From Alloalcanivorax xenomutans (GTDB lineage: Bacteria > Pseudomonadota > Gammaproteobacteria > Pseudomonadales > Alcanivoracaceae), in the NCBI RefSeq assembly GCF_900217905.1, contig NZ_OBMO01000008.1, positions 1-64,000 on the forward strand: DNA of 64,000 nt, read 5' to 3'. Both the position numbers and the translations under genes were made by a program. Positions 1 through 64,000 of the stretch are shown here, in pieces. How positions within the stretch are numbered: the stretch's first letter is position 1; every line of letters begins with the position of its first letter. A model generated the notes under the pieces. The model worked only from the letters and a program-made list of their open reading frames with translations. It was not told the origin of the DNA and did not search any database.

Positions 1-48
1 CTCGCGTTTGAACGCGTCACTAAACCGACGCTTGCTGCGAAATTGCAT
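1..48 (-). CDS. IS3-family transposase OrfA, N-terminal fragment
   Basis: Sixteen codons read MQFRSKRRFSDAFKRE before the window ends. The RRFSDAFKRE pattern is typical of the start of the OrfA helix-turn-helix protein of IS3-family elements (compare the common RRRFSxEFKREAV). A GAGGAAGG ribosome binding site lies about 5 bases upstream of the ATG. OrfA binds the IS ends and, after a programmed frameshift with OrfB, forms the transposase. Only the first residues are visible, so the family is inferred from a short motif and the flanking terminal repeat. Confidence 0.55.
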   Translation of the reverse strand, partial: MQFRSKRRFSDAFKRE

Positions 49-90
49 ACACCTTCCTCGTCAATGAAGGTGTCTACTTTTTTGGGGCCA
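1..90 (-). mobile_element. Left end of an IS3-like insertion sequence (partial)
   Basis: Read on the minus strand, positions 90 to 69 give TGGCCCCAAAAAAGTAGACACC, which looks like an IS3-family terminal repeat. It is followed by a GAGGAAGG ribosome binding site and an ATG at 48 that opens a transposase-like reading frame running off the window. The outer border is set by the TGG at 90 and could be a few bases off. The rest of the element lies outside the window, so completeness and target duplication cannot be judged. Confidence 0.6.
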
Positions 91-116
91 CTCCACACTC
101 CGTCCCGTTGTCGCGC

Positions 117-157
117 AACTATTCCCTGTTAACTATTCCCTGTTAACTGTCCACTAT
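117..157. repeat. 14-bp tandem repeat with a shared 13-mer, downstream of purU
   Basis: AACTATTCCCTGTT occurs twice head to tail (117-130, 131-144) and is followed by AACTGTCCACTAT (145-157). The same 13-mer recurs at 10037-10049. Both sites lie just past the stop codon of a minus-strand gene (purU, stop at 167; the DUF454 gene, stop at 10053). No function is recognised. Confidence 0.7.
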
Positions 158-166
158 TCATTGCCT

Positions 167-1039
167 TTACTTGACGAACACCACCGTCTTGTTGCCGTCG
201 ACGATGACCCGGTCTTCCAGGTGCCAGCGCACCGCGCGCTGCATCACCTGGCGCTCCACGTCCTGCCCCAGGGCGCGCAGTTCGCTGGCCGAGTGGCGGT
301 GGGAGACGCGCTGCACGTTCTGTTCGATGATCGGCCCCTGGTCCAGCTCCTCGGTGACATAGTGACTGGTGGCGCCGATCAGTTTGACGCCACGGTCCCA
401 GGCCTGCTGGTAGGGATTGGCGCCGACGAAGGCGGGCAGGAAAGAATGGTGAATATTGATGATGCGATGGGGATGCCGGGCGACGAACTCCGGGCTGAGA
501 ATCTGCATGTAACGGGCCAGCACGATCACGTCCACCTGGCCTTCCAGCAACGCCAGCGCCTGGGCCTCGGCTTCCGCCTTGTTTTCCCGGGTCACCGGAA
601 TGTGATGGTAGGGAATGTCGAAGCGCTCCACTTCGGCGCGCAGATCGTCATGGTTACTGATCACCATGGTGATGTCGGCGGACAGATCATCGCGTGAGAC
701 CCGCCACAGCAGGTCCATGAGCACATGGTCATGACGGGATACCAGGATCGCCATGCGCTTCTTCTCGGCGGCGTAGCTGATGTGCCATTGCATGCCGTAC
801 CGTTCCGCCACCCGCTTGCGGAAATTGTTCTCCAGGGCATCCCGGGAACAGTCCAGATCCGGGGTCTGGAATTCCAGGCGCAGAAAGAAGGTTCCGTCCT
901 GGGTATCACTGGAATGCTGATCCAGGTCGGTGATATTGGCGCCGTGATTGTAGAAGAAGGTGGAAACCGCGCTGATGATGCCGGGCTGGTCCGGGCAGGT
1001 CACCAGCAGCCGCGCGGTGGCGGCGTCAGGGGTGCTCAT
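167..1039 (-). CDS. purU: Formyltetrahydrofolate deformylase
   Basis: PurU hydrolyses 10-formyl-THF to formate and THF in the cytoplasm, supplying formate for PurT-type purine synthesis and balancing one-carbon units. The 290-residue protein has an N-terminal ACT domain ([13 protein letters not shown], about residues 9-85) and a C-terminal formyltransferase-fold domain. The catalytic His lies in [11 protein letters not shown] and the Asp in [17 protein letters not shown] rather than HPSLLP separates PurU from PurN. I chose the ATG at 1039 because GGAG lies 7 bases upstream; a TTG at 1051 would add only four residues. The start overlaps the end of the AraC-type gene by 14 bp, so the two are probably cotranscribed. 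Confidence 0.95.
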
Positions 1040-2054
1040 TCGTTTCTCCAAAGTGGGTCCGCCGGTACGCCGACGGGGTCATGTTGGTCCATTTCTTAAA
1101 CGCCCGGTGAAACGAGCTGGCTTCACTGAAGCCCATCAACAGGGCGATTTCGTCAATACTGAGTTCCGCTTTGGACAGGTAATACACCGAGGCGTCCTTG
1201 CGGATCGAGTCCTTGATTTCCTGATAGCTGGTGTTGTCATCCTTGAGACGGCGGCGCAGGGTCTGCGGTGTCATTTGCAAACGCCGGCAGACTTCACCGA
1301 AGTCCGGGAAATGGCCACCGTAATCCTCGGACAGCAAGCCGCGAATACGCGCCGGCAAACCCACGTTATGCACGTTGCCCTCGAACAACTGCGCCAGCGA
1401 CTCGCGCAGGAAATGGGACAATGACAGCTCATTTCTCACCAGAGGCAGATCCAGGTAGTGGACGGGAAACACCACCTGATTGACGCCGCTATTGTAATAG
1501 GTCGGACAGTTGAACATGAAGCGGTGCTCATCGTCCTCCTTGAGCGGCTGGTAATCCAGGTAAACCGCCTGGGGCTCCACCACCTTGCCCACCAGCCAGC
1601 TCATGAAGCGCAGGCTGAGAAACAGCATGGCATCGATGATCACATCACGAAAATCCAGGCGCGGATCGACTTCGGTGATCAGCCGGGCCTGGTCGCCTTC
1701 GCGCCGCAGCCAGGTGCGCATGTTGAGGTCAAACAGCTCATAGAAGCGGATTCCCCGGCGCACCGCCGCATCCAGGGTCGGGCAATTGATCACCGCGTGG
1801 GCCATCATCGAGAAGGTGCCGGGCTTGGACTTGCGGCCCTGGCCGAAGCCGAGGAACTCATCCTGGGTCTGTTCCATCACCAGCAGCATCAGCCGGATAA
1901 AGGTGTCCCGCTCGATGCGGGCGTCCGGCTGCTCCAGAACCCGCCGCTCGATACCGCACTGGTCCAGCAACTCGGGGATACTCACGCCGCTGCGCGCCGC
2001 CCCCTGCAGCACCTTGACCACTCGCCGCACATTGATGGTTCTTCGTTGATTCAT
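1026..2054 (-). CDS. AraC-family regulator with Arabinose_bd-type N-terminus
   Basis: A 342-residue transcription factor. The C-terminal third carries an AraC/XylS double helix-turn-helix ([18 protein letters not shown], then [20 protein letters not shown] and [10 protein letters not shown]). The N-terminal about 230 residues match the layout of the Arabinose_bd family regulators (OruR/ArgR-like proteins), which often control amino acid or fatty acid catabolism. The start is the ATG at 2054, behind AGGA; an upstream extension to 2165 reads through low-similarity sequence and is rejected. The ligand is unknown. The 3' end overlaps purU, an unusual partner for an AraC protein. Confidence 0.85.
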
Positions 2055-2243
2055 CCGCGATCCTGAACATGGGGACGGCGGCTCGCGCCGCGACGGAAAA
2101 AGCCGCCTGCCCCGGCCATCCCCGGGAAAGGCCCAATCATAAATAAAAGCGCCGTCGATTGGCATGGTGATCCCGCCGGCCCGGCGTGCGGCAGCGTCAT
2201 CCTCAACGCCAAACGCAGGCCGTTTCGATAAAACTGGTAATTA

Positions 2244-2258
2244 AATTAATCATTAATT
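2244..2258. promoter_or_regulatory. Palindrome AATTAAT-C-ATTAATT upstream of the TetR gene
   Basis: A perfect 15-bp inverted repeat in an AT-rich stretch (2236-2264), 35 bp before the TetR start codon and between divergent genes. Its size and place fit an operator for autoregulation by the TetR protein. The stretch also contains AATTAAATTA twice as a direct repeat. Binding is inferred from position only. Confidence 0.5.
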
Positions 2259-2292
2259 AAATTAGAGAACATCGACACCAGGGAGATCCGCC

Positions 2293-2943
2293 ATGAGTCC
2301 TTCCCGAGGCCGCCGTCCCGGGCGCCCGGAAAACAGCACCGGCCCCGATCAGCGCTCGCAGTTGCTGGACGTGGCGGTGCAACAGTTCAGCGAACACGGC
2401 ATCAGCGGTACACCACTGAGCCGTATTGCCCGCGAAGCCCGGGTCACTCCCGCCTTGCTGCACTATTACTTCGGCAACAAGGATCAGTTGGTCGATGCCG
2501 TGGTTCGCGAACGCGTGCTGGCATTGATGGCCCCAGCCCTGCAAAGCGTTACCCAACCTTCCCCGGGTGACGGCGCCAGCCACCTCCTGGACCGCTTTGT
2601 CGCCACGGTGCTGGAAACCGTGTCGGCGGCCCCCTGGCTACCGCCACTGTGGGTGCGGGAAGTGTTGACCGAAGGCGGCCAGCTGCGCGAGATGCTGATA
2701 CGGGAGGTAGCTCCACGGGTCACGGGCGCCATCACCGAAGCGATCGAACGGGACCAGCGGCGAGGCCTGTTGAATCCGGATATCGAACCGCGCCTGGTGC
2801 CAATATCGGTGATTGGTCTGACTATCTTTGCTCTGGCCACCCGGTCCCTGTGGTCCCGTTTTCCGGGCAACCAGGACATCGATACCGCCACCCTGATCCG
2901 CCATGTCCGGGCACTGCTGAGCAGCGGTCTGAGCGGCGGATAA
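2293..2943 (+). CDS. TetR/AcrR-family regulator of the adjacent efflux operon
   Basis: A 216-residue repressor-type protein. The N-terminal helix-turn-helix is clear (LLDVAVQQFSEHG, then LSRIAREARVTPALLHYYFG, about residues 27-68). The C-terminal half matches the CecR/YbiH-like group (residues about 95-210). A GGGAGA site precedes the ATG by about 8 bases. It is followed after 30 bp by a HlyD-like adaptor, an ABC ATPase and an ABC-2 permease, the same order as E. coli cecR-ybhGFSR, so it most likely represses that exporter. The palindrome at 2244-2258 is a candidate operator. Confidence 0.88.
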   Translation: MSPSRGRRPGRPENSTGPDQRSQLLDVAVQQFSEHGISGTPLSRIAREARVTPALLHYYFGNKDQLVDAVVRERVLALMAPALQSVTQPSPGDGASHLLDRFVATVLETVSAAPWLPPLWVREVLTEGGQLREMLIREVAPRVTGAITEAIERDQRRGLLNPDIEPRLVPISVIGLTIFALATRSLWSRFPGNQDIDTATLIRHVRALLSSGLSGG

Positions 2944-2973
2944 AGGCGTGAACGCAACCCTGACGAGGTCCAC

Positions 2974-3933
2974 ATGATGCGTTCTGTTGTTATCGCACCT
3001 TTGTTGTTTCTGCTATTCAGTTGCAGCGACCAACCCCAGCCGCTGCTCGGCACCATCGAATGGGATCGCGTGGCGGTGCTGGCCGAAGCCTCGGAGCCGG
3101 TTATCGAACTGTCGGTACGGGAAGGTGAGGCAGTCACTCCGGGCCAGCCGTTGCTGCGCCTGGACCCGACCCGGATCCAGGCACGGCTGGATGCGGCGCA
3201 AGCGGATCTGGCCGGCCAACGGGCGCGGCTCGCCGAGCTGCAGCGCGGCCCCCGGCGGGAAACCATCGACGCCGCCCGCGCCGGGCTCGCCCAGGCGCGC
3301 AGCGAACAGACTCTGGCGCGGCAGGACCTGCGGCGGACACAAACATTGTTCGAACGCGGCAGCGTGGCCCGCGCCGATTTGGATGACGCCCGCGCCCGGG
3401 TGAACAGTCTCGGCGCTCAGGTGGATGCCCGGCAGGCACAACTGGACGAATTGCTCGCCGGCACCCGCCCCGAACATCTGGATCAAGCCCGCGCTGCCTT
3501 ACAGGCCGCGCGGGCATCCGTGGCGGAACTGCGGCGTCAGAGGCAGCGACTGGACGTGGTGGCCCCCACCGCCGGCCGGGTGGACGCCCTGCCCCACCGG
3601 CTTGGCGACCAACCCGCCCAGGGCGCGGTACTGGTCAGCCTGCTCGGCGGTGAGGCCCCTTACGCGCGGGTCTATATACCGGAACCGCGCCGGGCGGCGA
3701 TCCAGCCCGGCGATCGCTTTCGTGTGGCCGTGGATGGCATCGACACGCCCTTCGATGCCGAGGTACGCAGCATCCGTCAGGACCCCGCCTTCACCCCCTA
3801 CTACGCGCTCAGCGGCGACGATGCCGCCCGGCTGTCCTATATGGCGGAGCTGACGCTGCACGGAGATGCCGCCCGCGACCTGCCGGCGGGAATCCCCTGC
3901 CAGGTCTGGCCAGAGCAAGACGATGAGCACTGA
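2974..3933 (+). CDS. HlyD-family efflux adaptor lipoprotein (YbhG-like)
   Basis: This 319-residue periplasmic adaptor links an inner membrane exporter to an outer membrane channel. The N-terminus has a lipoprotein signal (LLFLLFSC, Cys 17), so it is probably anchored by lipid rather than by a membrane helix. Next come a barrel-sandwich half (SVREGEAVTPGQPLLRLDP), a long alpha-helical hairpin (about 65-190, rich in Ala, Arg and Gln with a heptad pattern) and the second lipoyl half (VVAPTAGRVDALPHR). The stop overlaps the ATPase start by 11 bp. It is part of the TetR-adaptor-ATPase-permease operon; the substrate is unknown. Confidence 0.88.
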   Translation: MMRSVVIAPLLFLLFSCSDQPQPLLGTIEWDRVAVLAEASEPVIELSVREGEAVTPGQPLLRLDPTRIQARLDAAQADLAGQRARLAELQRGPRRETIDAARAGLAQARSEQTLARQDLRRTQTLFERGSVARADLDDARARVNSLGAQVDARQAQLDELLAGTRPEHLDQARAALQAARASVAELRRQRQRLDVVAPTAGRVDALPHRLGDQPAQGAVLVSLLGGEAPYARVYIPEPRRAAIQPGDRFRVAVDGIDTPFDAEVRSIRQDPAFTPYYALSGDDAARLSYMAELTLHGDAARDLPAGIPCQVWPEQDDEH

Positions 3934-4858
3934 TAACGCCATCGAAACCCACGATCTGACCCGCCGGTTCGGCGACTTCACCGCCGTCGATCACCTGAAT
4001 CTCAGCGTGCCGCGCGGTCAGGTCTACGGCTTTCTCGGCCCCAATGGCTGTGGCAAGTCCACCACCATCCGTATGCTTTGCGGCCTGCTGTTGCCCAGTG
4101 AGGGCGATATCCGCGTGCTCGATCTGGACATTCCGAAACAGGCCGAGGCGCTGAAACGCCGGGCCGGGTACATGACGCAAACGTTTTCGCTGTACCGGGA
4201 TCTGACCGTGCGCGAGAACCTGGAATTCGTCGCCCGCCTGTTCGGGTTGAGCCGCCAGCGCACCCGGCAGCGCGTGGAGGAGCTCTGCCACCGCTATCAA
4301 CTGGAGGCGTTGGCCAGCCAGTTGGCGGGTACGCTCAGCGGCGGCCAGAAGCAGCGCCTGGCCCTGGCCACGGCGGTACTGAACCAACCGGAGCTGTTGT
4401 TCCTGGACGAGCCCACCAGCGCCGTGGACCCGCAATCGCGGCGGGATTTCTGGGACGAACTGTTCGCCCTCACCGACGCCGGCACCACCTTGCTGGTCTC
4501 CACCCATTACATGGACGAAGCGGAACGCTGCCATCAACTGGCGATTCTGCAACGGGGCCGGTTGATGGCCCAGGGCAGCCCCGAGCGGTTGAAAGCCGAT
4601 GTCGGCGCCACCCCTCTGCTGGTGGTGACAGCGGCCCCAAGAAAGGCACAAACGGTACTGCAAGCATTGGATGGCGTACGTTCCTGCGCGCAAATCGGTG
4701 CCAGCCTGCGGGTGCTGGTGACGTCCCCGGATCAGTTACCGGCGGTGCGCGACGCGCTGCGGAAGGAAGGTATCGAAGGGAAAGTGGACATCACCGATGT
4801 CAATTTGGAGGACGTCTTCGTCGCCGCCACCCACGGTCACACGGAGGGAGCATCGTGA
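3923..4858 (+). CDS. ABC-2 type exporter, ATP-binding subunit
   Basis: A 311-residue ATPase of the drug and polysaccharide exporter group. Walker A is GPNGCGKST, the signature LSGGQKQR, Walker B LLFLDEPTSAVDP, and the switch His lies in VSTHYMDEAERC. It is a single ABC module, whereas E. coli YbhF carries two. I chose the ATG at 3923 because it overlaps the adaptor stop and starts with MSTDNAIE; the 19 residues upstream repeat adaptor sequence in another frame. It overlaps the permease by 4 bp (GTGA), so expression is probably coupled. Confidence 0.92.
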   Translation: MSTDNAIETHDLTRRFGDFTAVDHLNLSVPRGQVYGFLGPNGCGKSTTIRMLCGLLLPSEGDIRVLDLDIPKQAEALKRRAGYMTQTFSLYRDLTVRENLEFVARLFGLSRQRTRQRVEELCHRYQLEALASQLAGTLSGGQKQRLALATAVLNQPELLFLDEPTSAVDPQSRRDFWDELFALTDAGTTLLVSTHYMDEAERCHQLAILQRGRLMAQGSPERLKADVGATPLLVVTAAPRKAQTVLQALDGVRSCAQIGASLRVLVTSPDQLPAVRDALRKEGIEGKVDITDVNLEDVFVAATHGHTEGAS

Positions 4859-5943
4859 GCGATCGTTTCAGCTTTGCGCGCCTGCTCGCGGTGGTGATCA
4901 AGGAACTGCGCCAACTGCGCCGGGACCGCCTTACCTACGGCATGATCATCGGCATCCCCACCCTGCAGCTGATCCTGTTCGGCTACGCCATCAATATGGA
5001 TGTGCGCCACCTGCCCGCCGCCGTGGTGGACCAGGCACAGACACAAACAAGCCGGCAAGTCGTGGAGGAACTGCAGCAATCGCGGGTGTTCAATTTCAAT
5101 CGCGCCCTCCATCATGCGGGCACCGGCGAGGCCATGTTGCGGCGCGGAGAAGTGAAGGCGGTGCTGATCATTCCGGCGGATTTCGAGCGCCGCCTGCAAG
5201 GCCAACGGCCACCGCTGCAACTGATCGTCGACGGTTCCGACCAGGTGGTACAACAAGCCGCCCGACAAATCGCCCAATTCCCTTTGCGCGGCACCACGAC
5301 CACAGCCTCGGTGGAAGTTCTGCCCTACTACAATCCACACCGCAACGCGCCGCTGAACACCGTGCCCGGTCTGATCGGCGTGATCCTGACCATGACCATG
5401 GTCATGTTCACCGCCATCGCCCTGGTGCGGGAACGGGAACAGGGCAACCTGGAATTCCTCATCACCACGCCGCTGTCCTCGGCGGAACTGACCCTCGGCA
5501 AGGTACTGCCCTTCGTCGCCATCGGCCTGATCCAGACTTCACTGGTGTTGCTGCTGGGCAAATGGATTTTCCAGGTGCCGGTGCGGGGCTCGCCGCTCGA
5601 ACTCTATCTGGCGGCCTTGCTGTTCATCATCGCCAGCCTGGCGCTGGGCATCTTTATTTCCACCCTGGTACGCAGTCAGTTCCAGGCGATCCAGGCGGCG
5701 ATCTTCACCTTCCTGCCGCAGATTTTGCTATCCGGCTTCATGTTTCCCTATGAAGGCATGCCCAAGGCCGCGCAATGGATCGCCGAGGTCCTGCCGCTGA
5801 CACACTTCATCCGTCTGGCGCGGGGCATCATGCTGCGCGGTGCCGGACTTGACGATCTGTGGCCGGAGCTATTGGCGCTGGCCGTCTTCGCCGCGGCCCT
5901 GCTGGTTGTCGCGGTGGCGCGGGTGCATAAACGGCTGGATTGA
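4855..5943 (+). CDS. ABC-2 type exporter, permease subunit (YbhS/YhhJ-like)
   Basis: A 362-residue membrane protein with one N-terminal helix (about 25-45), a large periplasmic domain (about 50-175) and a C-terminal bundle of five helices (for example GLIGVILTMTMVMFTAIAL and LYLAALLFIIASLALGIFIS). This is the ABC2_membrane_3 layout. Start is GTG at 4855, overlapping the ATPase stop as GTGA. Only one permease gene is present, so the transporter is presumably a homodimer, unlike the YbhS/YbhR pair. Confidence 0.9.
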   Translation: MSDRFSFARLLAVVIKELRQLRRDRLTYGMIIGIPTLQLILFGYAINMDVRHLPAAVVDQAQTQTSRQVVEELQQSRVFNFNRALHHAGTGEAMLRRGEVKAVLIIPADFERRLQGQRPPLQLIVDGSDQVVQQAARQIAQFPLRGTTTTASVEVLPYYNPHRNAPLNTVPGLIGVILTMTMVMFTAIALVREREQGNLEFLITTPLSSAELTLGKVLPFVAIGLIQTSLVLLLGKWIFQVPVRGSPLELYLAALLFIIASLALGIFISTLVRSQFQAIQAAIFTFLPQILLSGFMFPYEGMPKAAQWIAEVLPLTHFIRLARGIMLRGAGLDDLWPELLALAVFAAALLVVAVARVHKRLD

Positions 5944-5983
5944 ATGCCACGCCCTGGCTGGCACACCAGGGCAACATCCTGTG

Positions 5984-6066
5984 GCAGCCAACCCCGCTGG
6001 CGAATTTTTCCATCGTTCGGAAGGGCTCATTCGCCAGCAGGCTGGCTCCCACGGCGGCTTCGTAGC
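5984..6066. repeat. REP-like family A repeat, degenerate copy
   Basis: Arms GCTGGCGAAT and ATTCGCCAGC flank a loop and are followed by GGCTGGCTCCCACGGCGGCT, recalling the consensus core CTCCCACAGCGGCTTCGTAG seen at 49069-49087. It lies between the permease (plus strand) and the thioesterase (minus strand), which converge. Confidence 0.6.
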
Positions 6067-6079
6067 CTACCGCTCCCGG

Positions 6080-6502
6080 TTACCGCCGTGGCACCACCGC
6101 CAGGGTGACCGTGGCCTTGGCCACCAGTTTGTGTTCGCCGTTGTCGTCCTCGGCAAACACCTCCGATTCCGCCACCGTCACCGCCTTGCCGGCTTTCAGT
6201 ACATTGGCCTCACACACCAGGGCCCGCCCCACCGCCGGACGCAACAGGTTGACCTTGAACTCTATGGTCAGCGGCATGAAGCCTTCTTCCATCACCGTGG
6301 CGGACGCGGCGCCGGCGGTATGATCCGCCATGGTACCCACCACGCCGGCGTGGACGTAGCCGTTTTGCTGATGATGATCCTCGCGCACGGTCAATCTTGA
6401 AACCACCTTACCGCTTTCCACGCCAACGGCTTCCAGGCCGAGCAGCTTGAGAAACGGCGCATTCATCACCCACTTGAAGTCGTCAGTCAGGCTCACTGTC
6501 AT
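6080..6502 (-). CDS. PaaI-family hotdog thioesterase
   Basis: A protein of about 140 residues with the hotdog-fold thioesterase signature (NGYVHAGVVGTMADHTAGAA, then PLTIEFKVNLLRPA). The HAGVVGTMADHTAG helix carries the residues that polarise the thioester in PaaI-like enzymes, which hydrolyse acyl- or phenylacyl-CoA. The start is uncertain. ATG 6502 begins MTVSLTDDFKW and gives family length, but GGGAGG lies only 1 base upstream; ATG 6514 adds four residues. Longer starts to 6625 would run through the divergent Fur-box promoter and are rejected. It may protect CoA pools in a lipid-degrading cell. Confidence 0.8.
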   Translation of the reverse strand: MTVSLTDDFKWVMNAPFLKLLGLEAVGVESGKVVSRLTVREDHHQQNGYVHAGVVGTMADHTAGAASATVMEEGFMPLTIEFKVNLLRPAVGRALVCEANVLKAGKAVTVAESEVFAEDDNGEHKLVAKATVTLAVVPRR

Positions 6503-6624
6503 GCCTCCCGCCATATGGAAAGCAGCAGCATTGCCGATTCCCGCGATCAAGACCATTGCCAAAAACGACCTGTGCGGGTGGCACGTTTCAACGCATCTCG
6601 AATCACATATGATACTAAACCTCA

Positions 6625-6653
6625 TTTACAAATGAGAACCATTACTATATAAA
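6625..6653 (+). promoter_or_regulatory. Sigma70 promoter with embedded Fur box for the TonB receptor
   Basis: TTTACA (6625-6630), a 17-bp spacer and TATAAA (6648-6653) form a near-consensus sigma70 promoter pointing at the receptor gene. The spacer holds AATGAGAACCATTAC (6631-6645), 12 of 15 matches to the Fur core AATGATAATCATTAT. Iron-loaded Fur bound here would cover the promoter. An inverted repeat CTCATT/AATGAG (6621-6636) overlaps it. Confidence 0.75.
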
Positions 6654-6689
6654 GTGCATTCAATCAGGCCGTCATCCGGCCCTTTCGCC

Positions 6690-6722
6690 GGCTCTCCTTC
6701 CACAGGGGAGAGCCATTTTTTT
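6690..6722 (+). terminator. Terminator-like hairpin in the receptor leader
   Basis: GGCTCTCC (6690-6697) pairs with GGAGAGCC (6707-6714) and is followed by A and seven T residues. It sits about 30 nt after the predicted transcription start and 100 nt before the receptor GTG, so it would act as a leader attenuator for that transcript. It could instead block transcription arriving from upstream. Confidence 0.6.
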
Positions 6723-6782
6723 ATGGTCGCCGTTCATGGCGGCCACCCTTCGGGCCGTCACGGAGGTGACATTAAAAAACGC
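6716..6782 (+). repeat. Family B structured repeat, copy 1
   Basis: Stem 1 is TGGTCGCC (6724-6731) with GGCGGCCA (6738-6745). A short CCC-TTC-GGG hairpin follows, then stem 3 GTCAC (6757-6761) with GTGAC (6766-6770), then an A-rich tail. The final terminator-like stem of the other copies is degenerate here. Related copies lie at 9941-10028, 28043-28124 and 29451-29531. Confidence 0.75.
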
Positions 6783-6822
6783 CCGATTCGCAGGTTTGTC
6801 ATTTTTTTCGAGAGGTTTGCCC

Positions 6823-8862
6823 GTGTTGTCATCACTTCGATTCTCTATGGGTGCCCTTCCCCGCGCCGTTTTGGCCGGCACCGCCACCCTTGTCGCCCAT
6901 CACGCCCTCGCCGAGGAACAGAGCCCCCATGTGCTGGAAGCCGTGACGGTGGTGTCCGCCGCCGGTTTCGAACAGCACATCGCCGACGCCCCCGCCTCGA
7001 TTTCGGTGATCGACCGGGAGCAACTGGAAACCAAGAGCTACACCGATGTCACCGATGCCTTGAAGGACATTCCCGGTGTCACCGTCACCGGCGGCGGCTC
7101 TCGCCAGGACATCAGTCTGCGCGGCATGTCGCCGAAGTACACCATGATTCTGGTGGATGGCCGCCGGCTGTCCGGCCGCGAGGCCACCGCCAACGGCAAT
7201 GACAGTGGTCTGGAGCAGAATTATCTGCCGCCGTTGCGCGCCATCGAACGCATCGAGGTGATTCGCGGGCCGATGTCCTCCCTCTATGGTTCCGAGGCCA
7301 TGGGTGGGGTGATCAATATCATCACCCGAAAAGTGCCAGAACAATGGCTCGGTTCCTTCGGCGCGGAGGCCACCCTGCAGGACAATGCCAAGTCCGGTAA
7401 TGCCCGTCAGTCCGATCTTTATCTCGCCGGCCCGTTACTGAAGGACAAACTTGGCCTGCAGGTGAACGGCCAGGTTCGCCACCGTGATGAAGATGAGATC
7501 CTGGAAGGCTTCGAGGAACAGAAAGTGCGCGGCGGCGGCGCCAAGCTGGTGTTCACTCCGGATCAGAGCAACGAAATCGGATTGTCCTATCAGGAAACCC
7601 GCCAGGAGCGCAACGGCTCACCAGGCAAGTACTACGAAGAAGGTTCGGAGCCCTCCAATCGCCGCTTCGACAAAGAGGTGGCGGCGCTCACTCACAACGG
7701 CAACTTCGGTAACTGGAGCACCGACTCCTACATCCAGAATGAAAAAACCGAGAACCCGGACCGCGTCGGTGAGCTGCGTAACGGCATCACTCTGGAAACT
7801 CTGACCGCCAACACCCAGGCCACCTGGTTCGGCGAGCGCCATATCATCACCGCCGGGGCGCAGTACAAGGACGAGGAACTCACCGACTACGCCACCAACC
7901 GTCTGCCCACCAGCAGCAGCACCGAGATCAGCCGCTGGCAGTACGCGGTGTTTCTCGAGGACGAATGGCGTCTGACCAATGATCTGTCGCTGACCGGCGG
8001 ACTGCGCTTCAATCAGGACGAAAATTTCGGCGATCATGTGTCACCACGGCTGTACGCGGTGTACCACCTGAATCCGGCCTTGACCTTGAAGGGCGGCGTC
8101 TCCACCGGTTACCGGCAACCCTCCCTGCGTGAAGCGGCGGATGACTGGGGCAGCATCACCGGTGGCGGCGGCTACCCGGCCGGCCATCCGCGCGCCATCA
8201 TCAAGGGCAATCCAGACCTGGATCCGGAAACCAGCATCAACTATGAAATGGGCCTGGCACTGGATCTGCCGTCCGGCTTCGCCACCAGCGTGATGCTGTT
8301 CCAGACCGACTTCAAGGACAAGATCACCGAATACCGTGAGTGCGATAACGGCGGCGACCGCAACGATCCCAGTACCTGGAGTTGCGATTACGAAGGCCAG
8401 ACCTATATGTTCGTCAGCGACCGCATCAACGTGGACGAAGCGCAAATGCAAGGCGTGGAGGCGACGCTGGCCTGGCATCTGACACCGGCGGTGCTGCTGA
8501 ACGCCAGCTACACCTTCACCGACTCCGAGCAGAAGACCGGCGAGTTCAAAGGCGAGCCGCTGAATAAAATTCCGCGCCACATGATCAACGCCGGTATCGA
8601 CTGGCAAACCACCGATCGCCTGCAAAGCTGGGTACGGGTCAATCATCGCAGCCGTACTTCGGACTACCAGTCGCGCACCAGCATGGCCGACGGCACTCCC
8701 GGGTATTCCATGGTCGATCTGGGCCTGAACTACCGCGCCAGCGAACACCTCACGCTGAAAGCCGGCGTTTACAACGTTGGGGATCGGCAAGTCACCAACG
8801 CCGACTATGAAATGGTGCTCGATGGCCGCCGTTATACCGCCGGCCTGGTGGTGGACTTCTGA
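6823..8862 (+). CDS. TonB-dependent siderophore receptor (FepA/IrgA-like)
   Basis: A 679-residue outer membrane receptor with a signal peptide (ends about LVAHHALA), a plug domain (ISVIDREQL, LRGMSPKYTMILVDGRR, VIRGPMSSLYGSEAMGGVIN) and a 22-strand barrel ending in Phe (GLVVDF). Size and plug motifs fit catecholate siderophore receptors such as FepA, IrgA or CirA. I chose GTG 6823 because GAGAGG lies 8 bases upstream; the longer frame from 6736 only translates the repeat at 6716-6782. It overlaps the esterase gene by 1 bp (TGATG). A Fur-box promoter lies at 6625-6653. The ligand is inferred from the esterase next door. Confidence 0.9.
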   Translation: MLSSLRFSMGALPRAVLAGTATLVAHHALAEEQSPHVLEAVTVVSAAGFEQHIADAPASISVIDREQLETKSYTDVTDALKDIPGVTVTGGGSRQDISLRGMSPKYTMILVDGRRLSGREATANGNDSGLEQNYLPPLRAIERIEVIRGPMSSLYGSEAMGGVINIITRKVPEQWLGSFGAEATLQDNAKSGNARQSDLYLAGPLLKDKLGLQVNGQVRHRDEDEILEGFEEQKVRGGGAKLVFTPDQSNEIGLSYQETRQERNGSPGKYYEEGSEPSNRRFDKEVAALTHNGNFGNWSTDSYIQNEKTENPDRVGELRNGITLETLTANTQATWFGERHIITAGAQYKDEELTDYATNRLPTSSSTEISRWQYAVFLEDEWRLTNDLSLTGGLRFNQDENFGDHVSPRLYAVYHLNPALTLKGGVSTGYRQPSLREAADDWGSITGGGGYPAGHPRAIIKGNPDLDPETSINYEMGLALDLPSGFATSVMLFQTDFKDKITEYRECDNGGDRNDPSTWSCDYEGQTYMFVSDRINVDEAQMQGVEATLAWHLTPAVLLNASYTFTDSEQKTGEFKGEPLNKIPRHMINAGIDWQTTDRLQSWVRVNHRSRTSDYQSRTSMADGTPGYSMVDLGLNYRASEHLTLKAGVYNVGDRQVTNADYEMVLDGRRYTAGLVVDF

Positions 8863-9818
8863 TGGACCGGCAGCGACGCCGTCTTTCCCAGGCTCTGCTG
8901 GCCGCCGCCGGACTGCTGGTACTACCCGGCACGGCGGCGGCGCGCCCGGACATGACCCGCACCATGGGTACCACGCTGGCGGACACCGGCGTCCCCGGTT
9001 ACCGCTTTGAAAGCCGTGTTTTCCCCGGCTCCGAAGGTCGGCGCCACCATCGTGTGTGGCTGGCGATTCCCGAGGGAACGCCGCCGTCGGCCGGTTTCCC
9101 GGCGCTGTATCTGCTTGATGGCAATGCGGTGTTAAACCGGCTACGGCCCGAATGGCTGACAACGCTTGGCACAGACACGCCACCGGTACTGGTGATGATC
9201 GGTTACGACACCGATCTGCTGTTCGATGGCGATGCTCGTCACTACGACTACACACCGGCGCCAAACGGACGGAACTCGGTGCGGGACGCCCGTAGACCGC
9301 AACGGGAAGGCGGCGGTGCCGCGGCCTTTATCGAGCGGATCGAGTCCGCGATCACACCCTGGGTGGCCAGCAGGACCCGAATGGATCCAAATCGCAAAGC
9401 ACTTTGGGGTCATTCCTTCGGTGGTCTTTTCACGCTGTTCACGCTATGCACCCGGCCCCGGGCTTTTCGTATTTATTTGCCGGTAAGCCCTTCCCTGGGT
9501 TGGGCGGATAATCTATTGCAACACTCCCTGGATCATCTGGCGGCCCAACCGCCGGAGCGGAACACAGCCGTCTGGATATGCCGTGGAGATGAGGAAGTGC
9601 GTATCACCAAGGCAATGAACGCGGAGCAAATCCAGCAACGGAAAAACAAAGGCAATACCGCTTTCCGTCTCTTCGCCGACAACCTCGATCGCATCCCGCG
9701 AGTCGAAGTGCACCGCCGCTTGTATCCGGGGCTCGGTCACGGAGACATGTTCAGCGCGGCTCTGCCGGAAGCGCTGCGTATCGTTGCCGGGCTGGCGCCG
9801 GATCCGGCCTGGTCCTGA
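8862..9818 (+). CDS. Alpha/beta-hydrolase esterase, IroE/Fes-like
   Basis: A 318-residue putative periplasmic esterase of the PF00756 type. An N-terminal signal follows several Arg residues (RQRRRLSQALLAAAGLLVL; a weak resemblance to a Tat signal). The nucleophile is Ser in GHSFGG (about residue 186), with the His in GLGHGDMF near the C-terminus; LYLLDGN is a family motif. IroE-like enzymes linearise enterobactin-type trilactones. Coupling to a Fur-controlled TonB receptor supports processing of a catecholate siderophore. No siderophore synthesis genes are in the window, so a xenosiderophore is possible. Confidence 0.82.
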   Translation: MDRQRRRLSQALLAAAGLLVLPGTAAARPDMTRTMGTTLADTGVPGYRFESRVFPGSEGRRHHRVWLAIPEGTPPSAGFPALYLLDGNAVLNRLRPEWLTTLGTDTPPVLVMIGYDTDLLFDGDARHYDYTPAPNGRNSVRDARRPQREGGGAAAFIERIESAITPWVASRTRMDPNRKALWGHSFGGLFTLFTLCTRPRAFRIYLPVSPSLGWADNLLQHSLDHLAAQPPERNTAVWICRGDEEVRITKAMNAEQIQQRKNKGNTAFRLFADNLDRIPRVEVHRRLYPGLGHGDMFSAALPEALRIVAGLAPDPAWS

Positions 9819-9849
9819 ACATCGCTCTCACAATCGTATTCGCCCCCCC

Positions 9850-9930
9850 TGCAGGAGCCAGCCCGCAGGCGAATTTTCGACGTTGGTGACCCCAAAAGCC
9901 TTCGCCTGCGGGCAGGCTCCTACAGCGGCT
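9850..9930. repeat. REP-like family A repeat
   Basis: GCAGGAGCCAGCCCGCAGGCGAA at the left and TTCGCCTGCGGGCAGGCTCCTAC at the right form a long imperfect inverted repeat around a loop of about 33 nt, ending in AGCGGCT. It lies 3' of the esterase and is followed at once by a family B repeat. Confidence 0.8.
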
Positions 9931-9940
9931 AAAGAATGTC

Positions 9941-10028
9941 TTTTTTGTGGCCCCCGTCCATGGCGGCCACCCTGTGGGCCGTCGCCAAGGCGACGTCAAA
10001 AATCGCTCCCGGCGATTTTTTTGTTTTT
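9941..10028 (+). repeat. Family B structured repeat, copy 2 (best preserved)
   Basis: Stem 1 is GTGGCC (9947-9952) with GGCCAC (9965-9970). Next is CCC-TGT-GGG, then stem 3 GTCGCC (9981-9986) with GGCGAC (9989-9994), then stem 4 AAAAATCGC (9998-10006) with GCGATTTTT (10012-10020) and more T residues. Stem 4 resembles a Rho-independent terminator in either direction and separates the convergent esterase and DUF454 genes. Confidence 0.8.
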
Positions 10029-10052
10029 TTGCTGTCAACTGTCCACTATCAG

Positions 10053-10433
10053 CTAGGCAGCGGGGCCGCCCCGCTCCGGTCGCCTCCACAGCCACAGCAG
10101 CACCACCGCCATGGTCAGCGGCAGCAGACCTTTGGCCCAGTGTGGCAGCGAGGAGATCAGAATCAATATCACCCCAATGGACATGCTCACCGTCGCCATC
10201 CATTTGGCGTGACGGGAGATAGCGCCGTATTCGCGCCAGCGGCGGATCGGCGGCCCGAAACGGGGATGGGCCAGCAGCCACCGTTCCAGGGCCGGCCAGC
10301 CGCGCCCGGCGGCCCAGGCCGACAGCAGCAGGAACTCCACCGTCGGCAAGCCAGGCAGTATTACCCCCAGCATGGCGGTGGCCAGCGCCAGTAACGCCAG
10401 CGTCCGCCATAGCAGAATGCGCATGCTGTTCAC
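10053..10433 (-). CDS. DUF454 (YbaN-family) inner membrane protein
   Basis: A 126-residue membrane protein with an N-terminal helix (LLALATAMLGVILPGLPTVEFLLLSAWAAGRG, about 10-42) and a C-terminal helical pair (about 82-115). The LPTVEFLLLSAWAAGRG...RFGPPIRRWR pattern is the DUF454/YbaN signature. Its biochemical role is unknown. It starts with GTG at 10433, overlapping the heme oxygenase stop by 4 bp (GTGA), so it is translationally coupled. DUF454 genes often lie beside heme or iron uptake genes, which suggests an ancillary role in heme use. Confidence 0.88.
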   Translation of the reverse strand: MNSMRILLWRTLALLALATAMLGVILPGLPTVEFLLLSAWAAGRGWPALERWLLAHPRFGPPIRRWREYGAISRHAKWMATVSMSIGVILILISSLPHWAKGLLPLTMAVVLLWLWRRPERGGPAA

Positions 10434-11059
10434 GCCGGGCGCGGCAAATCCGCCATCAGCTCTTCCACCGCCGAATTGACGAAGGCGAAGGCATCCCGCG
10501 CACCACGCACCGCTTGCGCTTTGTCCTCTTCCGTGAATGCCAGCGCATCCAGTTGCGCCTTGAAGCGCTTCCAGTGCAGGCCGCGCCCGTCCGGATGGCC
10601 GGCCAGGTGCCGGGCGCCATGGCTTTCGCTCAGTCCCAGCTTGTCCCGCGCCAGTTTGAACAGGAAAGCCGCGCCCAGGTTGGAACCTTCATTGGTGTAT
10701 AACCAACCCACCGCCGCGGGCATGCCGGTGATCAAGGCGGTGGTACCCGCCAGGCGATCGAAGGACAGATCGGAATCGCTCACGTTCAGATCACGGCAAT
10801 CCGCTTCCACTTCCAACAAGCGCGACCGTGCCGCCAGGCCGGGGAACAGCTTCTGCAGTTCCTCCGCCTGATATAGCGGCGCGGTGGCGCATTGCAGCCG
10901 CAACTGCATGCGCAGGAAGCGGCGATAGCTTTGTTCGTCGGCGAACGGCGCGAAGCCGGACAAACGGTTATCCAGGTTTTCATGGATCCGGTGGGTGCCT
11001 TCCTTGAGACACAAGGACAGGGGTTTTTCCATAGTATCCACGGTGTCGGCCTGAGTCAT
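10430..11059 (-). CDS. Biliverdin-producing heme oxygenase
   Basis: A 209-residue heme oxygenase (PF01126). It cleaves heme to biliverdin, CO and Fe2+, releasing iron from imported heme in the cytoplasm. The likely proximal heme ligand is His in LKEGTHRIHENL (about residue 22); the distal helix Gly region matches ITGMPAAVGWLYTNEGSNLG. Start is ATG 11059, behind AGGAA; the longer frame to 11245 runs into the hasF coding region. As the second-last gene of the has locus it completes a path from secreted hemophore to free iron. It resembles HemO/PigA-type enzymes; regiospecificity cannot be read from sequence. Confidence 0.92.
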   Translation of the reverse strand: MTQADTVDTMEKPLSLCLKEGTHRIHENLDNRLSGFAPFADEQSYRRFLRMQLRLQCATAPLYQAEELQKLFPGLAARSRLLEVEADCRDLNVSDSDLSFDRLAGTTALITGMPAAVGWLYTNEGSNLGAAFLFKLARDKLGLSESHGARHLAGHPDGRGLHWKRFKAQLDALAFTEEDKAQAVRGARDAFAFVNSAVEELMADLPRPA

Positions 11060-11115
11060 GGTGATTCCTATATGCGATGCCAATGAGGGGTGCCGATAAA
11101 AGAGGCTTCTATAAG

Positions 11116-12453
11116 CTATGACGAGTGAGACGGCGAAAAGGACAGTGCCCCGTCCACGGTTTTCAGTTCGCGCACGCCCAGAACCCCGCTTTGCTGATGC
11201 AGTTCCAGCCAGGCGTTGAGATAGTCGTAACCGGCGCCGAGCCATTCCAGACGAGCCTCGTGCAATTGCCGGCGCGCTTCCAACAGGTCCTGGTTGTTCC
11301 GCTCACCGCCGCGCAGACTTTGGCGGGTGGCTTCCACCAATTGCTCGGCGCTGGTCACCGCCTCGGCCAGTGCTTCCAGGCGGGAAGCACCGCCGCGGCA
11401 GTCACGAAAGCGTTGCTCCACCGCCAACAACAGCTGCTGCCGGGCGGAGAGCAGCCTTTGCTGCTCGGCATCATGGCGGGCGGCGGCCTGACGGCGAGCA
11501 GCCGCCACACCGCCGCCGGCGTACAGCGGCACCTGCACCTGCACGCCGACGCTGTCGGTATCGTAGTGCTGACCGTAGGTGTTCTCGCTGTCGGAATCGG
11601 TGCGCCGGGTGCTGGCGTAAAGACTGACCGTGGGCCAATGGCCGGCTTTCTGGCGGTCCACTTCCCGCTCCGCCAACGCCACGTCTTCACGCCGCACCGC
11701 CAGCACCGGACTGTGACGCAGGGCCTGTTCGCGCCAGCGGGCCAGATCGCCGTCCAGCGGCAACGGCGACACCGCGTCTTGCATCCGCGGTTGCCAGCCG
11801 CTGAGATCCACACCGGTCAGTTGCGTCAAACGGCGTTCGGCCACCTTCGCCTGCTCCTCGGCGGCGAGCCGCTCGGCCCGGGCCAGAGCAAGGCGGGAAC
11901 GGGTTTCCAGTACCTCGGTCAGAGTGCCTTCGCCGGCTTTCCGCAATGCCTCATTACGCTCCAGCAACGCCTTCAATACCGACGTCTGTTCTCGCGCCCA
12001 GCGGCGCCGCGACCAGGCCACCAGAGTGTCGGTGTAGGCCCGCGATACCTTCACCACCAGTTCCTGCAAGCGGGCCTCGAATTCCAGTTCCGCCCGCGCC
12101 GCGCGCAGGCGGCCTATATCTCGCGCCACCCAGGCACTGTAATCGAACAGTGGCTGTTCCAGTCTCAACGAGGAGCTGTAGCTGCGATAGTCCCGCTCTT
12201 CCGTTACCGGCCCAAACAGGGAATCCTGTTCCACCTCGGACCAGTTCTTGCCCCAGGAATAGCTGTAGGCCAAGGTCGGCAGCAGATTGGCGCGGCCCAG
12301 TACCTTGAACTCACCGGCGGCGCGGCGGTCGTGAATCGCCGCCTGGAATTCCGGCTCATGGCGTAGCGCCGCATCGAACGCCTGTTCCAGCGTTAGCGCC
12401 GACGCCAGCGGGCTCATGCATAGCAAAAGCAGCAGCCATCCGGCCCGCCGCAT
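11116..12453 (-). CDS. hasF: TolC-family outer membrane channel, HasF
   Basis: A 445-residue outer membrane efflux protein with signal peptide (RRAGWLLLLLCMSPLASA) and two OEP repeats (about 30-220 and 235-430) of long coiled-coil helices. Following hasD and hasE, it should be the outer tunnel of the type I secretion system for HasA. Start choice is not trivial. ATG 12453 directly precedes the signal peptide but has only a weak AGGG site. ATG 12615 overlaps the hasE stop, has a strong GGAGG site and stays open in frame, but puts a translated family A repeat before the signal. I annotate 12453 and describe the conflict in the findings. Confidence 0.85.
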   Translation of the reverse strand: MRRAGWLLLLLCMSPLASALTLEQAFDAALRHEPEFQAAIHDRRAAGEFKVLGRANLLPTLAYSYSWGKNWSEVEQDSLFGPVTEERDYRSYSSSLRLEQPLFDYSAWVARDIGRLRAARAELEFEARLQELVVKVSRAYTDTLVAWSRRRWAREQTSVLKALLERNEALRKAGEGTLTEVLETRSRLALARAERLAAEEQAKVAERRLTQLTGVDLSGWQPRMQDAVSPLPLDGDLARWREQALRHSPVLAVRREDVALAEREVDRQKAGHWPTVSLYASTRRTDSDSENTYGQHYDTDSVGVQVQVPLYAGGGVAAARRQAAARHDAEQQRLLSARQQLLLAVEQRFRDCRGGASRLEALAEAVTSAEQLVEATRQSLRGGERNNQDLLEARRQLHEARLEWLGAGYDYLNAWLELHQQSGVLGVRELKTVDGALSFSPSHSS

Positions 12454-12479
12454 CCAACCCTGCTCAGCTACAAGGTTGA

Positions 12480-12553
12480 TGTAGGAGCTTGCCTGCAAGC
12501 GAATCTCTGACCGGGGCCGAGGGCCCAATTCGCTTGCAAGGCAAGCTCCTACA
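12480..12553. repeat. REP-like family A repeat between hasE and hasF
   Basis: TGTAGGAGCTTGCCTGCAAG and CTTGCAAGGCAAGCTCCTACA form a long near-perfect inverted repeat with a GC-rich central loop. It lies inside the has operon, between the end of hasE and the hasF signal peptide, and could tune downstream expression. Confidence 0.88.
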
Positions 12554-12611
12554 GTGGCTTCGTGGTTCTGTCCGAGGGAAGCTGTCGAGCCTGAACGGAC
12601 TGGCGTTTTGA

Positions 12612-13952
12612 TCATTGCCCCTCCAGCGCCAGCGGAATACGGTCCACCAGGGGTTTGAACAGATAGCTCATCAGCGAACGCTCACCGGTACGCACGAACG
12701 CCTGCACCGGCATGCCCGGCTGCACCACCAGGTCCCCGAGCGCGGCGCGAGCCTCCTGATCCACCCGCAGGCGGGCGGCGTAATAAGGCTGGCCGTTGTG
12801 CGGATCCTCCAGCCGGTCCGGTGACACCCGCGCCACCGTGGCGGGAATGCGGGGTGTGCTGGCGCGATTAAAGGCGGTGAACATCAACTCCACCGGCAGG
12901 CCGGCGTGCACCGAGTCAATACGATCCACCGGCACCCTGGCATCCACCCACAACGGCTCGTCCGCCGGCAGCAGCTCCATCACCACGTCACCGGGACGGA
13001 TCACCGAGCCCCGGGTCAGCACCTGCAGGTTCACCACCCGGCCGGATACCGGCGCGGTGATCTCACTGTGCTCCAGTTGGAAGCGGGCGTTGGCCAGCCG
13101 CTCGCTTTCACTGGCGGCCCGTAAACGGTGTTCGGCCAGCGCCTGCTCCACGTCACGGTTCTGGTTGTCACGCAGAGCATCCAGCCTGGCCCGCGCTTCG
13201 CCCAAACCGGCCCGTGCCGCCCGTGCCGCAGCGTCGCTGGCGGCCAACTCTCCACTCAGGCGCGCCCGCTCCTCTTCCAGTTCCAATACCCGGTTGCGAG
13301 GTACATAGTCCTGCTCCGCCAACGGCCGCAACGCCGCCAGCCTTTGATCCAGCAAGGCCAGACGTTGCCGCAAACTGGATTGCCGTGCCTGTTCACCCCG
13401 CCAGCGCGCCTCGGCACCGGCCATCGCCTGCTCAAGGCCGGCGCGTTCTGTTTGCAGCGCCAGACGGCGGCTGCGGAAAAGCTGCCGTTGTGCCTCCAGC
13501 GCCGAGGCCAGTATCGGATCGGAAGTAACCTGTTGCGTCAGAGCCGGATCGAGGGCCAGGGTCTCAAGCCCTTGGCTTTCCGCTTCCAGGCGCGCGATAC
13601 CGGCCACCGCCATGGCCTGATGCAACCGCGCGGAATCCAGCTCCGCCCGCGCCACCCGGGCGTCCAGTTTCAGCAACGTCTGACCTTGGCTGACGCTCTC
13701 TCCTTCCGTCACCGGTACCTCTGCCACCACACCACCGGCGGGATGTTGAATGCGCTTGCGGTAGCCATCCACGGTTACCGTGCCTTCCAGTGCCACACCC
13801 GCATCCAACGGTGCCAACACCGCCCACAGCAGAAAGGCGGCAAACCCGCCCAGCAATATCACGCCTCCCCATAACACCAGCTTGCGCTGACCACGGCGGC
13901 GCAAACCCACGCCCGGCAAGGCCTCGATCGGCGGCTCCATGCGCGCAGTCAT
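12612..13952 (-). CDS. hasE: Type I secretion membrane fusion protein, HasE
   Basis: A 446-residue periplasmic adaptor of the HlyD/PrtE family. It has a short cytoplasmic N-terminus, one membrane helix (LVLWGGVILLGGFAAFLLWAVL, about 24-45), lipoyl halves (VAEVPVTEGESVSQGQTLL and ITAPVSGRVVNLQVLTRG) flanking a long coiled coil (about 105-285), and a beta-barrel C-terminus (VQPGMPVQAFVRTGERSL). It links the HasD ATPase to HasF. The ATG at 13952 overlaps the hasD stop by 4 bp (ATGA). Length fits PrtE/HasE. Confidence 0.92.
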   Translation of the reverse strand: MTARMEPPIEALPGVGLRRRGQRKLVLWGGVILLGGFAAFLLWAVLAPLDAGVALEGTVTVDGYRKRIQHPAGGVVAEVPVTEGESVSQGQTLLKLDARVARAELDSARLHQAMAVAGIARLEAESQGLETLALDPALTQQVTSDPILASALEAQRQLFRSRRLALQTERAGLEQAMAGAEARWRGEQARQSSLRQRLALLDQRLAALRPLAEQDYVPRNRVLELEEERARLSGELAASDAAARAARAGLGEARARLDALRDNQNRDVEQALAEHRLRAASESERLANARFQLEHSEITAPVSGRVVNLQVLTRGSVIRPGDVVMELLPADEPLWVDARVPVDRIDSVHAGLPVELMFTAFNRASTPRIPATVARVSPDRLEDPHNGQPYYAARLRVDQEARAALGDLVVQPGMPVQAFVRTGERSLMSYLFKPLVDRIPLALEGQ

Positions 13953-15685
13953 GCCCCACCCCCTTCGGCGCCGAAACTGTAAGACACACGGGGTGCCGGT
14001 TTCGCCGCCGGCCGGCGCTGCCCCATCACCTCGGCGGTAACACCGAACTTCCGCATCACGCCGTCCTTGAGCACCAGCACCTTGTCGGTGACCGCCAGCA
14101 CCGCCGCCCGGTGGGTGATCAACACCACGGTGCGGCCCTGCGCCTTCCAGGCTTTCAGGGTTTCCGCCAGCGCCGCCTCGCCAACATCATCGAGATTGGC
14201 GTTGGGTTCATCCAATACCAACAGCGCCGGTTCGCCGTACAGCGCCCGCGCCAACGCCACCCGCTGTTTCTGGCCGCCAGACAAGCCGCCGCCATCCTCG
14301 CCAAGCACGGTGTCATAGCCCTGAGGCAAACGAAGGATCATGTCATGCACGCCAGCGCGACGCGCCGCATCGATGACCGCTTGCTGAGCGCCGCCGGTCA
14401 GTTCGCCAAAGCGGGCAATGTTTTCCGCCACGGTGCCGGCGAACAGATCCACCTCCTGCGGCAGATAGCCGATCGCCGGGCCCAATTCGTCCGCCGGCCA
14501 GCCGTGCAGGTCCGCGCCGTCCAGCCGCACCTTGCCGGCGCGCGGCGGCCATAATCCCACCAGCGCCCGCGCCAGGGACGACTTGCCGGAACCGGAAGGC
14601 CCGACCACGCCAAGCACTTCTCCCGGCGTCAGCTCGAAACGCACATTGGCCAGACTGGGACGTTCCGCGCCGGGCGGCATCAGTGTCAGCCCTTCCACCA
14701 TCAGCGCGCCTTGCGGACGCGGCAGACTCAACCCCCGCTCCGGCCTCGGATGCGCCTGCAACAAAGCCTGTAAGCGATTCACCGCGATGCGTGTACCGCT
14801 CCACTGACGCCAAGCGCCCACCACCTGCTCCACCGGCGCCAGCATCCGGCCCACCAGAATCGAACCGGCCACCATCATGCCGGCGCTGATCTGGCCGTGG
14901 ATCGCCAGCCAGGCGCCGGCGCCGAGCATCAGCGATTGCAGCGCCAGCCGCAGCGCCCGCGTCACCGCGCTGATCAACACACTGCGTTCGCTGGCCAGGT
15001 GTTGATGGTCCACATAGCCATCCTGCAATTCACGCCAACGGCGGCGCAAACGGCCGCCCATGCCCAGAGCCTTGATCGTGGCGGCGCCGCGCCAATGCTC
15101 CTGCGCCAGACGGCCGGCGTTGATGGACAAGGCGCTGGCTTCGTTCAACGGCGCCCGGGACCAGCGTTCATTGACGAACGCCAGCGCCAGCAATACCAGA
15201 GCGCCCAGCAACGCCAAGGCCCCCAGTAGCGGATGAAACAGAAACAGCACGATCAAATAGAGCGGCGCCCAGGGCGCGTCGAAGAAAGCGAACAAAGCAC
15301 TGCCGGCGAAGAACTGGCGCAGCTGATTCAGATCCGACAAGGCCTGGGCCGAGGACAGATTGCCGCCCTGCAAACCATGCCGGCCGGCAGCGTCATAAAC
15401 ACGCTCGCCCAGTTGTTGGTCCAGGGCTTCGCCGACACGAATCACCAGCAAACCACGCAACCAGTCCAACGCGGCCATCAGCGCGTACAGCCCCAGGGCG
15501 ATCACCGTCAGCATCAGTAACGTCACGCCGTTACCGGACGCCAGCACCCGATCATAGACCTGCAACATATACAGCGCTGGCACCAGCATCAGCAGATTGA
15601 TCACCGCGCTGAACACGCCGACGGAAACGAAAGTGCCGCGCTGCAACGCCAGCGCCACGCGCAGGTCGTCCCTGGTCTTTTTCAT
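13949..15685 (-). CDS. hasD: Type I secretion ABC transporter, HasD
   Basis: A 578-residue fused permease-ATPase of the PrtD/HasD family. It energises one-step export of a protein with an uncleaved C-terminal signal. Residues about 20-290 form the membrane domain without a C39 peptidase; the ATPase has Walker A GPSGSGKSS, signature LSGGQKQR and Walker B LLVLDEPNANLD. I chose ATG 15685, which overlaps the stop of GloVer protein 2 (ATGA); the longer frame to 15745 overlaps that gene in another frame. hasA two genes upstream is the obvious substrate; no RTX protease or lipase is in the window. Confidence 0.93.
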   Translation of the reverse strand: MKKTRDDLRVALALQRGTFVSVGVFSAVINLLMLVPALYMLQVYDRVLASGNGVTLLMLTVIALGLYALMAALDWLRGLLVIRVGEALDQQLGERVYDAAGRHGLQGGNLSSAQALSDLNQLRQFFAGSALFAFFDAPWAPLYLIVLFLFHPLLGALALLGALVLLALAFVNERWSRAPLNEASALSINAGRLAQEHWRGAATIKALGMGGRLRRRWRELQDGYVDHQHLASERSVLISAVTRALRLALQSLMLGAGAWLAIHGQISAGMMVAGSILVGRMLAPVEQVVGAWRQWSGTRIAVNRLQALLQAHPRPERGLSLPRPQGALMVEGLTLMPPGAERPSLANVRFELTPGEVLGVVGPSGSGKSSLARALVGLWPPRAGKVRLDGADLHGWPADELGPAIGYLPQEVDLFAGTVAENIARFGELTGGAQQAVIDAARRAGVHDMILRLPQGYDTVLGEDGGGLSGGQKQRVALARALYGEPALLVLDEPNANLDDVGEAALAETLKAWKAQGRTVVLITHRAAVLAVTDKVLVLKDGVMRKFGVTAEVMGQRRPAAKPAPRVSYSFGAEGGGA

Positions 15686-17619
15686 CGCCGGCCGCTCCGC
15701 TTGGAACGGGCCGCTAGCAACACCCCCATGCCCGCGAGTAGCCACCAGGACGGGCTGCCGCCGCCGTTGCCGTACTCTCGGGTTTGTTCGTCGGTGGTGC
15801 GGTCCTGCGCGCCGACACCGAGAGAGGCCACGTCGCCGACCTGGCCGCCGGTCAGCGTGCTTTCACACGTCAGAGTGTAATAATAGGTACCCGGTTCGGG
15901 GCTAACCTCAATATAACCCGTGTCGTCCTTGGGCCCCGCCCAGCCATCGCCTTCAGTACCGCCGCTGGCGGTACAATTGGAGGCGTCCACCGAGCTCCAT
16001 TCCAGCAAGGCGGTGCCGCCTTCCTCGATCTCGCCGGGGGTGACGGTGATGGTGACGCGGGATTGCTCATCGTCCGGATTGAGACTGAGCCGGTAAAGGG
16101 TACCGGTGCGCCGTAGCACCTTGTTACTGATGGACGTGCGGAAATAACCTCCCCCGCTTCGGTTGCCTCCGTACATGCGGCCGTCCGATCCCAGCGACAG
16201 GCCCACCGGCTGCACACCGTCGTAGCGCACATTACCTTGCTTATCCATGCCGTCGACAAAGGCATATACCAGCTCGAATCCATCGTTTTCCACCTGCCCG
16301 GAGTCGCCGATGCGGATCTGGTCCGGATTGATGCGATAGATCGTTCCGCCATGGAACCATTCGTCATCGGCCGGCGGATCCACCGGCTCTCCCGGCGGAG
16401 CCCCGCGGCCACTGAGACGGCCGCCGGCATAAGTAGTGCCGTAGATATTGCCGTCCCCGGCCAGCACCATGGGTCCCCGCGGCTGGCTGCCGCCGTCACC
16501 GCCGCTGAAACGATGCACAATGGCGAAATCGTCCCCGCTCATGGCAACACGGTAGATCGACCCATGGAGATTGGGGCCGTCGTAATGGGGCGGATCGGAT
16601 GCGTACCACTTCAGGCGGTCATCCGCCGCGGCTTCCTGCCCATCGCATAATGGCAACGCCTCCAGAAAGTGTCCCAGCCCTTCCGGCTGAGTGCCCATGG
16701 TGGTACAGATACCAAGGGAAAGATTACCGTACACATAGCCCTCCGGCCCTTCCACCAGCCCACTGAGGATGTAACTAATAGAGTTAGAACTGTTCACGGC
16801 CATACGATGGTAGGTTTCCCCGTAGCGGGTCTGCCAGGGGATTTCTCCATCATCAAGAACAAAGGTATGCAGCACCTCGAACGACGCCGTACCTTGCCGT
16901 GGATCGATTCGATACACCGTGCCGGTGGGTGTGGCGGGCGAAGACGGCGTTCCCGGAGCGTAGGGCACACCCCGCACATAGGCGGTCACTCCGTAAAGCC
17001 AGCCGTCGGAGCCCAGAATCATGCCGTTGGGATACTGGCGTTGTCCCTGAGGACCGGCGGAAAAGATGTGCACGGTCTCCAGTGTCGGCTGCGCCGCGTC
17101 CAGATCGACGGCGAACAAGCGCCCGTTGCCTTCCGGCCCTTTATCCAATCCATAGATACGGCCACCATCGATCACCAGAATGCCGTTGGGCTCCAGCAAT
17201 TCCACCACTGTACGCGGGTGGCTGCCATCAAAGTCCAGACGCAGCAGTCGGCCGCTGTCGAGCTCATTAAAGAGACTTTCCGGACGGAAGCCCGCCACAT
17301 ACATTTCCCCTTTCCCCTCCCGGTTGTCTTGCACCAGGCCGCCGCTGAACGTCTCCAACCCCAACTCAGTCAGGTCGACCACCTGCCGGGAATGGTTAAC
17401 GTAATTTTCCAGCGAAAAAATATTATCGTAGCCGTCAATGCCATAAAGGCGCCCGTTCCGCGCCAACAATGGCGGCACACGGGGTGGCCCCACCCCTTCA
17501 TAACCGTTCGGTTTGGGACCTCCGTTGGCGGCCAGGATAGTGGGTTCCAGCGCACTGGCCGGCGAGCCCGCCAGTACCAAGGCGCAAAGCGAGAGCAAAC
17601 AGAGTCCTAACCGTCGCAT
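15682..17619 (-). CDS. GloVer-repeat protein 2 with Ig-like domain and GlyGly-CTERM anchor
   Basis: A 645-residue exported protein of unknown function. A signal peptide (ends about SPASA) is followed by a repeat region to about residue 520 built on units like GxDGxLYGxT...GGxIYRI (GLYVYGNLSLG and DGNIYGTTYAGGRL are examples), the pattern of GloVer (Gloeo/Verruco) tandem repeats, probably a beta-propeller. An Ig-like domain (about 535-605) has a Cys pair (ASNCTASGG, YTLTCES). The tail GNGGGSPSWWLLAGMGVLL ending in RSGRR is a GlyGly-CTERM sorting signal, cut by rhombosortase and linked to type II secretion. SD is AGGA. It overlaps hasD by 4 bp, so it belongs to the heme locus, downstream of the hasA terminator. 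Confidence 0.82.
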   Translation of the reverse strand: MRRLGLCLLSLCALVLAGSPASALEPTILAANGGPKPNGYEGVGPPRVPPLLARNGRLYGIDGYDNIFSLENYVNHSRQVVDLTELGLETFSGGLVQDNREGKGEMYVAGFRPESLFNELDSGRLLRLDFDGSHPRTVVELLEPNGILVIDGGRIYGLDKGPEGNGRLFAVDLDAAQPTLETVHIFSAGPQGQRQYPNGMILGSDGWLYGVTAYVRGVPYAPGTPSSPATPTGTVYRIDPRQGTASFEVLHTFVLDDGEIPWQTRYGETYHRMAVNSSNSISYILSGLVEGPEGYVYGNLSLGICTTMGTQPEGLGHFLEALPLCDGQEAAADDRLKWYASDPPHYDGPNLHGSIYRVAMSGDDFAIVHRFSGGDGGSQPRGPMVLAGDGNIYGTTYAGGRLSGRGAPPGEPVDPPADDEWFHGGTIYRINPDQIRIGDSGQVENDGFELVYAFVDGMDKQGNVRYDGVQPVGLSLGSDGRMYGGNRSGGGYFRTSISNKVLRRTGTLYRLSLNPDDEQSRVTITVTPGEIEEGGTALLEWSSVDASNCTASGGTEGDGWAGPKDDTGYIEVSPEPGTYYYTLTCESTLTGGQVGDVASLGVGAQDRTTDEQTREYGNGGGSPSWWLLAGMGVLLAARSKRSGRR

Positions 17620-17636
17620 GTATTCATTCCTGCTCT

Positions 17637-17674
17637 ATAAAAAACGGTGTCCGCTCACCAAAGAGCGAACACCG
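17637..17674 (-). terminator. Rho-independent terminator after hasA
   Basis: On the minus strand CGGTGTTCGCTC and GAGCGGACACCG form a 12-bp stem (one T-G pair) around TTTGGT, followed by TTTTTTAT. It lies 20 bp past the hasA stop and 18 bp before the GloVer protein 2 start. Partial readthrough would supply hasDEF, while most transcripts end after hasA. Confidence 0.85.
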
Positions 17675-17693
17675 GTCAATTAGGCCCTTATAC

Positions 17694-18395
17694 TCAGGCG
17701 GTCAGTTCCAGTTCGGCTTCGGTGGTTTCGGAAACGCCCAGTACCTCCGCCGTGGAGGAACTCACACCAGCCGCGTCCAACGCGGCCCAAAGCGCGGAAG
17801 CATCCCCATCCTTGAGGCCATTGACGATGTTGTGGGTATCGTTGAGACCAGTGGCGCGGTCGATGACGTCACCGTTGCCATCCACGCCGCCGTTGAGGCC
17901 AATGGTGTCGAGATCATCGATGGTCACCAGTTCCTCGTCGAAGTAGTACAGGCCGTTGCTATCCTGCTGCAGGCCCAGTCCGAAGGTGATGGATCCGATT
18001 TCTCCATAGATCGTGTGGGAAGGGCTGGCGAAGAAGGTGTAGTTCAGATAAGAACCGTCCGCCGCTTCGACGATAAAGCCCAGATCCAGCCCTGCGTACT
18101 CGCCGGAAGAGGCATACTGGGTACCCGAGAAAGTGCCCAGAGAACCCCAGAAGCCCAGATCCACGATCGGATCAGGATCCTCATCACCGGCAAAAGCACC
18201 CGGGTTTTCACTGTGATCGGCGATCTGGAAAAGGCGGTTGAAAGCGGGAAGAAAGCCGTTCTCTTCACTGAAGACCGTTGTCGTGGAGTCATCGGTGAAA
18301 AGGCCATCGGTACCATTCCAACCGTTAATCCCGTCAGGCCCATAAGTGCCGCTATAATTACCGAACGTTGCTGAGTAAGTTACGGTTACGCTCAT
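17694..18395 (-). CDS. hasA: Secreted heme-binding hemophore HasA
   Basis: A 233-residue extracellular hemophore without an N-terminal signal, exported by HasDEF. It matches HasA motifs: SVTVTYSATFGNYSG at the start, GTFSGTQYA, LNYTFFASPSHTIYGEI, ITFGLGL and NGLKDGDASALWAAL. Tyr119 and His127 correspond to the heme-ligand pair Tyr75/His83 of Serratia HasA. His61 (IADHSENPG) is the candidate for the loop ligand His32. The C-terminus ELELTA resembles the hydrophobic type I signal ELLAA. Compared with known HasA it has about 25 extra residues between the first strand and the ligand loop. An AAGGAG site lies 8 bases before the ATG; a terminator follows the stop. Confidence 0.9.
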   Translation of the reverse strand: MSVTVTYSATFGNYSGTYGPDGINGWNGTDGLFTDDSTTTVFSEENGFLPAFNRLFQIADHSENPGAFAGDEDPDPIVDLGFWGSLGTFSGTQYASSGEYAGLDLGFIVEAADGSYLNYTFFASPSHTIYGEIGSITFGLGLQQDSNGLYYFDEELVTIDDLDTIGLNGGVDGNGDVIDRATGLNDTHNIVNGLKDGDASALWAALDAAGVSSSTAEVLGVSETTEAELELTA

Positions 18396-18540
18396 TACAG
18401 GTACTCCTTTAGCTCTGTTTAATGTGCCCCGTTACGGGGTGGTGACCCGCCGCGTTCTTTTGCAGCGGGGCGTCCGAGGCTGGCGGCGCGGCTGGCGTTC
18501 GGCTGCTCCTTGGCCGGCGGGGCGCACCCGCCGACAAAAA
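18396..18540 (-). promoter_or_regulatory. Hairpin-rich spacer between GloVer protein 1 and hasA
   Basis: This 145-bp gap holds CGGCGGG/CCCGCCG (18515-18521 with 18527-18533), a weaker CCCGC/GCGGG pair and CCCCG-TTA-CGGGG (18427-18439). None has a downstream T run on the minus strand, so they are not simple terminators. Stable stems just before hasA could protect a processed hasA message and raise HasA over its receptor, as proposed for other has operons. This is inference. Confidence 0.5.
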
Positions 18541-20268
18541 TCAGAGAGAGAAGCGGCGACGGTGGCGTACCGTCAATAACACCAGAGCGGACAGCCATAA
18601 CAGGGACAAAGCGCCGCCTCCACCGCCGCTGGAAGAGCCGCCGCCACTGTCATCGCCGTTATCGCCATCCTCTGCCGGCGCCACGGTCACGGTGACACTC
18701 GTTTCCACCCGTTCATTGCTGGCATCCACACAGGCCAGGATGAAAGTGAGTTCTCCGTCCACGGAAGGCGTGATGGTTTCGCTGCCTTCGGTGGCTTTGA
18801 CGCCGGCCCAGTCGCCTTCCCCCGAGCAGTTGTCGGCGTTGCTTACCGACCAGGTCAGGGTAGTGCTTTCATTCAAGGTGAGGTTTTGCGGATCGGCGCT
18901 GAGTTGAATGTCGGCGGTTACCGGCAGCTCGATATCGACGGCAAAAACAGTGCCGAAACCATCGGCATCGTTGGCGTTCACCGTATCGCCTTCATTACCG
19001 CCGCGCTTGGTGGCGCCGTACAGGGTTTGAGTCTGTCCTTCCACGGGTCCGGCATAGAGCCCCACTGGAAAAGCGCCGTCCGCTTCTACGTCAAAGCGAT
19101 GCAGGATTTCGTATTGATCATCCGCATGATCATCGGCTTTCCCGATCACCACACGGAACAGAATGCCAGCACCACGGGGTTGGCCTTCCTCTGTTACCGT
19201 ACGGCGTGCGGTGCCGTATACATTACCGTCGGCGGCAACCACCAGTGGTCCCCAAGGCGTGATGCCGTCTCCCAGTTCTTCCCCGAAAATATGCAGCAGG
19301 GAAAAGCTTTCGGAGACGCCCAGTCGATAGCGCCAGAGCGCTTTATTGGTGGTGCCGTAGAGCCATTCACCGGCCTTCGCCAAAGCCTGCAGTCCGGAAT
19401 CGGAAGCGATGATTTCCCCTTCCGCCTGCCTGGCAAAAGTATGCAAGACCGTTACTGGCGTCGTGCCATCAGTGGCGGCAACAGAGAGGTCCACCTCAAA
19501 CAGAGTGCCGGCCGTTTCGTCGCCTTCAGGCACGGCGTCCGGATCACCGGACTGGTCCGACTGATGGCGCACGTTAATACCGTAAAGCCGATTACTCTCA
19601 TCATCGACGACAAGCGCCGCCGGATATTGTCCCTTGGCGTAACGGGTACTGGTCCCGTCCCGGTAGTTCTCAAAATCCACCAACGCAACCAGTTCACCGG
19701 ACGAAGAAAGCCGGAACAAGGTATTGCCGTTCGCCGCGCCGCCACCGCCAAAATATGTATTATCATCAGCATCTACGGCAAACAGACCGCGCGGCCGAAA
19801 CGAAGACCCGAAGCCCGTGGTGTCGTCAGTCGGATCTTCCGGAGTCGTTACCGCATTCCCGGGCGCCTCCCCCATGGTCCAGCGGAATACAGTCGGGTCG
19901 GCCGCCGCATATGGGGTCGAGCCTAGCAGCACGGTACCATCGAACAATTCCGCCAAGCCGGTATAGAGTCCGACGTAGCCTGACGCCGGGAACGATTCGG
20001 AACTGAACGCAACCTCTGGAGAAGACAAATCCAGGGAATAGTAGTGACCAAATCCTTCACTGCCAGATGGTGTCAATCCAGCCAAGGTTGGTTGTTCTAC
20101 ACCGTGCAAATAGATCGGCGGAGCGTGCGGCTCTTTGGCTCCAGTATTGGAAAATACATGCAGCACACGTGGCGTTGTATCCGCCAGAGCTGGCGCCGCC
20201 ACCAGCAACAGGGTGAGGCCCAATCCCGCCAACCAGGGACGGGGACTTGTTAATGAATGCGATGTCAT
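18541..20268 (-). CDS. GloVer-repeat protein 1 with Ig-like domain and GlyGly-CTERM anchor
   Basis: A 575-residue exported protein, paralogue of the gene at 15682. Signal peptide (LAGLGLTLLLVAAPALA), then GloVer-type repeats to about residue 430 (VLHVFSN, VTVLHTFARQ, LLHIFGEELGDGITPWGPL, DGNVYGTARR, LYGATKRGGNEG), an Ig-like domain (about 450-530) with Cys in ADNCSGEGDW and FILACVDA, a Ser/Gly linker and a GlyGly-CTERM tail (GGGGGALSLLWLSALVLL, RHRRR). ATG 20268 has a GGAG site 8 bases upstream. It starts 17 bp after the hasR stop and precedes hasA, so it is part of the has operon. Function unknown; a surface heme or hemoprotein-capturing partner is one idea. Confidence 0.82.
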   Translation of the reverse strand: MTSHSLTSPRPWLAGLGLTLLLVAAPALADTTPRVLHVFSNTGAKEPHAPPIYLHGVEQPTLAGLTPSGSEGFGHYYSLDLSSPEVAFSSESFPASGYVGLYTGLAELFDGTVLLGSTPYAAADPTVFRWTMGEAPGNAVTTPEDPTDDTTGFGSSFRPRGLFAVDADDNTYFGGGGAANGNTLFRLSSSGELVALVDFENYRDGTSTRYAKGQYPAALVVDDESNRLYGINVRHQSDQSGDPDAVPEGDETAGTLFEVDLSVAATDGTTPVTVLHTFARQAEGEIIASDSGLQALAKAGEWLYGTTNKALWRYRLGVSESFSLLHIFGEELGDGITPWGPLVVAADGNVYGTARRTVTEEGQPRGAGILFRVVIGKADDHADDQYEILHRFDVEADGAFPVGLYAGPVEGQTQTLYGATKRGGNEGDTVNANDADGFGTVFAVDIELPVTADIQLSADPQNLTLNESTTLTWSVSNADNCSGEGDWAGVKATEGSETITPSVDGELTFILACVDASNERVETSVTVTVAPAEDGDNGDDSGGGSSSGGGGGALSLLWLSALVLLTVRHRRRFSL

Positions 20269-20284
20269 CAAAACACTCCTTCCT

Positions 20285-22780
20285 TCAAAATTTCAGTGAG
20301 ACCGTGCCGGTAACGGTGCGGCCCGGCGCGATCCAGTAAGAGAGGCCGTTGAGTTCGGCGTAGTTGCGGTCGCGCAGGTTGTCCACCGCGAGCCGCAGGG
20401 TGAGGCGATCATTGGGCTGGTAGCTGGCCCAGGCGTCGTAGACGGTCCAGTCCACCACGTCTTCGTAGGCGCTGCCGCCGCGGCCATCGTTGTCTTCGTA
20501 GCGGGCCCGGGCGCCGAGCGTGAGTTTGCGATCGAGCAGCCGCAGACCGACGCTCAAGGTGCCTTTCTTCACCGGCGGCAACAGATAGAACATGCCGCCG
20601 CCGTTGGCGTCGCCATGGCCAGTCGGCGGACAACCGGTGAAGCAGCCAAGCGGGTAAGGGTCGTAACCACCTCGCCCCAAATCGTGCAGGGTCCGCGTCC
20701 AGCTGGCTTCGAGGAAATAACCGCCGGCGTCATACTCGGTCTGCCATTCCAAACCGTAGAAACGCACTTCATCTTGCAGATTGACGAAGGCCAGGGATTG
20801 GGATTCCCCGTTTTCGGAGGCGGGCCCGACCACCAAGCCCTGGGTGATGTAATTCTTGACGCGGGTGTCGAACCAGGCGGTCTTCATGCGCAGGCGATCA
20901 CCGTTCTTGAACAAGGATTGCCAGTTGAGATTGGCCCCCACTTCCCAGGTACGAGAACGTTCCGGTTCCAGACCGGGATTGGGAAAGAACGGAAAGGTAT
21001 TGCCGATGTGGGCGCCCCACATGATCGACTCGGTGATGGCCGGCGGGCGCACGCCCTGGCCGTAGCTGGCGAACAGTTGCAATGGATTGGCCACCTGCCA
21101 GGCGGCTTTCAAAGTCGGCGAGACAAAGCCATCGTGGCGGGCCACGTCGAACTTGCTGTAAAGAAGGGTGTAGGGCGGGCGCACGCCGTCTTCGTTCTCC
21201 TGCCGCCCAACAAACATCTCGCCGTCGCCTTCGAGCCGGAACCAGTCGTAACGCACACCGCCGGTCAATTCCCAGCCGTCATAATGGGCCAGGCGCGCCG
21301 TAGTGAAGGCACTGATCACGGAGCGCTCCCCTTCCGGCGTCGGGCCGGCGAACCAATCTGCGCCACGCTCATCGCCGCTGTTATCCGGCCGGGTCCAGTC
21401 GTGGTAGAACTCACCGCCATAGGTTAAGTCCAGAGAGCCGCGCCAATCGCCGACGGGCACCTCCATGCGGTTCACCAGGGTGCCGCCGACGGTGTTGGTT
21501 TCGTAGCGCAGATCAAACTCGCCGTAGTCGTCGTCCGGATCGTCCGGGCGATACTCGTCGTTGCGGGTGCGGGTGTAATAGAGGCTGGCGTCCAGGTCCC
21601 ACCAGCGGCTGCCGGGATAGAAGGCGTAGTTGATCAGGAAGGTGTCGGAGTGGATCTGGTTTTCATCGGTGGCGTCACTGCCGGGCGCAGTATTGCTGCC
21701 TTCATCGAAATCCGCTCGCAGGCCGATATAACTGAGTTTCAGGGAGTGGTTGTCGGCGAAGCGCCAGGTGCTTTTCAGCAGCGCGGACCACTGTTCCTGG
21801 CCGGTGAACTGGCTGGTGCCGTGCCAATAGCCGCCGCTGTTGCCACCCCGTTCGCCTTTTTTGAACGCGCCCACGTTCTTGCGGCTCACCGCCGCCATCA
21901 GATCCACATTGTCACTGGCGCGTACGGCGCCGGCGACACTGCCGGAAAAGTGGTAGGCGTTGTCACCGGTGGTGGCGTTGACGCGCCCGCCCGATCTTTG
22001 TTCCGGCTCGAGCAGATCGTCCACATCCAGGGTGCGGAAATTGACCATGCCGCCGATCACCGCCGCGCCGCCGGCGCCGGAGCTGGGTCCTTTACTGATA
22101 TCCACGCCGGCCAGCAGTTCCGGATCCACGTAGACCTGGCCGTTACTGCCGTGGCCGCTTTGCTGGTAGTTCTGGCGGGTGCCATCGATCATCACATTGA
22201 CGCGGCCGAAATCCTGCAGGCCGCGAATATTCACCGACACCCCTGGATCCTGACGGCTTTGCGATGTATGCACGCCGGGCACCGCCGCCAGCACGTCGGA
22301 GGTATTGCGCGGCGGCATCCGGTCGATCTGGTCCCGGGAGATGATCGTCATGGACCCCGGTGTGCGATAGGCCCGCCCGCGCGGATCCAGCTCACCGGTG
22401 ACGGTCACCCGCGGCAACGGGTTGGCGTGGTCGCCGCCCTCCCCGCCTTCCTGGCGCAATACATATTGCCCCCGCGCTTCCGGCTCGGCGCTGAGACCGG
22501 TCCCGAGCAGCAGCGCGGCGAAGCCATCCGGCACTGAATAGTGTCCGCGCAGTCCGCGAGTGTGTTTGCCCTCGGTGAGACCGGGATCGAAGTACATCAC
22601 CACTCCGGCTTCCAGCGCGAAGCGATTCAACGCCGGTGCCAGCGCGCCAGCGGGTATCTGATAGTGCCTTTGCGTCACGGATGACGCCTCGGCTTGCGCC
22701 CGGGTCTGGCCGGGGCCGCCAAGCAGAAAGACCGCCGCCAGGATGCCCATGGCGAAGCGGGGTCGGAGACAGCGCTGCAT
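20285..22780 (-). CDS. hasR: TonB-dependent heme/hemophore receptor HasR
   Basis: An 831-residue outer membrane receptor. Signal peptide, then an STN signalling domain (QRHYQIPAGALAPALNRF, about 40-110) that talks to the anti-sigma factor, a plug (VTGELDPRGRAY, VNIRGLQDFGRVNVMIDG, GAAVIGGMVNFRT) and a barrel ending in Phe (VSLKF). The heme-receptor motif appears as GQGVRPPAITES followed by NPGLEPERSRTWEVG. With hasA and hasDEF in the operon this is HasR, which takes heme from holo-HasA. The start is ATG 22780; TTG 22789 is the alternative, and neither has a strong ribosome binding site. An STN domain fits control by the HasI/HasS pair upstream. Confidence 0.92.
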   Translation of the reverse strand: MQRCLRPRFAMGILAAVFLLGGPGQTRAQAEASSVTQRHYQIPAGALAPALNRFALEAGVVMYFDPGLTEGKHTRGLRGHYSVPDGFAALLLGTGLSAEPEARGQYVLRQEGGEGGDHANPLPRVTVTGELDPRGRAYRTPGSMTIISRDQIDRMPPRNTSDVLAAVPGVHTSQSRQDPGVSVNIRGLQDFGRVNVMIDGTRQNYQQSGHGSNGQVYVDPELLAGVDISKGPSSGAGGAAVIGGMVNFRTLDVDDLLEPEQRSGGRVNATTGDNAYHFSGSVAGAVRASDNVDLMAAVSRKNVGAFKKGERGGNSGGYWHGTSQFTGQEQWSALLKSTWRFADNHSLKLSYIGLRADFDEGSNTAPGSDATDENQIHSDTFLINYAFYPGSRWWDLDASLYYTRTRNDEYRPDDPDDDYGEFDLRYETNTVGGTLVNRMEVPVGDWRGSLDLTYGGEFYHDWTRPDNSGDERGADWFAGPTPEGERSVISAFTTARLAHYDGWELTGGVRYDWFRLEGDGEMFVGRQENEDGVRPPYTLLYSKFDVARHDGFVSPTLKAAWQVANPLQLFASYGQGVRPPAITESIMWGAHIGNTFPFFPNPGLEPERSRTWEVGANLNWQSLFKNGDRLRMKTAWFDTRVKNYITQGLVVGPASENGESQSLAFVNLQDEVRFYGLEWQTEYDAGGYFLEASWTRTLHDLGRGGYDPYPLGCFTGCPPTGHGDANGGGMFYLLPPVKKGTLSVGLRLLDRKLTLGARARYEDNDGRGGSAYEDVVDWTVYDAWASYQPNDRLTLRLAVDNLRDRNYAELNGLSYWIAPGRTVTGTVSLKF

Positions 22781-22783
22781 TAA

Positions 22784-22804
22784 TATCAATTCCCATTCTC
22801 ATCC
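22784..22804 (-). promoter_or_regulatory. Possible Fur-like hexamers before hasR
   Basis: On the minus strand GAGAAT-GGGAAT-TGATAT lies just before the hasR start. Each hexamer is a partial match to the Fur repeat GATAAT. It overlaps where a ribosome binding site should be, so it may be chance. The 209-bp gap to hasS could also hold a HasI-dependent promoter; I see no certain one. Confidence 0.3.
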
Positions 22805-22989
22805 TTGTTCATCTGTGATGACGGGCGAGATCGGGAAAGGGACAGTGATTGGGGAAAATTTTGCTCGGACGCCAGACCTTTTTGCGCGAGCAGTCCACGG
22901 ACCAGCACTGCCCCATAATTGTGGAATGGCACCTCGGCACGCCAGTTCGCTGCCCAGGCAGCTTCCCACAGACTGGACTACGAAGCCGT

Positions 22990-23961
22990 TCAGCGACGGC
23001 CGATCACGGTCAGCCAGCGGGTGTAATTGGTCACTTGAATCGGCAGGTAGTCGGCCAGCAGCGCCAAGGCCTGGTCGGTATCGTCGAGCGGGAAGACACC
23101 GGACACACGCAACCCCGCCAGTTCCAGATCGTCGAATCGCAACAGCCCGGATCGATAACGCGCCAATTCCTCCAACACCGTCGTCAAAGGCTGGTCGTCG
23201 GCCACCAGACGCCGGTCTAGCCAGGCGGTGGCCAGGCGTACATCGACGCCGCGCGGTGATTTGATGCTCTTTCCGTCGGTGGCGGTGCGCTGCCCCGCAT
23301 GAGCATCGACGCAGGCGTGGCGGGCCGGCGGTGGCGGCGCGGCAGCGCACAGTTGCACGCTGGATTCGGTCACCACCACCGCCATGTTCCGGTCACGCAA
23401 ACTGACGGTGTAACGGGTGCCCAGGGCACGAGCCGACCCCAGGCCGGTGGCCACCACGAAGGGTCTGTCGGGGTCTGGCGCCACCGTGGCGTGGACGTCG
23501 CCATCGCGCAGAATCACTCGACGCTCGTCACCATCGTAATCCACATCAACGGCGGCGCCGCTGTTCAGTATCAGTGAACTGCCGTCCGGCAAGGTCACCT
23601 GACGCTGTTCCCCAACGGCAGCGTGGTAATCGGAAGTCAGATTCAAGGACCATAGCGGCCACCAGGCCAGGCCCAGCCCAAGCAGCCCGGCCAGCGCCAG
23701 CAAACTGGCGCGGCGGTTGCGACGCACCGGCCCCAGCACTTTACCCAGCACCGGGCCGGCTTCCGGGCGATGCCGCCCGGACACCGGTTCGAGACGATGC
23801 CACAGGGATTCGGCGCGCACATAGGCACGCTCATGACGGACGTCGGCCCGGCGCCAGCGGCGGCAGGCTTCCCGTTCTTCCTCGGTGACGGCCCCGGAGT
23901 GCAAAGTGGCGATCCATTCCGCCGCCTCACGCAAAAAAGGCCCTTCGTCTTCCACGGTCAC
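22990..23961 (-). CDS. hasS: FecR-type anti-sigma factor HasS
   Basis: A 323-residue inner membrane regulator. The N-terminal DUF4880 domain (AAEWIATLHSG...RRWRRADVRHERAYVRAESLW) binds the sigma factor; a membrane helix follows (LLALAGLLGLGLAWWPLW, about 84-102), then the periplasmic FecR domain (QVTLPDGSSLILNSGAAVDVDYDG) and a C-terminal STN-contacting part ending RWLTVIGRR. It should hold HasI inactive until HasR with loaded HasA signals. Starts with GTG at 23961, 3 bp after the hasI stop, so coupled to it. An Ala/Pro stretch with two Cys (about 207-230) is unlike the usual FecR linker. Confidence 0.9.
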   Translation of the reverse strand: MTVEDEGPFLREAAEWIATLHSGAVTEEEREACRRWRRADVRHERAYVRAESLWHRLEPVSGRHRPEAGPVLGKVLGPVRRNRRASLLALAGLLGLGLAWWPLWSLNLTSDYHAAVGEQRQVTLPDGSSLILNSGAAVDVDYDGDERRVILRDGDVHATVAPDPDRPFVVATGLGSARALGTRYTVSLRDRNMAVVVTESSVQLCAAAPPPPARHACVDAHAGQRTATDGKSIKSPRGVDVRLATAWLDRRLVADDQPLTTVLEELARYRSGLLRFDDLELAGLRVSGVFPLDDTDQALALLADYLPIQVTNYTRWLTVIGRR

Positions 23962-23964
23962 GCT

Positions 23965-24486
23965 TCAATCGGTCTCGTTCAGAGCCAGGCAGTGCAATAA
24001 CGCCTGCGCCACGTATTTCTTCACCATGCTTACCGAGACGCCGAGCCGTTCGGCGATCTCCGCATGGGACAGCCCGTCCAGCCGGCTCATTATAAAGGCC
24101 TGACGGGGCTTCTCCGGCAAGCTCTCCAACCAGCCCGCCACTTCCGTGAGCAGCTCCACCACCGTCGCCAGTTCCTCGGACGACGGTGCCGCGGCGCAAT
24201 CCCCATACAGCGCCATCCAGGTTTCCAGGTACGCCTGCTCCACCTTTTTGCGCCGGGCGTCGTCGATGATCAGACGGCCGGCGATGGTGGTAAGAAAGGC
24301 CCGAGGCTCACGCACCCCCTGCAGATCCGAGGAGGAGGTCAGCACTCTTACGAAGGTATCATGGGCCATATCCGCCGCGTGCTGTGAACAGCCCAGTTTC
24401 TTTCTCAACCAACCCAGCAGCCAGCCGTGGTGATCGCTGTACAGCACCGCCACCAGATCGCGTTTCAGGTAGCTCGTCGCCCCCAT
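23965..24486 (-). CDS. hasI: ECF sigma factor HasI (FecI-like)
   Basis: A 173-residue sigma-70 family protein. Region 2 is LGWLRKKLGCSQHAADMAHDTFVRVL...AFLTTIAGRLIIDDARRKK; region 4 is LESLPEKPRQAFIMSRLDGLSHAEIAERLGVSVSMVKKYV. This is the FecI iron-starvation group. It should direct RNA polymerase to the has genes when HasS releases it. A GGGGAGGGG site precedes the ATG. A perfect Fur palindrome lies 59 bp upstream, so iron and heme signals can both be read: Fur controls hasI and HasI controls hasR onward. Confidence 0.92.
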   Translation of the reverse strand: MGATSYLKRDLVAVLYSDHHGWLLGWLRKKLGCSQHAADMAHDTFVRVLTSSSDLQGVREPRAFLTTIAGRLIIDDARRKKVEQAYLETWMALYGDCAAAPSSEELATVVELLTEVAGWLESLPEKPRQAFIMSRLDGLSHAEIAERLGVSVSMVKKYVAQALLHCLALNETD

Positions 24487-24544
24487 CCGTTCGCCCCTCC
24501 CCTGCGGGATTCCGTCGTTGGTACGCTATAGCCAATTCAGAATA

Positions 24545-24576
24545 TGAGAATAATTCTCAGTTGCTATAAAGGTCAA
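24545..24576 (-). promoter_or_regulatory. hasI promoter with perfect Fur box
   Basis: TGAGAATAATTCTCA (24545-24559) is a perfect 7-1-7 palindrome matching the Fur core TGATAATnATTATCA at 13 of 15 positions. On the minus strand TTGACC (24576-24571), an 18-bp spacer and TATTCT (24552-24547) form a sigma70-like promoter whose -10 lies inside the Fur box. Confidence 0.85.
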
Positions 24577-24697
24577 GTCGAAGGTTCTTGGTTGTTTGGC
24601 GAACCTCTGGGTCAAAGACAGGACACTACCCCAAAGCAAGGTAACGGCCACGCCCTGGCTGGAGGCCTGGTTTTTCTTTTCAGGGCAGCGCAGCAAG

Positions 24698-24785
24698 CCG
24701 CTTGCACGCCGATTCGCTGCCAAGGCAGCTTCCCACAGGCTGGAGCTACGGAGCCGCCGTGGGAAGCTGACTTGCCAGCGAATGC
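24698..24785. repeat. Degenerate family A repeat in the gap between hasI and the enoyl-CoA hydratase
   Basis: GATTCGCTGCCAAGGCAGCT, TTCCCACAGGCTGGAGCTACGG and CGTGGGAAGCTGACTTGCCAGCGAAT resemble rearranged arms of family A. The rest of the 24560-24876 gap shows no reading frame I can support. A similar fragment lies at 22934-22990 in the hasR/hasS gap. Confidence 0.55.
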
Positions 24786-24876
24786 AGCGCGCAAACACCG
24801 AAGCCACCCGAATTTTGTGGAAAAATAGAGGCCCCTCACATTGAGAAAGGGGCGCGATGCTTTCACGTCCAGCCGC

Positions 24877-25659
24877 TCAACATCCTCTAAAGTGAGGCCG
24901 GCGTTTTTCCAGAAAGGCGCTGGCGCCTTCGACGAAGTCCTCGGAGGCGAACGTTTTCGCCGCGGTTTCCCGCTCCACCCGCAGGCGCTCCACCAGATCC
25001 ACCGGCAGCGCGGTGAACAACCGCTTGATCGTGGCCTGAGCCAACGGCGGCCCGGCGGCGAGACGGCGTGCGTGTTTCAGTGCGGCTTCCAGAGCCGCGC
25101 CCTGCTCCACGCGCACGTCAGCGAGACCGATATGAATCGCTTCGTCCAGTGACACTTCCTCACCGGTGAGCAGAATCCTCCGCGCCCGACCAGCGCCAAC
25201 GCGAAAAGGCAGCGCCCACCAAAGGGCGCCATCCGGCGCCGCGCCAACACGAATCTGCGCGGCGCAGAAACGGGCGCCCTCCGCGGCCACCATCAAATCA
25301 CAACAGGCGGCCAGCCCCAGACCGGCACCGAAAGCGGGACCTTCCACCGCTGCTATATACAGTTTCTCCGACGTCAATATGCGTTGCAGCAAAGGGCCGC
25401 CCGCTTCCAGACGCTGGCGGATTTTTTCCACGTCGCGGATACGGCGCAGCGCATCCAGGTTACCGCCGGCGGAGAACACACCCCCCGCCCCGGTCAACAC
25501 CATGACGCGCAGGCTATCGTCGTTTTCAAACCGCTCCATGGCTTCCAACAGTCCCTCACGCACGCCGGGCGCGCCCATGGAGTTTCGCATGGCATAGGCG
25601 TTGATGGTGACCACCGCCACTGCTTCCCGGGTTTCCATCAATACCGCTTGTTCCGTCAT
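24877..25659 (-). CDS. Enoyl-CoA hydratase/isomerase family protein
   Basis: A 260-residue crotonase-fold enzyme, likely hydrating an enoyl-CoA. The oxyanion-hole motifs are VLTGAGGVFSAGGNLDAL and [20 protein letters not shown]; the acidic catalytic positions are not standard (RVGAAPDGALWWALP), so a variant hydratase or isomerase is possible. ATG 25659 lies 5 bp after the upstream acyl-CoA dehydrogenase, so it ends a three-gene operon. The longer start at 25713 overlaps that gene. Confidence 0.88.
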   Translation of the reverse strand: MTEQAVLMETREAVAVVTINAYAMRNSMGAPGVREGLLEAMERFENDDSLRVMVLTGAGGVFSAGGNLDALRRIRDVEKIRQRLEAGGPLLQRILTSEKLYIAAVEGPAFGAGLGLAACCDLMVAAEGARFCAAQIRVGAAPDGALWWALPFRVGAGRARRILLTGEEVSLDEAIHIGLADVRVEQGAALEAALKHARRLAAGPPLAQATIKRLFTALPVDLVERLRVERETAAKTFASEDFVEGASAFLEKRRPHFRGC

Positions 25660-25663
25660 CGTC

Positions 25664-26773
25664 TCAGGCCTCCATACGTTCGAGATAAAGCTGACCGTTA
25701 TACGTGGCGTCACCGAGCAGCCGGCTCAGTGCATTCACGCGTAACAGATAACGGCCGATCCCCAGTTCCAGTGTCATGCCGATGCCGCCGTGCATCTGAA
25801 TCGCCTCCCGGCATACGCGATCACCCACGGGTACCGCCAGCGCCATTGCCGCGAAGGCGTCGGCGTGGGACGGTTCGTGGATCAGACTTTGTGCCGCACC
25901 GGACACCAGCGAGCGCAGCATTTCCAGATCCGCATGCAGATCGCTGGCACGATGTTGCAAAGCCTGAAAGCGGGCCAGTTTGGTTCCGAACTGTTCGCGT
26001 AATCGCAGATAGTCCAGAGTACGTTCCAGGGCGCCCTCGCACGCGCCCAGAGTTTCCGCCGCCGCGGCCAGGGCACCCTGCGCCAGCGCCGCTTCCAGCG
26101 CCGCCCGCGCCTCCGCCCCGCGGGCCAGCACCGCCTCTTCCGGTAGCAAAGCATCATTGAAGGTGAGCGTCGCCAGGCTGCTGCCGTCAAAGGCCGCGTA
26201 AGGCGCCACCGCCATTCCTTCTGTCTCCGGCGCCAGCAGCACCAGCGCGAGCTCACCATCCAACCGGCAGGAAACGATGAACGCGTCGGCACCAGCGGCA
26301 TCCATCACCGCTCTTTTTCGGCCATTCAACATATAGCCCGGCTGGCATCGCTGCCCCTCTATTGCCGTGTGATGGTGGTCATACCCGGCCCCATCTTCCA
26401 ATGTGGCCAGTGTCAGAGTTGCCTCGCCGGCGGCCAACCGTCGCAACCATTGATCCCGCAAGGCACCCCTCGGCGAGCACGTCAACGCGGTGCCGGCCAG
26501 AATCAACGACGAGAGAAAAGGCGAGCGCAGTTGGTCCCGGCCAAAACGACGGCACAACACCGTCAGCTCCACCGGCCCCATACCGCCACCGCCGTGCTCC
26601 TCGGGTAGCGCGATCCCCAACAGACCCAACTCAGCCAGCTCATGCCACAAGGGCAGGCGGGCCACGTCGGCGGACAGCAGCGCCTGATCCCGGCGCGGGT
26701 CCCATTGCTTTTCCAGCAACCGTGCCACCGTGTCTTCGATGAGTTGCTGCTCTTCGGTCAACATAAATTCCAT
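25664..26773 (-). CDS. Acyl-CoA dehydrogenase family protein (small-subunit type)
   Basis: A 369-residue flavoprotein-like dehydrogenase (MEFMLTEEQQLIEDTV, LGIALPEEHGGGGMG, REAIQMHGGIGMTLELGIGRY). Acyl-CoA dehydrogenases form the trans-2-enoyl-CoA with FAD. The catalytic Glu region is weak in this copy. ATG 26773 has GAGG 6 bases upstream; GTG 26785 overlapping the upstream stop is the alternative. Paired acyl-CoA dehydrogenases, one larger and one more divergent, are typical of the heteromeric steroid and bile acid side-chain enzymes, a possible parallel here. Confidence 0.88.
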   Translation of the reverse strand: MEFMLTEEQQLIEDTVARLLEKQWDPRRDQALLSADVARLPLWHELAELGLLGIALPEEHGGGGMGPVELTVLCRRFGRDQLRSPFLSSLILAGTALTCSPRGALRDQWLRRLAAGEATLTLATLEDGAGYDHHHTAIEGQRCQPGYMLNGRKRAVMDAAGADAFIVSCRLDGELALVLLAPETEGMAVAPYAAFDGSSLATLTFNDALLPEEAVLARGAEARAALEAALAQGALAAAAETLGACEGALERTLDYLRLREQFGTKLARFQALQHRASDLHADLEMLRSLVSGAAQSLIHEPSHADAFAAMALAVPVGDRVCREAIQMHGGIGMTLELGIGRYLLRVNALSRLLGDATYNGQLYLERMEA

Positions 26774-26781
26774 GGGATACC

Positions 26782-27975
26782 TCACAGATCGAGCACGTGC
26801 TTGGCGATGATATTGCGCTGCACTTCATTGGAGCCGGCGGCGATGGCCGGCCCTCGCAGGTAGTAGCGGGACTCCGCCACATAGCGGGCATCACCGCCAT
26901 CGTTCAACAGGTCCCGGGGCAAGCCGTCATAGGCGGCATCGGCGGCGAGCGCATCGATACCGGCGATATCCATGATCGCTTCATCCACCGCCTGGTTAAT
27001 GGCCACCCCTTTCAGGTTGAGTGATGAGGCGAAGACACCAATACGGCCATCGCGAATCAGCATTTCCAAACCGCGGCGAGTGGCGAATTCCAGAGCCTTC
27101 ACCTGTACCGCCACCTCGGCGATGCGCGCTTTGAGATCAGCTCTTTGATAAAGCGCTCCGGATTCGTCCTGGTTGGCTTTGGCCAACGCCAGCAGACGCC
27201 CCAGCTTGCGCCGCGCCTCGGCGTGGCGGGAGGTGGCCAGCCGCTCGTGTTCCAGCAGAGCTTTGGCCGTGGTCCAACCGGTGTTCTCCTCGCCGATACG
27301 TTGCTCCACCGGCACTTTTACATCTTCCAGCAACACCTGATTGAGCAAGTGCGCACCATAGAAATGATGGATGGGCTCGACACTGACCCCTTCGCTACGC
27401 ATATCCAGCAGCAGGAAGGAAATACCTTTCTGCTTCTTGGCTTCGGGATCGGTGCGAACCAGACAGAACATCCAGTCGGCATAGTGGGCATAGCTGGTCC
27501 AGATCTTGCCGCCGTTAACGCGATAGTAGTCCCCTTCACGAACCGCCCGGGTCCGCAGTGCCGCCAGATCCGACCCGGCGGAAGGTTCCGAATACCCCTG
27601 ACACCACCATTGATCCATATTCAGGGCACCGGGCAGAAAACGCGCCTTCTGCTCCTCGGTACCGTATTCCAGCAAGATCGGCCCCAGCATGCGGGTATTG
27701 AAAGGCGGTATGGATGGCGCTCCGGCCAAAGCCATCTCTTCCTCGAAGACAAATCGCTTTTGCAGACTCCAGTCCGTGCCACCCCAGCGTTTCGGCCAAT
27801 GCACCGCGCCCCAGCCCCTGGCAACCAGCTTGCGTTGCCAGGCGATCGTCTCGTCACGGCTGACGTCCCTGCCCTGCGCCACTTTCAGGCGAATAGACTC
27901 TGGCACTTCACTGGCCACGAACTCGCGAATCTCCTGTCGGAATCGGATTTCCTCCGATCGGCTCAGATCCGTCAT
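26782..27975 (-). CDS. Acyl-CoA dehydrogenase family protein
   Basis: A 397-residue acyl-CoA dehydrogenase, first gene of the operon. N-terminal domain RFRQEIREFVASEVPESIR; FAD/substrate motif WWCQGYSEPSAGSDLAALRT; NGGKIWTSYAHYADWMFCLV; C-terminal region LRGPAIAAGSNEVQRNIIAK. ATG 27975 follows AGGAG; the extension to 28296 only translates the family B repeat region. The partner gene overlaps its end by one codon region (GTGA), suggesting a heterodimer. Substrate unknown; the neighbouring catabolic genes suggest an unusual acyl-CoA. Confidence 0.92.
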   Translation of the reverse strand: MTDLSRSEEIRFRQEIREFVASEVPESIRLKVAQGRDVSRDETIAWQRKLVARGWGAVHWPKRWGGTDWSLQKRFVFEEEMALAGAPSIPPFNTRMLGPILLEYGTEEQKARFLPGALNMDQWWCQGYSEPSAGSDLAALRTRAVREGDYYRVNGGKIWTSYAHYADWMFCLVRTDPEAKKQKGISFLLLDMRSEGVSVEPIHHFYGAHLLNQVLLEDVKVPVEQRIGEENTGWTTAKALLEHERLATSRHAEARRKLGRLLALAKANQDESGALYQRADLKARIAEVAVQVKALEFATRRGLEMLIRDGRIGVFASSLNLKGVAINQAVDEAIMDIAGIDALAADAAYDGLPRDLLNDGGDARYVAESRYYLRGPAIAAGSNEVQRNIIAKHVLDL

Positions 27976-28042
27976 CTTCAAGCACTCCTGTTGATGGTTT
28001 ACGGGGTTTGGGGCCACTGAACTGCCCCGTCTGCCCTGGAGG

Positions 28043-28124
28043 GTTAAAAATTGCCGGGAGCAATTTTTAACGTTGCTCCGCGACTGCCCGAAGGGTGACC
28101 GCCACGGACGGCGGTCATAAAAAA
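28043..28124 (-). repeat. Family B structured repeat, copy 3
   Basis: In inverted orientation relative to copies 1, 2 and 4. Stem 1 is GACCGCC (28097-28103) with GGCGGTC (28110-28116). Stem 3 is GTTGC (28072-28076) with GCGAC (28080-28084), one wobble or mismatch depending on strand. Stem 4 is AAAAATTGC (28046-28054) with GCAATTTTT (28060-28068). It lies in the promoter/leader of the acyl-CoA dehydrogenase operon, which fills the 27976-28296 gap together with the next hairpin. Confidence 0.78.
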
Positions 28125-28144
28125 ACGCCGGCCAAGGGCCGGCG
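28118..28144 (-). terminator. Terminator downstream of the porin gene
   Basis: CGCCGGCC (28126-28133) and GGCCGGCG (28137-28144) form a perfect 8-bp stem; on the minus strand it is followed by seven T residues. It lies about 150 bp past the porin stop and before the acyl-CoA dehydrogenase operon, and abuts the family B repeat. Confidence 0.8.
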
Positions 28145-28296
28145 CGAAAAAGGACACGGCAGGCGGTGTCATCATCGGCACTACATTCGACACTACTCCG
28201 GCAATGGGGAGAGCATTCGCCCCGGAGAGTCTCGACACCGCCCGGACAACGTGGAGGATGTCCGGAGAACACACCGCATCCAGTGGACAACGGCAT

Positions 28297-29433
28297 TCAG
28301 AACTTCAACTGGGCGCCGATGGACAAAGCCCACGGATCTCGCCCGGCCAACGTGCCCACTTTGTCGCCGTGGGCATAATCCACGCCTCGGTAGGCGGCGT
28401 TGTCACCGTTTTTAGTCACCGTGTACATGGCATGCAGCAGTACCGAATCACTGAGGGAATGGAATACACCAACGCTGTATTGATCCGCTTCATCGTCTCC
28501 GGCCTCCGACTCTTCAGCATGATTCCATTGCGCAGCCAGATTCCAACGTGGCACTACCGTATATTGGGCTTGCAATCCATAGGCTTCACGATCAAGAGAA
28601 GCGAAATCATCCGGACTGATATCCTCGTAGATAGCACCAAGAGTCAAAGCCGAGAATTTATATTTGGCGAACACACGCCAAGCATCGAGGCTCCCCGTGG
28701 TCGCAAAATCGGAGTAATGAATATAGGCACTGCTCAACTGCAGTCCGCCCCCCTTCCAGTCCAACCAAATGCTTGAACTGTCGCGATCATTATCATCCGC
28801 GCCATTAACAGAGCCGGCCTGATCAGCCGCATACTGCAAAGCCACGTTGACACCAGCCAGGCGGAACTTCCAGTTCAGGCTGTTAGCGCCGAACAAATCC
28901 AGTCGGCCGCCGGCGCCCGCCGAGGGTGCGCCGAGAATAGCGTGGGAGTCAGCCACCGTGGTGTTGAAATAACCGAGATACGACACTCCCAGGTTCTTGA
29001 ATGGCGTGTTGATGCGTCCCACCAGGAAAGTACCTACTGGTGTACCCAATCCCAGAAAGCTGTCACGGGTGGTCCAGACGTCATTACCGTCGGTGTCATC
29101 CATGTCAACCTGCTGCTCGTACTGCCAGAGGAACGTATAATCCTCGTTGTAAGGCACCTCACCGCGAAAGCCAATCATCGTGGTGTTGCTGGAGACACCG
29201 ATTCCGCCTTCGGAAAGCAGCGGCGAGGTGTCCGCTTGCGCATCACTGACATCGGAGTCCACGTAGTCCACCGACATGCGCAGCGCCCCATACAACTCCA
29301 TTTTCTTTTTAATCGCCTGTTCCGGATGAATAACGTCTTCCAGAACTTGAATATCCGCAGCCTGTGCTGACAGTGGCAGCAAAGCCATCAGCAGACCGGA
29401 GCCTGCCGCAGTGAAAAGAGGACGGATTGTCAT
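28297..29433 (-). CDS. Gram-negative porin (Porin_4-like)
   Basis: A 378-residue outer membrane protein with signal peptide (LLMALLPLSAQA) and a beta-barrel of alternating strands ending in Phe (SIGAQLKF). KKKMELYGALRMSVDYVD, TFLVGRINTPFKNLG and the C-terminal strand fit general porins of the OmpC/Omp32 type. ATG 29433 has GAGGAG upstream; the longer start at 29544 only reads the repeat. It follows the sulfatase/TRAP block on the same strand and may admit its substrates. Confidence 0.9.
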   Translation of the reverse strand: MTIRPLFTAAGSGLLMALLPLSAQAADIQVLEDVIHPEQAIKKKMELYGALRMSVDYVDSDVSDAQADTSPLLSEGGIGVSSNTTMIGFRGEVPYNEDYTFLWQYEQQVDMDDTDGNDVWTTRDSFLGLGTPVGTFLVGRINTPFKNLGVSYLGYFNTTVADSHAILGAPSAGAGGRLDLFGANSLNWKFRLAGVNVALQYAADQAGSVNGADDNDRDSSSIWLDWKGGGLQLSSAYIHYSDFATTGSLDAWRVFAKYKFSALTLGAIYEDISPDDFASLDREAYGLQAQYTVVPRWNLAAQWNHAEESEAGDDEADQYSVGVFHSLSDSVLLHAMYTVTKNGDNAAYRGVDYAHGDKVGTLAGRDPWALSIGAQLKF

Positions 29434-29450
29434 TAGTTTCTCCTCGAATC

Positions 29451-29531
29451 GTTTTTTGTGGTCCACCGTCCATGGCGACCACCCTGCGGGCCGCCGCTGG
29501 CGCGGCGTCAAAAATCGCTCCCGGCGATTTG
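29451..29531 (+). repeat. Family B structured repeat, copy 4
   Basis: Stem 1 is GTGGTC (29458-29463) with GACCAC (29477-29482). Next is CCC-TGC-GGG, then stem 3 CGCCGC (29492-29497) with GCGGCG (29502-29507), then stem 4 AAATCGC (29512-29518) with GCGATTT (29524-29530). It sits between the porin start and the stop of the metallo-beta-lactamase-fold gene; on the minus strand stem 4 plus TTTTTG could end the upstream operon. Confidence 0.8.
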
Positions 29532-29566
29532 TTTGTTGTTTCATTAGTACGGGTCAAAACCCGGGG

Positions 29567-30814
29567 TTATCTCTCGTTTAGTCGCGTCGCCACCGAACGA
29601 TAGATTTGCGCGGAGACAAAAGACGGAGAGGCCTCCGCCAGCTGTTCCAGAATTTCCGCCTTCAGTGCGCGGGCACGAGCTCCGATTTCGTCCTGGCTAC
29701 GCTCCGGAGACAGAAGATCCAGTACATGCAAAGCCAGTTGCGGCTGGCCTTCCTCCCGCTTGCGCCGCGCCACCGTCAGCACCTGTTCGGGGTCACTGAT
29801 TGCCTCGCGTAGCGCGGCCGCCACCGCATCAGGCTCCCCCGGATGCAGTTGGGTGGCATTGCGGTCCCACCAGCCGTTCTCCGAGCGCCAGATATCGCGC
29901 ACGATGTACTCCGGCATGCCGTAGCTGGGCTTCATCAACGGATGGCCAAAGATCTCATCCGGGTAGGCGATGTCGTGCAGGATCTCCGCTTCGGTCATAC
30001 CGCGATTCATCCGCTTCACGGTTTCCTCTCGCAGATAGCGCAAAGCTTTGATGGTGAGGGTCATGGCTTCACGAACGGCTTCCCGGCCTTCAATCGGCCT
30101 GCCGAATTCGGGAATCAGCATTTCCGGCTCCAGCGCCAGCAGCCTTTCCATGGTTTCCGCCCAGCGCACCGGATCACGCAGCGTGCGCAAGGGTGTGCCG
30201 ATATTGGGAATGGATTTGATGAAGGCCGGTCCGGCATAAAGGATCTTCTCCTCCGGCAACCACAACGCCATGGCGTCGTCGGTTTCCGAAGGCGCTTCCA
30301 GGATCTCCACCTGACGGTCACCACCATCGATGACGTGGCGTTCGCGGAAGGTGATGTCCGGATAGGTGAACCATTTTTCCGGCGCGGTTTCCGGAAATTG
30401 GGAATTGAACTGCAGCCCATTGAGATGCGCCTGCAAGCCCCAGGTCTCCTGGTAGCGGTCATAGCGGCACGGCAGGTTGGCCTGAGCCACCATTTTCGGC
30501 CGCGGATGACCGCGCTCGGCGGCGTCCGCCAGCCAGCTGTGCGCACCGTGGTTGTAACCCAGATGACCGTGGCTATAGACAATGGCCAGCACGGGCTTAT
30601 CAGTCAGTTGGCGAACGTGTTCGATCATCGCCCGGGTGATCTTGCCGCCGGGGCCGGAGTCCGTGATCACCACGCCATTGGCGGTTTCCACCACTACACT
30701 ATTGCCCTGCCCTCCGAGCAAATGGACACCGGGTGCGATCGTCTTGAGGTCCTTGTTGGCGAGCAGAAATTCGCCAAGGATCGGCGATTCCTTCTTGTTA
30801 CTGTTGCCCGTCAT
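29567..30814 (-). CDS. Alkylsulfatase-like MBL-fold protein lacking canonical metal ligands
   Basis: A 415-residue protein with the MBL fold (GVHLLGGQGNSVVVETANGVVITDSG) and an alkylsulfatase dimerisation region (MTEAEILHDI...YGMPEYIVRDIWRSENGWWD). SdsA-type enzymes hydrolyse alkyl sulfates. Here the metal motif HxHxDH reads SHGHLGYNHG (Asp and His lost), ETDDH reads ETDDA, and the late PGHGP reads PEFGRP. The paralogue at 38942 keeps all three. It may therefore be a non-hydrolytic or differently metallated homologue. No signal peptide. It follows the DUF1254 gene after about 100 bp on the same strand. Confidence 0.82.
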   Translation of the reverse strand: MTGNSNKKESPILGEFLLANKDLKTIAPGVHLLGGQGNSVVVETANGVVITDSGPGGKITRAMIEHVRQLTDKPVLAIVYSHGHLGYNHGAHSWLADAAERGHPRPKMVAQANLPCRYDRYQETWGLQAHLNGLQFNSQFPETAPEKWFTYPDITFRERHVIDGGDRQVEILEAPSETDDAMALWLPEEKILYAGPAFIKSIPNIGTPLRTLRDPVRWAETMERLLALEPEMLIPEFGRPIEGREAVREAMTLTIKALRYLREETVKRMNRGMTEAEILHDIAYPDEIFGHPLMKPSYGMPEYIVRDIWRSENGWWDRNATQLHPGEPDAVAAALREAISDPEQVLTVARRKREEGQPQLALHVLDLLSPERSQDEIGARARALKAEILEQLAEASPSFVSAQIYRSVATRLNER

Positions 30815-30912
30815 GACATATCTCCTGCGTTGTCACCGGTGGCGGGCACAGGGGCGCCCGTAACGGCCACCGGTGGTGCCGTTGGAAAAAGGGAAAACTG
30901 GTGATTCAGCGT

Positions 30913-32193
30913 TTACAGACGCTCGACGCGCGGTAGCCTGTAACGGCCTTCCATCAGATCCGCCTTGGGCATGTAACCTCGGAAAAACAGGGCGAAGGGC
31001 CCCTCGTTGGCAGGCAGCCAGTTGCTTTCGCGATCCGCGCCGGGACTGCGCGCACCGATCCAGAGATCCAGGGAGCCATCCTCGTTGTATTGCAGACCGG
31101 GACTACGATCCCCCACGGCGTAACGACGCAACGGGGTATCGGCGAAAAAGAACTGCCCGTCGTCCATGGCTTCGTACAGCGTCAGGGACCAGAACGAATT
31201 CAACGGCGGCATGGCGCCGGCGGGGAAATGCAAACGGTAGTTCTGGTTGCCATCGAACAGCCCCTCTTCGGCGTCCCCTTCGGCCCGCATATAGATGGCT
31301 TCTTCCAGCGGTAAGGCGCCCAGGCCACCCACCGATACCACGGCGCGCAACGTATAATTCTGGCCATAATCGCCATTGCGCATGCTCGGATAAGTCCAGC
31401 CGCCAATGGCGCTGCGGCGCGCGCGCTGGATCTGGACCAGCCAGTTCTTGGCCTCGTCCACACCCTGTTCAATCGCTTCCGCCTGCTCCTGATCGAAAGC
31501 CTCCGCGTCGAACACCTGGTCCGGGCCGATACCCAGAGCACGAATCTGCTCCAGAATCAGGCCGTCGGTGACCGGAGGCGGCTCACGGCGCAACAGGCGA
31601 TTGGCGGTGGCCAGATACTCACGCCAGCCGGCAGAACGCTGTACCGGATCCCCCGGTGCCACATCCTCGGAGGGCGCGCCCTCATGGACGAACAAACCGT
31701 CCTGCACGGCGCAGGCCGCCGCCAGATCGTCCGGACCGTCCACTAGAATACGCGCCAGCGCCCAGACTCTGGGCGTCGGTGCGCGGACCACATTGGTGGC
31801 GTCCTCCGGCACCGCCTGATGTGGACCGACCAGGGTATAAACCCCGCCGTTATTCCCGGTGGTACGGGTACCGAGAATGTCGAAGTTGTTGGTGTACATG
31901 TCCATGAACGCCAGCGAGAAGTAGCGCTCGCCGGTGGCCGGCACGGTAATCTTCACCGGCCCTTTGGAAAGATCCAGCCAGGCATCGGAGTACAGGGTGT
32001 CGTTATTCGGCGTGGTTACCCAGCGGCTGCGGTGCGTCAGCAGCTTGCGGGCATGGTTGAAGACGTTGGCCCCGGCTCCCATGCGCCATTTACGGGTGGT
32101 TTCCATGATCACCAACGGAACCGTGTAGATGTACGCGCGCTTGGCGGCGGACTTCAGCTCGGCCGGCGACACCGGCGTAAATTCACTGCTCAT
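30913..32193 (-). CDS. DUF1254/DUF1214 domain protein
   Basis: A 426-residue protein. The N-terminal half matches DUF1254 (RAYIYTVPLVIMETTRKW, TPNNDTLYSDAWLDLSKGPV, YFSLAFMDMYTNNFDILGTR); the C-terminal half matches DUF1214 (NYRLHFPAGAMPPLNSFWSLTLYE, YNEDGSLDLWIGARSPG). No biochemical function is established for these domains. No signal peptide is seen, which is unusual, as many relatives are exported. Lies in the TRAP/acyl-CoA synthetase operon, so it may act on the imported compound. Confidence 0.88.
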   Translation of the reverse strand: MSSEFTPVSPAELKSAAKRAYIYTVPLVIMETTRKWRMGAGANVFNHARKLLTHRSRWVTTPNNDTLYSDAWLDLSKGPVKITVPATGERYFSLAFMDMYTNNFDILGTRTTGNNGGVYTLVGPHQAVPEDATNVVRAPTPRVWALARILVDGPDDLAAACAVQDGLFVHEGAPSEDVAPGDPVQRSAGWREYLATANRLLRREPPPVTDGLILEQIRALGIGPDQVFDAEAFDQEQAEAIEQGVDEAKNWLVQIQRARRSAIGGWTYPSMRNGDYGQNYTLRAVVSVGGLGALPLEEAIYMRAEGDAEEGLFDGNQNYRLHFPAGAMPPLNSFWSLTLYEAMDDGQFFFADTPLRRYAVGDRSPGLQYNEDGSLDLWIGARSPGADRESNWLPANEGPFALFFRGYMPKADLMEGRYRLPRVERL

Positions 32194-32297
32194 GTTGCTT
32201 CCTCTTACTCTTTTTCAAAGGGCACCTCCAGACCGCCCGGACTCAATGCCGGCAGCAAGACTCCGGGAGGATGTCCAGGTTATTTTTGCCGCGTGTC

Positions 32298-33332
32298 TTA
32301 ACGGGCTTCCGGCGGCACCATCGCATCCGGCACGTCCAGGCCGATTTCCCGGTAGTAACGCAAGGCCCCGGCCTGCAGCGGCGTGTTCACCTGATTAAGT
32401 GCGTTCTCCAGCGTGATGGTGTCCATGAACTTGGCGGCGTCATGGAACGTCTGCAGATTCTCGAAAATGGTTTTGGTGATCTGATAACCCAGTTCAGGGT
32501 CCAGATCCTTCTGCGTGCCCAGGGTGACCCAGGTACCAACGGTTTTAACCGGGCCTTCGTTGGTCTGGTTTTCGCCATAAATACCGGCGGGAATTTCCGC
32601 AACGGTGCGGCCGGGCAACGACATCACCTGTTTCATCGGCTCGCTATCGAAAGCCTCCTCGGGGATCCCCAGGAAACGAATCTTTTGCAGCAGCACTACT
32701 TGCTCGATGGAGGCCGACGGCAACTGGGTCGGACCGATATACATATCCACCTGACCGTCCTGGAAGGCCTGCTGCCCGGAGTTCCAGTCCAGCTTCGCCA
32801 TCTCATAATCCTCACCCGCCTTGTAACCGGTCGCGCCTTCAATGATCGACAAGGCGACCAGAGTGGCGGCGCCACCCGGCGGGCCGATGAAGACACGACG
32901 GTCCTTGATGTCCTTGAGAGAACGGATGCCCGATTTTTCATGCACCATGATGTGGTACGGTCCGAGCGGGAAGCTCATGATGGTACGAATGTTCTTGAAC
33001 AGCTCCGGCGCGCTGGACATTTTTCTGAACATACCCGTGCCGGTGCTCATGAAGTGATTGATGGACTGGCTGCCGATATACAGATCAACCTGCCCCTTCG
33101 CCGCGTCCAGGGTGGAGCGGGTGGACGCCATGCTGGAGGTCATGTTGATGCGAACCGGCAGGTGCTTTTGCAGCACGGATTGCAGAGTCACCGAGAAGAC
33201 GTAAGGCGATGATCCCGGCTGAGCGGTATGCATGCGCAGGTTGGTATCAGCATTGGCATAACTGGCCAGCGATGCGGTTGCCAGGAGTACCAGACCACTC
33301 GCCCAGCGGATCAAAGGGTGTTTCAGTTTCAT
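32298..33332 (-). CDS. TAXI-family TRAP transporter solute-binding protein 1
   Basis: A 344-residue periplasmic binding protein. Signal peptide (LVLLATASLASYANA) followed by the TAXI domain (GSSPYVFSVTLQSVLQKHL, GPPGGAATLVALSIIEGATGY, DWNSGQQAFQDGQVDMYIG). It would hand a carboxylate-type solute to the TRAP permease. About as long as, and clearly paralogous to, the protein at 35495, with the acyl-CoA synthetase gene between them. Two binding proteins for one permease suggest two ligands or a recent duplication. Confidence 0.92.
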   Translation of the reverse strand: MKLKHPLIRWASGLVLLATASLASYANADTNLRMHTAQPGSSPYVFSVTLQSVLQKHLPVRINMTSSMASTRSTLDAAKGQVDLYIGSQSINHFMSTGTGMFRKMSSAPELFKNIRTIMSFPLGPYHIMVHEKSGIRSLKDIKDRRVFIGPPGGAATLVALSIIEGATGYKAGEDYEMAKLDWNSGQQAFQDGQVDMYIGPTQLPSASIEQVVLLQKIRFLGIPEEAFDSEPMKQVMSLPGRTVAEIPAGIYGENQTNEGPVKTVGTWVTLGTQKDLDPELGYQITKTIFENLQTFHDAAKFMDTITLENALNQVNTPLQAGALRYYREIGLDVPDAMVPPEAR

Positions 33333-33389
33333 TCCAATCTCCCGATTTGTTGTTTTATCTAGCTGTTACTTGATTCCGGGCGCCCTATA

Positions 33390-35495
33390 TCAGCGCCCGA
33401 TGACCAGGGCATCCAATGCCACCACGCCCTGCCCCTCGGCACGCACGCGCACCGGATTGATGTCCAGACTTTCCAGACTGTCCCCGGCGGCCACGGCGAA
33501 GTGCGACACTTTAACCAGCAGATCGGCCAGGGCGCCGATGTCCGCCGGCGGCTGCCCGCGGACACCGTCAAGAATCGCTCTACCGCGCAGCTCGTTGATC
33601 ATGTCCATGGCCATGTCCCGGTTCAGCGGCGCGCTGCGGAAGCTGACATCCTTGAGCACTTCCACCAGTACGCCGCCGAGCCCCAGCATCACCACTGGTC
33701 CAAAGGCAGGATCCCGCTGCACGCCGACGATGCATTCCACGCCCTGTTCTTCCATAGGCGAGAGCAGCACGCCATCGATGCGTGCCTCCGGGCAGGCGCG
33801 GCGAGCCGCGGCGAGCACCTCATCGCTGGCCTGGCCAACGGCCTCGGCGCCACGCAGGTTCAGGCGCACACCACCGATGTCGGATTTGTGCAGAATGTCG
33901 GGGGAAGCGATTTTCGCCACCCAGACGCGGGAGTCTTGTGCGACACGGACCTGGGCCTCGGCCCCATCGGCGACCAGATGGGATTCCGGCACCGGCACTC
34001 CGAAGTCGGCCAGCAGTTGGAAGCTGTCCGCCTCCGAATAACTGCCGGTGCGCAACGTTACGCTGGCCCCGCGCGAATCCACCGGCACCGCCGGTTTTTG
34101 CTGTTGCCGGGCAAACCAGGCCAGGGCGGACAGCGCGCGAATCGCACGGGTCGGGTCCTCGAAGGCAAGACAGCGATTACGTTCCAGCAAGGCGCGCACC
34201 GGCTCCTTGAATACCGATACGGCACAGAACACCCGATCCGGATACCGGTCGCGAACCCGGCCGATTTGCTCGGCGATGTGCTCGCCCATGGGGCCTTGAC
34301 CAGCCGCCGCCAGGAAGGCGGCGACCAGATGGTAATCACCTTGCTCGAGCATGATGTCGAGGCTGGTCTCGAACAGACCGATGTCGTTGGTGATCTGTCC
34401 GGTGATGTCCACCGGATTACGTGGCGCGGCGAACGGAACCAATTCCCGGATGCGGTCCTGAGCTTTTTGGTTAAGCTCTGGCAGCGCCAGCCCTTCATCG
34501 GCGGCGGCGTCCGCCATCAGCACGCCGGCACCGCCGGACACCGTGAACACACCGAGGTTTTCCCCGCCCGGGATACCCGCCACGGAAAAGGCGTAGCCCA
34601 CATCGAAAAACTCTTCGATGGAATAAGCCCGATACACGCCGTACTGGCGGAACACCGCATCAAAGACCGCATCTTCGCCGGCCAGCGCGGCGGTATGAGA
34701 CGCGGCGGCCTGGGCACCGATATCGGTGCGCCCCACTTTGGTCATCACCACCGGCTTGCCAGCGGCGCGGGCCTCGGCCAGGGCGGCTTCCAGTTTCCAG
34801 CCGTCGCGGCAACCTTCCATATAGCCCAGGATCACATCGGTGTCCGGATCCCGCGCCAGCCAGCTCAGGCAATCGGCGAAATCCACGTTGCCTTCGTTGC
34901 CGGTGGTGATCCAGTAGCTCAACCCCAAACCGCGTTGACGGGCCAAGGTAAAGGCATAGGCGCCATAGGCACCGCTCTGACTGATCAGGCCGATACGCCC
35001 TTTTGGCGTCACGCCTTGCCCCACCACGGGTGAGAACGTCGCGAACACTTTCTCGGAAAGATTCATGAAACCGAGACAGTTCGGTCCAAGAATACGAACA
35101 CCGGCCGCGCGGGCACGAGCCATCAGGGCTTCCTGTGCCAGGCGCCCTTCCTCGCTGATCTCCGCGAAGCCGGATGAAAACAGGACAATACCTTTGACGT
35201 CGGCGGCAATGGCTTCGTCCACAGCCTGATCGACCAGCGCCGCCGGCACCGCGACGATGGCCAGATCCACTTGCCCGGCTACTTCACCGATGCGGGCGTA
35301 GGCCTTAAGCCCCTGCACTTCCGAGGCCTTCGGGTTGATCGGGAAAATCGGCCCTTCGAAGCCTTGGGCGAGCAGGAACGCGATCGGCAGGCCGCCGATT
35401 TTCGTCGGCGTGGCGCTGGCGCCGATGACCGCCACCGAGCGGGGCCGGAACAGACGATCCAGATCTTCGATAGTGTGTTCTGATACTGCGCTCAT
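33390..35495 (-). CDS. ADP-forming acyl-CoA synthetase (acetate--CoA ligase family)
   Basis: A 701-residue single-chain NDP-forming acyl-CoA synthetase. Order: CoA-binding Rossmann domain (SVAVIGASATPTKIGG, about 15-105), succinyl-CoA ligase-like region with the phospho-His in SHTAALAGEDAVFD (about 265), then a C-terminal ATP-grasp domain (about 480-700). It converts an acid, ATP and CoA to acyl-CoA and ADP. It starts 1 bp inside the stop of the TAXI gene upstream (TAATG) and lies between two TAXI genes, so it probably activates the imported acid. Substrate unknown. Confidence 0.9.
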   Translation of the reverse strand: MSAVSEHTIEDLDRLFRPRSVAVIGASATPTKIGGLPIAFLLAQGFEGPIFPINPKASEVQGLKAYARIGEVAGQVDLAIVAVPAALVDQAVDEAIAADVKGIVLFSSGFAEISEEGRLAQEALMARARAAGVRILGPNCLGFMNLSEKVFATFSPVVGQGVTPKGRIGLISQSGAYGAYAFTLARQRGLGLSYWITTGNEGNVDFADCLSWLARDPDTDVILGYMEGCRDGWKLEAALAEARAAGKPVVMTKVGRTDIGAQAAASHTAALAGEDAVFDAVFRQYGVYRAYSIEEFFDVGYAFSVAGIPGGENLGVFTVSGGAGVLMADAAADEGLALPELNQKAQDRIRELVPFAAPRNPVDITGQITNDIGLFETSLDIMLEQGDYHLVAAFLAAAGQGPMGEHIAEQIGRVRDRYPDRVFCAVSVFKEPVRALLERNRCLAFEDPTRAIRALSALAWFARQQQKPAVPVDSRGASVTLRTGSYSEADSFQLLADFGVPVPESHLVADGAEAQVRVAQDSRVWVAKIASPDILHKSDIGGVRLNLRGAEAVGQASDEVLAAARRACPEARIDGVLLSPMEEQGVECIVGVQRDPAFGPVVMLGLGGVLVEVLKDVSFRSAPLNRDMAMDMINELRGRAILDGVRGQPPADIGALADLLVKVSHFAVAAGDSLESLDINPVRVRAEGQGVVALDALVIGR

Positions 35496-36526
35496 TAACG
35501 TGCCTCCGGTGGAATCAAGTGATCCGGAAGGTCAACGCCGGCCTCCCGGTAATAACGAACCGCGCCGGCGTGCAACGGGGTTCTCATCTCCGTCAGAGCA
35601 TTCTCCAGGGTGATCTCTTCCATGAACTTCGCGGCGCCATGGAAAGCAGACAGGTTCTCGAACAAGGTTTTGGTGATCTGGTACACCAGCTCTTCATCCA
35701 GCTCCTTGCGGGTACCCAGGCCAGCCCAGGAACCGATGGTTCTTACGTCCGTCTCGTTGGTTTGATTTGCACCGTAAATACCGGCGGGGATGGTGGCCCG
35801 GGTCCGCCCGGGAAGGGCCATGATTTTCTTCATCTGGTCGGATTCGAACGCGTCATCGGGAATCCCCAGGAAACGGACTTTCTCAAGCAATGCCATCTGC
35901 TCCATCGAAGCGGACGGTAGCTGCGTTGGCATTACCAACATGTCCACATGTCCATCCTGGAAAGCCTGCAGACCAGAGTTCCAATCCAGTTTTGCCAGCT
36001 CATAGTCCGTGCCAGCCTCATAGCCGGTGGCGCCTTCGACAATGGAGATGGCCACCAGAGTAGCCGCGCCACCCGGCGCGCCGAGAAAGATACGACGCCC
36101 TTTGATGTCCTCGAGGGAGCGAATACCGGATTTTTCGTGGACCACGATATGGTAGGGACCGGCCGGGAACGTCATGATCTGTCTGACGTTCTTGTACAGT
36201 TCTGGCGCCGTTTTCATTTTGGCGAACATACCCGTGCCGGTGCGCATGAAATGATTGATGGACGGGCTGCTGATAAACAGATCCGTCTGCCCGCGCGCCG
36301 CATCCAGCGGCGAACGCGGCCCGGTAACGCCGGCCGTCATATTGATCTTCACCGGCAGTTTCTTCTGCAGAACCGACTGCAAGGTAACGGAGAAAACGTA
36401 GTATCCCGAGCCGGGCGTGGCGGTCTGCATACGCAGATGGCTCTCCTGCGCCTGCGCGGCTTGGCCCAGCGCCAGGGTGGCGGTCAGTACACAGGCCGCC
36501 CGTTTTATCGTTCTCAATCCAAACAT
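35495..36526 (-). CDS. TAXI-family TRAP transporter solute-binding protein 2
   Basis: A 343-residue periplasmic binding protein. Signal peptide (CVLTATLALGQAAQA), then GSGYYVFSVTLQSVLQKKL, LGAPGGAATLVAISIVEGATGY and DWNSGLQAFQDGHVDMLV, nearly parallel to the gene at 32298. It directly follows the TRAP permease, as is usual for a cognate binding protein. Overlaps the acyl-CoA synthetase start by 1 bp. Confidence 0.92.
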   Translation of the reverse strand: MFGLRTIKRAACVLTATLALGQAAQAQESHLRMQTATPGSGYYVFSVTLQSVLQKKLPVKINMTAGVTGPRSPLDAARGQTDLFISSPSINHFMRTGTGMFAKMKTAPELYKNVRQIMTFPAGPYHIVVHEKSGIRSLEDIKGRRIFLGAPGGAATLVAISIVEGATGYEAGTDYELAKLDWNSGLQAFQDGHVDMLVMPTQLPSASMEQMALLEKVRFLGIPDDAFESDQMKKIMALPGRTRATIPAGIYGANQTNETDVRTIGSWAGLGTRKELDEELVYQITKTLFENLSAFHGAAKFMEEITLENALTEMRTPLHAGAVRYYREAGVDLPDHLIPPEAR

Positions 36527-36606
36527 TCTTTTCTCCTTTTGGGGGCTCTGCTGAGCCCCTTACTTCCAGGGACTCCGAGCCCCTCTCTCTTCTACTTATC
36601 TGTCTT

Positions 36607-38511
36607 TCACTTATCCGCCGGTGCGCAACCAAGCCAACGCGGCCTGCGGTGCGGCATGAAATCAAACAACAGGATAAGCAGCGCCAGAGCCAGACCAACC
36701 AGTTCCACCGAGGTGCCGCGCGCCATCAGCAATGCCGCCACCACCAGTCTCAGAATCCGCGCCAGCATGCCCAGCCGCTCACCGCCAAACCCTGCGAATC
36801 CCGTGGTTACCGCCCACACCACCAGAGTCAGGCGCACCACGCCCCAGGCCAGATCCAATGGATCAAAGCCCTCCACGATCAACAGCAGCGACGGATTGAA
36901 TACGAACAGGAACGGCACCAGAAATCCGACCAGAGTCAGACGTACGGAGAGCATGGCCACTTTCATCGGGTTGGCCTCGGCCAATGGCGCCGCTGCAAAG
37001 GCCGCCAGGGCCACGGGCGGCGTGATGGCGGATAGCACCCCGAAATAAAGAACGAACAGATGCACGGAAAGCAGCGGCACATCAAAGCTGGTCAGCGCCG
37101 GCCCCATGACCAAAACGATGATCAGGTAGGCCGGCAAGGTCGGCATGCCCATACCGAGAACCAGGCAGCCCAAGGCGGTCAATATCAGACTCAACAGCAA
37201 GCTGCTCTCGCCCAGCCCGGCCACCGCTTGCGCGAAGCTCAGTCCCAGACCTGTGAGGTCCATGCCGGCGATGACGATACCAATGGCCCCCACCGCGATC
37301 ATGATGCGCGAGCCGGCCACGCCCCCCTTTGCCAAGGCGCCAATCAATGCCCAGGGACGGCGGCGAATCTCCGGATTGAGGAAGCCAAAGACCATTGCCA
37401 CCAGCGTCGCCCACACCCCGGCCATGGCCGGTGAGCGGCCCGCGGCCAACACCAGAATCACCGTTAGCACCGGCGCCACGAACATCAACGACCGCAGCCA
37501 ATCGTCCTTGGTCAGCACCGGTAATTCATGTTCCGGAGTGGGCTTGATGCCAAGCCGGCGAGCCTCGTAGTACACCGCCGCGAACAGAGCGATCACGTAG
37601 AACGCCGCCGGCAATAACGCCGCCACGCAAATCAGCAGATAAGGCGTGCCGGTAAGCTGCGCCATCATGAACGCGGCGGCGCCCATTACCGGCGGAATCA
37701 CCTGCCCACCGGTGGACGCGGCGGCTTCAACGGCACCGGCGAAGGCGGGGCTGAAACCGCGTTTCTTGATCATCGGAATGGTGAACGCGCCGGTCCCCGC
37801 CACGTTGGCGGTGACACTGCCTGACATGGTGCCGAACAGCATGCTGGCAAAGATCGCGGCGTGGGCCGGACCACCGGGCAGACGGCCAGTGACGCGAATG
37901 GACATACGCACCAGCGCCGGTCCGGCGCCAGTAGCCTCAAGCATGACACCGAAGATGATGTAGATGAACAGCAACTCGATCATCACCGCCACCGGCGTGC
38001 CGAATACGCCGCTGAAGCCGTACCACATTCCCTGCATGATCTGATCCAGGGAAAAACCGGCGTGGCGCAAGGCGTCAGGCAACAGGTCACCCCACAGGCA
38101 ATACAGCAAGGTCACACCGGCGAACAAGGACAGTCCGAGGCCGAACTCCCGTCGGGTCAGTTCAATGACCGCCACCACGCCCACCAGTGCGATCAACTGA
38201 TCGGTGCGGCTGTAGTCAACCAGCATGTTTTCCATATCACCGGCGAAGGCCAGGAAACGGGCAACCGCCAACAGAATCGCACCGACCAGGACCAGGTCGA
38301 TGAGCCAGAACAAGGTGCGAATCAATGCGGTACGTGGCGGATTCACCACCACCAGCGGCTTGACCAGTACGGCGACGAGAATACACGCAGCGAACGTCAA
38401 CGGACGCTGATAGCTCGGATCAAAGATTCCGAAAAGAGACGTATAAATACTGATGGCGGCCAGAGCCACGGCAATCGCCAGGCCAAGCCGACGACTTGAA
38501 TCTGTGAGCAC
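36607..38511 (-). CDS. Fused TRAP transporter permease (DctQM-type)
   Basis: A 634-residue inner membrane protein with many hydrophobic helices. The first about 160 residues correspond to the small DctQ-like subunit; the rest is the large DctM-type subunit (MLFGTMSGSVTANVAGTGAF, GQVIPPVMGAAAFMMAQLTG, LGMGMPTLPAYLIIVLV, FGVLSAITPPVALAAFAAA). Fused permeases normally work with TAXI binding proteins. Uses sodium-driven import. Starts with GTG at 38511 behind a GGGAGA site. First gene of the minus-strand catabolic block. Confidence 0.93.
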   Translation of the reverse strand: MLTDSSRRLGLAIAVALAAISIYTSLFGIFDPSYQRPLTFAACILVAVLVKPLVVVNPPRTALIRTLFWLIDLVLVGAILLAVARFLAFAGDMENMLVDYSRTDQLIALVGVVAVIELTRREFGLGLSLFAGVTLLYCLWGDLLPDALRHAGFSLDQIMQGMWYGFSGVFGTPVAVMIELLFIYIIFGVMLEATGAGPALVRMSIRVTGRLPGGPAHAAIFASMLFGTMSGSVTANVAGTGAFTIPMIKKRGFSPAFAGAVEAAASTGGQVIPPVMGAAAFMMAQLTGTPYLLICVAALLPAAFYVIALFAAVYYEARRLGIKPTPEHELPVLTKDDWLRSLMFVAPVLTVILVLAAGRSPAMAGVWATLVAMVFGFLNPEIRRRPWALIGALAKGGVAGSRIMIAVGAIGIVIAGMDLTGLGLSFAQAVAGLGESSLLLSLILTALGCLVLGMGMPTLPAYLIIVLVMGPALTSFDVPLLSVHLFVLYFGVLSAITPPVALAAFAAAPLAEANPMKVAMLSVRLTLVGFLVPFLFVFNPSLLLIVEGFDPLDLAWGVVRLTLVVWAVTTGFAGFGGERLGMLARILRLVVAALLMARGTSVELVGLALALLILLFDFMPHRRPRWLGCAPADK

Positions 38512-38941
38512 TCTCCCTCTCCCGCGGACATCGAAGTCCGCCTTGGTTTTGTTGTGTGCTCATCAGATCATGCCCAATTAATGACTGTCAATTAGATAGT
38601 CGTTATCACCGCAGAAAGAATGACAATTTATTCATTGCCCTATTCTACTCCCTCAGGAATCGGTGAACGGCCGTTCAAGATGTAAATTCTCATTTCCTTC
38701 GAACCATAACCATCTGTTTTTATTGAGTTTAACCACATAACAAGACACCTGTAACGCACAGGTGTCGGCGCGTAAAATCACACCTCGAAGGCATCTCGAC
38801 TCATGTCTTTATCCTTTGGATTGAAGCCGTCCCTCCAAAAAAATAATGTGGGAACATGAATTCTGTCTATCTTTTCTAATGTTCCGGCATTACTTTAGGT
38901 AACACTCTGTTCCTGATTTTCACCCTCGGAGGAGACCTCAA
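38512..38941. promoter_or_regulatory. Divergent promoter region with palindrome TGAACGGCCGTTCA
   Basis: This 430-bp gap is markedly AT-rich and separates the TRAP operon (minus) from the MBL-fold gene (plus). It holds a perfect 14-bp palindrome TGAACGGCCGTTCA at 38664-38677, of TetR-operator size, and a GGAGGAGA ribosome binding site for the gene at 38942. I see no supported reading frame. The TetR gene at 40280 is a candidate binder. Confidence 0.55.
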
Positions 38942-40258
38942 GTGATCAACGAAGAACTAAGAACCATCGGCGATGCCTGCTGGGAGCGGTTTGATTTCGG
39001 CCGCGACTGGAACCGTCATCTGCATGGCAGTCAGGTCATACCGATCAACGACCACCTGGCTTACATCGCGTCCAAAGGCGTGGTGGGCAACGTTACCGTT
39101 CTCAATACCGGAAAGGGCCTGGTGGTGTTCGACAGCGGCAGCCGCAATACCGCCGCCGCCATTCATAAGGCGATCCGCGCCTGGTCGGACCAGCCCATCC
39201 GTCATGTCGTCTATACCCACGGCCATCTGGACCACGCCTTTGGCACACCACTGTTCGACCAGGAAGCGCAACAGGCCGGGGAACCCAAACCCGAGGTCAT
39301 CGGCCAGGCCAACATCCGCCGCCGTTTCGAGCGCTATCAGAACAGCGCTGGATGGAATGCACGCATCAACGGCCGGCAGTTCAAGGTGGCGGGCTTCCAT
39401 TGGCCGGAAGAATACCGCTACCCGGACCGCTTCTATGAAGAGCAGATGATTCTGGAATGTGGCGACTGCCAGGTGGAACTCAACCACGGCATGGGCGAAA
39501 CCGACGACCATACCTGGAGTTGGATTGCGCAAGATCGCACCGTTATCACCGGGGATTTCATCATCTGGGCGGCGCCCAATGCCGGCAACCCGCAAAAGGT
39601 TCAGCGCTTTGCCCACCAATGGGCGCAGGCCTTGCGCGCCATGGCGGCAAAGAAGCCGGAAGTGCTGGTGCCCGGCCACGGACCGGCGGTGTTCGGTGCC
39701 GACCGTGTCGCCACGTTACTGGACGACACCGCCACTTTCCTGGAGACCATCCATGACCAGACTTTGGAGGGCATGAACCAGGGCTTGCCCCTGGCCGATA
39801 TCGTGCAACAGGTCACTCTGCCCGAGGGCCTGCTTGACAGACCCTACCTGCATCCCACCTACGACGACCCCGAGTTTCTGATTCGCAACGTCTGGCGGTT
39901 GTACGGCGGTTGGTATGATGGCAATCCGGCGCATCTGAAACCAGCGCATCCGGACACGTTAAGCGGCGCCCTGGCGGAGCTCTGTGGTGGAGCACAAGCG
40001 CTGACGCAGGCCGCGGCCAGATACCTTGACCAGGGTGATCTGCGCCTGGCCGGCCACCTCAGTGAAATGGCGGTGCGCGCGGAACCGGATAATCAGGAGG
40101 CTCACCGGGTTCGCGCGGCGGTGAATCAGGAACGGGCCAAAGCGGAGACCTCGCTGATGGCCAGAGGCATTTTTACCGATGCCGCCAATGCCTCACTAAA
40201 GGCGCTGGGCGACGATGGTGACCCGGGTTATCCCGGCCGCCGGGTTGGTATTGGTTGA
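38942..40258 (+). CDS. Alkylsulfatase-like MBL-fold hydrolase
   Basis: A 438-residue protein with an intact MBL metal site: THGHLDHAFG (HxHxDH), METDDH-type motif MGETDDHTWSW, and VPGHGPAVF. The C-terminal part has the alkylsulfatase dimerisation region (MNQGLPLADIVQQVTLPE, YDDPEFLIRNVWRLYGGWYDG) and a helical tail. It probably hydrolyses sulfate esters or related esters in the cytoplasm, as no signal peptide is seen. GTG 38942 has GGAGGAGA 8 bases upstream. It is divergent from the TRAP operon and followed by a convergent TetR gene. Confidence 0.88.
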   Translation: MINEELRTIGDACWERFDFGRDWNRHLHGSQVIPINDHLAYIASKGVVGNVTVLNTGKGLVVFDSGSRNTAAAIHKAIRAWSDQPIRHVVYTHGHLDHAFGTPLFDQEAQQAGEPKPEVIGQANIRRRFERYQNSAGWNARINGRQFKVAGFHWPEEYRYPDRFYEEQMILECGDCQVELNHGMGETDDHTWSWIAQDRTVITGDFIIWAAPNAGNPQKVQRFAHQWAQALRAMAAKKPEVLVPGHGPAVFGADRVATLLDDTATFLETIHDQTLEGMNQGLPLADIVQQVTLPEGLLDRPYLHPTYDDPEFLIRNVWRLYGGWYDGNPAHLKPAHPDTLSGALAELCGGAQALTQAAARYLDQGDLRLAGHLSEMAVRAEPDNQEAHRVRAAVNQERAKAETSLMARGIFTDAANASLKALGDDGDPGYPGRRVGIG

Positions 40259-40279
40259 CGGGTAGGGATACCGGCGGCG

Positions 40280-41056
40280 TTATTGATCGTCGCCGGTGCC
40301 GGCTTTCTGTATCATGGCGATGTCCGTATAGGAAGGCAGGTCATACAACTCGGAGGCTCCACGAATCGCTTCCAGTGTTTCCGGCGATAACGGCGCATCG
40401 TACATGGCAGCGCTGCAGGCAATGATGTCCTCAATCCGAATCCAAGCCTCCTCGCGACGAAAGCTCTCGCCTTTTTCCGACTGAATCCGCTCAATCGTCG
40501 CCATGCCATTGGTGTGCATGAATAACATACTGAGGAAACGTTGCTCGACGATCGCCTTGGGCAAATAGGGTTTGGCCTCCTTAAGCGCATCCAGACACTT
40601 TTCCATACCCGCGCCATACATTTCGTTAAAGTGAAGCCAGGTACTCCGCTCCATACGCAATTGCACCAAAAAACGCAGGTAATATCCGGGTTCCTGTGTG
40701 CCAAACAAATAACGGGCCAGGGGCATCATCCCGCAGCGCATAATCTGTTCCGTGGACAGAGGCTTACCGGCCGCCTGACGGCGGGCCTCCTCGAACATGG
40801 CATGGCGGTCCGCGTCTATCGGCTTGGAGCGCATCGCCAGAATGGACTCAATGATCGCTTCCCGGGAACCAAAGTAATAGTGGATCGCCGATTCGTTTTT
40901 CTGCCCGGCTTCCTCACGAATCTGGCGCAGAGAAGCCCCCTGCACCCCATTCATGGCGAAAACCTTCTCCGCCGCCAGCGTCAACTCCAATTTGGTTCCG
41001 GAAATCTCTTCCGCTTTGCTCTTTTTACGACGCGTGGGTTTCCTTGCTGCCGCCAT
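40280..41056 (-). CDS. TetR-family regulator of the catabolic block
   Basis: A 258-residue regulator with a basic N-terminal tail (ARKPTRRKKSKAEEISG), helix-turn-helix (LTLAAEKVFAMNG, ASLRQIREEAGQKNESAIHYYFG, about 27-70) and a long ligand domain. It lies 3' to 3' with the alkylsulfatase-like gene. The inverted repeat at 41078-41111 just before its start is a likely autoregulatory site; the palindrome at 38664 may be another. Ligand unknown. Confidence 0.88.
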   Translation of the reverse strand: MAAARKPTRRKKSKAEEISGTKLELTLAAEKVFAMNGVQGASLRQIREEAGQKNESAIHYYFGSREAIIESILAMRSKPIDADRHAMFEEARRQAAGKPLSTEQIMRCGMMPLARYLFGTQEPGYYLRFLVQLRMERSTWLHFNEMYGAGMEKCLDALKEAKPYLPKAIVEQRFLSMLFMHTNGMATIERIQSEKGESFRREEAWIRIEDIIACSAAMYDAPLSPETLEAIRGASELYDLPSYTDIAMIQKAGTGDDQ

Positions 41057-41077
41057 CCTTTTCCACCCTCAGCACAA

Positions 41078-41111
41078 GTTAATGGAACAATACTAACATC
41101 ATTCCATTAAC
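41078..41111. promoter_or_regulatory. Inverted repeat upstream of the TetR gene
   Basis: GTTAATGGAA (41078-41087) and TTCCATTAAC (41102-41111) are perfect 10-bp arms separated by 14 bp. The site starts 22 bp before the TetR start codon, over the expected promoter. It fits a dimer or double-dimer TetR operator. Confidence 0.65.
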
Positions 41112-41135
41112 AGGGGAGTGGTGACAAACCGGCCC

Positions 41136-41495
41136 TTACGAGCCGGCGATGATGGAGACAATGACGCCGGTAGCGATGGCGGTGAGCAGAAAGTCATTAT
41201 CCACTTTTACCCAGTGGTGGCCCGGCTTCGGTGCCGGCAGTCCATAACGGCCGTATTCCTTCACCACGTAACGAGGTTCGCTGTAGCGCTTGGGCAACGG
41301 CTTTCCCTTCCAGTCGGCGTGGCGAGGACGATGCTCACCACCATGGGAAGGACCTTGATGGGCCTGCTTAGCCGGCCCGTGATGGCCCGCGGGGGCCCGC
41401 TGATCAGGTCCTTTACCCGGCTGCGACCAAGCCAGAGAAGACGACAGCAGCAAGCTGCCAACAAGGGCGAGAGCGAGAGTTTTGCGGCTTTTCAT
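41136..41495 (-). CDS. RcnB-family periplasmic protein
   Basis: A 119-residue protein with a signal peptide (ALALVGSLLLSSSLAWS), a His-rich middle (PAGHHGPAKQAHQGPSHGGEHRPRH, quoted here only as its features: many His, Gly, Pro) and the RcnB domain (RYGLPAPKPGHHWVKVDNDFLLTAIATG). RcnB of E. coli helps Ni/Co homeostasis; many relatives are general envelope proteins. No metal exporter is adjacent, so the role is open. Confidence 0.85.
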   Translation of the reverse strand: MKSRKTLALALVGSLLLSSSLAWSQPGKGPDQRAPAGHHGPAKQAHQGPSHGGEHRPRHADWKGKPLPKRYSEPRYVVKEYGRYGLPAPKPGHHWVKVDNDFLLTAIATGVIVSIIAGS

Positions 41496-41624
41496 GGTCG
41501 GCTCCTGTTTCCTCTTGATGGAACCAGGATGGGCCGGTAATGCGCAAACACCGTGCCGACTTTGTGCAAATATTAGGAAGCGAGCGATCGCCGTGGCACC
41601 GCCCGGCGATCCGATGACGCCGGA

Positions 41625-42092
41625 TCAGGACATCTGCGATTGGCGGTAGTTTTCCTCGCCGATGTGCTTGATCAAACGGAGCTGTTGCTCCAGCCAGTGG
41701 GTGTGATCCTCTTCCGTGTCCTGCAATTGCTGGCGCAGCATTTCGCGGGTCACGTAATCCCCCACCGACTCGCACAATGCCATGGCTTTGGCCAGATCCT
41801 CCCGCACTTTGTATTCGAGACGCAGATCCGCCTCCAGCATCTCCATGACGGTACGGCCCGGAGACATGGCGTGGGGCGTCATATCCGGTACGCCTTCCAG
41901 GAACAACAGCCGCCGCAGAATGGCATCCGCGTGTTCGGTCTCTTCCTGCATCTCGTGGTTGATGCGCTCATAGAGACGGCCATACCCCTGATCCTCGTAC
42001 TGGCGTGAATGCAGAAAATACTGATCGCGGGCGGCCAGCTCACCGCGCAGCAGCTCCTGCAAACACTTGATCACATCAGGGTGGCCTTTCAT
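41625..42092 (-). CDS. bfr: Bacterioferritin subunit without the heme-ligand Met
   Basis: A 155-residue ferritin-fold iron store. Ferroxidase ligands are all visible: Glu in [13 protein letters not shown], Glu and His in EETEHAD, Glu in [10 protein letters not shown], and Glu and His in EEDHTHWLE. The residue aligned with heme-binding Met52 of E. coli Bfr is Thr (EETEHAD instead of EEMKHAD), as in alpha-type bacterioferritin subunits that pair with a heme-binding beta subunit. No second bfr gene is in the window. Confidence 0.9.
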
Positions 42093-42268
42093 GGAAAACT
42101 CCTCGAATTACAGCTAGCCGGAATACGCGCGCAGTATGACGCGCCCTGTTGCGGCGCGCCAGCCCCGCCGAAGATTTTTTCATTTAATTCAAAGAGTTAG
42201 ATTACAGGTAGCAGAGAAACGAATCGCAACCAGAATGGTTATCGAGCGCACCGCCGCCCCCATAACGC

Positions 42269-42298
42269 AAAAAGCCCGGATCAAACGACCCGGGCTTT
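42269..42298 (-). terminator. Terminator after the fadB-like gene
   Basis: AAAGCCCGG (42271-42279) and CCGGGCTTT (42290-42298) form a 9-bp stem; on the minus strand it ends in TTTTTG. It lies 22 bp past the stop of the multifunctional beta-oxidation gene. Confidence 0.85.
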
Positions 42299-42319
42299 GG
42301 TGTCTCACGCAAAAGCGGG

Positions 42320-44500
42320 CTATTTGAAGATCTCACCTTTCTCCGCTTTTTCCACCAGCAGCGGCGGCGGATTGAAACGCTCCCCGTAGCGGTCGGCCAG
42401 TTCCTCGGCACGGGCCACGAAGCCGCGCAGGCCACCCTCGTACTGGTTCATATACTGCACCACACCGCCGGACCAGGCCGGGAAACCGATGCCGAAGATG
42501 GAACCAATGTTGGTGTCGCCAACAGACTCGATCACCCCTTCCTGGAAGCACTTGACCGTTTCCAGGGCTTCGGCGAACAACATCCGCTCCTGCATATCCT
42601 TGAACGGAATCGCTTCACGGGCCGGGAACTGCTCCTTCAGACCAGCCCAGAGATGCGCCTTGCCATTTTCCGGATAGTCGTAAAACCCTTTGCCGTCCAG
42701 CTTGCCGGGGCGCTCCAGTTGGTTGACCATTTTCTCCATCACCGCCAGCGCGGGATGAGCCTGGGGACTGTCACCCTGCGCCTGCGCCGCCTGCTTGTAC
42801 TCACCGGCGATCTTCAGGGACAGTTTCATGTTGATCTCATCGATCAGCTTGAGCGCGCCCACCGGATAGCCTGCCTGGGTGGCGGCCTGCTCGATGGAGT
42901 TGGCGTTCTGCCCTTCGCCGACCATGGCGATGGCCTCGTTGATGAAGGTGCCGATCACCCGGCTGGTGAAGAAGCCACGGGAATCGTTGACCACGATCGG
43001 GGTCTTGTTGATTTGCAGCGTGTAGTCGAACACCTTGGCCAGCACTTCGTCGCTGGTGTTCTCGCCACGGATGATTTCCACCAGCGGCATTTTGTCCACC
43101 GGGCTGAAGAAATGGATGCCGATAAAGTTGTCCTGTTTCTTCACCCCTTCCGCCAGGCCTGTGATCGGCAGCGTCGAAGTGTTGGAGCCCAGTACCGCGT
43201 CCGCGTTGACCACGTCCTCGATTTCCTGGAACACCTTGTGCTTCAGTTCGGTGTTTTCAAACACCGCTTCGATAACGAAGTCCACGTCTTGCAGATCTTT
43301 AACGTCAGCGGAGGGCGTAATACGGGAAAGGATTTCTTCTTTCTTTTCCTTGCTCATCTTGCCCTTGGCTACCGCCTTGTCCAACAGCTTCTCGGAGTAC
43401 GCCTTGCCTTTCTCCGCGTTCTCCAATGAGACATCCTTGAGCACCACCTCGGCACCGGAACGGGCGGTAACGTAGGCGATCCCCGCGCCCATCATGCCGG
43501 CACCCAGCACCGCCACTTTCCGCGCTGTGTATTTCGGCACATCCTTGGGACGGCTGGCGCCGGCGTTGATGGCCTGCAGATTGAAGAAAAAGGCGGTGGT
43601 CATGTTCTTCGCCACCTGACCGCAAGCCAGCTCAACGAAGTAACGGCCCTCGATCTTGATGGCGTTGTCGAAGTCCACCTGGGCGCCTTCCACCGCCGCC
43701 GCCAGAATATTGCGTGGTGCCGGATAATTGGCGCCTTTGAGCTGCTTGCGCAGATTAGCGGGGAACGCCGGCAGGTTCTGCGCGAAACCGGGGTTGTTCG
43801 GCGCCCCGCCGGGAATCTTGTAGCCCTTCTCGTCCCAGGGTTGTTTGGCTTTGGGATTGGCTTTGATCCAGGCACGGGCCTGTTCCAGCATCGCTTCCGG
43901 GGTATCCACGACTTCGTCGATCAGCCCCAGTGCCTTGGCCTTGTCCACCTTGTGGCGCTGGCCTTGCAGCAGAACCTGCATCAGAGCGTTCTGAATCCCC
44001 AGCATGCGCACGGTGCGTACCACACCGCCGCCGCCGGGCAGCAGCCCAAGAGTGACTTCCGGCAGCCCGAATACCGCCTTCGGATTGTTCAGTGCGATAC
44101 GGCGATGACAGGCCAGGGCGATTTCCAGACCACCGCCCAGGGCGGTGCCGTTCAACGCGGCCACCACCGGAATCCCCAGCGTTTCCAGGGTGCGCAGCTG
44201 TGCCTTGGCGGTTTCCACACCGGCGGAAAATTCCGCCGCCCGCTCCGGCGTTACCTGGATCAGATCGTTCAGATCGCCGCCGGCAAAGAAGGTGCTCTTC
44301 GCCGAGGTAATGATCACCCCGGTGATGTTGTCCTTTTCTTTTTCCAGCCGCTCGACGGTGGCGGCCATGGAACGCATATAGCGCTCGTTCATGGTATTGG
44401 CGGATTGCTTGGGATCATCCAGGACCAGGGTGACGATATTGTCCGCGCCCTGTTCCCAGCGGATGGTGCTTTCTTTGTCGTTAGAGGTTTGCTCATTCAT
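42320..44500 (-). CDS. Multifunctional 3-hydroxyacyl-CoA dehydrogenase/enoyl-CoA hydratase
   Basis: A 726-residue FadJ/FadB-type alpha subunit. The N-terminal crotonase domain (GVIITSAKSTFFAGGDLND, ALNGTALGGGLEIALACH, LPEVTLGLLPGGGGVVRT, about 10-300) hydrates enoyl-CoA; the NAD-binding domain (VAVLGAGMMGAGIAYVTARS, about 345-520) and the C-terminal HAD domain oxidise the 3-hydroxyacyl-CoA (HFFSPVDKMPLVEII). ATG 44500 has GGAGAG upstream. It lies 22 bp downstream of the thiolase, giving a beta-oxidation pair like fadAB in reverse order. Confidence 0.93.
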   Translation of the reverse strand: MNEQTSNDKESTIRWEQGADNIVTLVLDDPKQSANTMNERYMRSMAATVERLEKEKDNITGVIITSAKSTFFAGGDLNDLIQVTPERAAEFSAGVETAKAQLRTLETLGIPVVAALNGTALGGGLEIALACHRRIALNNPKAVFGLPEVTLGLLPGGGGVVRTVRMLGIQNALMQVLLQGQRHKVDKAKALGLIDEVVDTPEAMLEQARAWIKANPKAKQPWDEKGYKIPGGAPNNPGFAQNLPAFPANLRKQLKGANYPAPRNILAAAVEGAQVDFDNAIKIEGRYFVELACGQVAKNMTTAFFFNLQAINAGASRPKDVPKYTARKVAVLGAGMMGAGIAYVTARSGAEVVLKDVSLENAEKGKAYSEKLLDKAVAKGKMSKEKKEEILSRITPSADVKDLQDVDFVIEAVFENTELKHKVFQEIEDVVNADAVLGSNTSTLPITGLAEGVKKQDNFIGIHFFSPVDKMPLVEIIRGENTSDEVLAKVFDYTLQINKTPIVVNDSRGFFTSRVIGTFINEAIAMVGEGQNANSIEQAATQAGYPVGALKLIDEINMKLSLKIAGEYKQAAQAQGDSPQAHPALAVMEKMVNQLERPGKLDGKGFYDYPENGKAHLWAGLKEQFPAREAIPFKDMQERMLFAEALETVKCFQEGVIESVGDTNIGSIFGIGFPAWSGGVVQYMNQYEGGLRGFVARAEELADRYGERFNPPPLLVEKAEKGEIFK

Positions 44501-44522
44501 GATTCTTTTCTCTCCGTCCGGC

Positions 44523-45734
44523 TCACAGGCGCTCGATGATGGTGGCGATCCCCATGCCACCGCCCACGCAGAGGGTGCACAGTCCGTACTTCTGGTCACG
44601 GCGTTCCAGCTCATCCAGCACGGTGCCCATGATCATGGCACCGGTGGCCCCCAGCGGGTGGCCCATGGCGATGGCACCGCCGTTGACGTTCACTTTGTCG
44701 TGACTCAGGCCCATGTCCTTCATGAAACGCATGGCCACGGAGGCGAAGGCCTCGTTGATTTCCACCAGGTCGATCTGATCGATGGTCATGCCGGCTTTCT
44801 TCAGTACCTTGCGGCAGGCCGGCGCCGGGCCAGTGAGCATGATGGTGGGATCAGCGCCGCTGATGGCGGTGGCCACCACCCGCCCTCTCGGCGTCATGCC
44901 GAAATCCTTGCCCACCTGGGCGTTACCGATGGCCACCAGCGAAGCGCCATCGACAATGCCGGAGGAGTTGCCACCGGTGTGCACGTGATCGATCTTCTCC
45001 ACCCAGTGGTATTTCTGCAGCGCCACGGCGTCGAAGCCGCCCATTTCGCCCATGACGGCAAACGACGGATTCAAGTTGCCAAGCACATCGGCGGTAGTGC
45101 CCGCGCGCACATGCTCGTCCCGGTCCAGCACCACCAGGCCATTGCGGTCCTTCACCGGCACCACGGAGCGCTGGAAATAGCCTTTTTCCCAGGCATTGGC
45201 GGCACGGGCCTGGGATTCGGCGGCGAATTCGTCCACATCGCGACGGGAAAAGCCTTCGATGGTGGCGATCAGATCGGCGCCGATACCCTGAGGCACGAAG
45301 CCGGTTTCGTAGTTGGTGATCGGATCCATGGCCCAGGCGCCGCCGTCGGAGCCCATCGGCACCCGGCTCATGGCTTCAACACCGCCGGCCAGAATCAGAT
45401 CATCCCAACCGGACGCCACTTTCTGGGCCGCCGTATTAACCGCTTCCAGGCCGGACGCACAGAACCGGTTCAGTTGATAGCCCGCCACCGTTTCCGGCAG
45501 ACCAGCGGCCAGGGCCGCGGTTTTGGCGATACAGGCGCCCTGGTCCCCCACCGGCGAGACCACGCCGAGCAACACATCGTCAATGCGGTTGACGTCCATG
45601 TTGGGGAAGCGATCGCGCAATTCATCGATCAGCCCCACCACCAGATCCAGAGGTTTGACGGTATGCAGGGAGCCATCCTTCTTGCCGCGCCCACGGGGGG
45701 TGCGGATGGCATCGTAAATATAGGCTTCGGTCAT
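44523..45734 (-). CDS. Acetyl-CoA C-acyltransferase (thiolase)
   Basis: A 403-residue thiolase. The nucleophilic Cys is in [15 protein letters not shown] (about residue 91), the His in [18 protein letters not shown] (about 358) and the second Cys in [10 protein letters not shown] (about 390). It cleaves 3-oxoacyl-CoA in the last step of beta-oxidation. ATG 45734 has GAGAGGAA upstream; the longer frame to 45908 overlaps the divergent promoter. Pairs with the gene at 42320. Substrate length cannot be told; it may be a FadI-like or medium-chain enzyme. Confidence 0.93.
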
Positions 45735-45918
45735 GTAAGCGTTCCTCTCGCCCTCGCGGCCTGAGCAGGCTCGGCGTTCCGGGGTAACGATAATTATTGA
45801 GGTGAACAGATATTGAGGCGAACAGAGTGCCCGAGGGCCGGAACGGCCACAATGACGGGAGCGATCACGGATGCTGAGCGAAAAAGACAGCATTTTGCTT
45901 TTCTTCATGCTTTTAAAT

Positions 45919-45939
45919 GATAGTAATTCGCATTACTAT
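45919..45939. promoter_or_regulatory. Fur-box-like palindrome in front of the sod operon
   Basis: ATAGTAATTCGCATTACTAT (45920-45939) is a perfect palindrome, AT-rich and of Fur-box size, 7 bp before the small gene that precedes the superoxide dismutase. Pseudomonads have a Fur box before the fagA-fumC-orfX-sodA operon. Assignment to Fur is inference; another metal or fatty-acid regulator could bind, since the thiolase diverges from here. Confidence 0.6.
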
Positions 45940-45946
45940 TTATGGA

Positions 45947-46381
45947 ATGGACAGCAAAGCCCTGCTCCGGCTAGGTAACGAAGCCTTCGCCACGCAACGC
46001 TACGCCGAAGCTCAGGACCGCTACCGCCAGGCCATCAGCGTCCTGGCAACCGCCCTCCAATGCCGGCGCCCCGCCGACACCCACGCCCTGATTATGTATT
46101 CCATCGCCATTCAGAACCTCGCCGACACCCACGCCCGGCGCGAACGGCCGGAGCTGATCCGGGATGTCCTGCTGGAAGGTTGCCTGCATTTGGCCCTGTG
46201 GATGAGCGGAGCGTTGTCGCGGGGTATCGGCGGCTGCGCGCTGGGCGAGTTTGGCCGGTTGAGAATACGGTTGCTGGCTTTGCATCAATCCGGCGCCGGA
46301 CCGCTCGATCCACATCAGCAGCGGGCACTGGAGGACGCCACACGTCTTTTAACGTTAGAAGGTAGTTATCATGATTCATGA
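45947..46381 (+). CDS. Small conserved helical protein before sod (orfX-like)
   Basis: A 144-residue, mostly helical cytoplasmic protein (LLRLGNEAFATQRYAEAQDRY resembles a TPR start). I do not recognise a domain with certainty. The place between a Fur-like palindrome and a superoxide dismutase matches orfX of the Pseudomonas fumC-orfX-sodA operon. I chose ATG 45947 because the upstream start at 45917 would translate the palindrome. It overlaps the sod gene by 11 bp. Confidence 0.7.
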   Translation: MDSKALLRLGNEAFATQRYAEAQDRYRQAISVLATALQCRRPADTHALIMYSIAIQNLADTHARRERPELIRDVLLEGCLHLALWMSGALSRGIGGCALGEFGRLRIRLLALHQSGAGPLDPHQQRALEDATRLLTLEGSYHDS

Positions 46382-47006
46382 GTTCCCCGACTTACCATAC
46401 GCCTACGACGCCTTGGAGCCGGTGATCGACGAGACCACGATGCGCGTGCACCACACCCGCCACCACCGTACTTACTACGATAAGTTCGTTGCCGCCATTC
46501 GTGGCAGCGACCTGGAACAACAACCAATGGAGACCATTTTCGCCCGCGTTTCCCAACACCCGCCGGCGGTGCGCAACAACGGCGGCGGCTATTACAACCA
46601 CACCCTGTACTGGAATGTGATGTCACCGGATGGCGGCGGCGATCCGGTGGGCGCGCTGGCGAACGCTCTGCTGGCCAAGTACGGTTCCTTCGACGAGTTC
46701 AAAACGGCTTTCGCCAACGCCGGCATCAATCAGTTCGGCTCCGGGTTTGCCTGGCTTTTGGTTACCAGGGAGGGAGACCTGGCGATCAGCGCCACCGGTA
46801 ATCAGGACAACCCGCTGATGGACACCGCCGAGGTGCGCGGTGCGCCGATTCTGGGTTGTGATGTGTGGGAGCATGCCTACTATCTCACCTACATGAACAA
46901 GCGCCCGGACTACATCGACGCCTGGTGGAAAGTGGTCAACTGGCCCTACGTGAACCGGCTGTACGAAGAAGCGCTGACCCAGGCACCGCGGCAACAATCG
47001 GCCTGA
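46371..47006 (+). CDS. Superoxide dismutase, Mn/Fe family
   Basis: A 211-residue superoxide dismutase that protects the cytoplasm. Metal ligands: His in TMRVHHTRHHRTYYDKF, His in NNGGGYYNHTLYW, and Asp and His in GCDVWEHAYYLTY. NQFGSGFAWL and the sequence around the second His do not sharply separate Mn from Fe; a GINQFGSG form with a preceding Gly is closer to the Mn type. Behind a likely Fur site a Mn enzyme made in low iron makes sense, as with sodA in pseudomonads. ATG 46371 overlaps the upstream gene. Confidence 0.92.
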   Translation: MIHEFPDLPYAYDALEPVIDETTMRVHHTRHHRTYYDKFVAAIRGSDLEQQPMETIFARVSQHPPAVRNNGGGYYNHTLYWNVMSPDGGGDPVGALANALLAKYGSFDEFKTAFANAGINQFGSGFAWLLVTREGDLAISATGNQDNPLMDTAEVRGAPILGCDVWEHAYYLTYMNKRPDYIDAWWKVVNWPYVNRLYEEALTQAPRQQSA

Positions 47007-47117
47007 TGGCGGCATCGCTCCTGGCGCCCCTTAGCCTGTTCATGATCCTACCGGCGCCAGGGCCATTGTTCCGCCGTGGCGTCATGGCCAAGGTAGAGCG
47101 GAACAAGGAGGAGCCTT

Positions 47118-47897
47118 ATGTCATATCTGGATATCGTCCGCTCATTGGCTTCCAGCGCCGCGCAAAATGGCCGGGGCATTGCCACCCGCCCGCGTGACAA
47201 GCAGCCGGAAGAGCCTTTGGAATTGTACGACATCGAAGCCTGTCCCTATTGCCGGCTGGTGCGTGAAACGCTCACCGAGCTGGATCTGGACGTACTGATT
47301 TTCCCTTGTCCCAAAGGCGGCAACCGTTACCGACCTCTGGTGGAAAATCTCGGCGGACAAACCCGCTTCCCGTTCCTGATGGATCCAAACACCGGCGCGG
47401 CGCTCTATGAGTCCGAGGATATTATCGATTACCTGCACCGGGAATACGGCGACCGCCTGCCGCCCGGGCGCGGGCTGGCCTCCCGCTTGCGACTCGTCTC
47501 GTCGTTCACCGCATCGGTGCCCCGAGGCCGCCGTGGACTGCGCGCCCGCCCGGCGGGCCTGGCGGAACGGCCGCTGGAGTTGTACTCCTTCGAGGCCAGC
47601 CCGTTCGCGCGCCTGGTGCGGGAACGGCTGTGTGAGATGCAACTGCCGTATCTGATCCGGCAGTGCGGCCGGGACCAGTGGATGGACTGGGTGCTGCCGG
47701 CGGTACGCGACCGCCTGAACCTGAATTACCGGCCCAGCCAGCGCAACCGGCGGCGTCTGATCACCATCACCGACATGGTGGCGATCCCGTATCTGGTGGA
47801 TCCGAACACCGGCGAGGAGCGTTATGAATCGGCTTCGATCCTGGAATACCTGGATTACGCCTACCAGGAACCCGATACCGCGCCCCGGGCAGTATGA
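47118..47897 (+). CDS. Protein with two GST N-terminal (thioredoxin-fold) domains
   Basis: A 259-residue protein made of two GST-N/glutaredoxin-like units in tandem. The first has LYDIEACPYCRLVRETL with a CPYC redox motif (about residue 40) and FPFLMDPNTGAALYESEDII; the second, about 145-255, has LYSFEASPFARLVRERL and IPYLVDPNTGEERYESASIL, with the Cys pair replaced by SPFA. There is no C-terminal GST helical domain. Only the first unit can be a dithiol enzyme; both keep the ESEDI/ESASI glutathione motif. Follows sod on the same strand, so an oxidative stress role is plausible. Confidence 0.85.
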   Translation: MSYLDIVRSLASSAAQNGRGIATRPRDKQPEEPLELYDIEACPYCRLVRETLTELDLDVLIFPCPKGGNRYRPLVENLGGQTRFPFLMDPNTGAALYESEDIIDYLHREYGDRLPPGRGLASRLRLVSSFTASVPRGRRGLRARPAGLAERPLELYSFEASPFARLVRERLCEMQLPYLIRQCGRDQWMDWVLPAVRDRLNLNYRPSQRNRRRLITITDMVAIPYLVDPNTGEERYESASILEYLDYAYQEPDTAPRAV

Positions 47898-48027
47898 ACA
47901 GGGTCGTATGAATATTGCGTTGCGCCTCTTCTCCGCCGCCGGGTTCAGTGATATATAGGTGTTGCGGCTTTGCCGCGCCTGTTACTACGAGTGTTTGTAT
48001 TACGGATCTTTTTTGAGAGTACAGAAC

Positions 48028-48195
48028 ATGAGTCGTCGCCACTTTGATGACTACGACGCCAAAGAATGGCAAGAAGAGCATAGTCGGGTAGCGAAGGAAC
48101 GTCGCAAGCGGGACGCCAAGAAGCATCGCCATCAAACCGATGACGAGGCTCTGGAAGCCCCCGGTCGCCCCCGATCACCGCGTCCCTCGCACTGA
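48028..48195 (+). CDS. Small, highly charged hypothetical protein
   Basis: A 55-residue protein starting MSRRHFDDYDAKEWQEEH, rich in Arg, Lys, Glu and Asp and with a basic middle (KERRKRDAKKHRH). I recognise no family. A weak GAGAG site lies about 8 bases upstream; the frame extends to 47959 but that part overlaps a likely leader. It could be a small nucleic-acid-associated protein or a chance frame. Confidence 0.5.
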   Translation: MSRRHFDDYDAKEWQEEHSRVAKERRKRDAKKHRHQTDDEALEAPGRPRSPRPSH

Positions 48196-48359
48196 TCGAC
48201 CTTTTCTCCCGGTCCTCAAGGGGTATGCTCGCATACCCCCTGTGGTGCTTTTCCCCGAATTCCGCCCTACGCGCCTCCATCGCCGACGACCATCCAGCCA
48301 CTGCCACGGCCCCCTACTTTGTGTACTATCCCCATAAAGTTCCGTGTCCGGAGGGTGCC

Positions 48360-48968
48360 ATGAACGACCATGACGACGATCTGTTTCGCGACGACTTATT
48401 TCGCAAAGAAATGACCGGTGTGGCACCGCTCAAGGACGATGGCCGCGTGCGCCTCAGCCGCCCTCAGCCCCCCAGCCTGGCCCAGCAGCAACGCCGCGCC
48501 GCCGCCACCGCCCGGGCCGCCCGGGACGGCAATCCGCTAACCTTGCCGGAGTTTGTTCGGGAAGCCGGCCCCCACGACATCGTCGGGCAGAAGAAAAACG
48601 GTGTGCAGGAAGGGGTGTTCCGGAAACTACGGTTGGGCAAGTACGAAACTCAGGCCCATCTGGACCTGCACCGGGTTCGTTTGCTCGATGCCCGCGAGCA
48701 GGTATTCCGCTTTCTCCAGGAGGCTCAGGCGCAGGGGTTACGCACCGTGCAAATCAGCCATGGCAAGGGCCAGCACAGCGAACGCCCCGGCCTGCTGAAA
48801 AGCTACGTGCTGCACTGGCTGGCCGAGTATCCGGAAGTGCTGGCCTTCCATAGCGCGCCGCAGAATCAGGGCGGCGCCGGCGTCACCCTGGCGCTGTTGA
48901 AGAAAAGCAGCGACGCGCGACAGAAAAACCGGGAGTTTTTCTACGAGCGCAGCCGCGCGCAGAGGTAG
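48360..48968 (+). CDS. Smr-domain protein (SmrA-like)
   Basis: A 202-residue protein with a C-terminal Smr domain (LDLHRVRLLDAREQVFRFL, then VQISHGKGQHSERPG, about 100-185) and a charged N-terminal tail. Smr domains act as nicking or RNA endonucleases, in some cases at stalled or collided ribosomes. E. coli has two small relatives, SmrA and SmrB. ATG 48360 has GGAGGG upstream. Start of a region of housekeeping genes. Confidence 0.88.
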   Translation: MNDHDDDLFRDDLFRKEMTGVAPLKDDGRVRLSRPQPPSLAQQQRRAAATARAARDGNPLTLPEFVREAGPHDIVGQKKNGVQEGVFRKLRLGKYETQAHLDLHRVRLLDAREQVFRFLQEAQAQGLRTVQISHGKGQHSERPGLLKSYVLHWLAEYPEVLAFHSAPQNQGGAGVTLALLKKSSDARQKNREFFYERSRAQR

Positions 48969-48995
48969 GCGGGTCGACCGCTGGCACAGAAGGAG

Positions 48996-49087
48996 CTACG
49001 AAGTCGCTGTGGGAGCTTGCCTGCAAGCGAGTGGGCTTCCGGGCCCCAAGATTCGCTTGCAGGCAAGCTCCCACAGCGGCTTCGTAG
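48996..49087. repeat. REP-like family A repeat, near-perfect hairpin between convergent genes
   Basis: CTACGAAGTCGCTGTGGGAG...CTTGCAAGCG-type left arm pairs with CGCTTGCAGGCAAGCTCCCA and CAGCGGCTTCGTAG over about 35 bp with one mismatch, around a GC-rich loop. It lies between smr (plus) and sthA (minus), where it could act as a two-way terminator or message stabiliser. It is the longest and cleanest copy. Confidence 0.9.
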
Positions 49088-49103
49088 TGGCCTCCGGCTT
49101 TTT

Positions 49104-50504
49104 TCACCGCCTTACCCGGTTCAGACCGTTGATCGCCGCCACCCGGTAGGCTTCGGCCATGGTGGGATAGTTGAAGGTGGTGTCGACGAAATAATGCAAG
49201 GTGTTGTTCGGCGCCGGCTGGCGCATCACCGCCTGCCCCACATGCACGATTTCCATCGCCTGGTAACCGAAACAGTGAATCCCCAACACCGCCAGGGTCT
49301 CGCGGTGGAACAGAATTTTCAGCATGCCGACCCGCTCACCGGTGATCTGCGCCCGGGCCAGATTCTTGAAGAACGCCTGCCCCACTTCGTAGGGCACCTT
49401 CGATTCCGTGAGTTCCTGCTCGGTCTGCCCCACCGAACTGATACCGGGGATGGTGTAAATACCGGTGGGCACATTTTCCACCTGCTTCACCGGGCCGCCG
49501 GTGACGATACCCTCGGCACAGAACCGTCCCTGGTCGTAGGAGGCGCTGGCCAGGGACGGCCAGCCGACTACATCACCCACCGCGTAAACGTTCTCCGCCG
49601 CCGTGCAGTAGCGCTCATCCACACTCAACTGCCCCCGGCTGTTGGCTTCCAGCCCCAGATTCTCGATACCCAGATCCTGGGTGTTGCCGGAGCGGCCGTT
49701 ACACCATAGCAGCGCATCCGCGCGCAGCCGTTTACCGGACTGCAATTCCAGAGTAACGCCGTCGTCGTCAGCGATGATCCGCGAGTATTCCTCGCTGTGA
49801 CGGATCGTGGCCCCCTGATCCCGCAGGTGGTAGCTGAGCGCATCGGAAATTTCCGTGTCGAGGAAATCCAGCAGATGCTGCCGGTTATTGACCAGGTCCA
49901 CGCGCATGCCCAGGCCGGTGAACATGCAGCCATACTCGCAGCCGATCACGCCAGCGCCATAGACGATGATGTTGCGGGGTGTATGCGCCATGTTGAGGAT
50001 GGTGTCGGAGTCGTATATGCGCGGATGGTCGAAGTCCACGTCCGCCGGATGATAAGGCCGCGAGCCGGTGGCGATGAGAATATTGCGGGTACGCAACAGC
50101 CACTGACGGCCAACCGGATCGTCCACGCGCACTTCGCCCGGCCCCTGGATATAACCGAGCCCGGAAAATAAACGTACCCGGTTACGAATATAGAAGTCGG
50201 TGCGCACTTGCACCTGGGAGTCGATCACTTCCCCGCTGCGGCGGATCAGGTCCTGCCACTGCACCTGACGCGGATTGATCAGGCCACGCAGCAACGGATT
50301 GCGTTGCGAGCGGATCACCTGACGCACCTGGTGGCGCAGCGCCTTGGAGGGGATCGTGCCCCAATGCGTGCAGTTACCGCCAACCCGGTTCTGGCTCTCG
50401 ATCATGGCAACACGCAGACCGCCCTTGGCCGCTTGCATCGCCGCCGCCTCCCCCGCCGGTCCACTGCCGATGATGACTAGATCCCAACCGGAACTGATAT
50501 CCAT
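49104..50504 (-). CDS. sthA: Soluble pyridine nucleotide transhydrogenase
   Basis: A 466-residue FAD enzyme that moves reducing equivalents between NADPH and NAD. FAD motif [22 protein letters not shown]; redox-like region [18 protein letters not shown], where one Cys of the usual disulfide is missing as in other SthA; NAD domain [15 protein letters not shown]; interface [18 protein letters not shown]. Length matches SthA. ATG 50504 follows GGAGACG. It stands alone, next to hda. Confidence 0.94.
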
Positions 50505-50601
50505 AGCGTCTCCTTATCGACTTGGTGGTGATCACGAGATCACGCGAGGGTGTTCGGTGCTGTTTCGCTAGTATAGGAAAAAAGGCGGATCCCTGCCGGG
50601 G

Positions 50602-51291
50602 TCACCAATCAAAAACATCCTTGATGAAAGGGATGGTCAGCGCACGCTGACGGGCCAGCGCCATGTGATCCAGCGTGGCCAGCCGCTCCAGCAGCGCCGC
50701 AGGTGAGCGCTCGCTACGCATGGCCAGATAACGGGCGGCTTCACCGTTGATTCGCAGACCACGCTCGCCGGCGCGCCGCACCACCAATTCCGTCAGCGCC
50801 TGTTCATCCAAAGGTTGCAGCCGGATCACCGGTCCCGCCGCCAGCCGCGTGGCCAGATCCGGCAGTTGCCAGGGCGTGGCCGCCGGTGAAGCGGAAGCGG
50901 TAAACAGCAGCACGCCGCCACCGGCCATGACGCGGTTATACAGGTGGAACAGGGCTTCTTCCCAGCGCGGCTGGCCGGCGAAACGGTCAACGTCGTCCAG
51001 CGCCAGCAGAGTGAATTGTTCCATGCCGTCAAAGACATCGGGCACCAGCGGCAACAACTCCTTGGCCGGCAGCAGACAGGCGGAACGGCCCAGCGCCTGA
51101 GCGTGGCGCACCGCGCCTTCCAACAGATGGCTCTTGCCCTGGCCCTCGCCGCCCCACAGCAATACCTGATTTTCCTCACCCTGAGCCGCGGCTTTCACCG
51201 AGGCCAGGGCGAGGCCGTTATCACCGGCGTGAAAATTGTCCAGGTCATGCCCTTCGCGCAATTGCAGGGCCAGCGGTAACTGGTTGGTCAT
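50602..51291 (-). CDS. hda: DnaA regulatory inactivator Hda
   Basis: A 229-residue AAA+ protein related to DnaA domain III. It uses a loaded clamp to trigger hydrolysis of DnaA-ATP. QLPLALQLREGHDLDNFHAG is the clamp-binding N-terminus (QLPLAL); Walker A GGEGQGKSHLLEG, Walker B LLALDDVDRFAG, and the C-terminal Arg finger LAARLAAG-type region is visible. ATG 51291 overlaps the DUF2066 stop (ATGA). Confidence 0.92.
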   Translation of the reverse strand: MTNQLPLALQLREGHDLDNFHAGDNGLALASVKAAAQGEENQVLLWGGEGQGKSHLLEGAVRHAQALGRSACLLPAKELLPLVPDVFDGMEQFTLLALDDVDRFAGQPRWEEALFHLYNRVMAGGGVLLFTASASPAATPWQLPDLATRLAAGPVIRLQPLDEQALTELVVRRAGERGLRINGEAARYLAMRSERSPAALLERLATLDHMALARQRALTIPFIKDVFDW

Positions 51292-52385
51292 GGTTGCCAG
51301 CAATACAGGGCACGCCCCTGACTTTCCCCGCATTCGCTGAGGCCGGCCACATCGCGGGCCGGCGCCAGCCCCGCGGGGCTCAATTGAATCAACACCTGAT
51401 CGCCGTCGAGGGAACGAACCTCCACCGACGCCACGCCGGGTGCCTGGGACAGCGCCTGACGCAAAGCGGTCAGGTCACGCAGGGAGCTGACACCGCGTAC
51501 CGCCAGCAACGTCATGTCGTCGAAACTGTCCGGCCCGGTGGCGGACGGCGCCGGGCCACCGGCCACCGCCGGCCCAGTGCCAACGGACGTGGTGGGCAAC
51601 GCGGTCGGCGGATCCTTTTGCTGGCCGTCGGCGGTGCGGATCTCATCGCCATAGCGCTCATTGAGGGTATCGGCCACCGCCGTCACCATGCCGGAGAGCA
51701 AGGCCCCGCGTTCACCACTGTCACGATCCTGCGTCACCGTTTCGCGGCCTTCCATCAAACGCCAGTTGAGAGTCTCCTGGCGGCCGTCGTACAGCACCGC
51801 GGTGGCTACCCAATCACTGCCGTAACGGCGCGACGCCGCCAGCACCGGCTCATCGAAACGGCCACGAATATCCGCCACCGAGAGCCCTTCGCGGTCCTGT
51901 TCGTCCCAAGCCGGGAAGCGCAGCGTCACGCCGCGTTGCGCCGCCACGTCCGTCATCGCATCGGCCAGATCATCACCGGCGCTGACCACGTTGCCACGCC
52001 CGCTGCCCGCCACCATCCACACCAGCACCGTGGGCGGCTCCCCCCGCCACACCGGCGCGCCCTGGTTGGCCAGGTAACGGCGCAGGGCGGCGCCGTCGAA
52101 TTCCAGTTCCAGCCGGGTGGCATCGCCCGCCTGCTGATAGCGGTAAGCCTGCAACCAGCGATCCGGTGTGGCCAGAGCCCCGGCCACGCCAGGCAGGTCG
52201 GCCACCTCGGCCCGGCCGGTCAGGCGCCGGGTCAGTCTTTCCAGTCCGTCACGGAGCGCCTCGTCGCCGGGCGCCTCACCACCGGGCCCATCGTTCACGG
52301 GCAGCGACACCTGCCCCAGGGTATCGGCCCCCGCGCCCGGCGCCAGGGCCAGCAATAACAGTACGCAGCACAGTAATCGGGTCAT
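51288..52385 (-). CDS. DUF2066 domain-containing exported protein
   Basis: A 365-residue protein with a signal peptide (LLCCVLLLLALAPGAGA) followed by a DUF2066 domain (about 30-250; GAALRRYLANQGAPVWRGEPPTVLVWMV, VAAQRGVTLRFPAWD). Function unknown; it is commonly encoded between purM and hda in related gammaproteobacteria. ATG 52385, overlapping hda by 4 bp, gives the signal peptide; the longer start at 52421 lies in the purM promoter. Confidence 0.88.
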   Translation of the reverse strand: MTRLLCCVLLLLALAPGAGADTLGQVSLPVNDGPGGEAPGDEALRDGLERLTRRLTGRAEVADLPGVAGALATPDRWLQAYRYQQAGDATRLELEFDGAALRRYLANQGAPVWRGEPPTVLVWMVAGSGRGNVVSAGDDLADAMTDVAAQRGVTLRFPAWDEQDREGLSVADIRGRFDEPVLAASRRYGSDWVATAVLYDGRQETLNWRLMEGRETVTQDRDSGERGALLSGMVTAVADTLNERYGDEIRTADGQQKDPPTALPTTSVGTGPAVAGGPAPSATGPDSFDDMTLLAVRGVSSLRDLTALRQALSQAPGVASVEVRSLDGDQVLIQLSPAGLAPARDVAGLSECGESQGRALYCWQP

Positions 52386-52521
52386 CAGTTCGGTCCAGCG
52401 GGCCTCGATTGGGCGCGCCATTATCCCCTATCCGAACGCTGCTGGCGAACCGTCCGTCGGCCCGTTTCCACTCCTGGTCCGCGATTGCTAGAATACGCGC
52501 CTTCACCATCTGGAGTGCCCC

Positions 52522-53565
52522 ATGAGCGAACAGAAACGGCCGCTGACCTACCGCGACGCCGGCGTGGACATCGATGCCGGCAATGAGCTGGTAAAACGAA
52601 TCAAACCGGTGGCCAAGCGCACCGGCCGGCCCGAAGTGATGGGCGGTCTGGGAGGCTTCGGCGCTCTTTGCGCTCTGCCGGAAGGGTATCGGAACCCGGT
52701 GCTGGTGGCCGGCACCGACGGCGTCGGCACCAAATTGCGTCTGGCCATGGATCACGACCGCCATGACAGCGTCGGCATCGACCTGGTGGCGATGTGCGTG
52801 AATGATCTGGTGGTGGGCGGCGCCGAACCGCTGATGTTTCTTGACTACTACGCCACCGGCAAGCTCGATGTGGACACCGCCGCCCGGGTGGTGGAAGGCA
52901 TCGGCGAAGGCTGCGTGCAGGCCGGTTGCGCCCTGGTGGGCGGCGAAACCGCGGAAATGCCCGGCATGTACCAGGGCGAGGATTATGACCTGGCCGGCTT
53001 TTGCGTCGGCGTGGTGGAGCGCGACGGCGTCATCGACGGCAGCCGCGTCCAGGCCGGCGACAAGCTGATCGGTCTGGCCAGCTCCGGCCCTCACTCCAAT
53101 GGCTACTCCCTGGTACGCCGCATTCTCGAACAGGGTGACGCCAACGCCGATCTGGACGGCAAGCCGGTGATCGAGCATCTGCTGGAACCCACCCGCATTT
53201 ACGTGAAGAGCCTGCTGGCCCTGATCAAGTCCGTGCCGGTGCACGCTCTGGCGCACATCACCGGCGGCGGGCTGCCGGAAAACCTGCCGCGGGTGCTGCC
53301 GGACGGCACGCGCGCGGTGGTGGACACCAATACCTGGACCTGGCCGCCGGTATTCCAGTGGCTGCGGGAACAAGGGCAAGTGCCGGAAATGGAGATGTAC
53401 CGCACCTTCAACTGCGGCATCGGCATGGTGGTGGTGGTGCCCGCCGACCACGTGGATCAGGCGGTGGCCGAGCTGGAAGCCGCCGGCGAACAGCCGATTC
53501 TGATCGGTGACATCCGTTCCCACGACGGCGCTCCGGAAGTGGTGATGGAGGGGCTCACTCCGTGA
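52522..53565 (+). CDS. purM: Phosphoribosylaminoimidazole (AIR) synthetase
   Basis: A 347-residue enzyme forming AIR from FGAM with ATP, step five of purine synthesis. [58 protein letters not shown] and [14 protein letters not shown] match the family; [14 protein letters not shown] and [15 protein letters not shown] lie in the second domain. GGAG precedes the ATG. purN follows with a GTGA overlap. Confidence 0.96.
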
Positions 53566-54218
53566 CCCACCGTCTGGCGGTGCTGATCAGCGGTTCCGGC
53601 ACCAACCTGCAAGCCATTCTGGACGCCATCGACGCCGGTTCCCTGGAGGCCCGCGTTACTCTGGTGCTGAGTAACCGGGCCGATGCCGGCGGCCTGCAGC
53701 GGGCGCGCCGGGCTGGCGTGGACACGGCGGTGATCGATCATCGCGATTACCCGGACCGGCCCGCGTTCGATCACGCCATGATCCGCGAGCTGGATGCCCA
53801 TGGCGCCGATACCGTGGCGCTCGCCGGTTTCATGCGCATCCTTTCCAGTGACTTCGTGCGGCACTATGACGGCCGGCTGATCAACATCCACCCTTCGCTG
53901 CTGCCACTGCACCGCGGGCTCCACACCCATGCCCGGGCGCTGGAAGCCGGCGATCGTGAACACGGCTGTTCGATCCACTTCGTCACCGAGGAACTGGATG
54001 GCGGCCCGTTGATTGCTCAGGCGCGCTTACCGATACTGGCGAACGATACCCCGGAAACCCTGTCCAAACGGGTACAGGAATACGAGCACGGACTTTATCC
54101 GGAGGTCCTGCAATGGCGGGCCGCCGGTCGTCTGCGTCTGACCACACAGGGAGTGGCACTGGATGGCGAAATCCTACCCCCACAAGGCCGGCAATGGGCG
54201 CCGGAGGCTTCTCACTAG
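53562..54218 (+). CDS. purN: GAR transformylase
   Basis: A 218-residue enzyme transferring formyl from 10-formyl-THF to glycinamide ribonucleotide. [16 protein letters not shown], the His in [14 protein letters not shown] (about 108) and the Asp in [16 protein letters not shown] mark the active site. The GTG start overlaps purM (GTGA). With purU at the other end of the window, this cell both makes and deformylates 10-formyl-THF. Confidence 0.95.
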
Positions 54219-54903
54219 CGCCCTGCTGGCGCTGCTGACCCTGGCGACGGTCCCGGCCATCGCCGCCGAACCACCAATCACTCCGTTCCAGCTGCAATAC
54301 CGGCTCAAGGCCCAGGGCATTCCCTTCGCGGTCACCGCCAACCGGACGCTGAAAGCCCTCGGCGACGGACAATGGCAGATGGACGTGGTGGCCAGCAATG
54401 TGCTCGGCGAAATTCGCGAGACCTCCCGTTTCGTCTGGAACGAGTGCACGCCGGTGAGCCGTTTCTACGGTTACCGGCGCAAGGGACTCGGCCAGCTCAA
54501 GGAAGCCGAAGTCCGTATCCCGGCCGGCGGCGCCACCGCCACCGCCAAGCGCAGTGGCAAGGCGGATCGCCAATACCCGGTGCCGGCGGCGGCGGTCACT
54601 GACAAAATTTCCCTGACCCTGGCCCTGCAGTGCCGGCTGGCCCGGGGCGAACGGGATCTGACCTTGCATGTGGCCGATGAGCGGGAACTGGAAAGCCAGC
54701 ATTATCTGGTCGAAGGCGAGGAAACTCTGAGTCTGGACGGCAAGCCTGTCACCACGGTCAAGGTACGCCGCGACCGCAGCGGCAACAGCCCCCGGCAGAC
54801 CTGGCTGTGGTTCGCACCGGAATACGGCTATACGCTGGTGCAACTGGTGCAGGAAAACGAGGACGGCCGCCACGTGATGACCCTGCAGGGAGCGCTACCA
54901 TGA
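54163..54903 (+). CDS. DUF3108 domain protein, copy 1
   Basis: A 246-residue exported protein with a signal peptide ([23 protein letters not shown]) and DUF3108 (PFQLQYRLKAQGIPFAVTAN, VEGEETLSLDGKPVTTVKV). Such proteins are envelope-associated with no defined role. It overlaps the end of purN by 56 bp; ATG 54163 has GGAG about 9 bases upstream and is the only good in-frame start before the signal. Followed by a paralogue with an ATGA overlap. Confidence 0.85.
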   Translation: MAKSYPHKAGNGRRRLLTSALLALLTLATVPAIAAEPPITPFQLQYRLKAQGIPFAVTANRTLKALGDGQWQMDVVASNVLGEIRETSRFVWNECTPVSRFYGYRRKGLGQLKEAEVRIPAGGATATAKRSGKADRQYPVPAAAVTDKISLTLALQCRLARGERDLTLHVADERELESQHYLVEGEETLSLDGKPVTTVKVRRDRSGNSPRQTWLWFAPEYGYTLVQLVQENEDGRHVMTLQGALP

Positions 54904-55601
54904 TGCGTGCCGCGCTCCTGGCACTGGCTCTGGCATTACCTGGCGGTGCTGCTCTGGCCGAGCCGCTGGCACCGTTCGCCGCCGAATACCGCATCCACGT
55001 CAACAAGATTCCGACGCCCATCAAGGCGACCCTGGTGCTGGAACCCGCGCCGGGAGAAGATCGTTACCGCATGCTGTTCGAAGCGGACTCCTTCATGCTC
55101 ACCAATACCGAGGAGAGCTGGTTCGAATGGAACGACTGTGAACCGCGCACCGAACGTTACGTGCATGAGTTCCAGGGATTCGGCAAGCACCGCTATCACC
55201 ACACCGATTTTTCCTGGTCGCCGCCCAGAGCGGTCAACAGCGACAGTAAGGAGGGCAAGGAGAGTTTCGATATCCCCGCCGATGCCCTGGACGAGCTGAC
55301 CATGTTACTGCGGGCCCGTTGCGTGTTCGCCACCGGCGACAAGGAATACACCGCCACCAGCGTCTACGGCGATCGTATCCGCCAGCATCATTTCATCGTC
55401 ATTGACCGGGAAACCCTGGACACCCCCATGGGGGAACTGGACACGCTGATCGTGGAGAAGCGCCGCAAAGGCGACCGCAAGGAGAAACGCCGCACCCTGT
55501 TCTGGGTGGCACCGGCCAAGGACTACATGGTGGTGAAAGCCCGCCATATTGAAAGCACGCTACTGCGCGGCGAGCTGATCATGATCGACTACGGGAATTG
55601 A
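54900..55601 (+). CDS. DUF3108 domain protein, copy 2
   Basis: A 233-residue exported paralogue of the preceding gene. Signal peptide RAALLALALALPGGAALA, then EPLAPFAAEYRIHVNKIPTP and RETLDTPMGELDTLIVEKRR. ATG 54900 overlaps the first copy (ATGA) with GGGAG upstream; the longer frame from 54807 overlaps it out of frame. The pair probably arose by tandem duplication. Confidence 0.87.
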   Translation: MMRAALLALALALPGGAALAEPLAPFAAEYRIHVNKIPTPIKATLVLEPAPGEDRYRMLFEADSFMLTNTEESWFEWNDCEPRTERYVHEFQGFGKHRYHHTDFSWSPPRAVNSDSKEGKESFDIPADALDELTMLLRARCVFATGDKEYTATSVYGDRIRQHHFIVIDRETLDTPMGELDTLIVEKRRKGDRKEKRRTLFWVAPAKDYMVVKARHIESTLLRGELIMIDYGN

Positions 55602-55665
55602 GGCTCCGCCGGATTTGACCGTTTTTTCACCCTCTCCCTTGAGGGGAAAGGGTGAACTTCAAACA

Positions 55666-56235
55666 TCAGGCCTTCGGCAGCGTCACGCCGCGCTGGCCCT
55701 GGTACTTGCCGCCGCGGTCCATGTAGGACACCGCGCACTCCTCGTCGGATTCCAGGAACAGCATCTGCGCCACCCCTTCATTGGCGTAGATTTTCGCCGG
55801 CAGCGTGGTGGTGTTGGAAAACTCCAGGGTCACGTGCCCTTCCCATTCCGGTTCCAGCGGCGTGACGTTGACGATGATGCCGCAACGGGCATAGGTGGAT
55901 TTGCCCAGGCAGATGGTCAGCACGTTACGGGGAATGCGGAAATACTCCACAGTCCGCGCCAGCGCGAAGGAGTTGGGCGGAATAATGCAGGAATCGCCCT
56001 TGATATCGACGAAGCTCTTCTCGTCGAAGTGCTTCGGGTCCACCGTGGCCGAATGGATGTTGGTGAAGACCTTGAATTCGTCGGCGCAGCGCACGTCATA
56101 ACCATAACTGGACACGCCATAGGAAATCAGCTTGTTGCCCTCGCCATCGACGCGCACCTGCTCGGCCTCGAACGGTTCGATCATGCCCTGCTCGCGGGCC
56201 ATGCGGGAGATCCAGCGATCGGATTTAATACTCAT
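55666..56235 (-). CDS. dcd: dCTP deaminase
   Basis: A 189-residue trimeric enzyme that deaminates dCTP to dUTP for dTMP synthesis. [33 protein letters not shown] and [20 protein letters not shown] with the following [13 protein letters not shown] hold the nucleotide site and the catalytic Glu. ATG 56235 gives the family start; the frame extending to 56436 overlaps mrp. Confidence 0.95.
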
Positions 56236-56296
56236 GACAAGCCTTGTCCAGTGATGGGGTGAATCGGCCAATGGTACAGAAGGAGTCCCTTCGGCC

Positions 56297-57385
56297 TCAA
56301 TGCTGGGTGACCACTTTCGGGAAACCTCGTTTGCCTTCCTCGGTGAGCGACAGCCGCGCCGCCAGACGCCGGGCCGCCGCCAGATACAGCGCGGCCTCCG
56401 GGCCGTCGGGCTCGGCCGCCACGGTGGGCCGGCCACTATCGGCCTGCTCGCGGATCTTCAGCGACAACGGCAATGCCCCCAGCACCTCGGTGTGATAACG
56501 GTCCGCCAGCCGCCGCGCGCCACCTTCCCCGAACACATGCTCCTGGTGGCCGCACTGGCTGCACACGTGCACCGCCATGTTCTCGATGATGCCCAATACC
56601 CGCACATCCACCTTGCGGAACATCTCCACCCCCTTGGTGGCGTCCAGCAAGGCTATATCCTGGGGGGTGGTCACCACCACTGCGCCGGCCACCGGCACCT
56701 TCTGCGCCAGCGTCAGCACGATGTCACCGGTGCCCGGCGGCAGATCGACGATCAGATAATCCAGTTGGTGCCACAACGTCTGCTGCATCATTTGCGTCAG
56801 CGCGCCGCTGGCCTTGGGGCCACGCCAGACCACCGGTGTCTGCTCGGTGATCAGGTAGCCCATGGACATGCTTTGCAGGCCGAGGGCCTCCACCGGCACG
56901 AACCGATTGCCGTCACGCACCTGTGGCCGCGTGCCCTCCGGCAGCCCCAGCATCAGCGGCTGGCTGGGGCCGAAGATGTCGGCGTCGAGAATACCGACGC
57001 GGGCGCCTTCCCGGCTCAGTGCCAGAGCCAGATTCACCGCGGTGGTGGATTTGCCCACCCCGCCCTTGCCGGACGCCACCGCGATCACATTGGTCACCTG
57101 AGCCATGGCCGGCATGCCACCCTGGGCGCGGTGCGGCTTGATCGCCACTGTTACCGCCAGCAGCAGACGACGCCCTTCGATCACCTCCTCCACCGCGGCA
57201 CGAATACGCTCGCGCAGCGCCGGCAGCACCGATGCGCAGGGGTAGCCCAGGGTAATCTCCAGCCGCACCTGATCCTGATCCACCCGCAGCGCCGACAGGG
57301 CGCCGGCGCTGATCAGGTCGGTTTGCAAATCTTCCGGGATCAAATCGCCAAGAACCTGTCTAACCGCCTGTTCGACTTCCGCCAT
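56297..57385 (-). CDS. mrp: Iron-sulfur cluster carrier protein Mrp/ApbC
   Basis: A 362-residue P-loop ATPase that carries and delivers [4Fe-4S] clusters. An N-terminal MIP18/DUF59 domain (about 5-80) precedes the nucleotide domain with the deviant Walker [17 protein letters not shown]; the cluster motif is CSQCGHQEH (about 285). ATG 57385 has AGGAGG upstream. The frame runs open to 58309 but that extension is antisense to the SIMPL gene. Confidence 0.94.
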
Positions 57386-57487
57386 GGAACCTCCTGATGA
57401 TGAACCAGGAATGATAAAGTTCCCCGGTAACACAACCAAGGTCGCAACCGGAATTACCTCATAACCAATGAATAAGGGAGTATCACA

Positions 57488-58186
57488 ATGCGCAACAAAC
57501 CGGCTCTTTTCGTCGTCGCTCTGGCCGTTCTGGGGCTGAGCGCCTGCGGCACGGACAGCGGCACCGCCACCGGAGAGCGCGACACCATTACCGTGTCCGG
57601 CGAGGGTAACGTCAGCGGTCAGCCGGATATTTTCAATCTGCAGGCAACGGCCCGGGAAACCGGTGATGACATCGCCACCATGAAGGATCGCGTGGACGAT
57701 CAGGTCAAGGCCATGCTGGATCTGGCCGATTCCCTGGATATCGAGGAGAAAGACGTCACCGCTACCGATATTCGCGTTACCCCGCAGTGGCAGTACCAGC
57801 CGGAACGCAAGCTGATCGGCCATGAAGTGGCGCGGGAAGTGCGCTTCCAGGTCAAGGGAATCGAGGTCTATGCGGAACTGGCCGACGGCCTGACCAAACT
57901 GGGCCTGAAGGACATTTCCCCGGCCGGCACCGATATCAGCAACGCCGCCGAGCTGAACCAGCAGGCGCTGGAAGCAGCGGTGGAAGATGCCCGCGCCAAG
58001 GCTGAAATCGTCGCCAAGGCAGCGGACCGCAAGCTCGGCCCGGCCATTACCATCAATGTGCAGAGCCAGAGCCATCCGGTACCGATGATGCGTGCCGCCA
58101 TGGCCAAGGACGCGGTACAGGAAAGCTATCGCCCTGGTGAGCAGGACCTGAGCGCTCAGGTCATGGTTACCTTCCAGTTGCGCTGA
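57488..58186 (+). CDS. SIMPL-domain (DUF541) lipoprotein
   Basis: A 232-residue envelope protein. Lipobox LGLSAC (Cys 20), then a SIMPL domain (ITVSGEGNVSGQPDIFNLQA, VTPQWQYQPERKLIGHEVAR, AAVEDARAKAEIVAKAADRK). Close to the YggE group linked to oxidative stress protection in E. coli; the lipid anchor differs from YggE. Divergent from mrp. Confidence 0.87.
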   Translation: MRNKPALFVVALAVLGLSACGTDSGTATGERDTITVSGEGNVSGQPDIFNLQATARETGDDIATMKDRVDDQVKAMLDLADSLDIEEKDVTATDIRVTPQWQYQPERKLIGHEVAREVRFQVKGIEVYAELADGLTKLGLKDISPAGTDISNAAELNQQALEAAVEDARAKAEIVAKAADRKLGPAITINVQSQSHPVPMMRAAMAKDAVQESYRPGEQDLSAQVMVTFQLR

Positions 58187-58415
58187 TCCTCTTTTCCGCA
58201 GGGCCCCCCCGGATGGTGGAGGCCCTGTGGTTACCCTGTTTCCCGCCAATACACTCACTGTCGGCCTGACCTCCGCGCCGCCAGCCACTCTGCCATCGGT
58301 CAATGTCACTTTTTACGGTATTGTCCGACAATTCAGAAGCGATGCCGCCGGAAGGGACGGCTACACTGAATCGCAATCCGGTTGTGCTAGTCATGCATTG
58401 GCGTAACCACGGAAC

Positions 58416-58450
58416 ACTCAACACGAAGTACTCAACACGAAGTACTCAAC
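58416..58450. repeat. 14-bp tandem repeat in the 58187-58533 gap
   Basis: ACTCAACACGAAGT occurs twice in direct tandem plus half a third copy. It is followed by CCGCCCATGGGCCGG (about 58470) and CCGCCCACGGGCCGG (about 58499), two similar small hairpins, before the patatin gene. The rest of this 347-bp gap shows no gene. Confidence 0.75.
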
Positions 58451-58533
58451 AATAAACATCTCCGGTCCGCCCATGGGCCGGCAGCGAGATCGGCGGCCCG
58501 CCCACGGGCCGGTCGTCAGCCAGGGAGATCCGC

Positions 58534-60042
58534 ATGAATCGGACGCTCAAGCAACTCGAGCGCGACATCGCCAACGCCACCACCTATCAGGCGTGGCTGG
58601 AAGCCAGTCTGGAACACGACCGGATATCCGGCGCCGATGAATGGAAGGACATCGACCGCTCCCCACACTACGATTACGAGTTGATCCGCAACCGGCTCTG
58701 GCAAATTCGCCAGGCCCGCGAGCGGCACAATGTCAACAAGCTGGTGTTCCACCTCCACGAGGGCCTGCACGGCAATCTCGGCAACATTTCCAATCCGGCG
58801 CTGTACCGCCACAGCCGGGTCGGTACCAAGCATCTGATCGAGCGCTACCTGGACGAAGTCTGCGCCGCCCTGAACTATCTGTGCGACGAGTCCTTCGAAC
58901 AATTTGGCCTGAAACAGAAACTGGATTTCTTCGAAACCACCGGTCAGGCGTTCGGTCAGAGCGGCCTGATGCTGTCCGGCGGCGCCGCCCTCGGGCTATT
59001 CCATGTGGGCGTGGTGAAAAGCCTGTGGGAACAGGGCCTGTTACCGTGCGTGATCTCCGGCTCCAGCGCCGGCAGTATCGTCGCGTCGGTGGTGGGCACG
59101 CACAGCAATGATGAACTGGCGGAAAAACTGCGCCCGGAGAACCTTTATCTGGAAGCGTTCCGCGCCGCCGGCTGGAAGGGCCTGGTACGCGGCACGCCGG
59201 TACTGGACGGCGATCATCTGGAAGCTTGCCTGGAAGAGAACATTCCCGACCTCACCTTCGAGGAGGCCTATCGCAAGACCGGCCGCGAGATCAACATCAC
59301 CGTCAGCCCCTATGACCGCAACCAGCATAGTCGGCTGCTGAACTGGCGCACCTCACCCAACGTTTTGATCCGCAAGGCTTCCCTGGCCAGTTGCGCGATT
59401 CCCGGCATCTACCCTCCGGTGAGCCTGTGGGCCAAGAACATCGACGGCGAGCGGGTCCCTTACATTCCCGGGCGCAAATTCGTCGACGGCTCGATCCAGG
59501 ATGACCTGCCGGTGCGGCGTCTGGCACGCCTGTTCGGCGTCAACCACTCCATCGTCAGCCAGACCAATCCCCACGTAGTGCCGTTCCTGTCACGCAGCGA
59601 GAGCACCGATTCCAGCTTCAGCACCCTGGCCGATTGGGGCGTGCGCAACCTGTCCATGAATCTGAACTACGCACTGGAACTGGCGCAGCGGCGGGTGCGC
59701 TCCAACGATCTGGGGCTGCTGATCAGCAAGGCGCAAAACGTGGTCAAGCAACGCTACATCGGCGACATCAATCTGATCCCGCCACGCCAGCCGCTGAATC
59801 TGCTGCGCATACTGCGCAACCCCAGCATGGACGATGTGCGCAACTTCATCAGTCTGGGCGAACGCACCACCTGGCCCAAACTCGACATGATCGGCAACTC
59901 CACCCGTATCAGCCGGACCTTCCTGGCCTGCCGCCAACGGTTGGATCAACTGGAGGAACGCACGCTCAACCGGTTGCAACTGGCGTATTCCCCCGACGAT
60001 CCGGAACACCGGCGCGTCAGCGCCAACGATCTGTCGCACTAA
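58534..60042 (+). CDS. Patatin-like phospholipase with DUF3336
   Basis: A 502-residue serine acyl hydrolase. An N-terminal DUF3336 domain (to about residue 145) precedes the patatin domain with oxyanion loop LSGGAALGLFHVGVV, nucleophile SGSSAGSIV (GxSxG, about 175) and the catalytic Asp in FVDGSIQDDLP (DGx, about 325). This architecture is shared with yeast and plant triacylglycerol lipases (Tgl4/SDP1). In an oil-storing bacterium it may mobilise wax esters or triacylglycerol. GGGAG precedes the ATG. Confidence 0.9.
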   Translation: MNRTLKQLERDIANATTYQAWLEASLEHDRISGADEWKDIDRSPHYDYELIRNRLWQIRQARERHNVNKLVFHLHEGLHGNLGNISNPALYRHSRVGTKHLIERYLDEVCAALNYLCDESFEQFGLKQKLDFFETTGQAFGQSGLMLSGGAALGLFHVGVVKSLWEQGLLPCVISGSSAGSIVASVVGTHSNDELAEKLRPENLYLEAFRAAGWKGLVRGTPVLDGDHLEACLEENIPDLTFEEAYRKTGREINITVSPYDRNQHSRLLNWRTSPNVLIRKASLASCAIPGIYPPVSLWAKNIDGERVPYIPGRKFVDGSIQDDLPVRRLARLFGVNHSIVSQTNPHVVPFLSRSESTDSSFSTLADWGVRNLSMNLNYALELAQRRVRSNDLGLLISKAQNVVKQRYIGDINLIPPRQPLNLLRILRNPSMDDVRNFISLGERTTWPKLDMIGNSTRISRTFLACRQRLDQLEERTLNRLQLAYSPDDPEHRRVSANDLSH

Positions 60043-60194
60043 GAGCACTAATAAGCACGGAGAAGATGCTTAGCGCAATTCCGTCTTGCCGCCCCCTTTA
60101 AAGCGTCATCATGAACCTCTATGTTCTCTGGAGCTGTCAACCAACATAACTGTCAGCCAACATGGCTATCAGCCAAATAAAAAGGAGGCTTAGC

Positions 60195-60833
60195 ATGGCA
60201 CTGCAATTGGGTGATACCGCGCCGGACTTCACTCAGGAGTCCACCGACGGTCCGATTTCCTTCCACCAATGGGCCGGGGACAACTGGGTGGTGCTGTTTT
60301 CCCATCCCAAGGATTTCACCCCGGTGTGCACCACCGAGCTGGGAGAAGTGGCCCGGCTGAAGCCGGAATTCGAGAAACGCAACGCCAAGGTCATCGGTCT
60401 GTCAGTGGACCCGCTCGATGATCACAAGGCCTGGTGCGGTGACATCGAGGAAACTCAGGGACAGGCTCTGAACTTCCCGCTGCTGGCCGACGCCGACCGC
60501 AAGGTCGCCAACCTGTATGGCATGATCCATCCCAACGCCAACGACACCCTGACCGTGCGCAGCGTGTTTGTCATCGACCCGAACAAGAAGATCCGTCTCA
60601 CCATCACCTACCCGGCCAGCACCGGCCGTAACTTCGACGAGATTCTGCGGGTCATCGACAGCCTGCAGCTCACCGATGGCTACAAAGTGGCGACGCCGGT
60701 GAACTGGAACGACGGCGACGACGTCATCATCGTTCCCTCGCTCAGCAACGAGGACGCACAAAAGCTGTTCCCCGAAGGCTGGGATGAGAAAAAGCCCTAT
60801 CTGCGGATGGTCAAGCAACCGAAAACCAGCTGA
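60195..60833 (+). CDS. 1-Cys peroxiredoxin (Prx6-like)
   Basis: A 212-residue peroxidase. The peroxidatic Cys lies in DFTPVCTTELGEVARLKPEF (about 47), with PVCTTE typical of the Prx6 group. A second Cys (KAWCGDIEET) is near 84 but not in the usual resolving position. ATG 60195 has a strong AAAGGAGG upstream; the frame from 60162 is not needed. A terminator follows. Confidence 0.93.
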   Translation: MALQLGDTAPDFTQESTDGPISFHQWAGDNWVVLFSHPKDFTPVCTTELGEVARLKPEFEKRNAKVIGLSVDPLDDHKAWCGDIEETQGQALNFPLLADADRKVANLYGMIHPNANDTLTVRSVFVIDPNKKIRLTITYPASTGRNFDEILRVIDSLQLTDGYKVATPVNWNDGDDVIIVPSLSNEDAQKLFPEGWDEKKPYLRMVKQPKTS

Positions 60834-60868
60834 ACCGTTCCGCCCTCTGTCAGAGCGGCGACCTGAAC

Positions 60869-60904
60869 AGCCGAAGTCCGTGTTCGCGCGGGCTTCGGCT
60901 TTTT
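60869..60904 (+). terminator. Terminator after the peroxiredoxin gene
   Basis: AGCCGAAGTCCG (60869-60880) pairs with CGGGCTTCGGCT (60889-60900) over 12 bp with one T-G pair, followed by TTTT and a TTTTTG run. Lies 36 bp past the stop. Confidence 0.88.
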
Positions 60905-60996
60905 GATGGGCTTGTAACTCCCCCCGCCATGGTCAGCAAACCCTGGCCCGCGTCATGGTAAGCTGACTTTCCCATTGGACACAGCACCGAACCGGA

Positions 60997-62241
60997 ATGG
61001 ATCTCTCCAACACCTTCACCCAGGATGAACTTCAGCAACTGCGTAAGCACGATATCGTGATCTGGACTGACCGCGTCATCTTTGAAGCACAGCCTCCCAT
61101 CAGCGAGGATGCGTTGCGGGACATTCGCCAGCGCATTCGTGGCTCCCTGCCCGAAGACCTGCTGTCGCTCTGGCGGCTCACCGCTGGCGGCCGCTTGGAC
61201 TACGATCTGCGCTTGACCATGCAGGGCAATCAGGAAGCGATTTCCTGGGCCGAGCTGTTCTACCACGACAGCGATGGCTATCGTGATCTGCCCGGCTGGA
61301 TCGAGCACGAACAGGCGCTTGCTGAAGAAGCCGCCGAGGCGCGTGGACATAATTGGGACGGCAAAATTGAAGCCCTGCCCATCGGCGGCTTCGAATACTG
61401 CGACCGCATCTATGTGGTCACCGACCATAACGCCCTGGATTACGGCCACGCCCTGGCTTGGAAAATGGGCTTGCCGCCAGCATGGCGCCACGCCATGCAC
61501 GAGGACGGCCTGGCCACCATAGCACCGACTCTGCGGGAGGCTTTTCAATGCCTTGGACTGGAAAAAGATCCGGTCTCCGACGACGGCGCCGATACCGGTC
61601 TGGAATTCTTGGAGTATCTGGATTGCCGCCGGCAGGAGCATGACTTACCCGCCGCTCTGGCCGATAAGGTCATCGACTTTTACCGGCAAGCCGTGCTGGA
61701 TTGGCGGGGCGCGCTGGAAACCGGCACCCTGAGCGACAATCCTCTTCTTGCCACGCTGGCTCTGAGTCACGCTATTCAACAGGACGATGCCGCCCTGCTC
61801 ACGCAATTGCTCGACCGCGGTGTCGCGCTGGATATTCCGTTACGCGGCGACATGGGTCCGCTTTCCCTGGCTGTTATCAACAATGCCTGGTCAGTCTTTC
61901 AAGCCCTGCTTGAGCGTAATCCACCGCTCCCCGAACGGCTGCTGGACGACGTTAACGGTCCTGTCCCCAAGGCGTTGGTGGCCCGACTGCTGACCCACCC
62001 CGATCAGGCCTCGGTACAGGCAACACTGCGCTGCGTCCTCCATGGTGTCCCCGACAGCGCCCACTGCATCGCCGAACAGCTGTCCGTACAGCAGCGCGCC
62101 ACCCTGCCGCAACAAAAACAAGCACTGTTGACGTCATTGCGTACGAGTTTGGAAAAGGTGAGACAGGGCAAACTCGCGCACTACCTGGGTGAAGACGGAC
62201 TGCGCTTGCAGGTGGAACGGCTGGAGGCATTCCGGCTTTAA
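60997..62241 (+). CDS. SUKH-domain protein with ankyrin-like C-terminus
   Basis: A 414-residue protein. The N-terminal half looks like an SMI1/KNR4 (SUKH) domain (LPEDLLSLWRLTAGGRLDYDL, IEALPIGGFEYCDRIYVV). The C-terminal part reads like ankyrin helices (LATLALSHAIQQDDAALLTQ, LLDRGVALDIPLRGDMGPLS, LAVINNAWSVFQALLERNPP). SUKH proteins often act as immunity proteins for toxins, but no toxin gene is adjacent. ATG 60997 has a CGGA-like site only. No signal peptide. Family calls are from motifs, not a search. Confidence 0.7.
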   Translation: MDLSNTFTQDELQQLRKHDIVIWTDRVIFEAQPPISEDALRDIRQRIRGSLPEDLLSLWRLTAGGRLDYDLRLTMQGNQEAISWAELFYHDSDGYRDLPGWIEHEQALAEEAAEARGHNWDGKIEALPIGGFEYCDRIYVVTDHNALDYGHALAWKMGLPPAWRHAMHEDGLATIAPTLREAFQCLGLEKDPVSDDGADTGLEFLEYLDCRRQEHDLPAALADKVIDFYRQAVLDWRGALETGTLSDNPLLATLALSHAIQQDDAALLTQLLDRGVALDIPLRGDMGPLSLAVINNAWSVFQALLERNPPLPERLLDDVNGPVPKALVARLLTHPDQASVQATLRCVLHGVPDSAHCIAEQLSVQQRATLPQQKQALLTSLRTSLEKVRQGKLAHYLGEDGLRLQVERLEAFRL

Positions 62242-62270
62242 TACCTCAACCAGCGCCGTCAGCCGCGCCA

Positions 62271-62495
62271 CTAAAGCGTCTTATGCACTACGTCGATCGG
62301 CGTCCACTCACCACAACCCGCAATCATGCCGTCCCCCTGGGCATTGAGCTTCCTGAGGCAGATCGCGGCCTTCCTCTCCTTGCCGTCGATCAACATCACC
62401 GTGAACTTGTCCAGCGTGACCGCCGTCAGATCATTGCCGCCACCACAACCAGCGAGCAAGAAGAGCACCGCCACTCCCCAGAACCACTTCCTCAT
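62271..62495 (-). CDS. Small lipoprotein of unknown function
   Basis: A 74-residue protein with a lipoprotein signal (VLFLLAGCGGGN, Cys 17) and a short mature part (LDKFTVMLIDGKERKAAIC, Cys pair). GAAGGACGTGAC before the ATG gives an AAGGA site. Conserved family not recognised. Convergent with the SUKH-ankyrin gene. Confidence 0.7.
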   Translation of the reverse strand: MRKWFWGVAVLFLLAGCGGGNDLTAVTLDKFTVMLIDGKERKAAICLRKLNAQGDGMIAGCGEWTPIDVVHKTL

Positions 62496-62647
62496 GTCAC
62501 GTCCTTCATCCGTTGGTCTTCAGAATCGTTTTCCAGGAAGAGAGGATACCGCATCCTGACAAGGCTCGTTCCACCCTGCTGGTGACGGAGGTGTTATTTG
62601 CGGGAGAAAGGAAGATTCGGAGCGGGTGAAGGGAATGTGCCAGAGGC

Positions 62648-62712
62648 ATCCCGCGCAAGCGCGGGACCGTCGCCAGGGCGACGTCCGCTCGCCGTATACG
62701 GCGAGACGTCGA
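62648..62712. repeat. Triple hairpin distantly like family B
   Basis: CCCGCGC-AA-GCGCGGG, GTCGCC-AG-GGCGAC and CTCGCC-GTATAC-GGCGAG follow one another. The middle stem and its flanks resemble stem 3 of the family B copy at 9941 (GTCGCC-AA-GGCGAC then GTC). The 62496-62784 gap holds only this and the tRNA flank. Confidence 0.6.
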
Positions 62713-62784
62713 ACCGGAGGGGTCAATCCATGACCTCCAGCCACGCCAAACCAAAAAGGCCGCCATAAGGCGACCCTTTCAGTA

Positions 62785-62858
62785 TGGAGCGGGTGAAGGG
62801 AATCGAACCCTCGTCGTAAGCTTGGGAAGCTTCTGCTCTACCATTGAGCTACACCCGC
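62785..62858 (-). tRNA. tRNA-Gly (anticodon CCC)
   Basis: Seventy-four nucleotides including encoded CCA. The acceptor stem GCGGGTG pairs with CACCCGC; T arm GAGGGTTCGATTCCCTT; D arm AGCTCAATGGTAGAGC; the anticodon loop is TTCCCAA, giving CCC, which reads GGG codons. The layout resembles E. coli glyU. It is transcribed alone on the minus strand. Confidence 0.95.
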
Positions 62859-63030
62859 CTTGGCGAAACGGCAATATAATTAACGCCTTATGCCATGTCC
62901 ACTGTCTCACGGCATTTTCCACAGGCGCGCGCGCTGTTGCCCGAATGCCCAAGCGGGTATCCGGGTCACCAAGGGTAACTCGGCCATGGCGTCACCCACT
63001 TTTGGTGGAGAAGCCCAGACAACCAGGAGG

Positions 63031-63252
63031 TCAGGCGGAAACCTGGCTGTGCCGCGGCTCCGGCCGCAAGAACGCCAACACCGCCATGTACACCAAGGCG
63101 AATGGGGGGACCAGGGACATGAACAGTCCCAGTACGGCGGCAAGAACCGGTGCGCGAACTTTCTTGCGTGCCAGAAAATAGGAACTCACTGCACAGAGCA
63201 CAGCCCAGGCGATCGCCATCTGCCCCAGCAGGGTGGTGCTGATATCCATCAT
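63031..63252 (-). CDS. Small two-helix membrane protein
   Basis: A 73-residue protein with two hydrophobic segments (LLGQMAIAWAVLCAVSSYFL, about 8-27, and VLAAVLGLFMSLVPPFALVYM, about 36-60) and a basic loop between. An AGAGG site precedes the ATG. No family recognised. Confidence 0.6.
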   Translation of the reverse strand: MMDISTTLLGQMAIAWAVLCAVSSYFLARKKVRAPVLAAVLGLFMSLVPPFALVYMAVLAFLRPEPRHSQVSA

Positions 63253-63506
63253 TAGCCTCTACCTTTTGTTATCGAATAGTATCGGTTTTGGTGTCGTTCT
63301 CCACGAGGGCGCCGCTCTGGTTTGCACCGCCCGGCCCTCCCCGATCCGTAAACAGACTTGATCCAACATCAGGGAGCGGCGATCAAAAATCAACCCCTTT
63401 TTGTCGATCAAAGGTGGCTTCAAACGCCGACAGCGATGACCTCTCTGAGATGGAAAACGAGGGGGCACCGCCAAAAGCACGGCGGCGCCTCCCCCTGCCG
63501 GCGGCG

Positions 63507-63833
63507 TCAGGTCTCCAGTGGATAGCCCGCTTCCTGCCAGTCCGCCTTGCCTTCCACGTACTCCAATACATTCCGGTAACCGGCACCGCGCAGAAAACCG
63601 GCGGCAATGCGCGAGTTCTGGCAACCGGTATTGGCGCAATACACCACGATGGTGGCGTCCTTGTCCGGTAGTGCCGTGCCGGCGAGGGCACTCACCTCCT
63701 CATGGGGGATATTGATCGCCCCGGGCAGATGACCGCTATGGAAATGCCGTTCCGGCAAGGCCTCCACCAGCACCATGGGGTCACCGTTATCCAGACGCCG
63801 TTTCAGTTCATCACGTTGAATGCTGTCGTTCAT
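63507..63833 (-). CDS. Rhodanese-domain protein
   Basis: A 108-residue single rhodanese domain (LVEALPERHFHSGHLPGAIN, then VVYCANTGCQNSRIAAGFL). The active-site loop starts at Cys in YCANTGC; a second Cys four residues later is unusual. It would move sulfur from thiosulfate or persulfides. ATG 63833 has AAAAGGAG upstream. It diverges from a regulator across two palindromes, which suggests a sulfide or persulfide response. Confidence 0.88.
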   Translation of the reverse strand: MNDSIQRDELKRRLDNGDPMVLVEALPERHFHSGHLPGAINIPHEEVSALAGTALPDKDATIVVYCANTGCQNSRIAAGFLRGAGYRNVLEYVEGKADWQEAGYPLET

Positions 63834-63852
63834 GGTTTCACTCCTTTTCACT

Positions 63853-63907
63853 TGGTTGCAAATGCAACCAAAACAACCCTACTCGCAACCGGTTGCACTT
63901 GCAACCA
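63853..63907. promoter_or_regulatory. Two operator-like palindromes in the rhodanese/regulator promoter
   Basis: TGGTTGCA-AA-TGCAACCA (63853-63870) and GGTTGCA-CT-TGCAACC (63891-63906) share the GGTTGCAnnTGCAACC core, 37 bp centre to centre. A third overlapping GCAACCGGTTGC lies at 63885-63896. They cover the divergent promoter region. Confidence 0.8.
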
Positions 63908-63928
63908 CTTGCCGTTACTCTGGTGAAC

Positions 63929-64000
63929 ATGAATACGACTCCCACGGAACAAACGATTGCCGCCTGGGCCCGGCTGCTTCGCGTTCATACGCAATGGCAG
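63929..64000 (+). CDS. Regulator start, possibly MarR-family (partial)
   Basis: Twenty-four codons starting MNTTPTEQTIAAWARLLRVH, cut by the window end. The AWARLLRVH helix resembles the first helix of MarR-family regulators. Divergent from the rhodanese across the palindromes at 63853-63907, which would suit such a dimer. A family call from so short a stretch is tentative. Confidence 0.4.
   Translation, partial: MNTTPTEQTIAAWARLLRVHTQWQ

Follow-up and report, generated by a model that had tools for sequence, protein, structure and literature searches.

The closest described relatives of MBL1, the central protein of this locus, are the type III alkylsulfatases SdsA1, SdsAP, Pisa1 and YjcS. 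These enzymes have the same metallo-beta-lactamase and dimerisation domains, and rank first among the PDB entries that match MBL1, both in sequence and in fold. SdsAP is described (PMC5426288) with a binuclear zinc site, composed of the HxHxDH motif, a bridging acid and a last histidine. Proteins of the MBL1 type are labelled in the databases as "alkyl sulfatase dimerization domain-containing protein", and this label suggests the wrong chemistry for them.

The analysed window is a stretch of 64,000 nucleotides from Alloalcanivorax xenomutans (contig NZ_OBMO01000008.1). Seven minus-strand genes form one run in the following order: a fused TRAP permease (36607..38511; TIGR02123, 509.7 bits, cut-off 320.65), the solute-binding protein TAXI2 (35495..36526; TIGR02122, 162.9 bits, cut-off 84.35), a fused acyl-CoA synthetase, ACS (33390..35495; PF13549, PF13607 and PF13380), a second solute-binding protein TAXI1 (32298..33332; TIGR02122, 141 bits, cut-off 84.35), a DUF1254/DUF1214 protein (30913..32193; PF06863, 4.2e-44; PF06742, 4.5e-31), MBL1 with the motif HxHxGYN (29567..30814; PF14863, 5.3e-31; PF00753, 3e-15), and an outer-membrane porin of the Porin_4 type (28297..29433; PF13609, 1.3e-35). 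The spacing between these genes ranges from a 1-base overlap up to about 133 bases. The run closes with a terminator-like hairpin and T tract 3' of the porin gene (28145-28125, minus strand), a consensus match of 9 pairs, 8 of them G-C, with a T tail. This site has the highest G-C pair count among the 31 terminator-like sites listed; the scan is weak by itself, and shuffled sequence gave a mean of 16 such sites. The run is presumed from its layout to be an operon, with the TRAP permease gene first and the porin gene last.

MBL2, an alkylsulfatase-like protein with the canonical HxHxDH motif, is encoded on the plus strand (38942..40258; PF14863, 130 bits), divergently from the TRAP permease gene. 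The gene for a TetR-family regulator (40280..41056, minus strand; NCBIfam/profile match) lies tail to tail with MBL2, and relatives of this regulator were found near MBL1 at 8 of 79 loci. The intergenic region between the permease and MBL2 genes comprises 430 bases (38512..38941), and contains an inverted repeat at 38744, which is also among the terminator-like sites listed. The genes named in the first-pass annotation are all present, each identified by an open reading frame together with a Pfam/NCBIfam or profile match.

Both the PF00753 (metallo-beta-lactamase) and the PF14863 (alkyl sulfatase dimerisation) domains are present in MBL1. Its structural model (pLDDT 91.7) has the alkylsulfatase fold; a Foldseek search gave query TM-scores of 0.79-0.83 over the first 13 PDB chains, which are type III alkylsulfatases. 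Three ligands of one zinc site are retained (H82, H84 and E177). The HxHxDH motif is replaced by HxHxGYN, and the bridging acid and the last histidine are absent, so four ligands are replaced and MBL1 lacks the binuclear site of a type III alkylsulfatase. The same pattern is found throughout the alignment: all 89 GYN-type rows have H82, H84, G86, Y87, N88, E177 and E236, while position 196 is never D or E and position 237 is never H (F/W237 instead); whereas D86, H87 and H237 are present in all 37 DH-type rows. The search pattern itself contained part of the motif, but of the 86 GYN rows collected, 34 fall outside this pattern. Judged from these residues, MBL1 should bind one metal ion or act otherwise, and probably does not work as a sulfatase, because the known catalytic site is missing. 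The loss of one metal site while the other stays fixed is a clear and testable change of chemistry within the metallo-beta-lactamase fold.

The GYN-type proteins form a single clade (support 100/100), which is sister to the canonical MBL2 clade and persists after the motif columns are dropped (SH-aLRT 99). For MBL2, the alignment shows the complete set of ligands, with HxHxDH, E, the bridging acid and the last histidine; this protein, with its canonical motif, may be a hydrolase. MBL1 and MBL2 adjoin in Alcanivoracaceae and at three actinobacterial loci. MBL2 was found at 3 of the 5 other Alcanivoracaceae loci, and near MBL1 at only 6 of the 79 loci. The idea of an obligate MBL1-MBL2 pair was dropped on this last count.

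The first-pass annotation had proposed that a sulfated or ester-linked organic acid is cleaved. In the sulfate version of this alternative, the sulfate ester of an organic acid would be imported and desulfated by MBL1 and/or MBL2, and the acid would then be activated and beta-oxidised. Both proteins do have the fold and the dimerisation domain of the alkylsulfatase family, the canonical metal motif is kept in MBL2, and at one locus (L103) MBL1 is adjoined by a gene of the TauD family, which includes sulfonate and alkyl sulfate dioxygenases. However, the second metal site is absent from every MBL1-type row, and MBL2 accompanies so few of the loci. An SCP-2-like C-terminal domain was not found in MBL1 by Pfam (415 residues; only PF14863 and PF00753 match), and the 438 residues of MBL2 leave no room for one (profiles run: NCBIfam and PF14863). 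Judged by eye only, the N-termini of MBL1 and MBL2 show no signal-like stretch; whereas a signal peptide of 41 residues is given for SdsAP (PMC5426288). A separate canonical alkylsulfatase gene is located away from the block in the host genome, and such a gene is also present in each of six further MBL1-bearing genomes. Among the named neighbours of the MBL1 loci, a minority of all neighbours, neither a sulfate exporter nor a sulfonate gene was noticed. The ligand losses, the form of the N-termini, the lack of an SCP-2 domain and the canonical gene elsewhere led to sulfate-ester catabolism being abandoned as the leading reading, and it is now regarded as improbable. An ester substrate may be possible, and relatives of an alpha/beta hydrolase were found at 6 of the 79 MBL1 loci (one of them, L054, named by Pfam).

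MBL1 might also be a pseudoenzyme with a structural or regulatory role, for example as the partner of MBL2 in a heterodimer formed through the dimerisation domain. The joint loss of four metal ligands agrees with this idea, and so do the sister relationship of the two clades and their adjoining genes. Nevertheless, MBL2 is missing at 73 of the 79 loci as searched, H82, H84 and E177 of the other site are conserved in all 89 rows, and the new residues Y87, N88 and E236 are equally fixed; a pseudoenzyme is accordingly considered rather unlikely.

The neighbourhood of MBL1 was compared over these 79 loci, many of which are from close relatives (Variovorax and Cupriavidus), and the counts are thus not independent. 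ACS lies beside MBL1 at 39 loci and DUF1254 at 37; most of these loci are from Alcanivoracaceae, Burkholderiales and Actinomycetia, and their transporters are exchanged. A CoA-activating gene of one of the three kinds sought is present at 54 loci, a transporter gene of one of the types looked for at 55, and both together at 49. The transporters include an MFS carrier in Actinomycetia and TctC-type binding proteins in Burkholderiales; TctC genes are widespread in the latter group, and also occur at 2 of the 8 matched control loci. Compact same-strand sets recur in Alcanivoracaceae; Variovorax, Comamonas and Delftia have such sets too, but with different transporters. Neither ACS nor DUF1254 was found at the 22 DH-type loci from the order of the host, or at the 8 canonical alkylsulfatase loci in seven genomes with the MBL1 block. 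Since similar sets recur even in distant relatives and the canonical loci are without ACS and DUF1254, the block is more than a chance assembly. The clustering of neighbours gave many groups of opposite-strand shadow reading frames, which were ignored by judgement, and the predicted starts were often too long.

The company of MBL1 is lineage-dependent. The link fails in Acidimicrobiia (with one actinobacterial MAG, ACS 0/6 and DUF1254 0/6) and at most myxobacterial loci (with the delta group, ACS 0/13 and DUF1254 1/13), and the alphaproteobacterial loci have neither gene (0/5 each). Among 293 genomes of the host's order, close MBL1 relatives are confined to the host's genus (G160, 96%; G043, 76%), and a third congener (G182) has no match at E 1e-20. 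Only the host passes E 1e-55 among 369 genomes of its class; with an MBL1 profile, 6 of 398 Pseudomonadota genomes pass E 1e-60, including the host. Three of the four profile matches outside the genus share DNA with loci already counted, and only one (L169) is new evidence. The neighbour identities do not give a single answer for the substrate, as the lineages differ. It is very unlikely that these are general catabolic genes that have merely come to lie near each other and do not share a substrate: the company does differ by lineage, with swapped types of transporter, CoA-activating gene and regulator, but PF06863 is rare and 10 of its 11 matches in the seven block genomes fall inside the block (the DUF1254 protein is the sole match in the host genome), and the compact sets and the matched canonical loci described above also argue against it.

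The dehydrogenase genes encode a large-type, PimC-like protein (26782..27975, minus strand; PF02770 and PF02771) and its small-type partner (25664..26785, minus strand; PF00441, 1.5e-20), followed by an enoyl-CoA hydratase/isomerase (24877..25659, minus strand; PF00378, 2.2e-47). The large dehydrogenase scores 351.1 bits with TIGR03204 (PimC), under the cut-off of 623.85, and is thus not assigned as PimC; pairs of the PimC/PimD type likewise have adjacent large and small dehydrogenase genes. The best PDB relatives of the pair are 4x28 and 6wy8/6wy9, which presumably act on steroid CoA esters. Relatives of both dehydrogenases are found near MBL1 at 13 of the 79 loci (5 in Alcanivoracaceae, 6 in Cupriavidus, the others in Paraburkholderia and 1 gammaproteobacterial MAG). 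The earlier suggestion of a link between the block and the dehydrogenase pair is supported by these 13 loci. In the window the pair lies past the terminator-like site and is therefore probably a separate unit; this position, and its presence at no more than 13 of the 79 loci, count against the module proposed below. The pair would tie the block to beta-oxidation.

Taken together, it is fairly likely that the block represents a variant of a recurring module for organic-acid catabolism, in which MBL1 has no binuclear zinc site and probably does not act as a sulfatase. A carboxylate would enter the cytoplasm through the porin and the TAXI-TRAP system, or through the TctC-type and MFS transporters in Burkholderiales and Actinomycetia, respectively, and ACS would convert it to a CoA thioester. 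Uptake of an organic anion and its CoA activation had been suggested before, and are supported by the TAXI-TRAP and ACS families and by the frequency of ACS at the MBL1 loci. MBL1, putatively cytoplasmic and often together with DUF1254, would perform a substrate-specific intracellular step, acting either on the acid or on the CoA ester formed from it, after which the dehydrogenase pair and hydratase would feed the product into beta-oxidation. We infer this order of steps, and the one-metal state of MBL1. More tentatively, and with less than even confidence, MBL1 might represent a new enzyme class with a single 2-His/1-Glu metal centre, which would catalyse a non-sulfatase reaction jointly with DUF1254. 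The metal would perhaps be iron and not zinc, and the imported acid or its CoA ester could undergo, for instance, a step of the lyase, decarboxylase or oxygenase type; if so, the function of DUF1254 would also be found. The block points to an enzyme and a breakdown route that are both unstudied. The recurring neighbours place MBL1, DUF1254 and the binding-protein ligand in one context, so that a single substrate screen could solve all three. No paper on the gene set or the GYN variant was recognised in a literature search that covered few subscription journals.

Compared with the type III alkylsulfatases, MBL1 shares about 20% identity and is without the four zinc ligands, the SCP-2 domain and, as far as judged by eye, a signal-like N-terminus. 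The DUF1254 protein resembles VPA0106 (3u07) and VPA0735 (2p3y and 3vb9) in sequence and fold, and these entries are titled as uncharacterised. ACS has the CoA-binding, succinyl-CoA ligase-like and ATP-grasp_5 domains on one chain, and by this domain set is predicted to be an ADP-forming acyl-CoA synthetase. Its nearest solved relative is a 4-hydroxybutyrate--CoA ligase (8wzu, 360 bits); the 3-hydroxypropionate--CoA ligase (9y43, 337 bits) and a DMSP lyase (7cm9, 227 bits) share the domain set. A DMSP lyase-like role was considered from the last match, and the 4-hydroxybutyrate--CoA ligase is closer. The scores of ACS are far under the NCBIfam equivalog cut-offs for named substrates. The block enzymes of Actinobacteria share only 28-35% identity with the ACS of the window; three from Burkholderiales share 36-45%, and are little or no closer than the other ACS of the host with 43%. 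These identities count against the module. The binding proteins and the fused permease agree with known TAXI-TRAP systems by their scores above the TIGR02122 and TIGR02123 cut-offs. As a difference from these systems, two binding-protein paralogues (TAXI1 and TAXI2, 69% identical) accompany one permease here; whereas only one TAXI gene was found at two of the five other Alcanivoracaceae loci (L046 and L047), and at other MBL1 loci the TAXI-TRAP genes are exchanged for TctC-type or MFS genes.

ORF and family searches located every gene named in the first-pass annotation, and the gene block is confirmed; the observation also reaches beyond the window. In the host genome (4.35 Mb), the genes for the fused TRAP permease, TAXI2, the fused ADP-forming acyl-CoA synthetase ACS (33390-35495, minus strand), TAXI1, the DUF1254/DUF1214 protein (30913-32193, minus strand), MBL1 (29567-30814, minus strand) and the porin form a single-direction run, with gaps of at most about 133 bases and, at the closest junction, a 1-base overlap. 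A hairpin and T tract (28145-28125, minus strand) close the run; this site has the highest number of G-C pairs among 31 terminator-like sites; the scan is weak by itself, as shuffled sequence yields a mean of 16 sites versus 31. The dehydrogenase and hydratase genes sit past this hairpin and are best regarded as an adjacent unit. MBL2 (38942-40258, plus strand) and the TRAP gene are divergent with 430 bases between them, and MBL2 and the TetR gene (40280-41056) lie tail to tail. In the near-identical block of a congener (G160), the TetR protein (17596-18393 of locus L035) is just 68% identical to that of the window, against 95-99% for ten of the other 11 matched proteins and 94% for the remaining one. 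The regulator may have been swapped. Elsewhere in the window, consecutive genes for an ECF sigma factor, a FecR-type regulator and a TonB-dependent receptor (20285-24486) are arranged as in regulated uptake sets for metals or siderophores. Consecutive ABC exporter, HlyD-type and outer-membrane efflux protein genes (11116-15745) resemble a type I secretion system, and the adjoining long ORFs (15682-17619 and 18541-20271) gave no Pfam match. At 6736-9818, a putative esterase gene comes after one for a TonB-dependent receptor.

A single scan of genome contigs supplied 79 loci at which the neighbours of MBL1 relatives were compared; they represent the best 80 of 125 relatives, and 28 of these loci are shorter than 21 kb. 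ACS relatives are present in 39/79 loci and DUF1254 relatives in 37/79. Both were found in all five Alcanivoracaceae loci, and each in 30 of 42 loci of the betaproteobacterial group, including two MAG loci of unknown class. The Actinomycetia loci contain ACS in 4/5 and DUF1254 in 1/5, and the delta/myxobacterial loci in 0/13 and 1/13, respectively. Neither occurs in the alphaproteobacterial loci (0/5), the Acidimicrobiia with one actinobacterial MAG (0/6), or the other MAG loci (0/3). A CoA-activating gene of the three kinds sought (ACS, class III CoA-transferase or AMP-forming ligase) is present at 54 of the 79 loci, a transporter of the kinds sought at 55, and both at 49. Transporter types differ: Alcanivoracaceae loci have TAXI-TRAP, Burkholderiales loci TctC-type binding proteins, and Actinomycetia loci MFS. 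The ACS relationship among the blocks is uneven. Identity to the window ACS is 47-54% for eight of the 11 betaproteobacterial-group proteins compared and 36-45% for the other three, 28-35% for four actinobacterial proteins, and 43% for the second ACS of the host. Some loci without ACS contain oxygenase genes (P450, PhyH, TauD, Rieske), located in L103 (11320-12216), L107 (7407-8975 and 12062-13393), L079 (3724-4608) and L119 (6332-7516); therefore, the role of MBL1 may vary by lineage, and these neighbours may hint at the substrate chemistry. Three loci of Minwuia and Kordiimonadales (L048-L050) have consecutive TetR, TAXI and MBL1 genes and are another version of the module. In L048, AMP-forming ligase and acyl-CoA carboxyltransferase genes are directly upstream; the carboxyltransferase is also found in L050. 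A further locus (L169), found in a search of 398 genomes, contains MBL1, DUF1254, TctC, CoA-transferase, both dehydrogenase and porin genes.

Two sets of control loci were analyzed. The first covers 427 kb in 22 canonical HxHxDH-type (DH-form) loci, out of 27 listed for the host's order, in which no ACS, DUF1254, TAXI, TctC, TRAP or MFS relatives were found; AMP-forming ligases occur in 2/22. Fisher's test of the MBL1 against these loci gave 4e-6 for ACS and 1e-5 for DUF1254, with kinship ignored, and the control genomes belong to groups other than those of most MBL1 loci. Matched controls were therefore chosen: eight canonical SdsA1-type alkylsulfatase loci from seven genomes with the MBL1 block, including the host. 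These contain no ACS or DUF1254, and TctC genes occur in 2/8; the MBL1 loci of the same genomes contain ACS in 7/7 and DUF1254 in 6/7. Of the 11 matches to the DUF1254 family PF06863 across the seven genomes, 10 lie inside the block by coordinates; since six of the seven genomes were chosen for having the block, this count reflects the scarcity of other copies rather than the block frequency.

The first-pass annotation proposed import, cleavage, CoA activation and beta-oxidation of a sulfated or ester-linked acid. Uptake, activation and beta-oxidation are plausible, but a sulfated substrate is not supported. Judged by eye, signal-like N-termini are found on the TAXI and porin proteins, not on MBL1, MBL2, DUF1254 or ACS; therefore, import of a carboxylate would precede its processing in the cell interior. 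The top solved relative of the window ACS is 4-hydroxybutyrate--CoA ligase (360 bits). The large dehydrogenase is PimC-like with a score under the cut-off and, among PDB entries, is most closely related to 4x28 and 6wy8/6wy9. MBL1 and DUF1254 would act on the acid or its CoA ester. The DUF1254 model (pLDDT 88.3) confidently matched only entries titled as uncharacterised.

The alignment of 127 family rows splits into 89 of the HxHxGYN (GYN) form, 37 of the DH form and a single odd row. The GYN-form rows, which are not independent events, share H82, H84, G86, Y87, N88, E177 and E236 (89/89); position 237 is F in 85 and W in four, and none has D/E at 196. The DH-form rows have H at 237 (37/37) and D/E at 196 (35/37). 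The MBL1-type loci were collected with two peptide patterns, one including part of the motif; yet 34 of the 86 collected rows fail that pattern and also have the GYN form. In the tree of 82 rows, the GYN form is one clade (100/100) adjoining the clade that holds MBL2, and it was still a single group in a quick tree after removal of the motif columns (SH-aLRT 99), which argues for a single loss, retained since. Seven loci (L051-L054, L057, L069 and, on Cupriavidus necator N-1 plasmid pBB2, L039) carry tandem MBL1-type paralogues, both of GYN form where aligned and in two sub-branches of the tree. The GYN type is uncommon: a profile search found it in 6/398 sampled Pseudomonadota genomes, host included, with best matches all at 1.3e-187 or better versus 6.8e-86 for MBL2. 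Full-text literature searches found no paper joining DUF1254 with alkyl sulfatase or alkyl sulfatase with tripartite tricarboxylate, and none for PF14863 or multi-term Alcanivorax and TAXI combinations; the accessible text of a superfamily survey (PMC7785958) does not describe the GYN variant. The novelty here is the MBL1 clade plus its recurring neighbours.

MBL1, which shares 98% identity with its A. balearicus MACL04 counterpart, matched the metallo-beta-lactamase and alkyl sulfatase dimerisation families, and no NCBIfam model came close to its cut-off. Its closest solved relatives by sequence search are alkylsulfatases. In structure comparison, the first 13 matches of the AlphaFold model (pLDDT 91.7, built on 47 sequences) were Pisa1, SdsAP, SdsA1 and YjcS (query TM-score 0.79-0.83). 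According to the SdsAP report (PMC5426288), one zinc is bound by Asp196, His197, His367 and Glu322, and the other by His192, His194, Glu303 and Glu322. By alignment, MBL2 retains the canonical residues. In MBL1, Asp196, His197 and His367 are replaced by G86, Y87 and F237, and the bridging acid by P196; His192, His194 and Glu303 are retained as H82, H84 and E177, the predicted ligand set of the remaining site.
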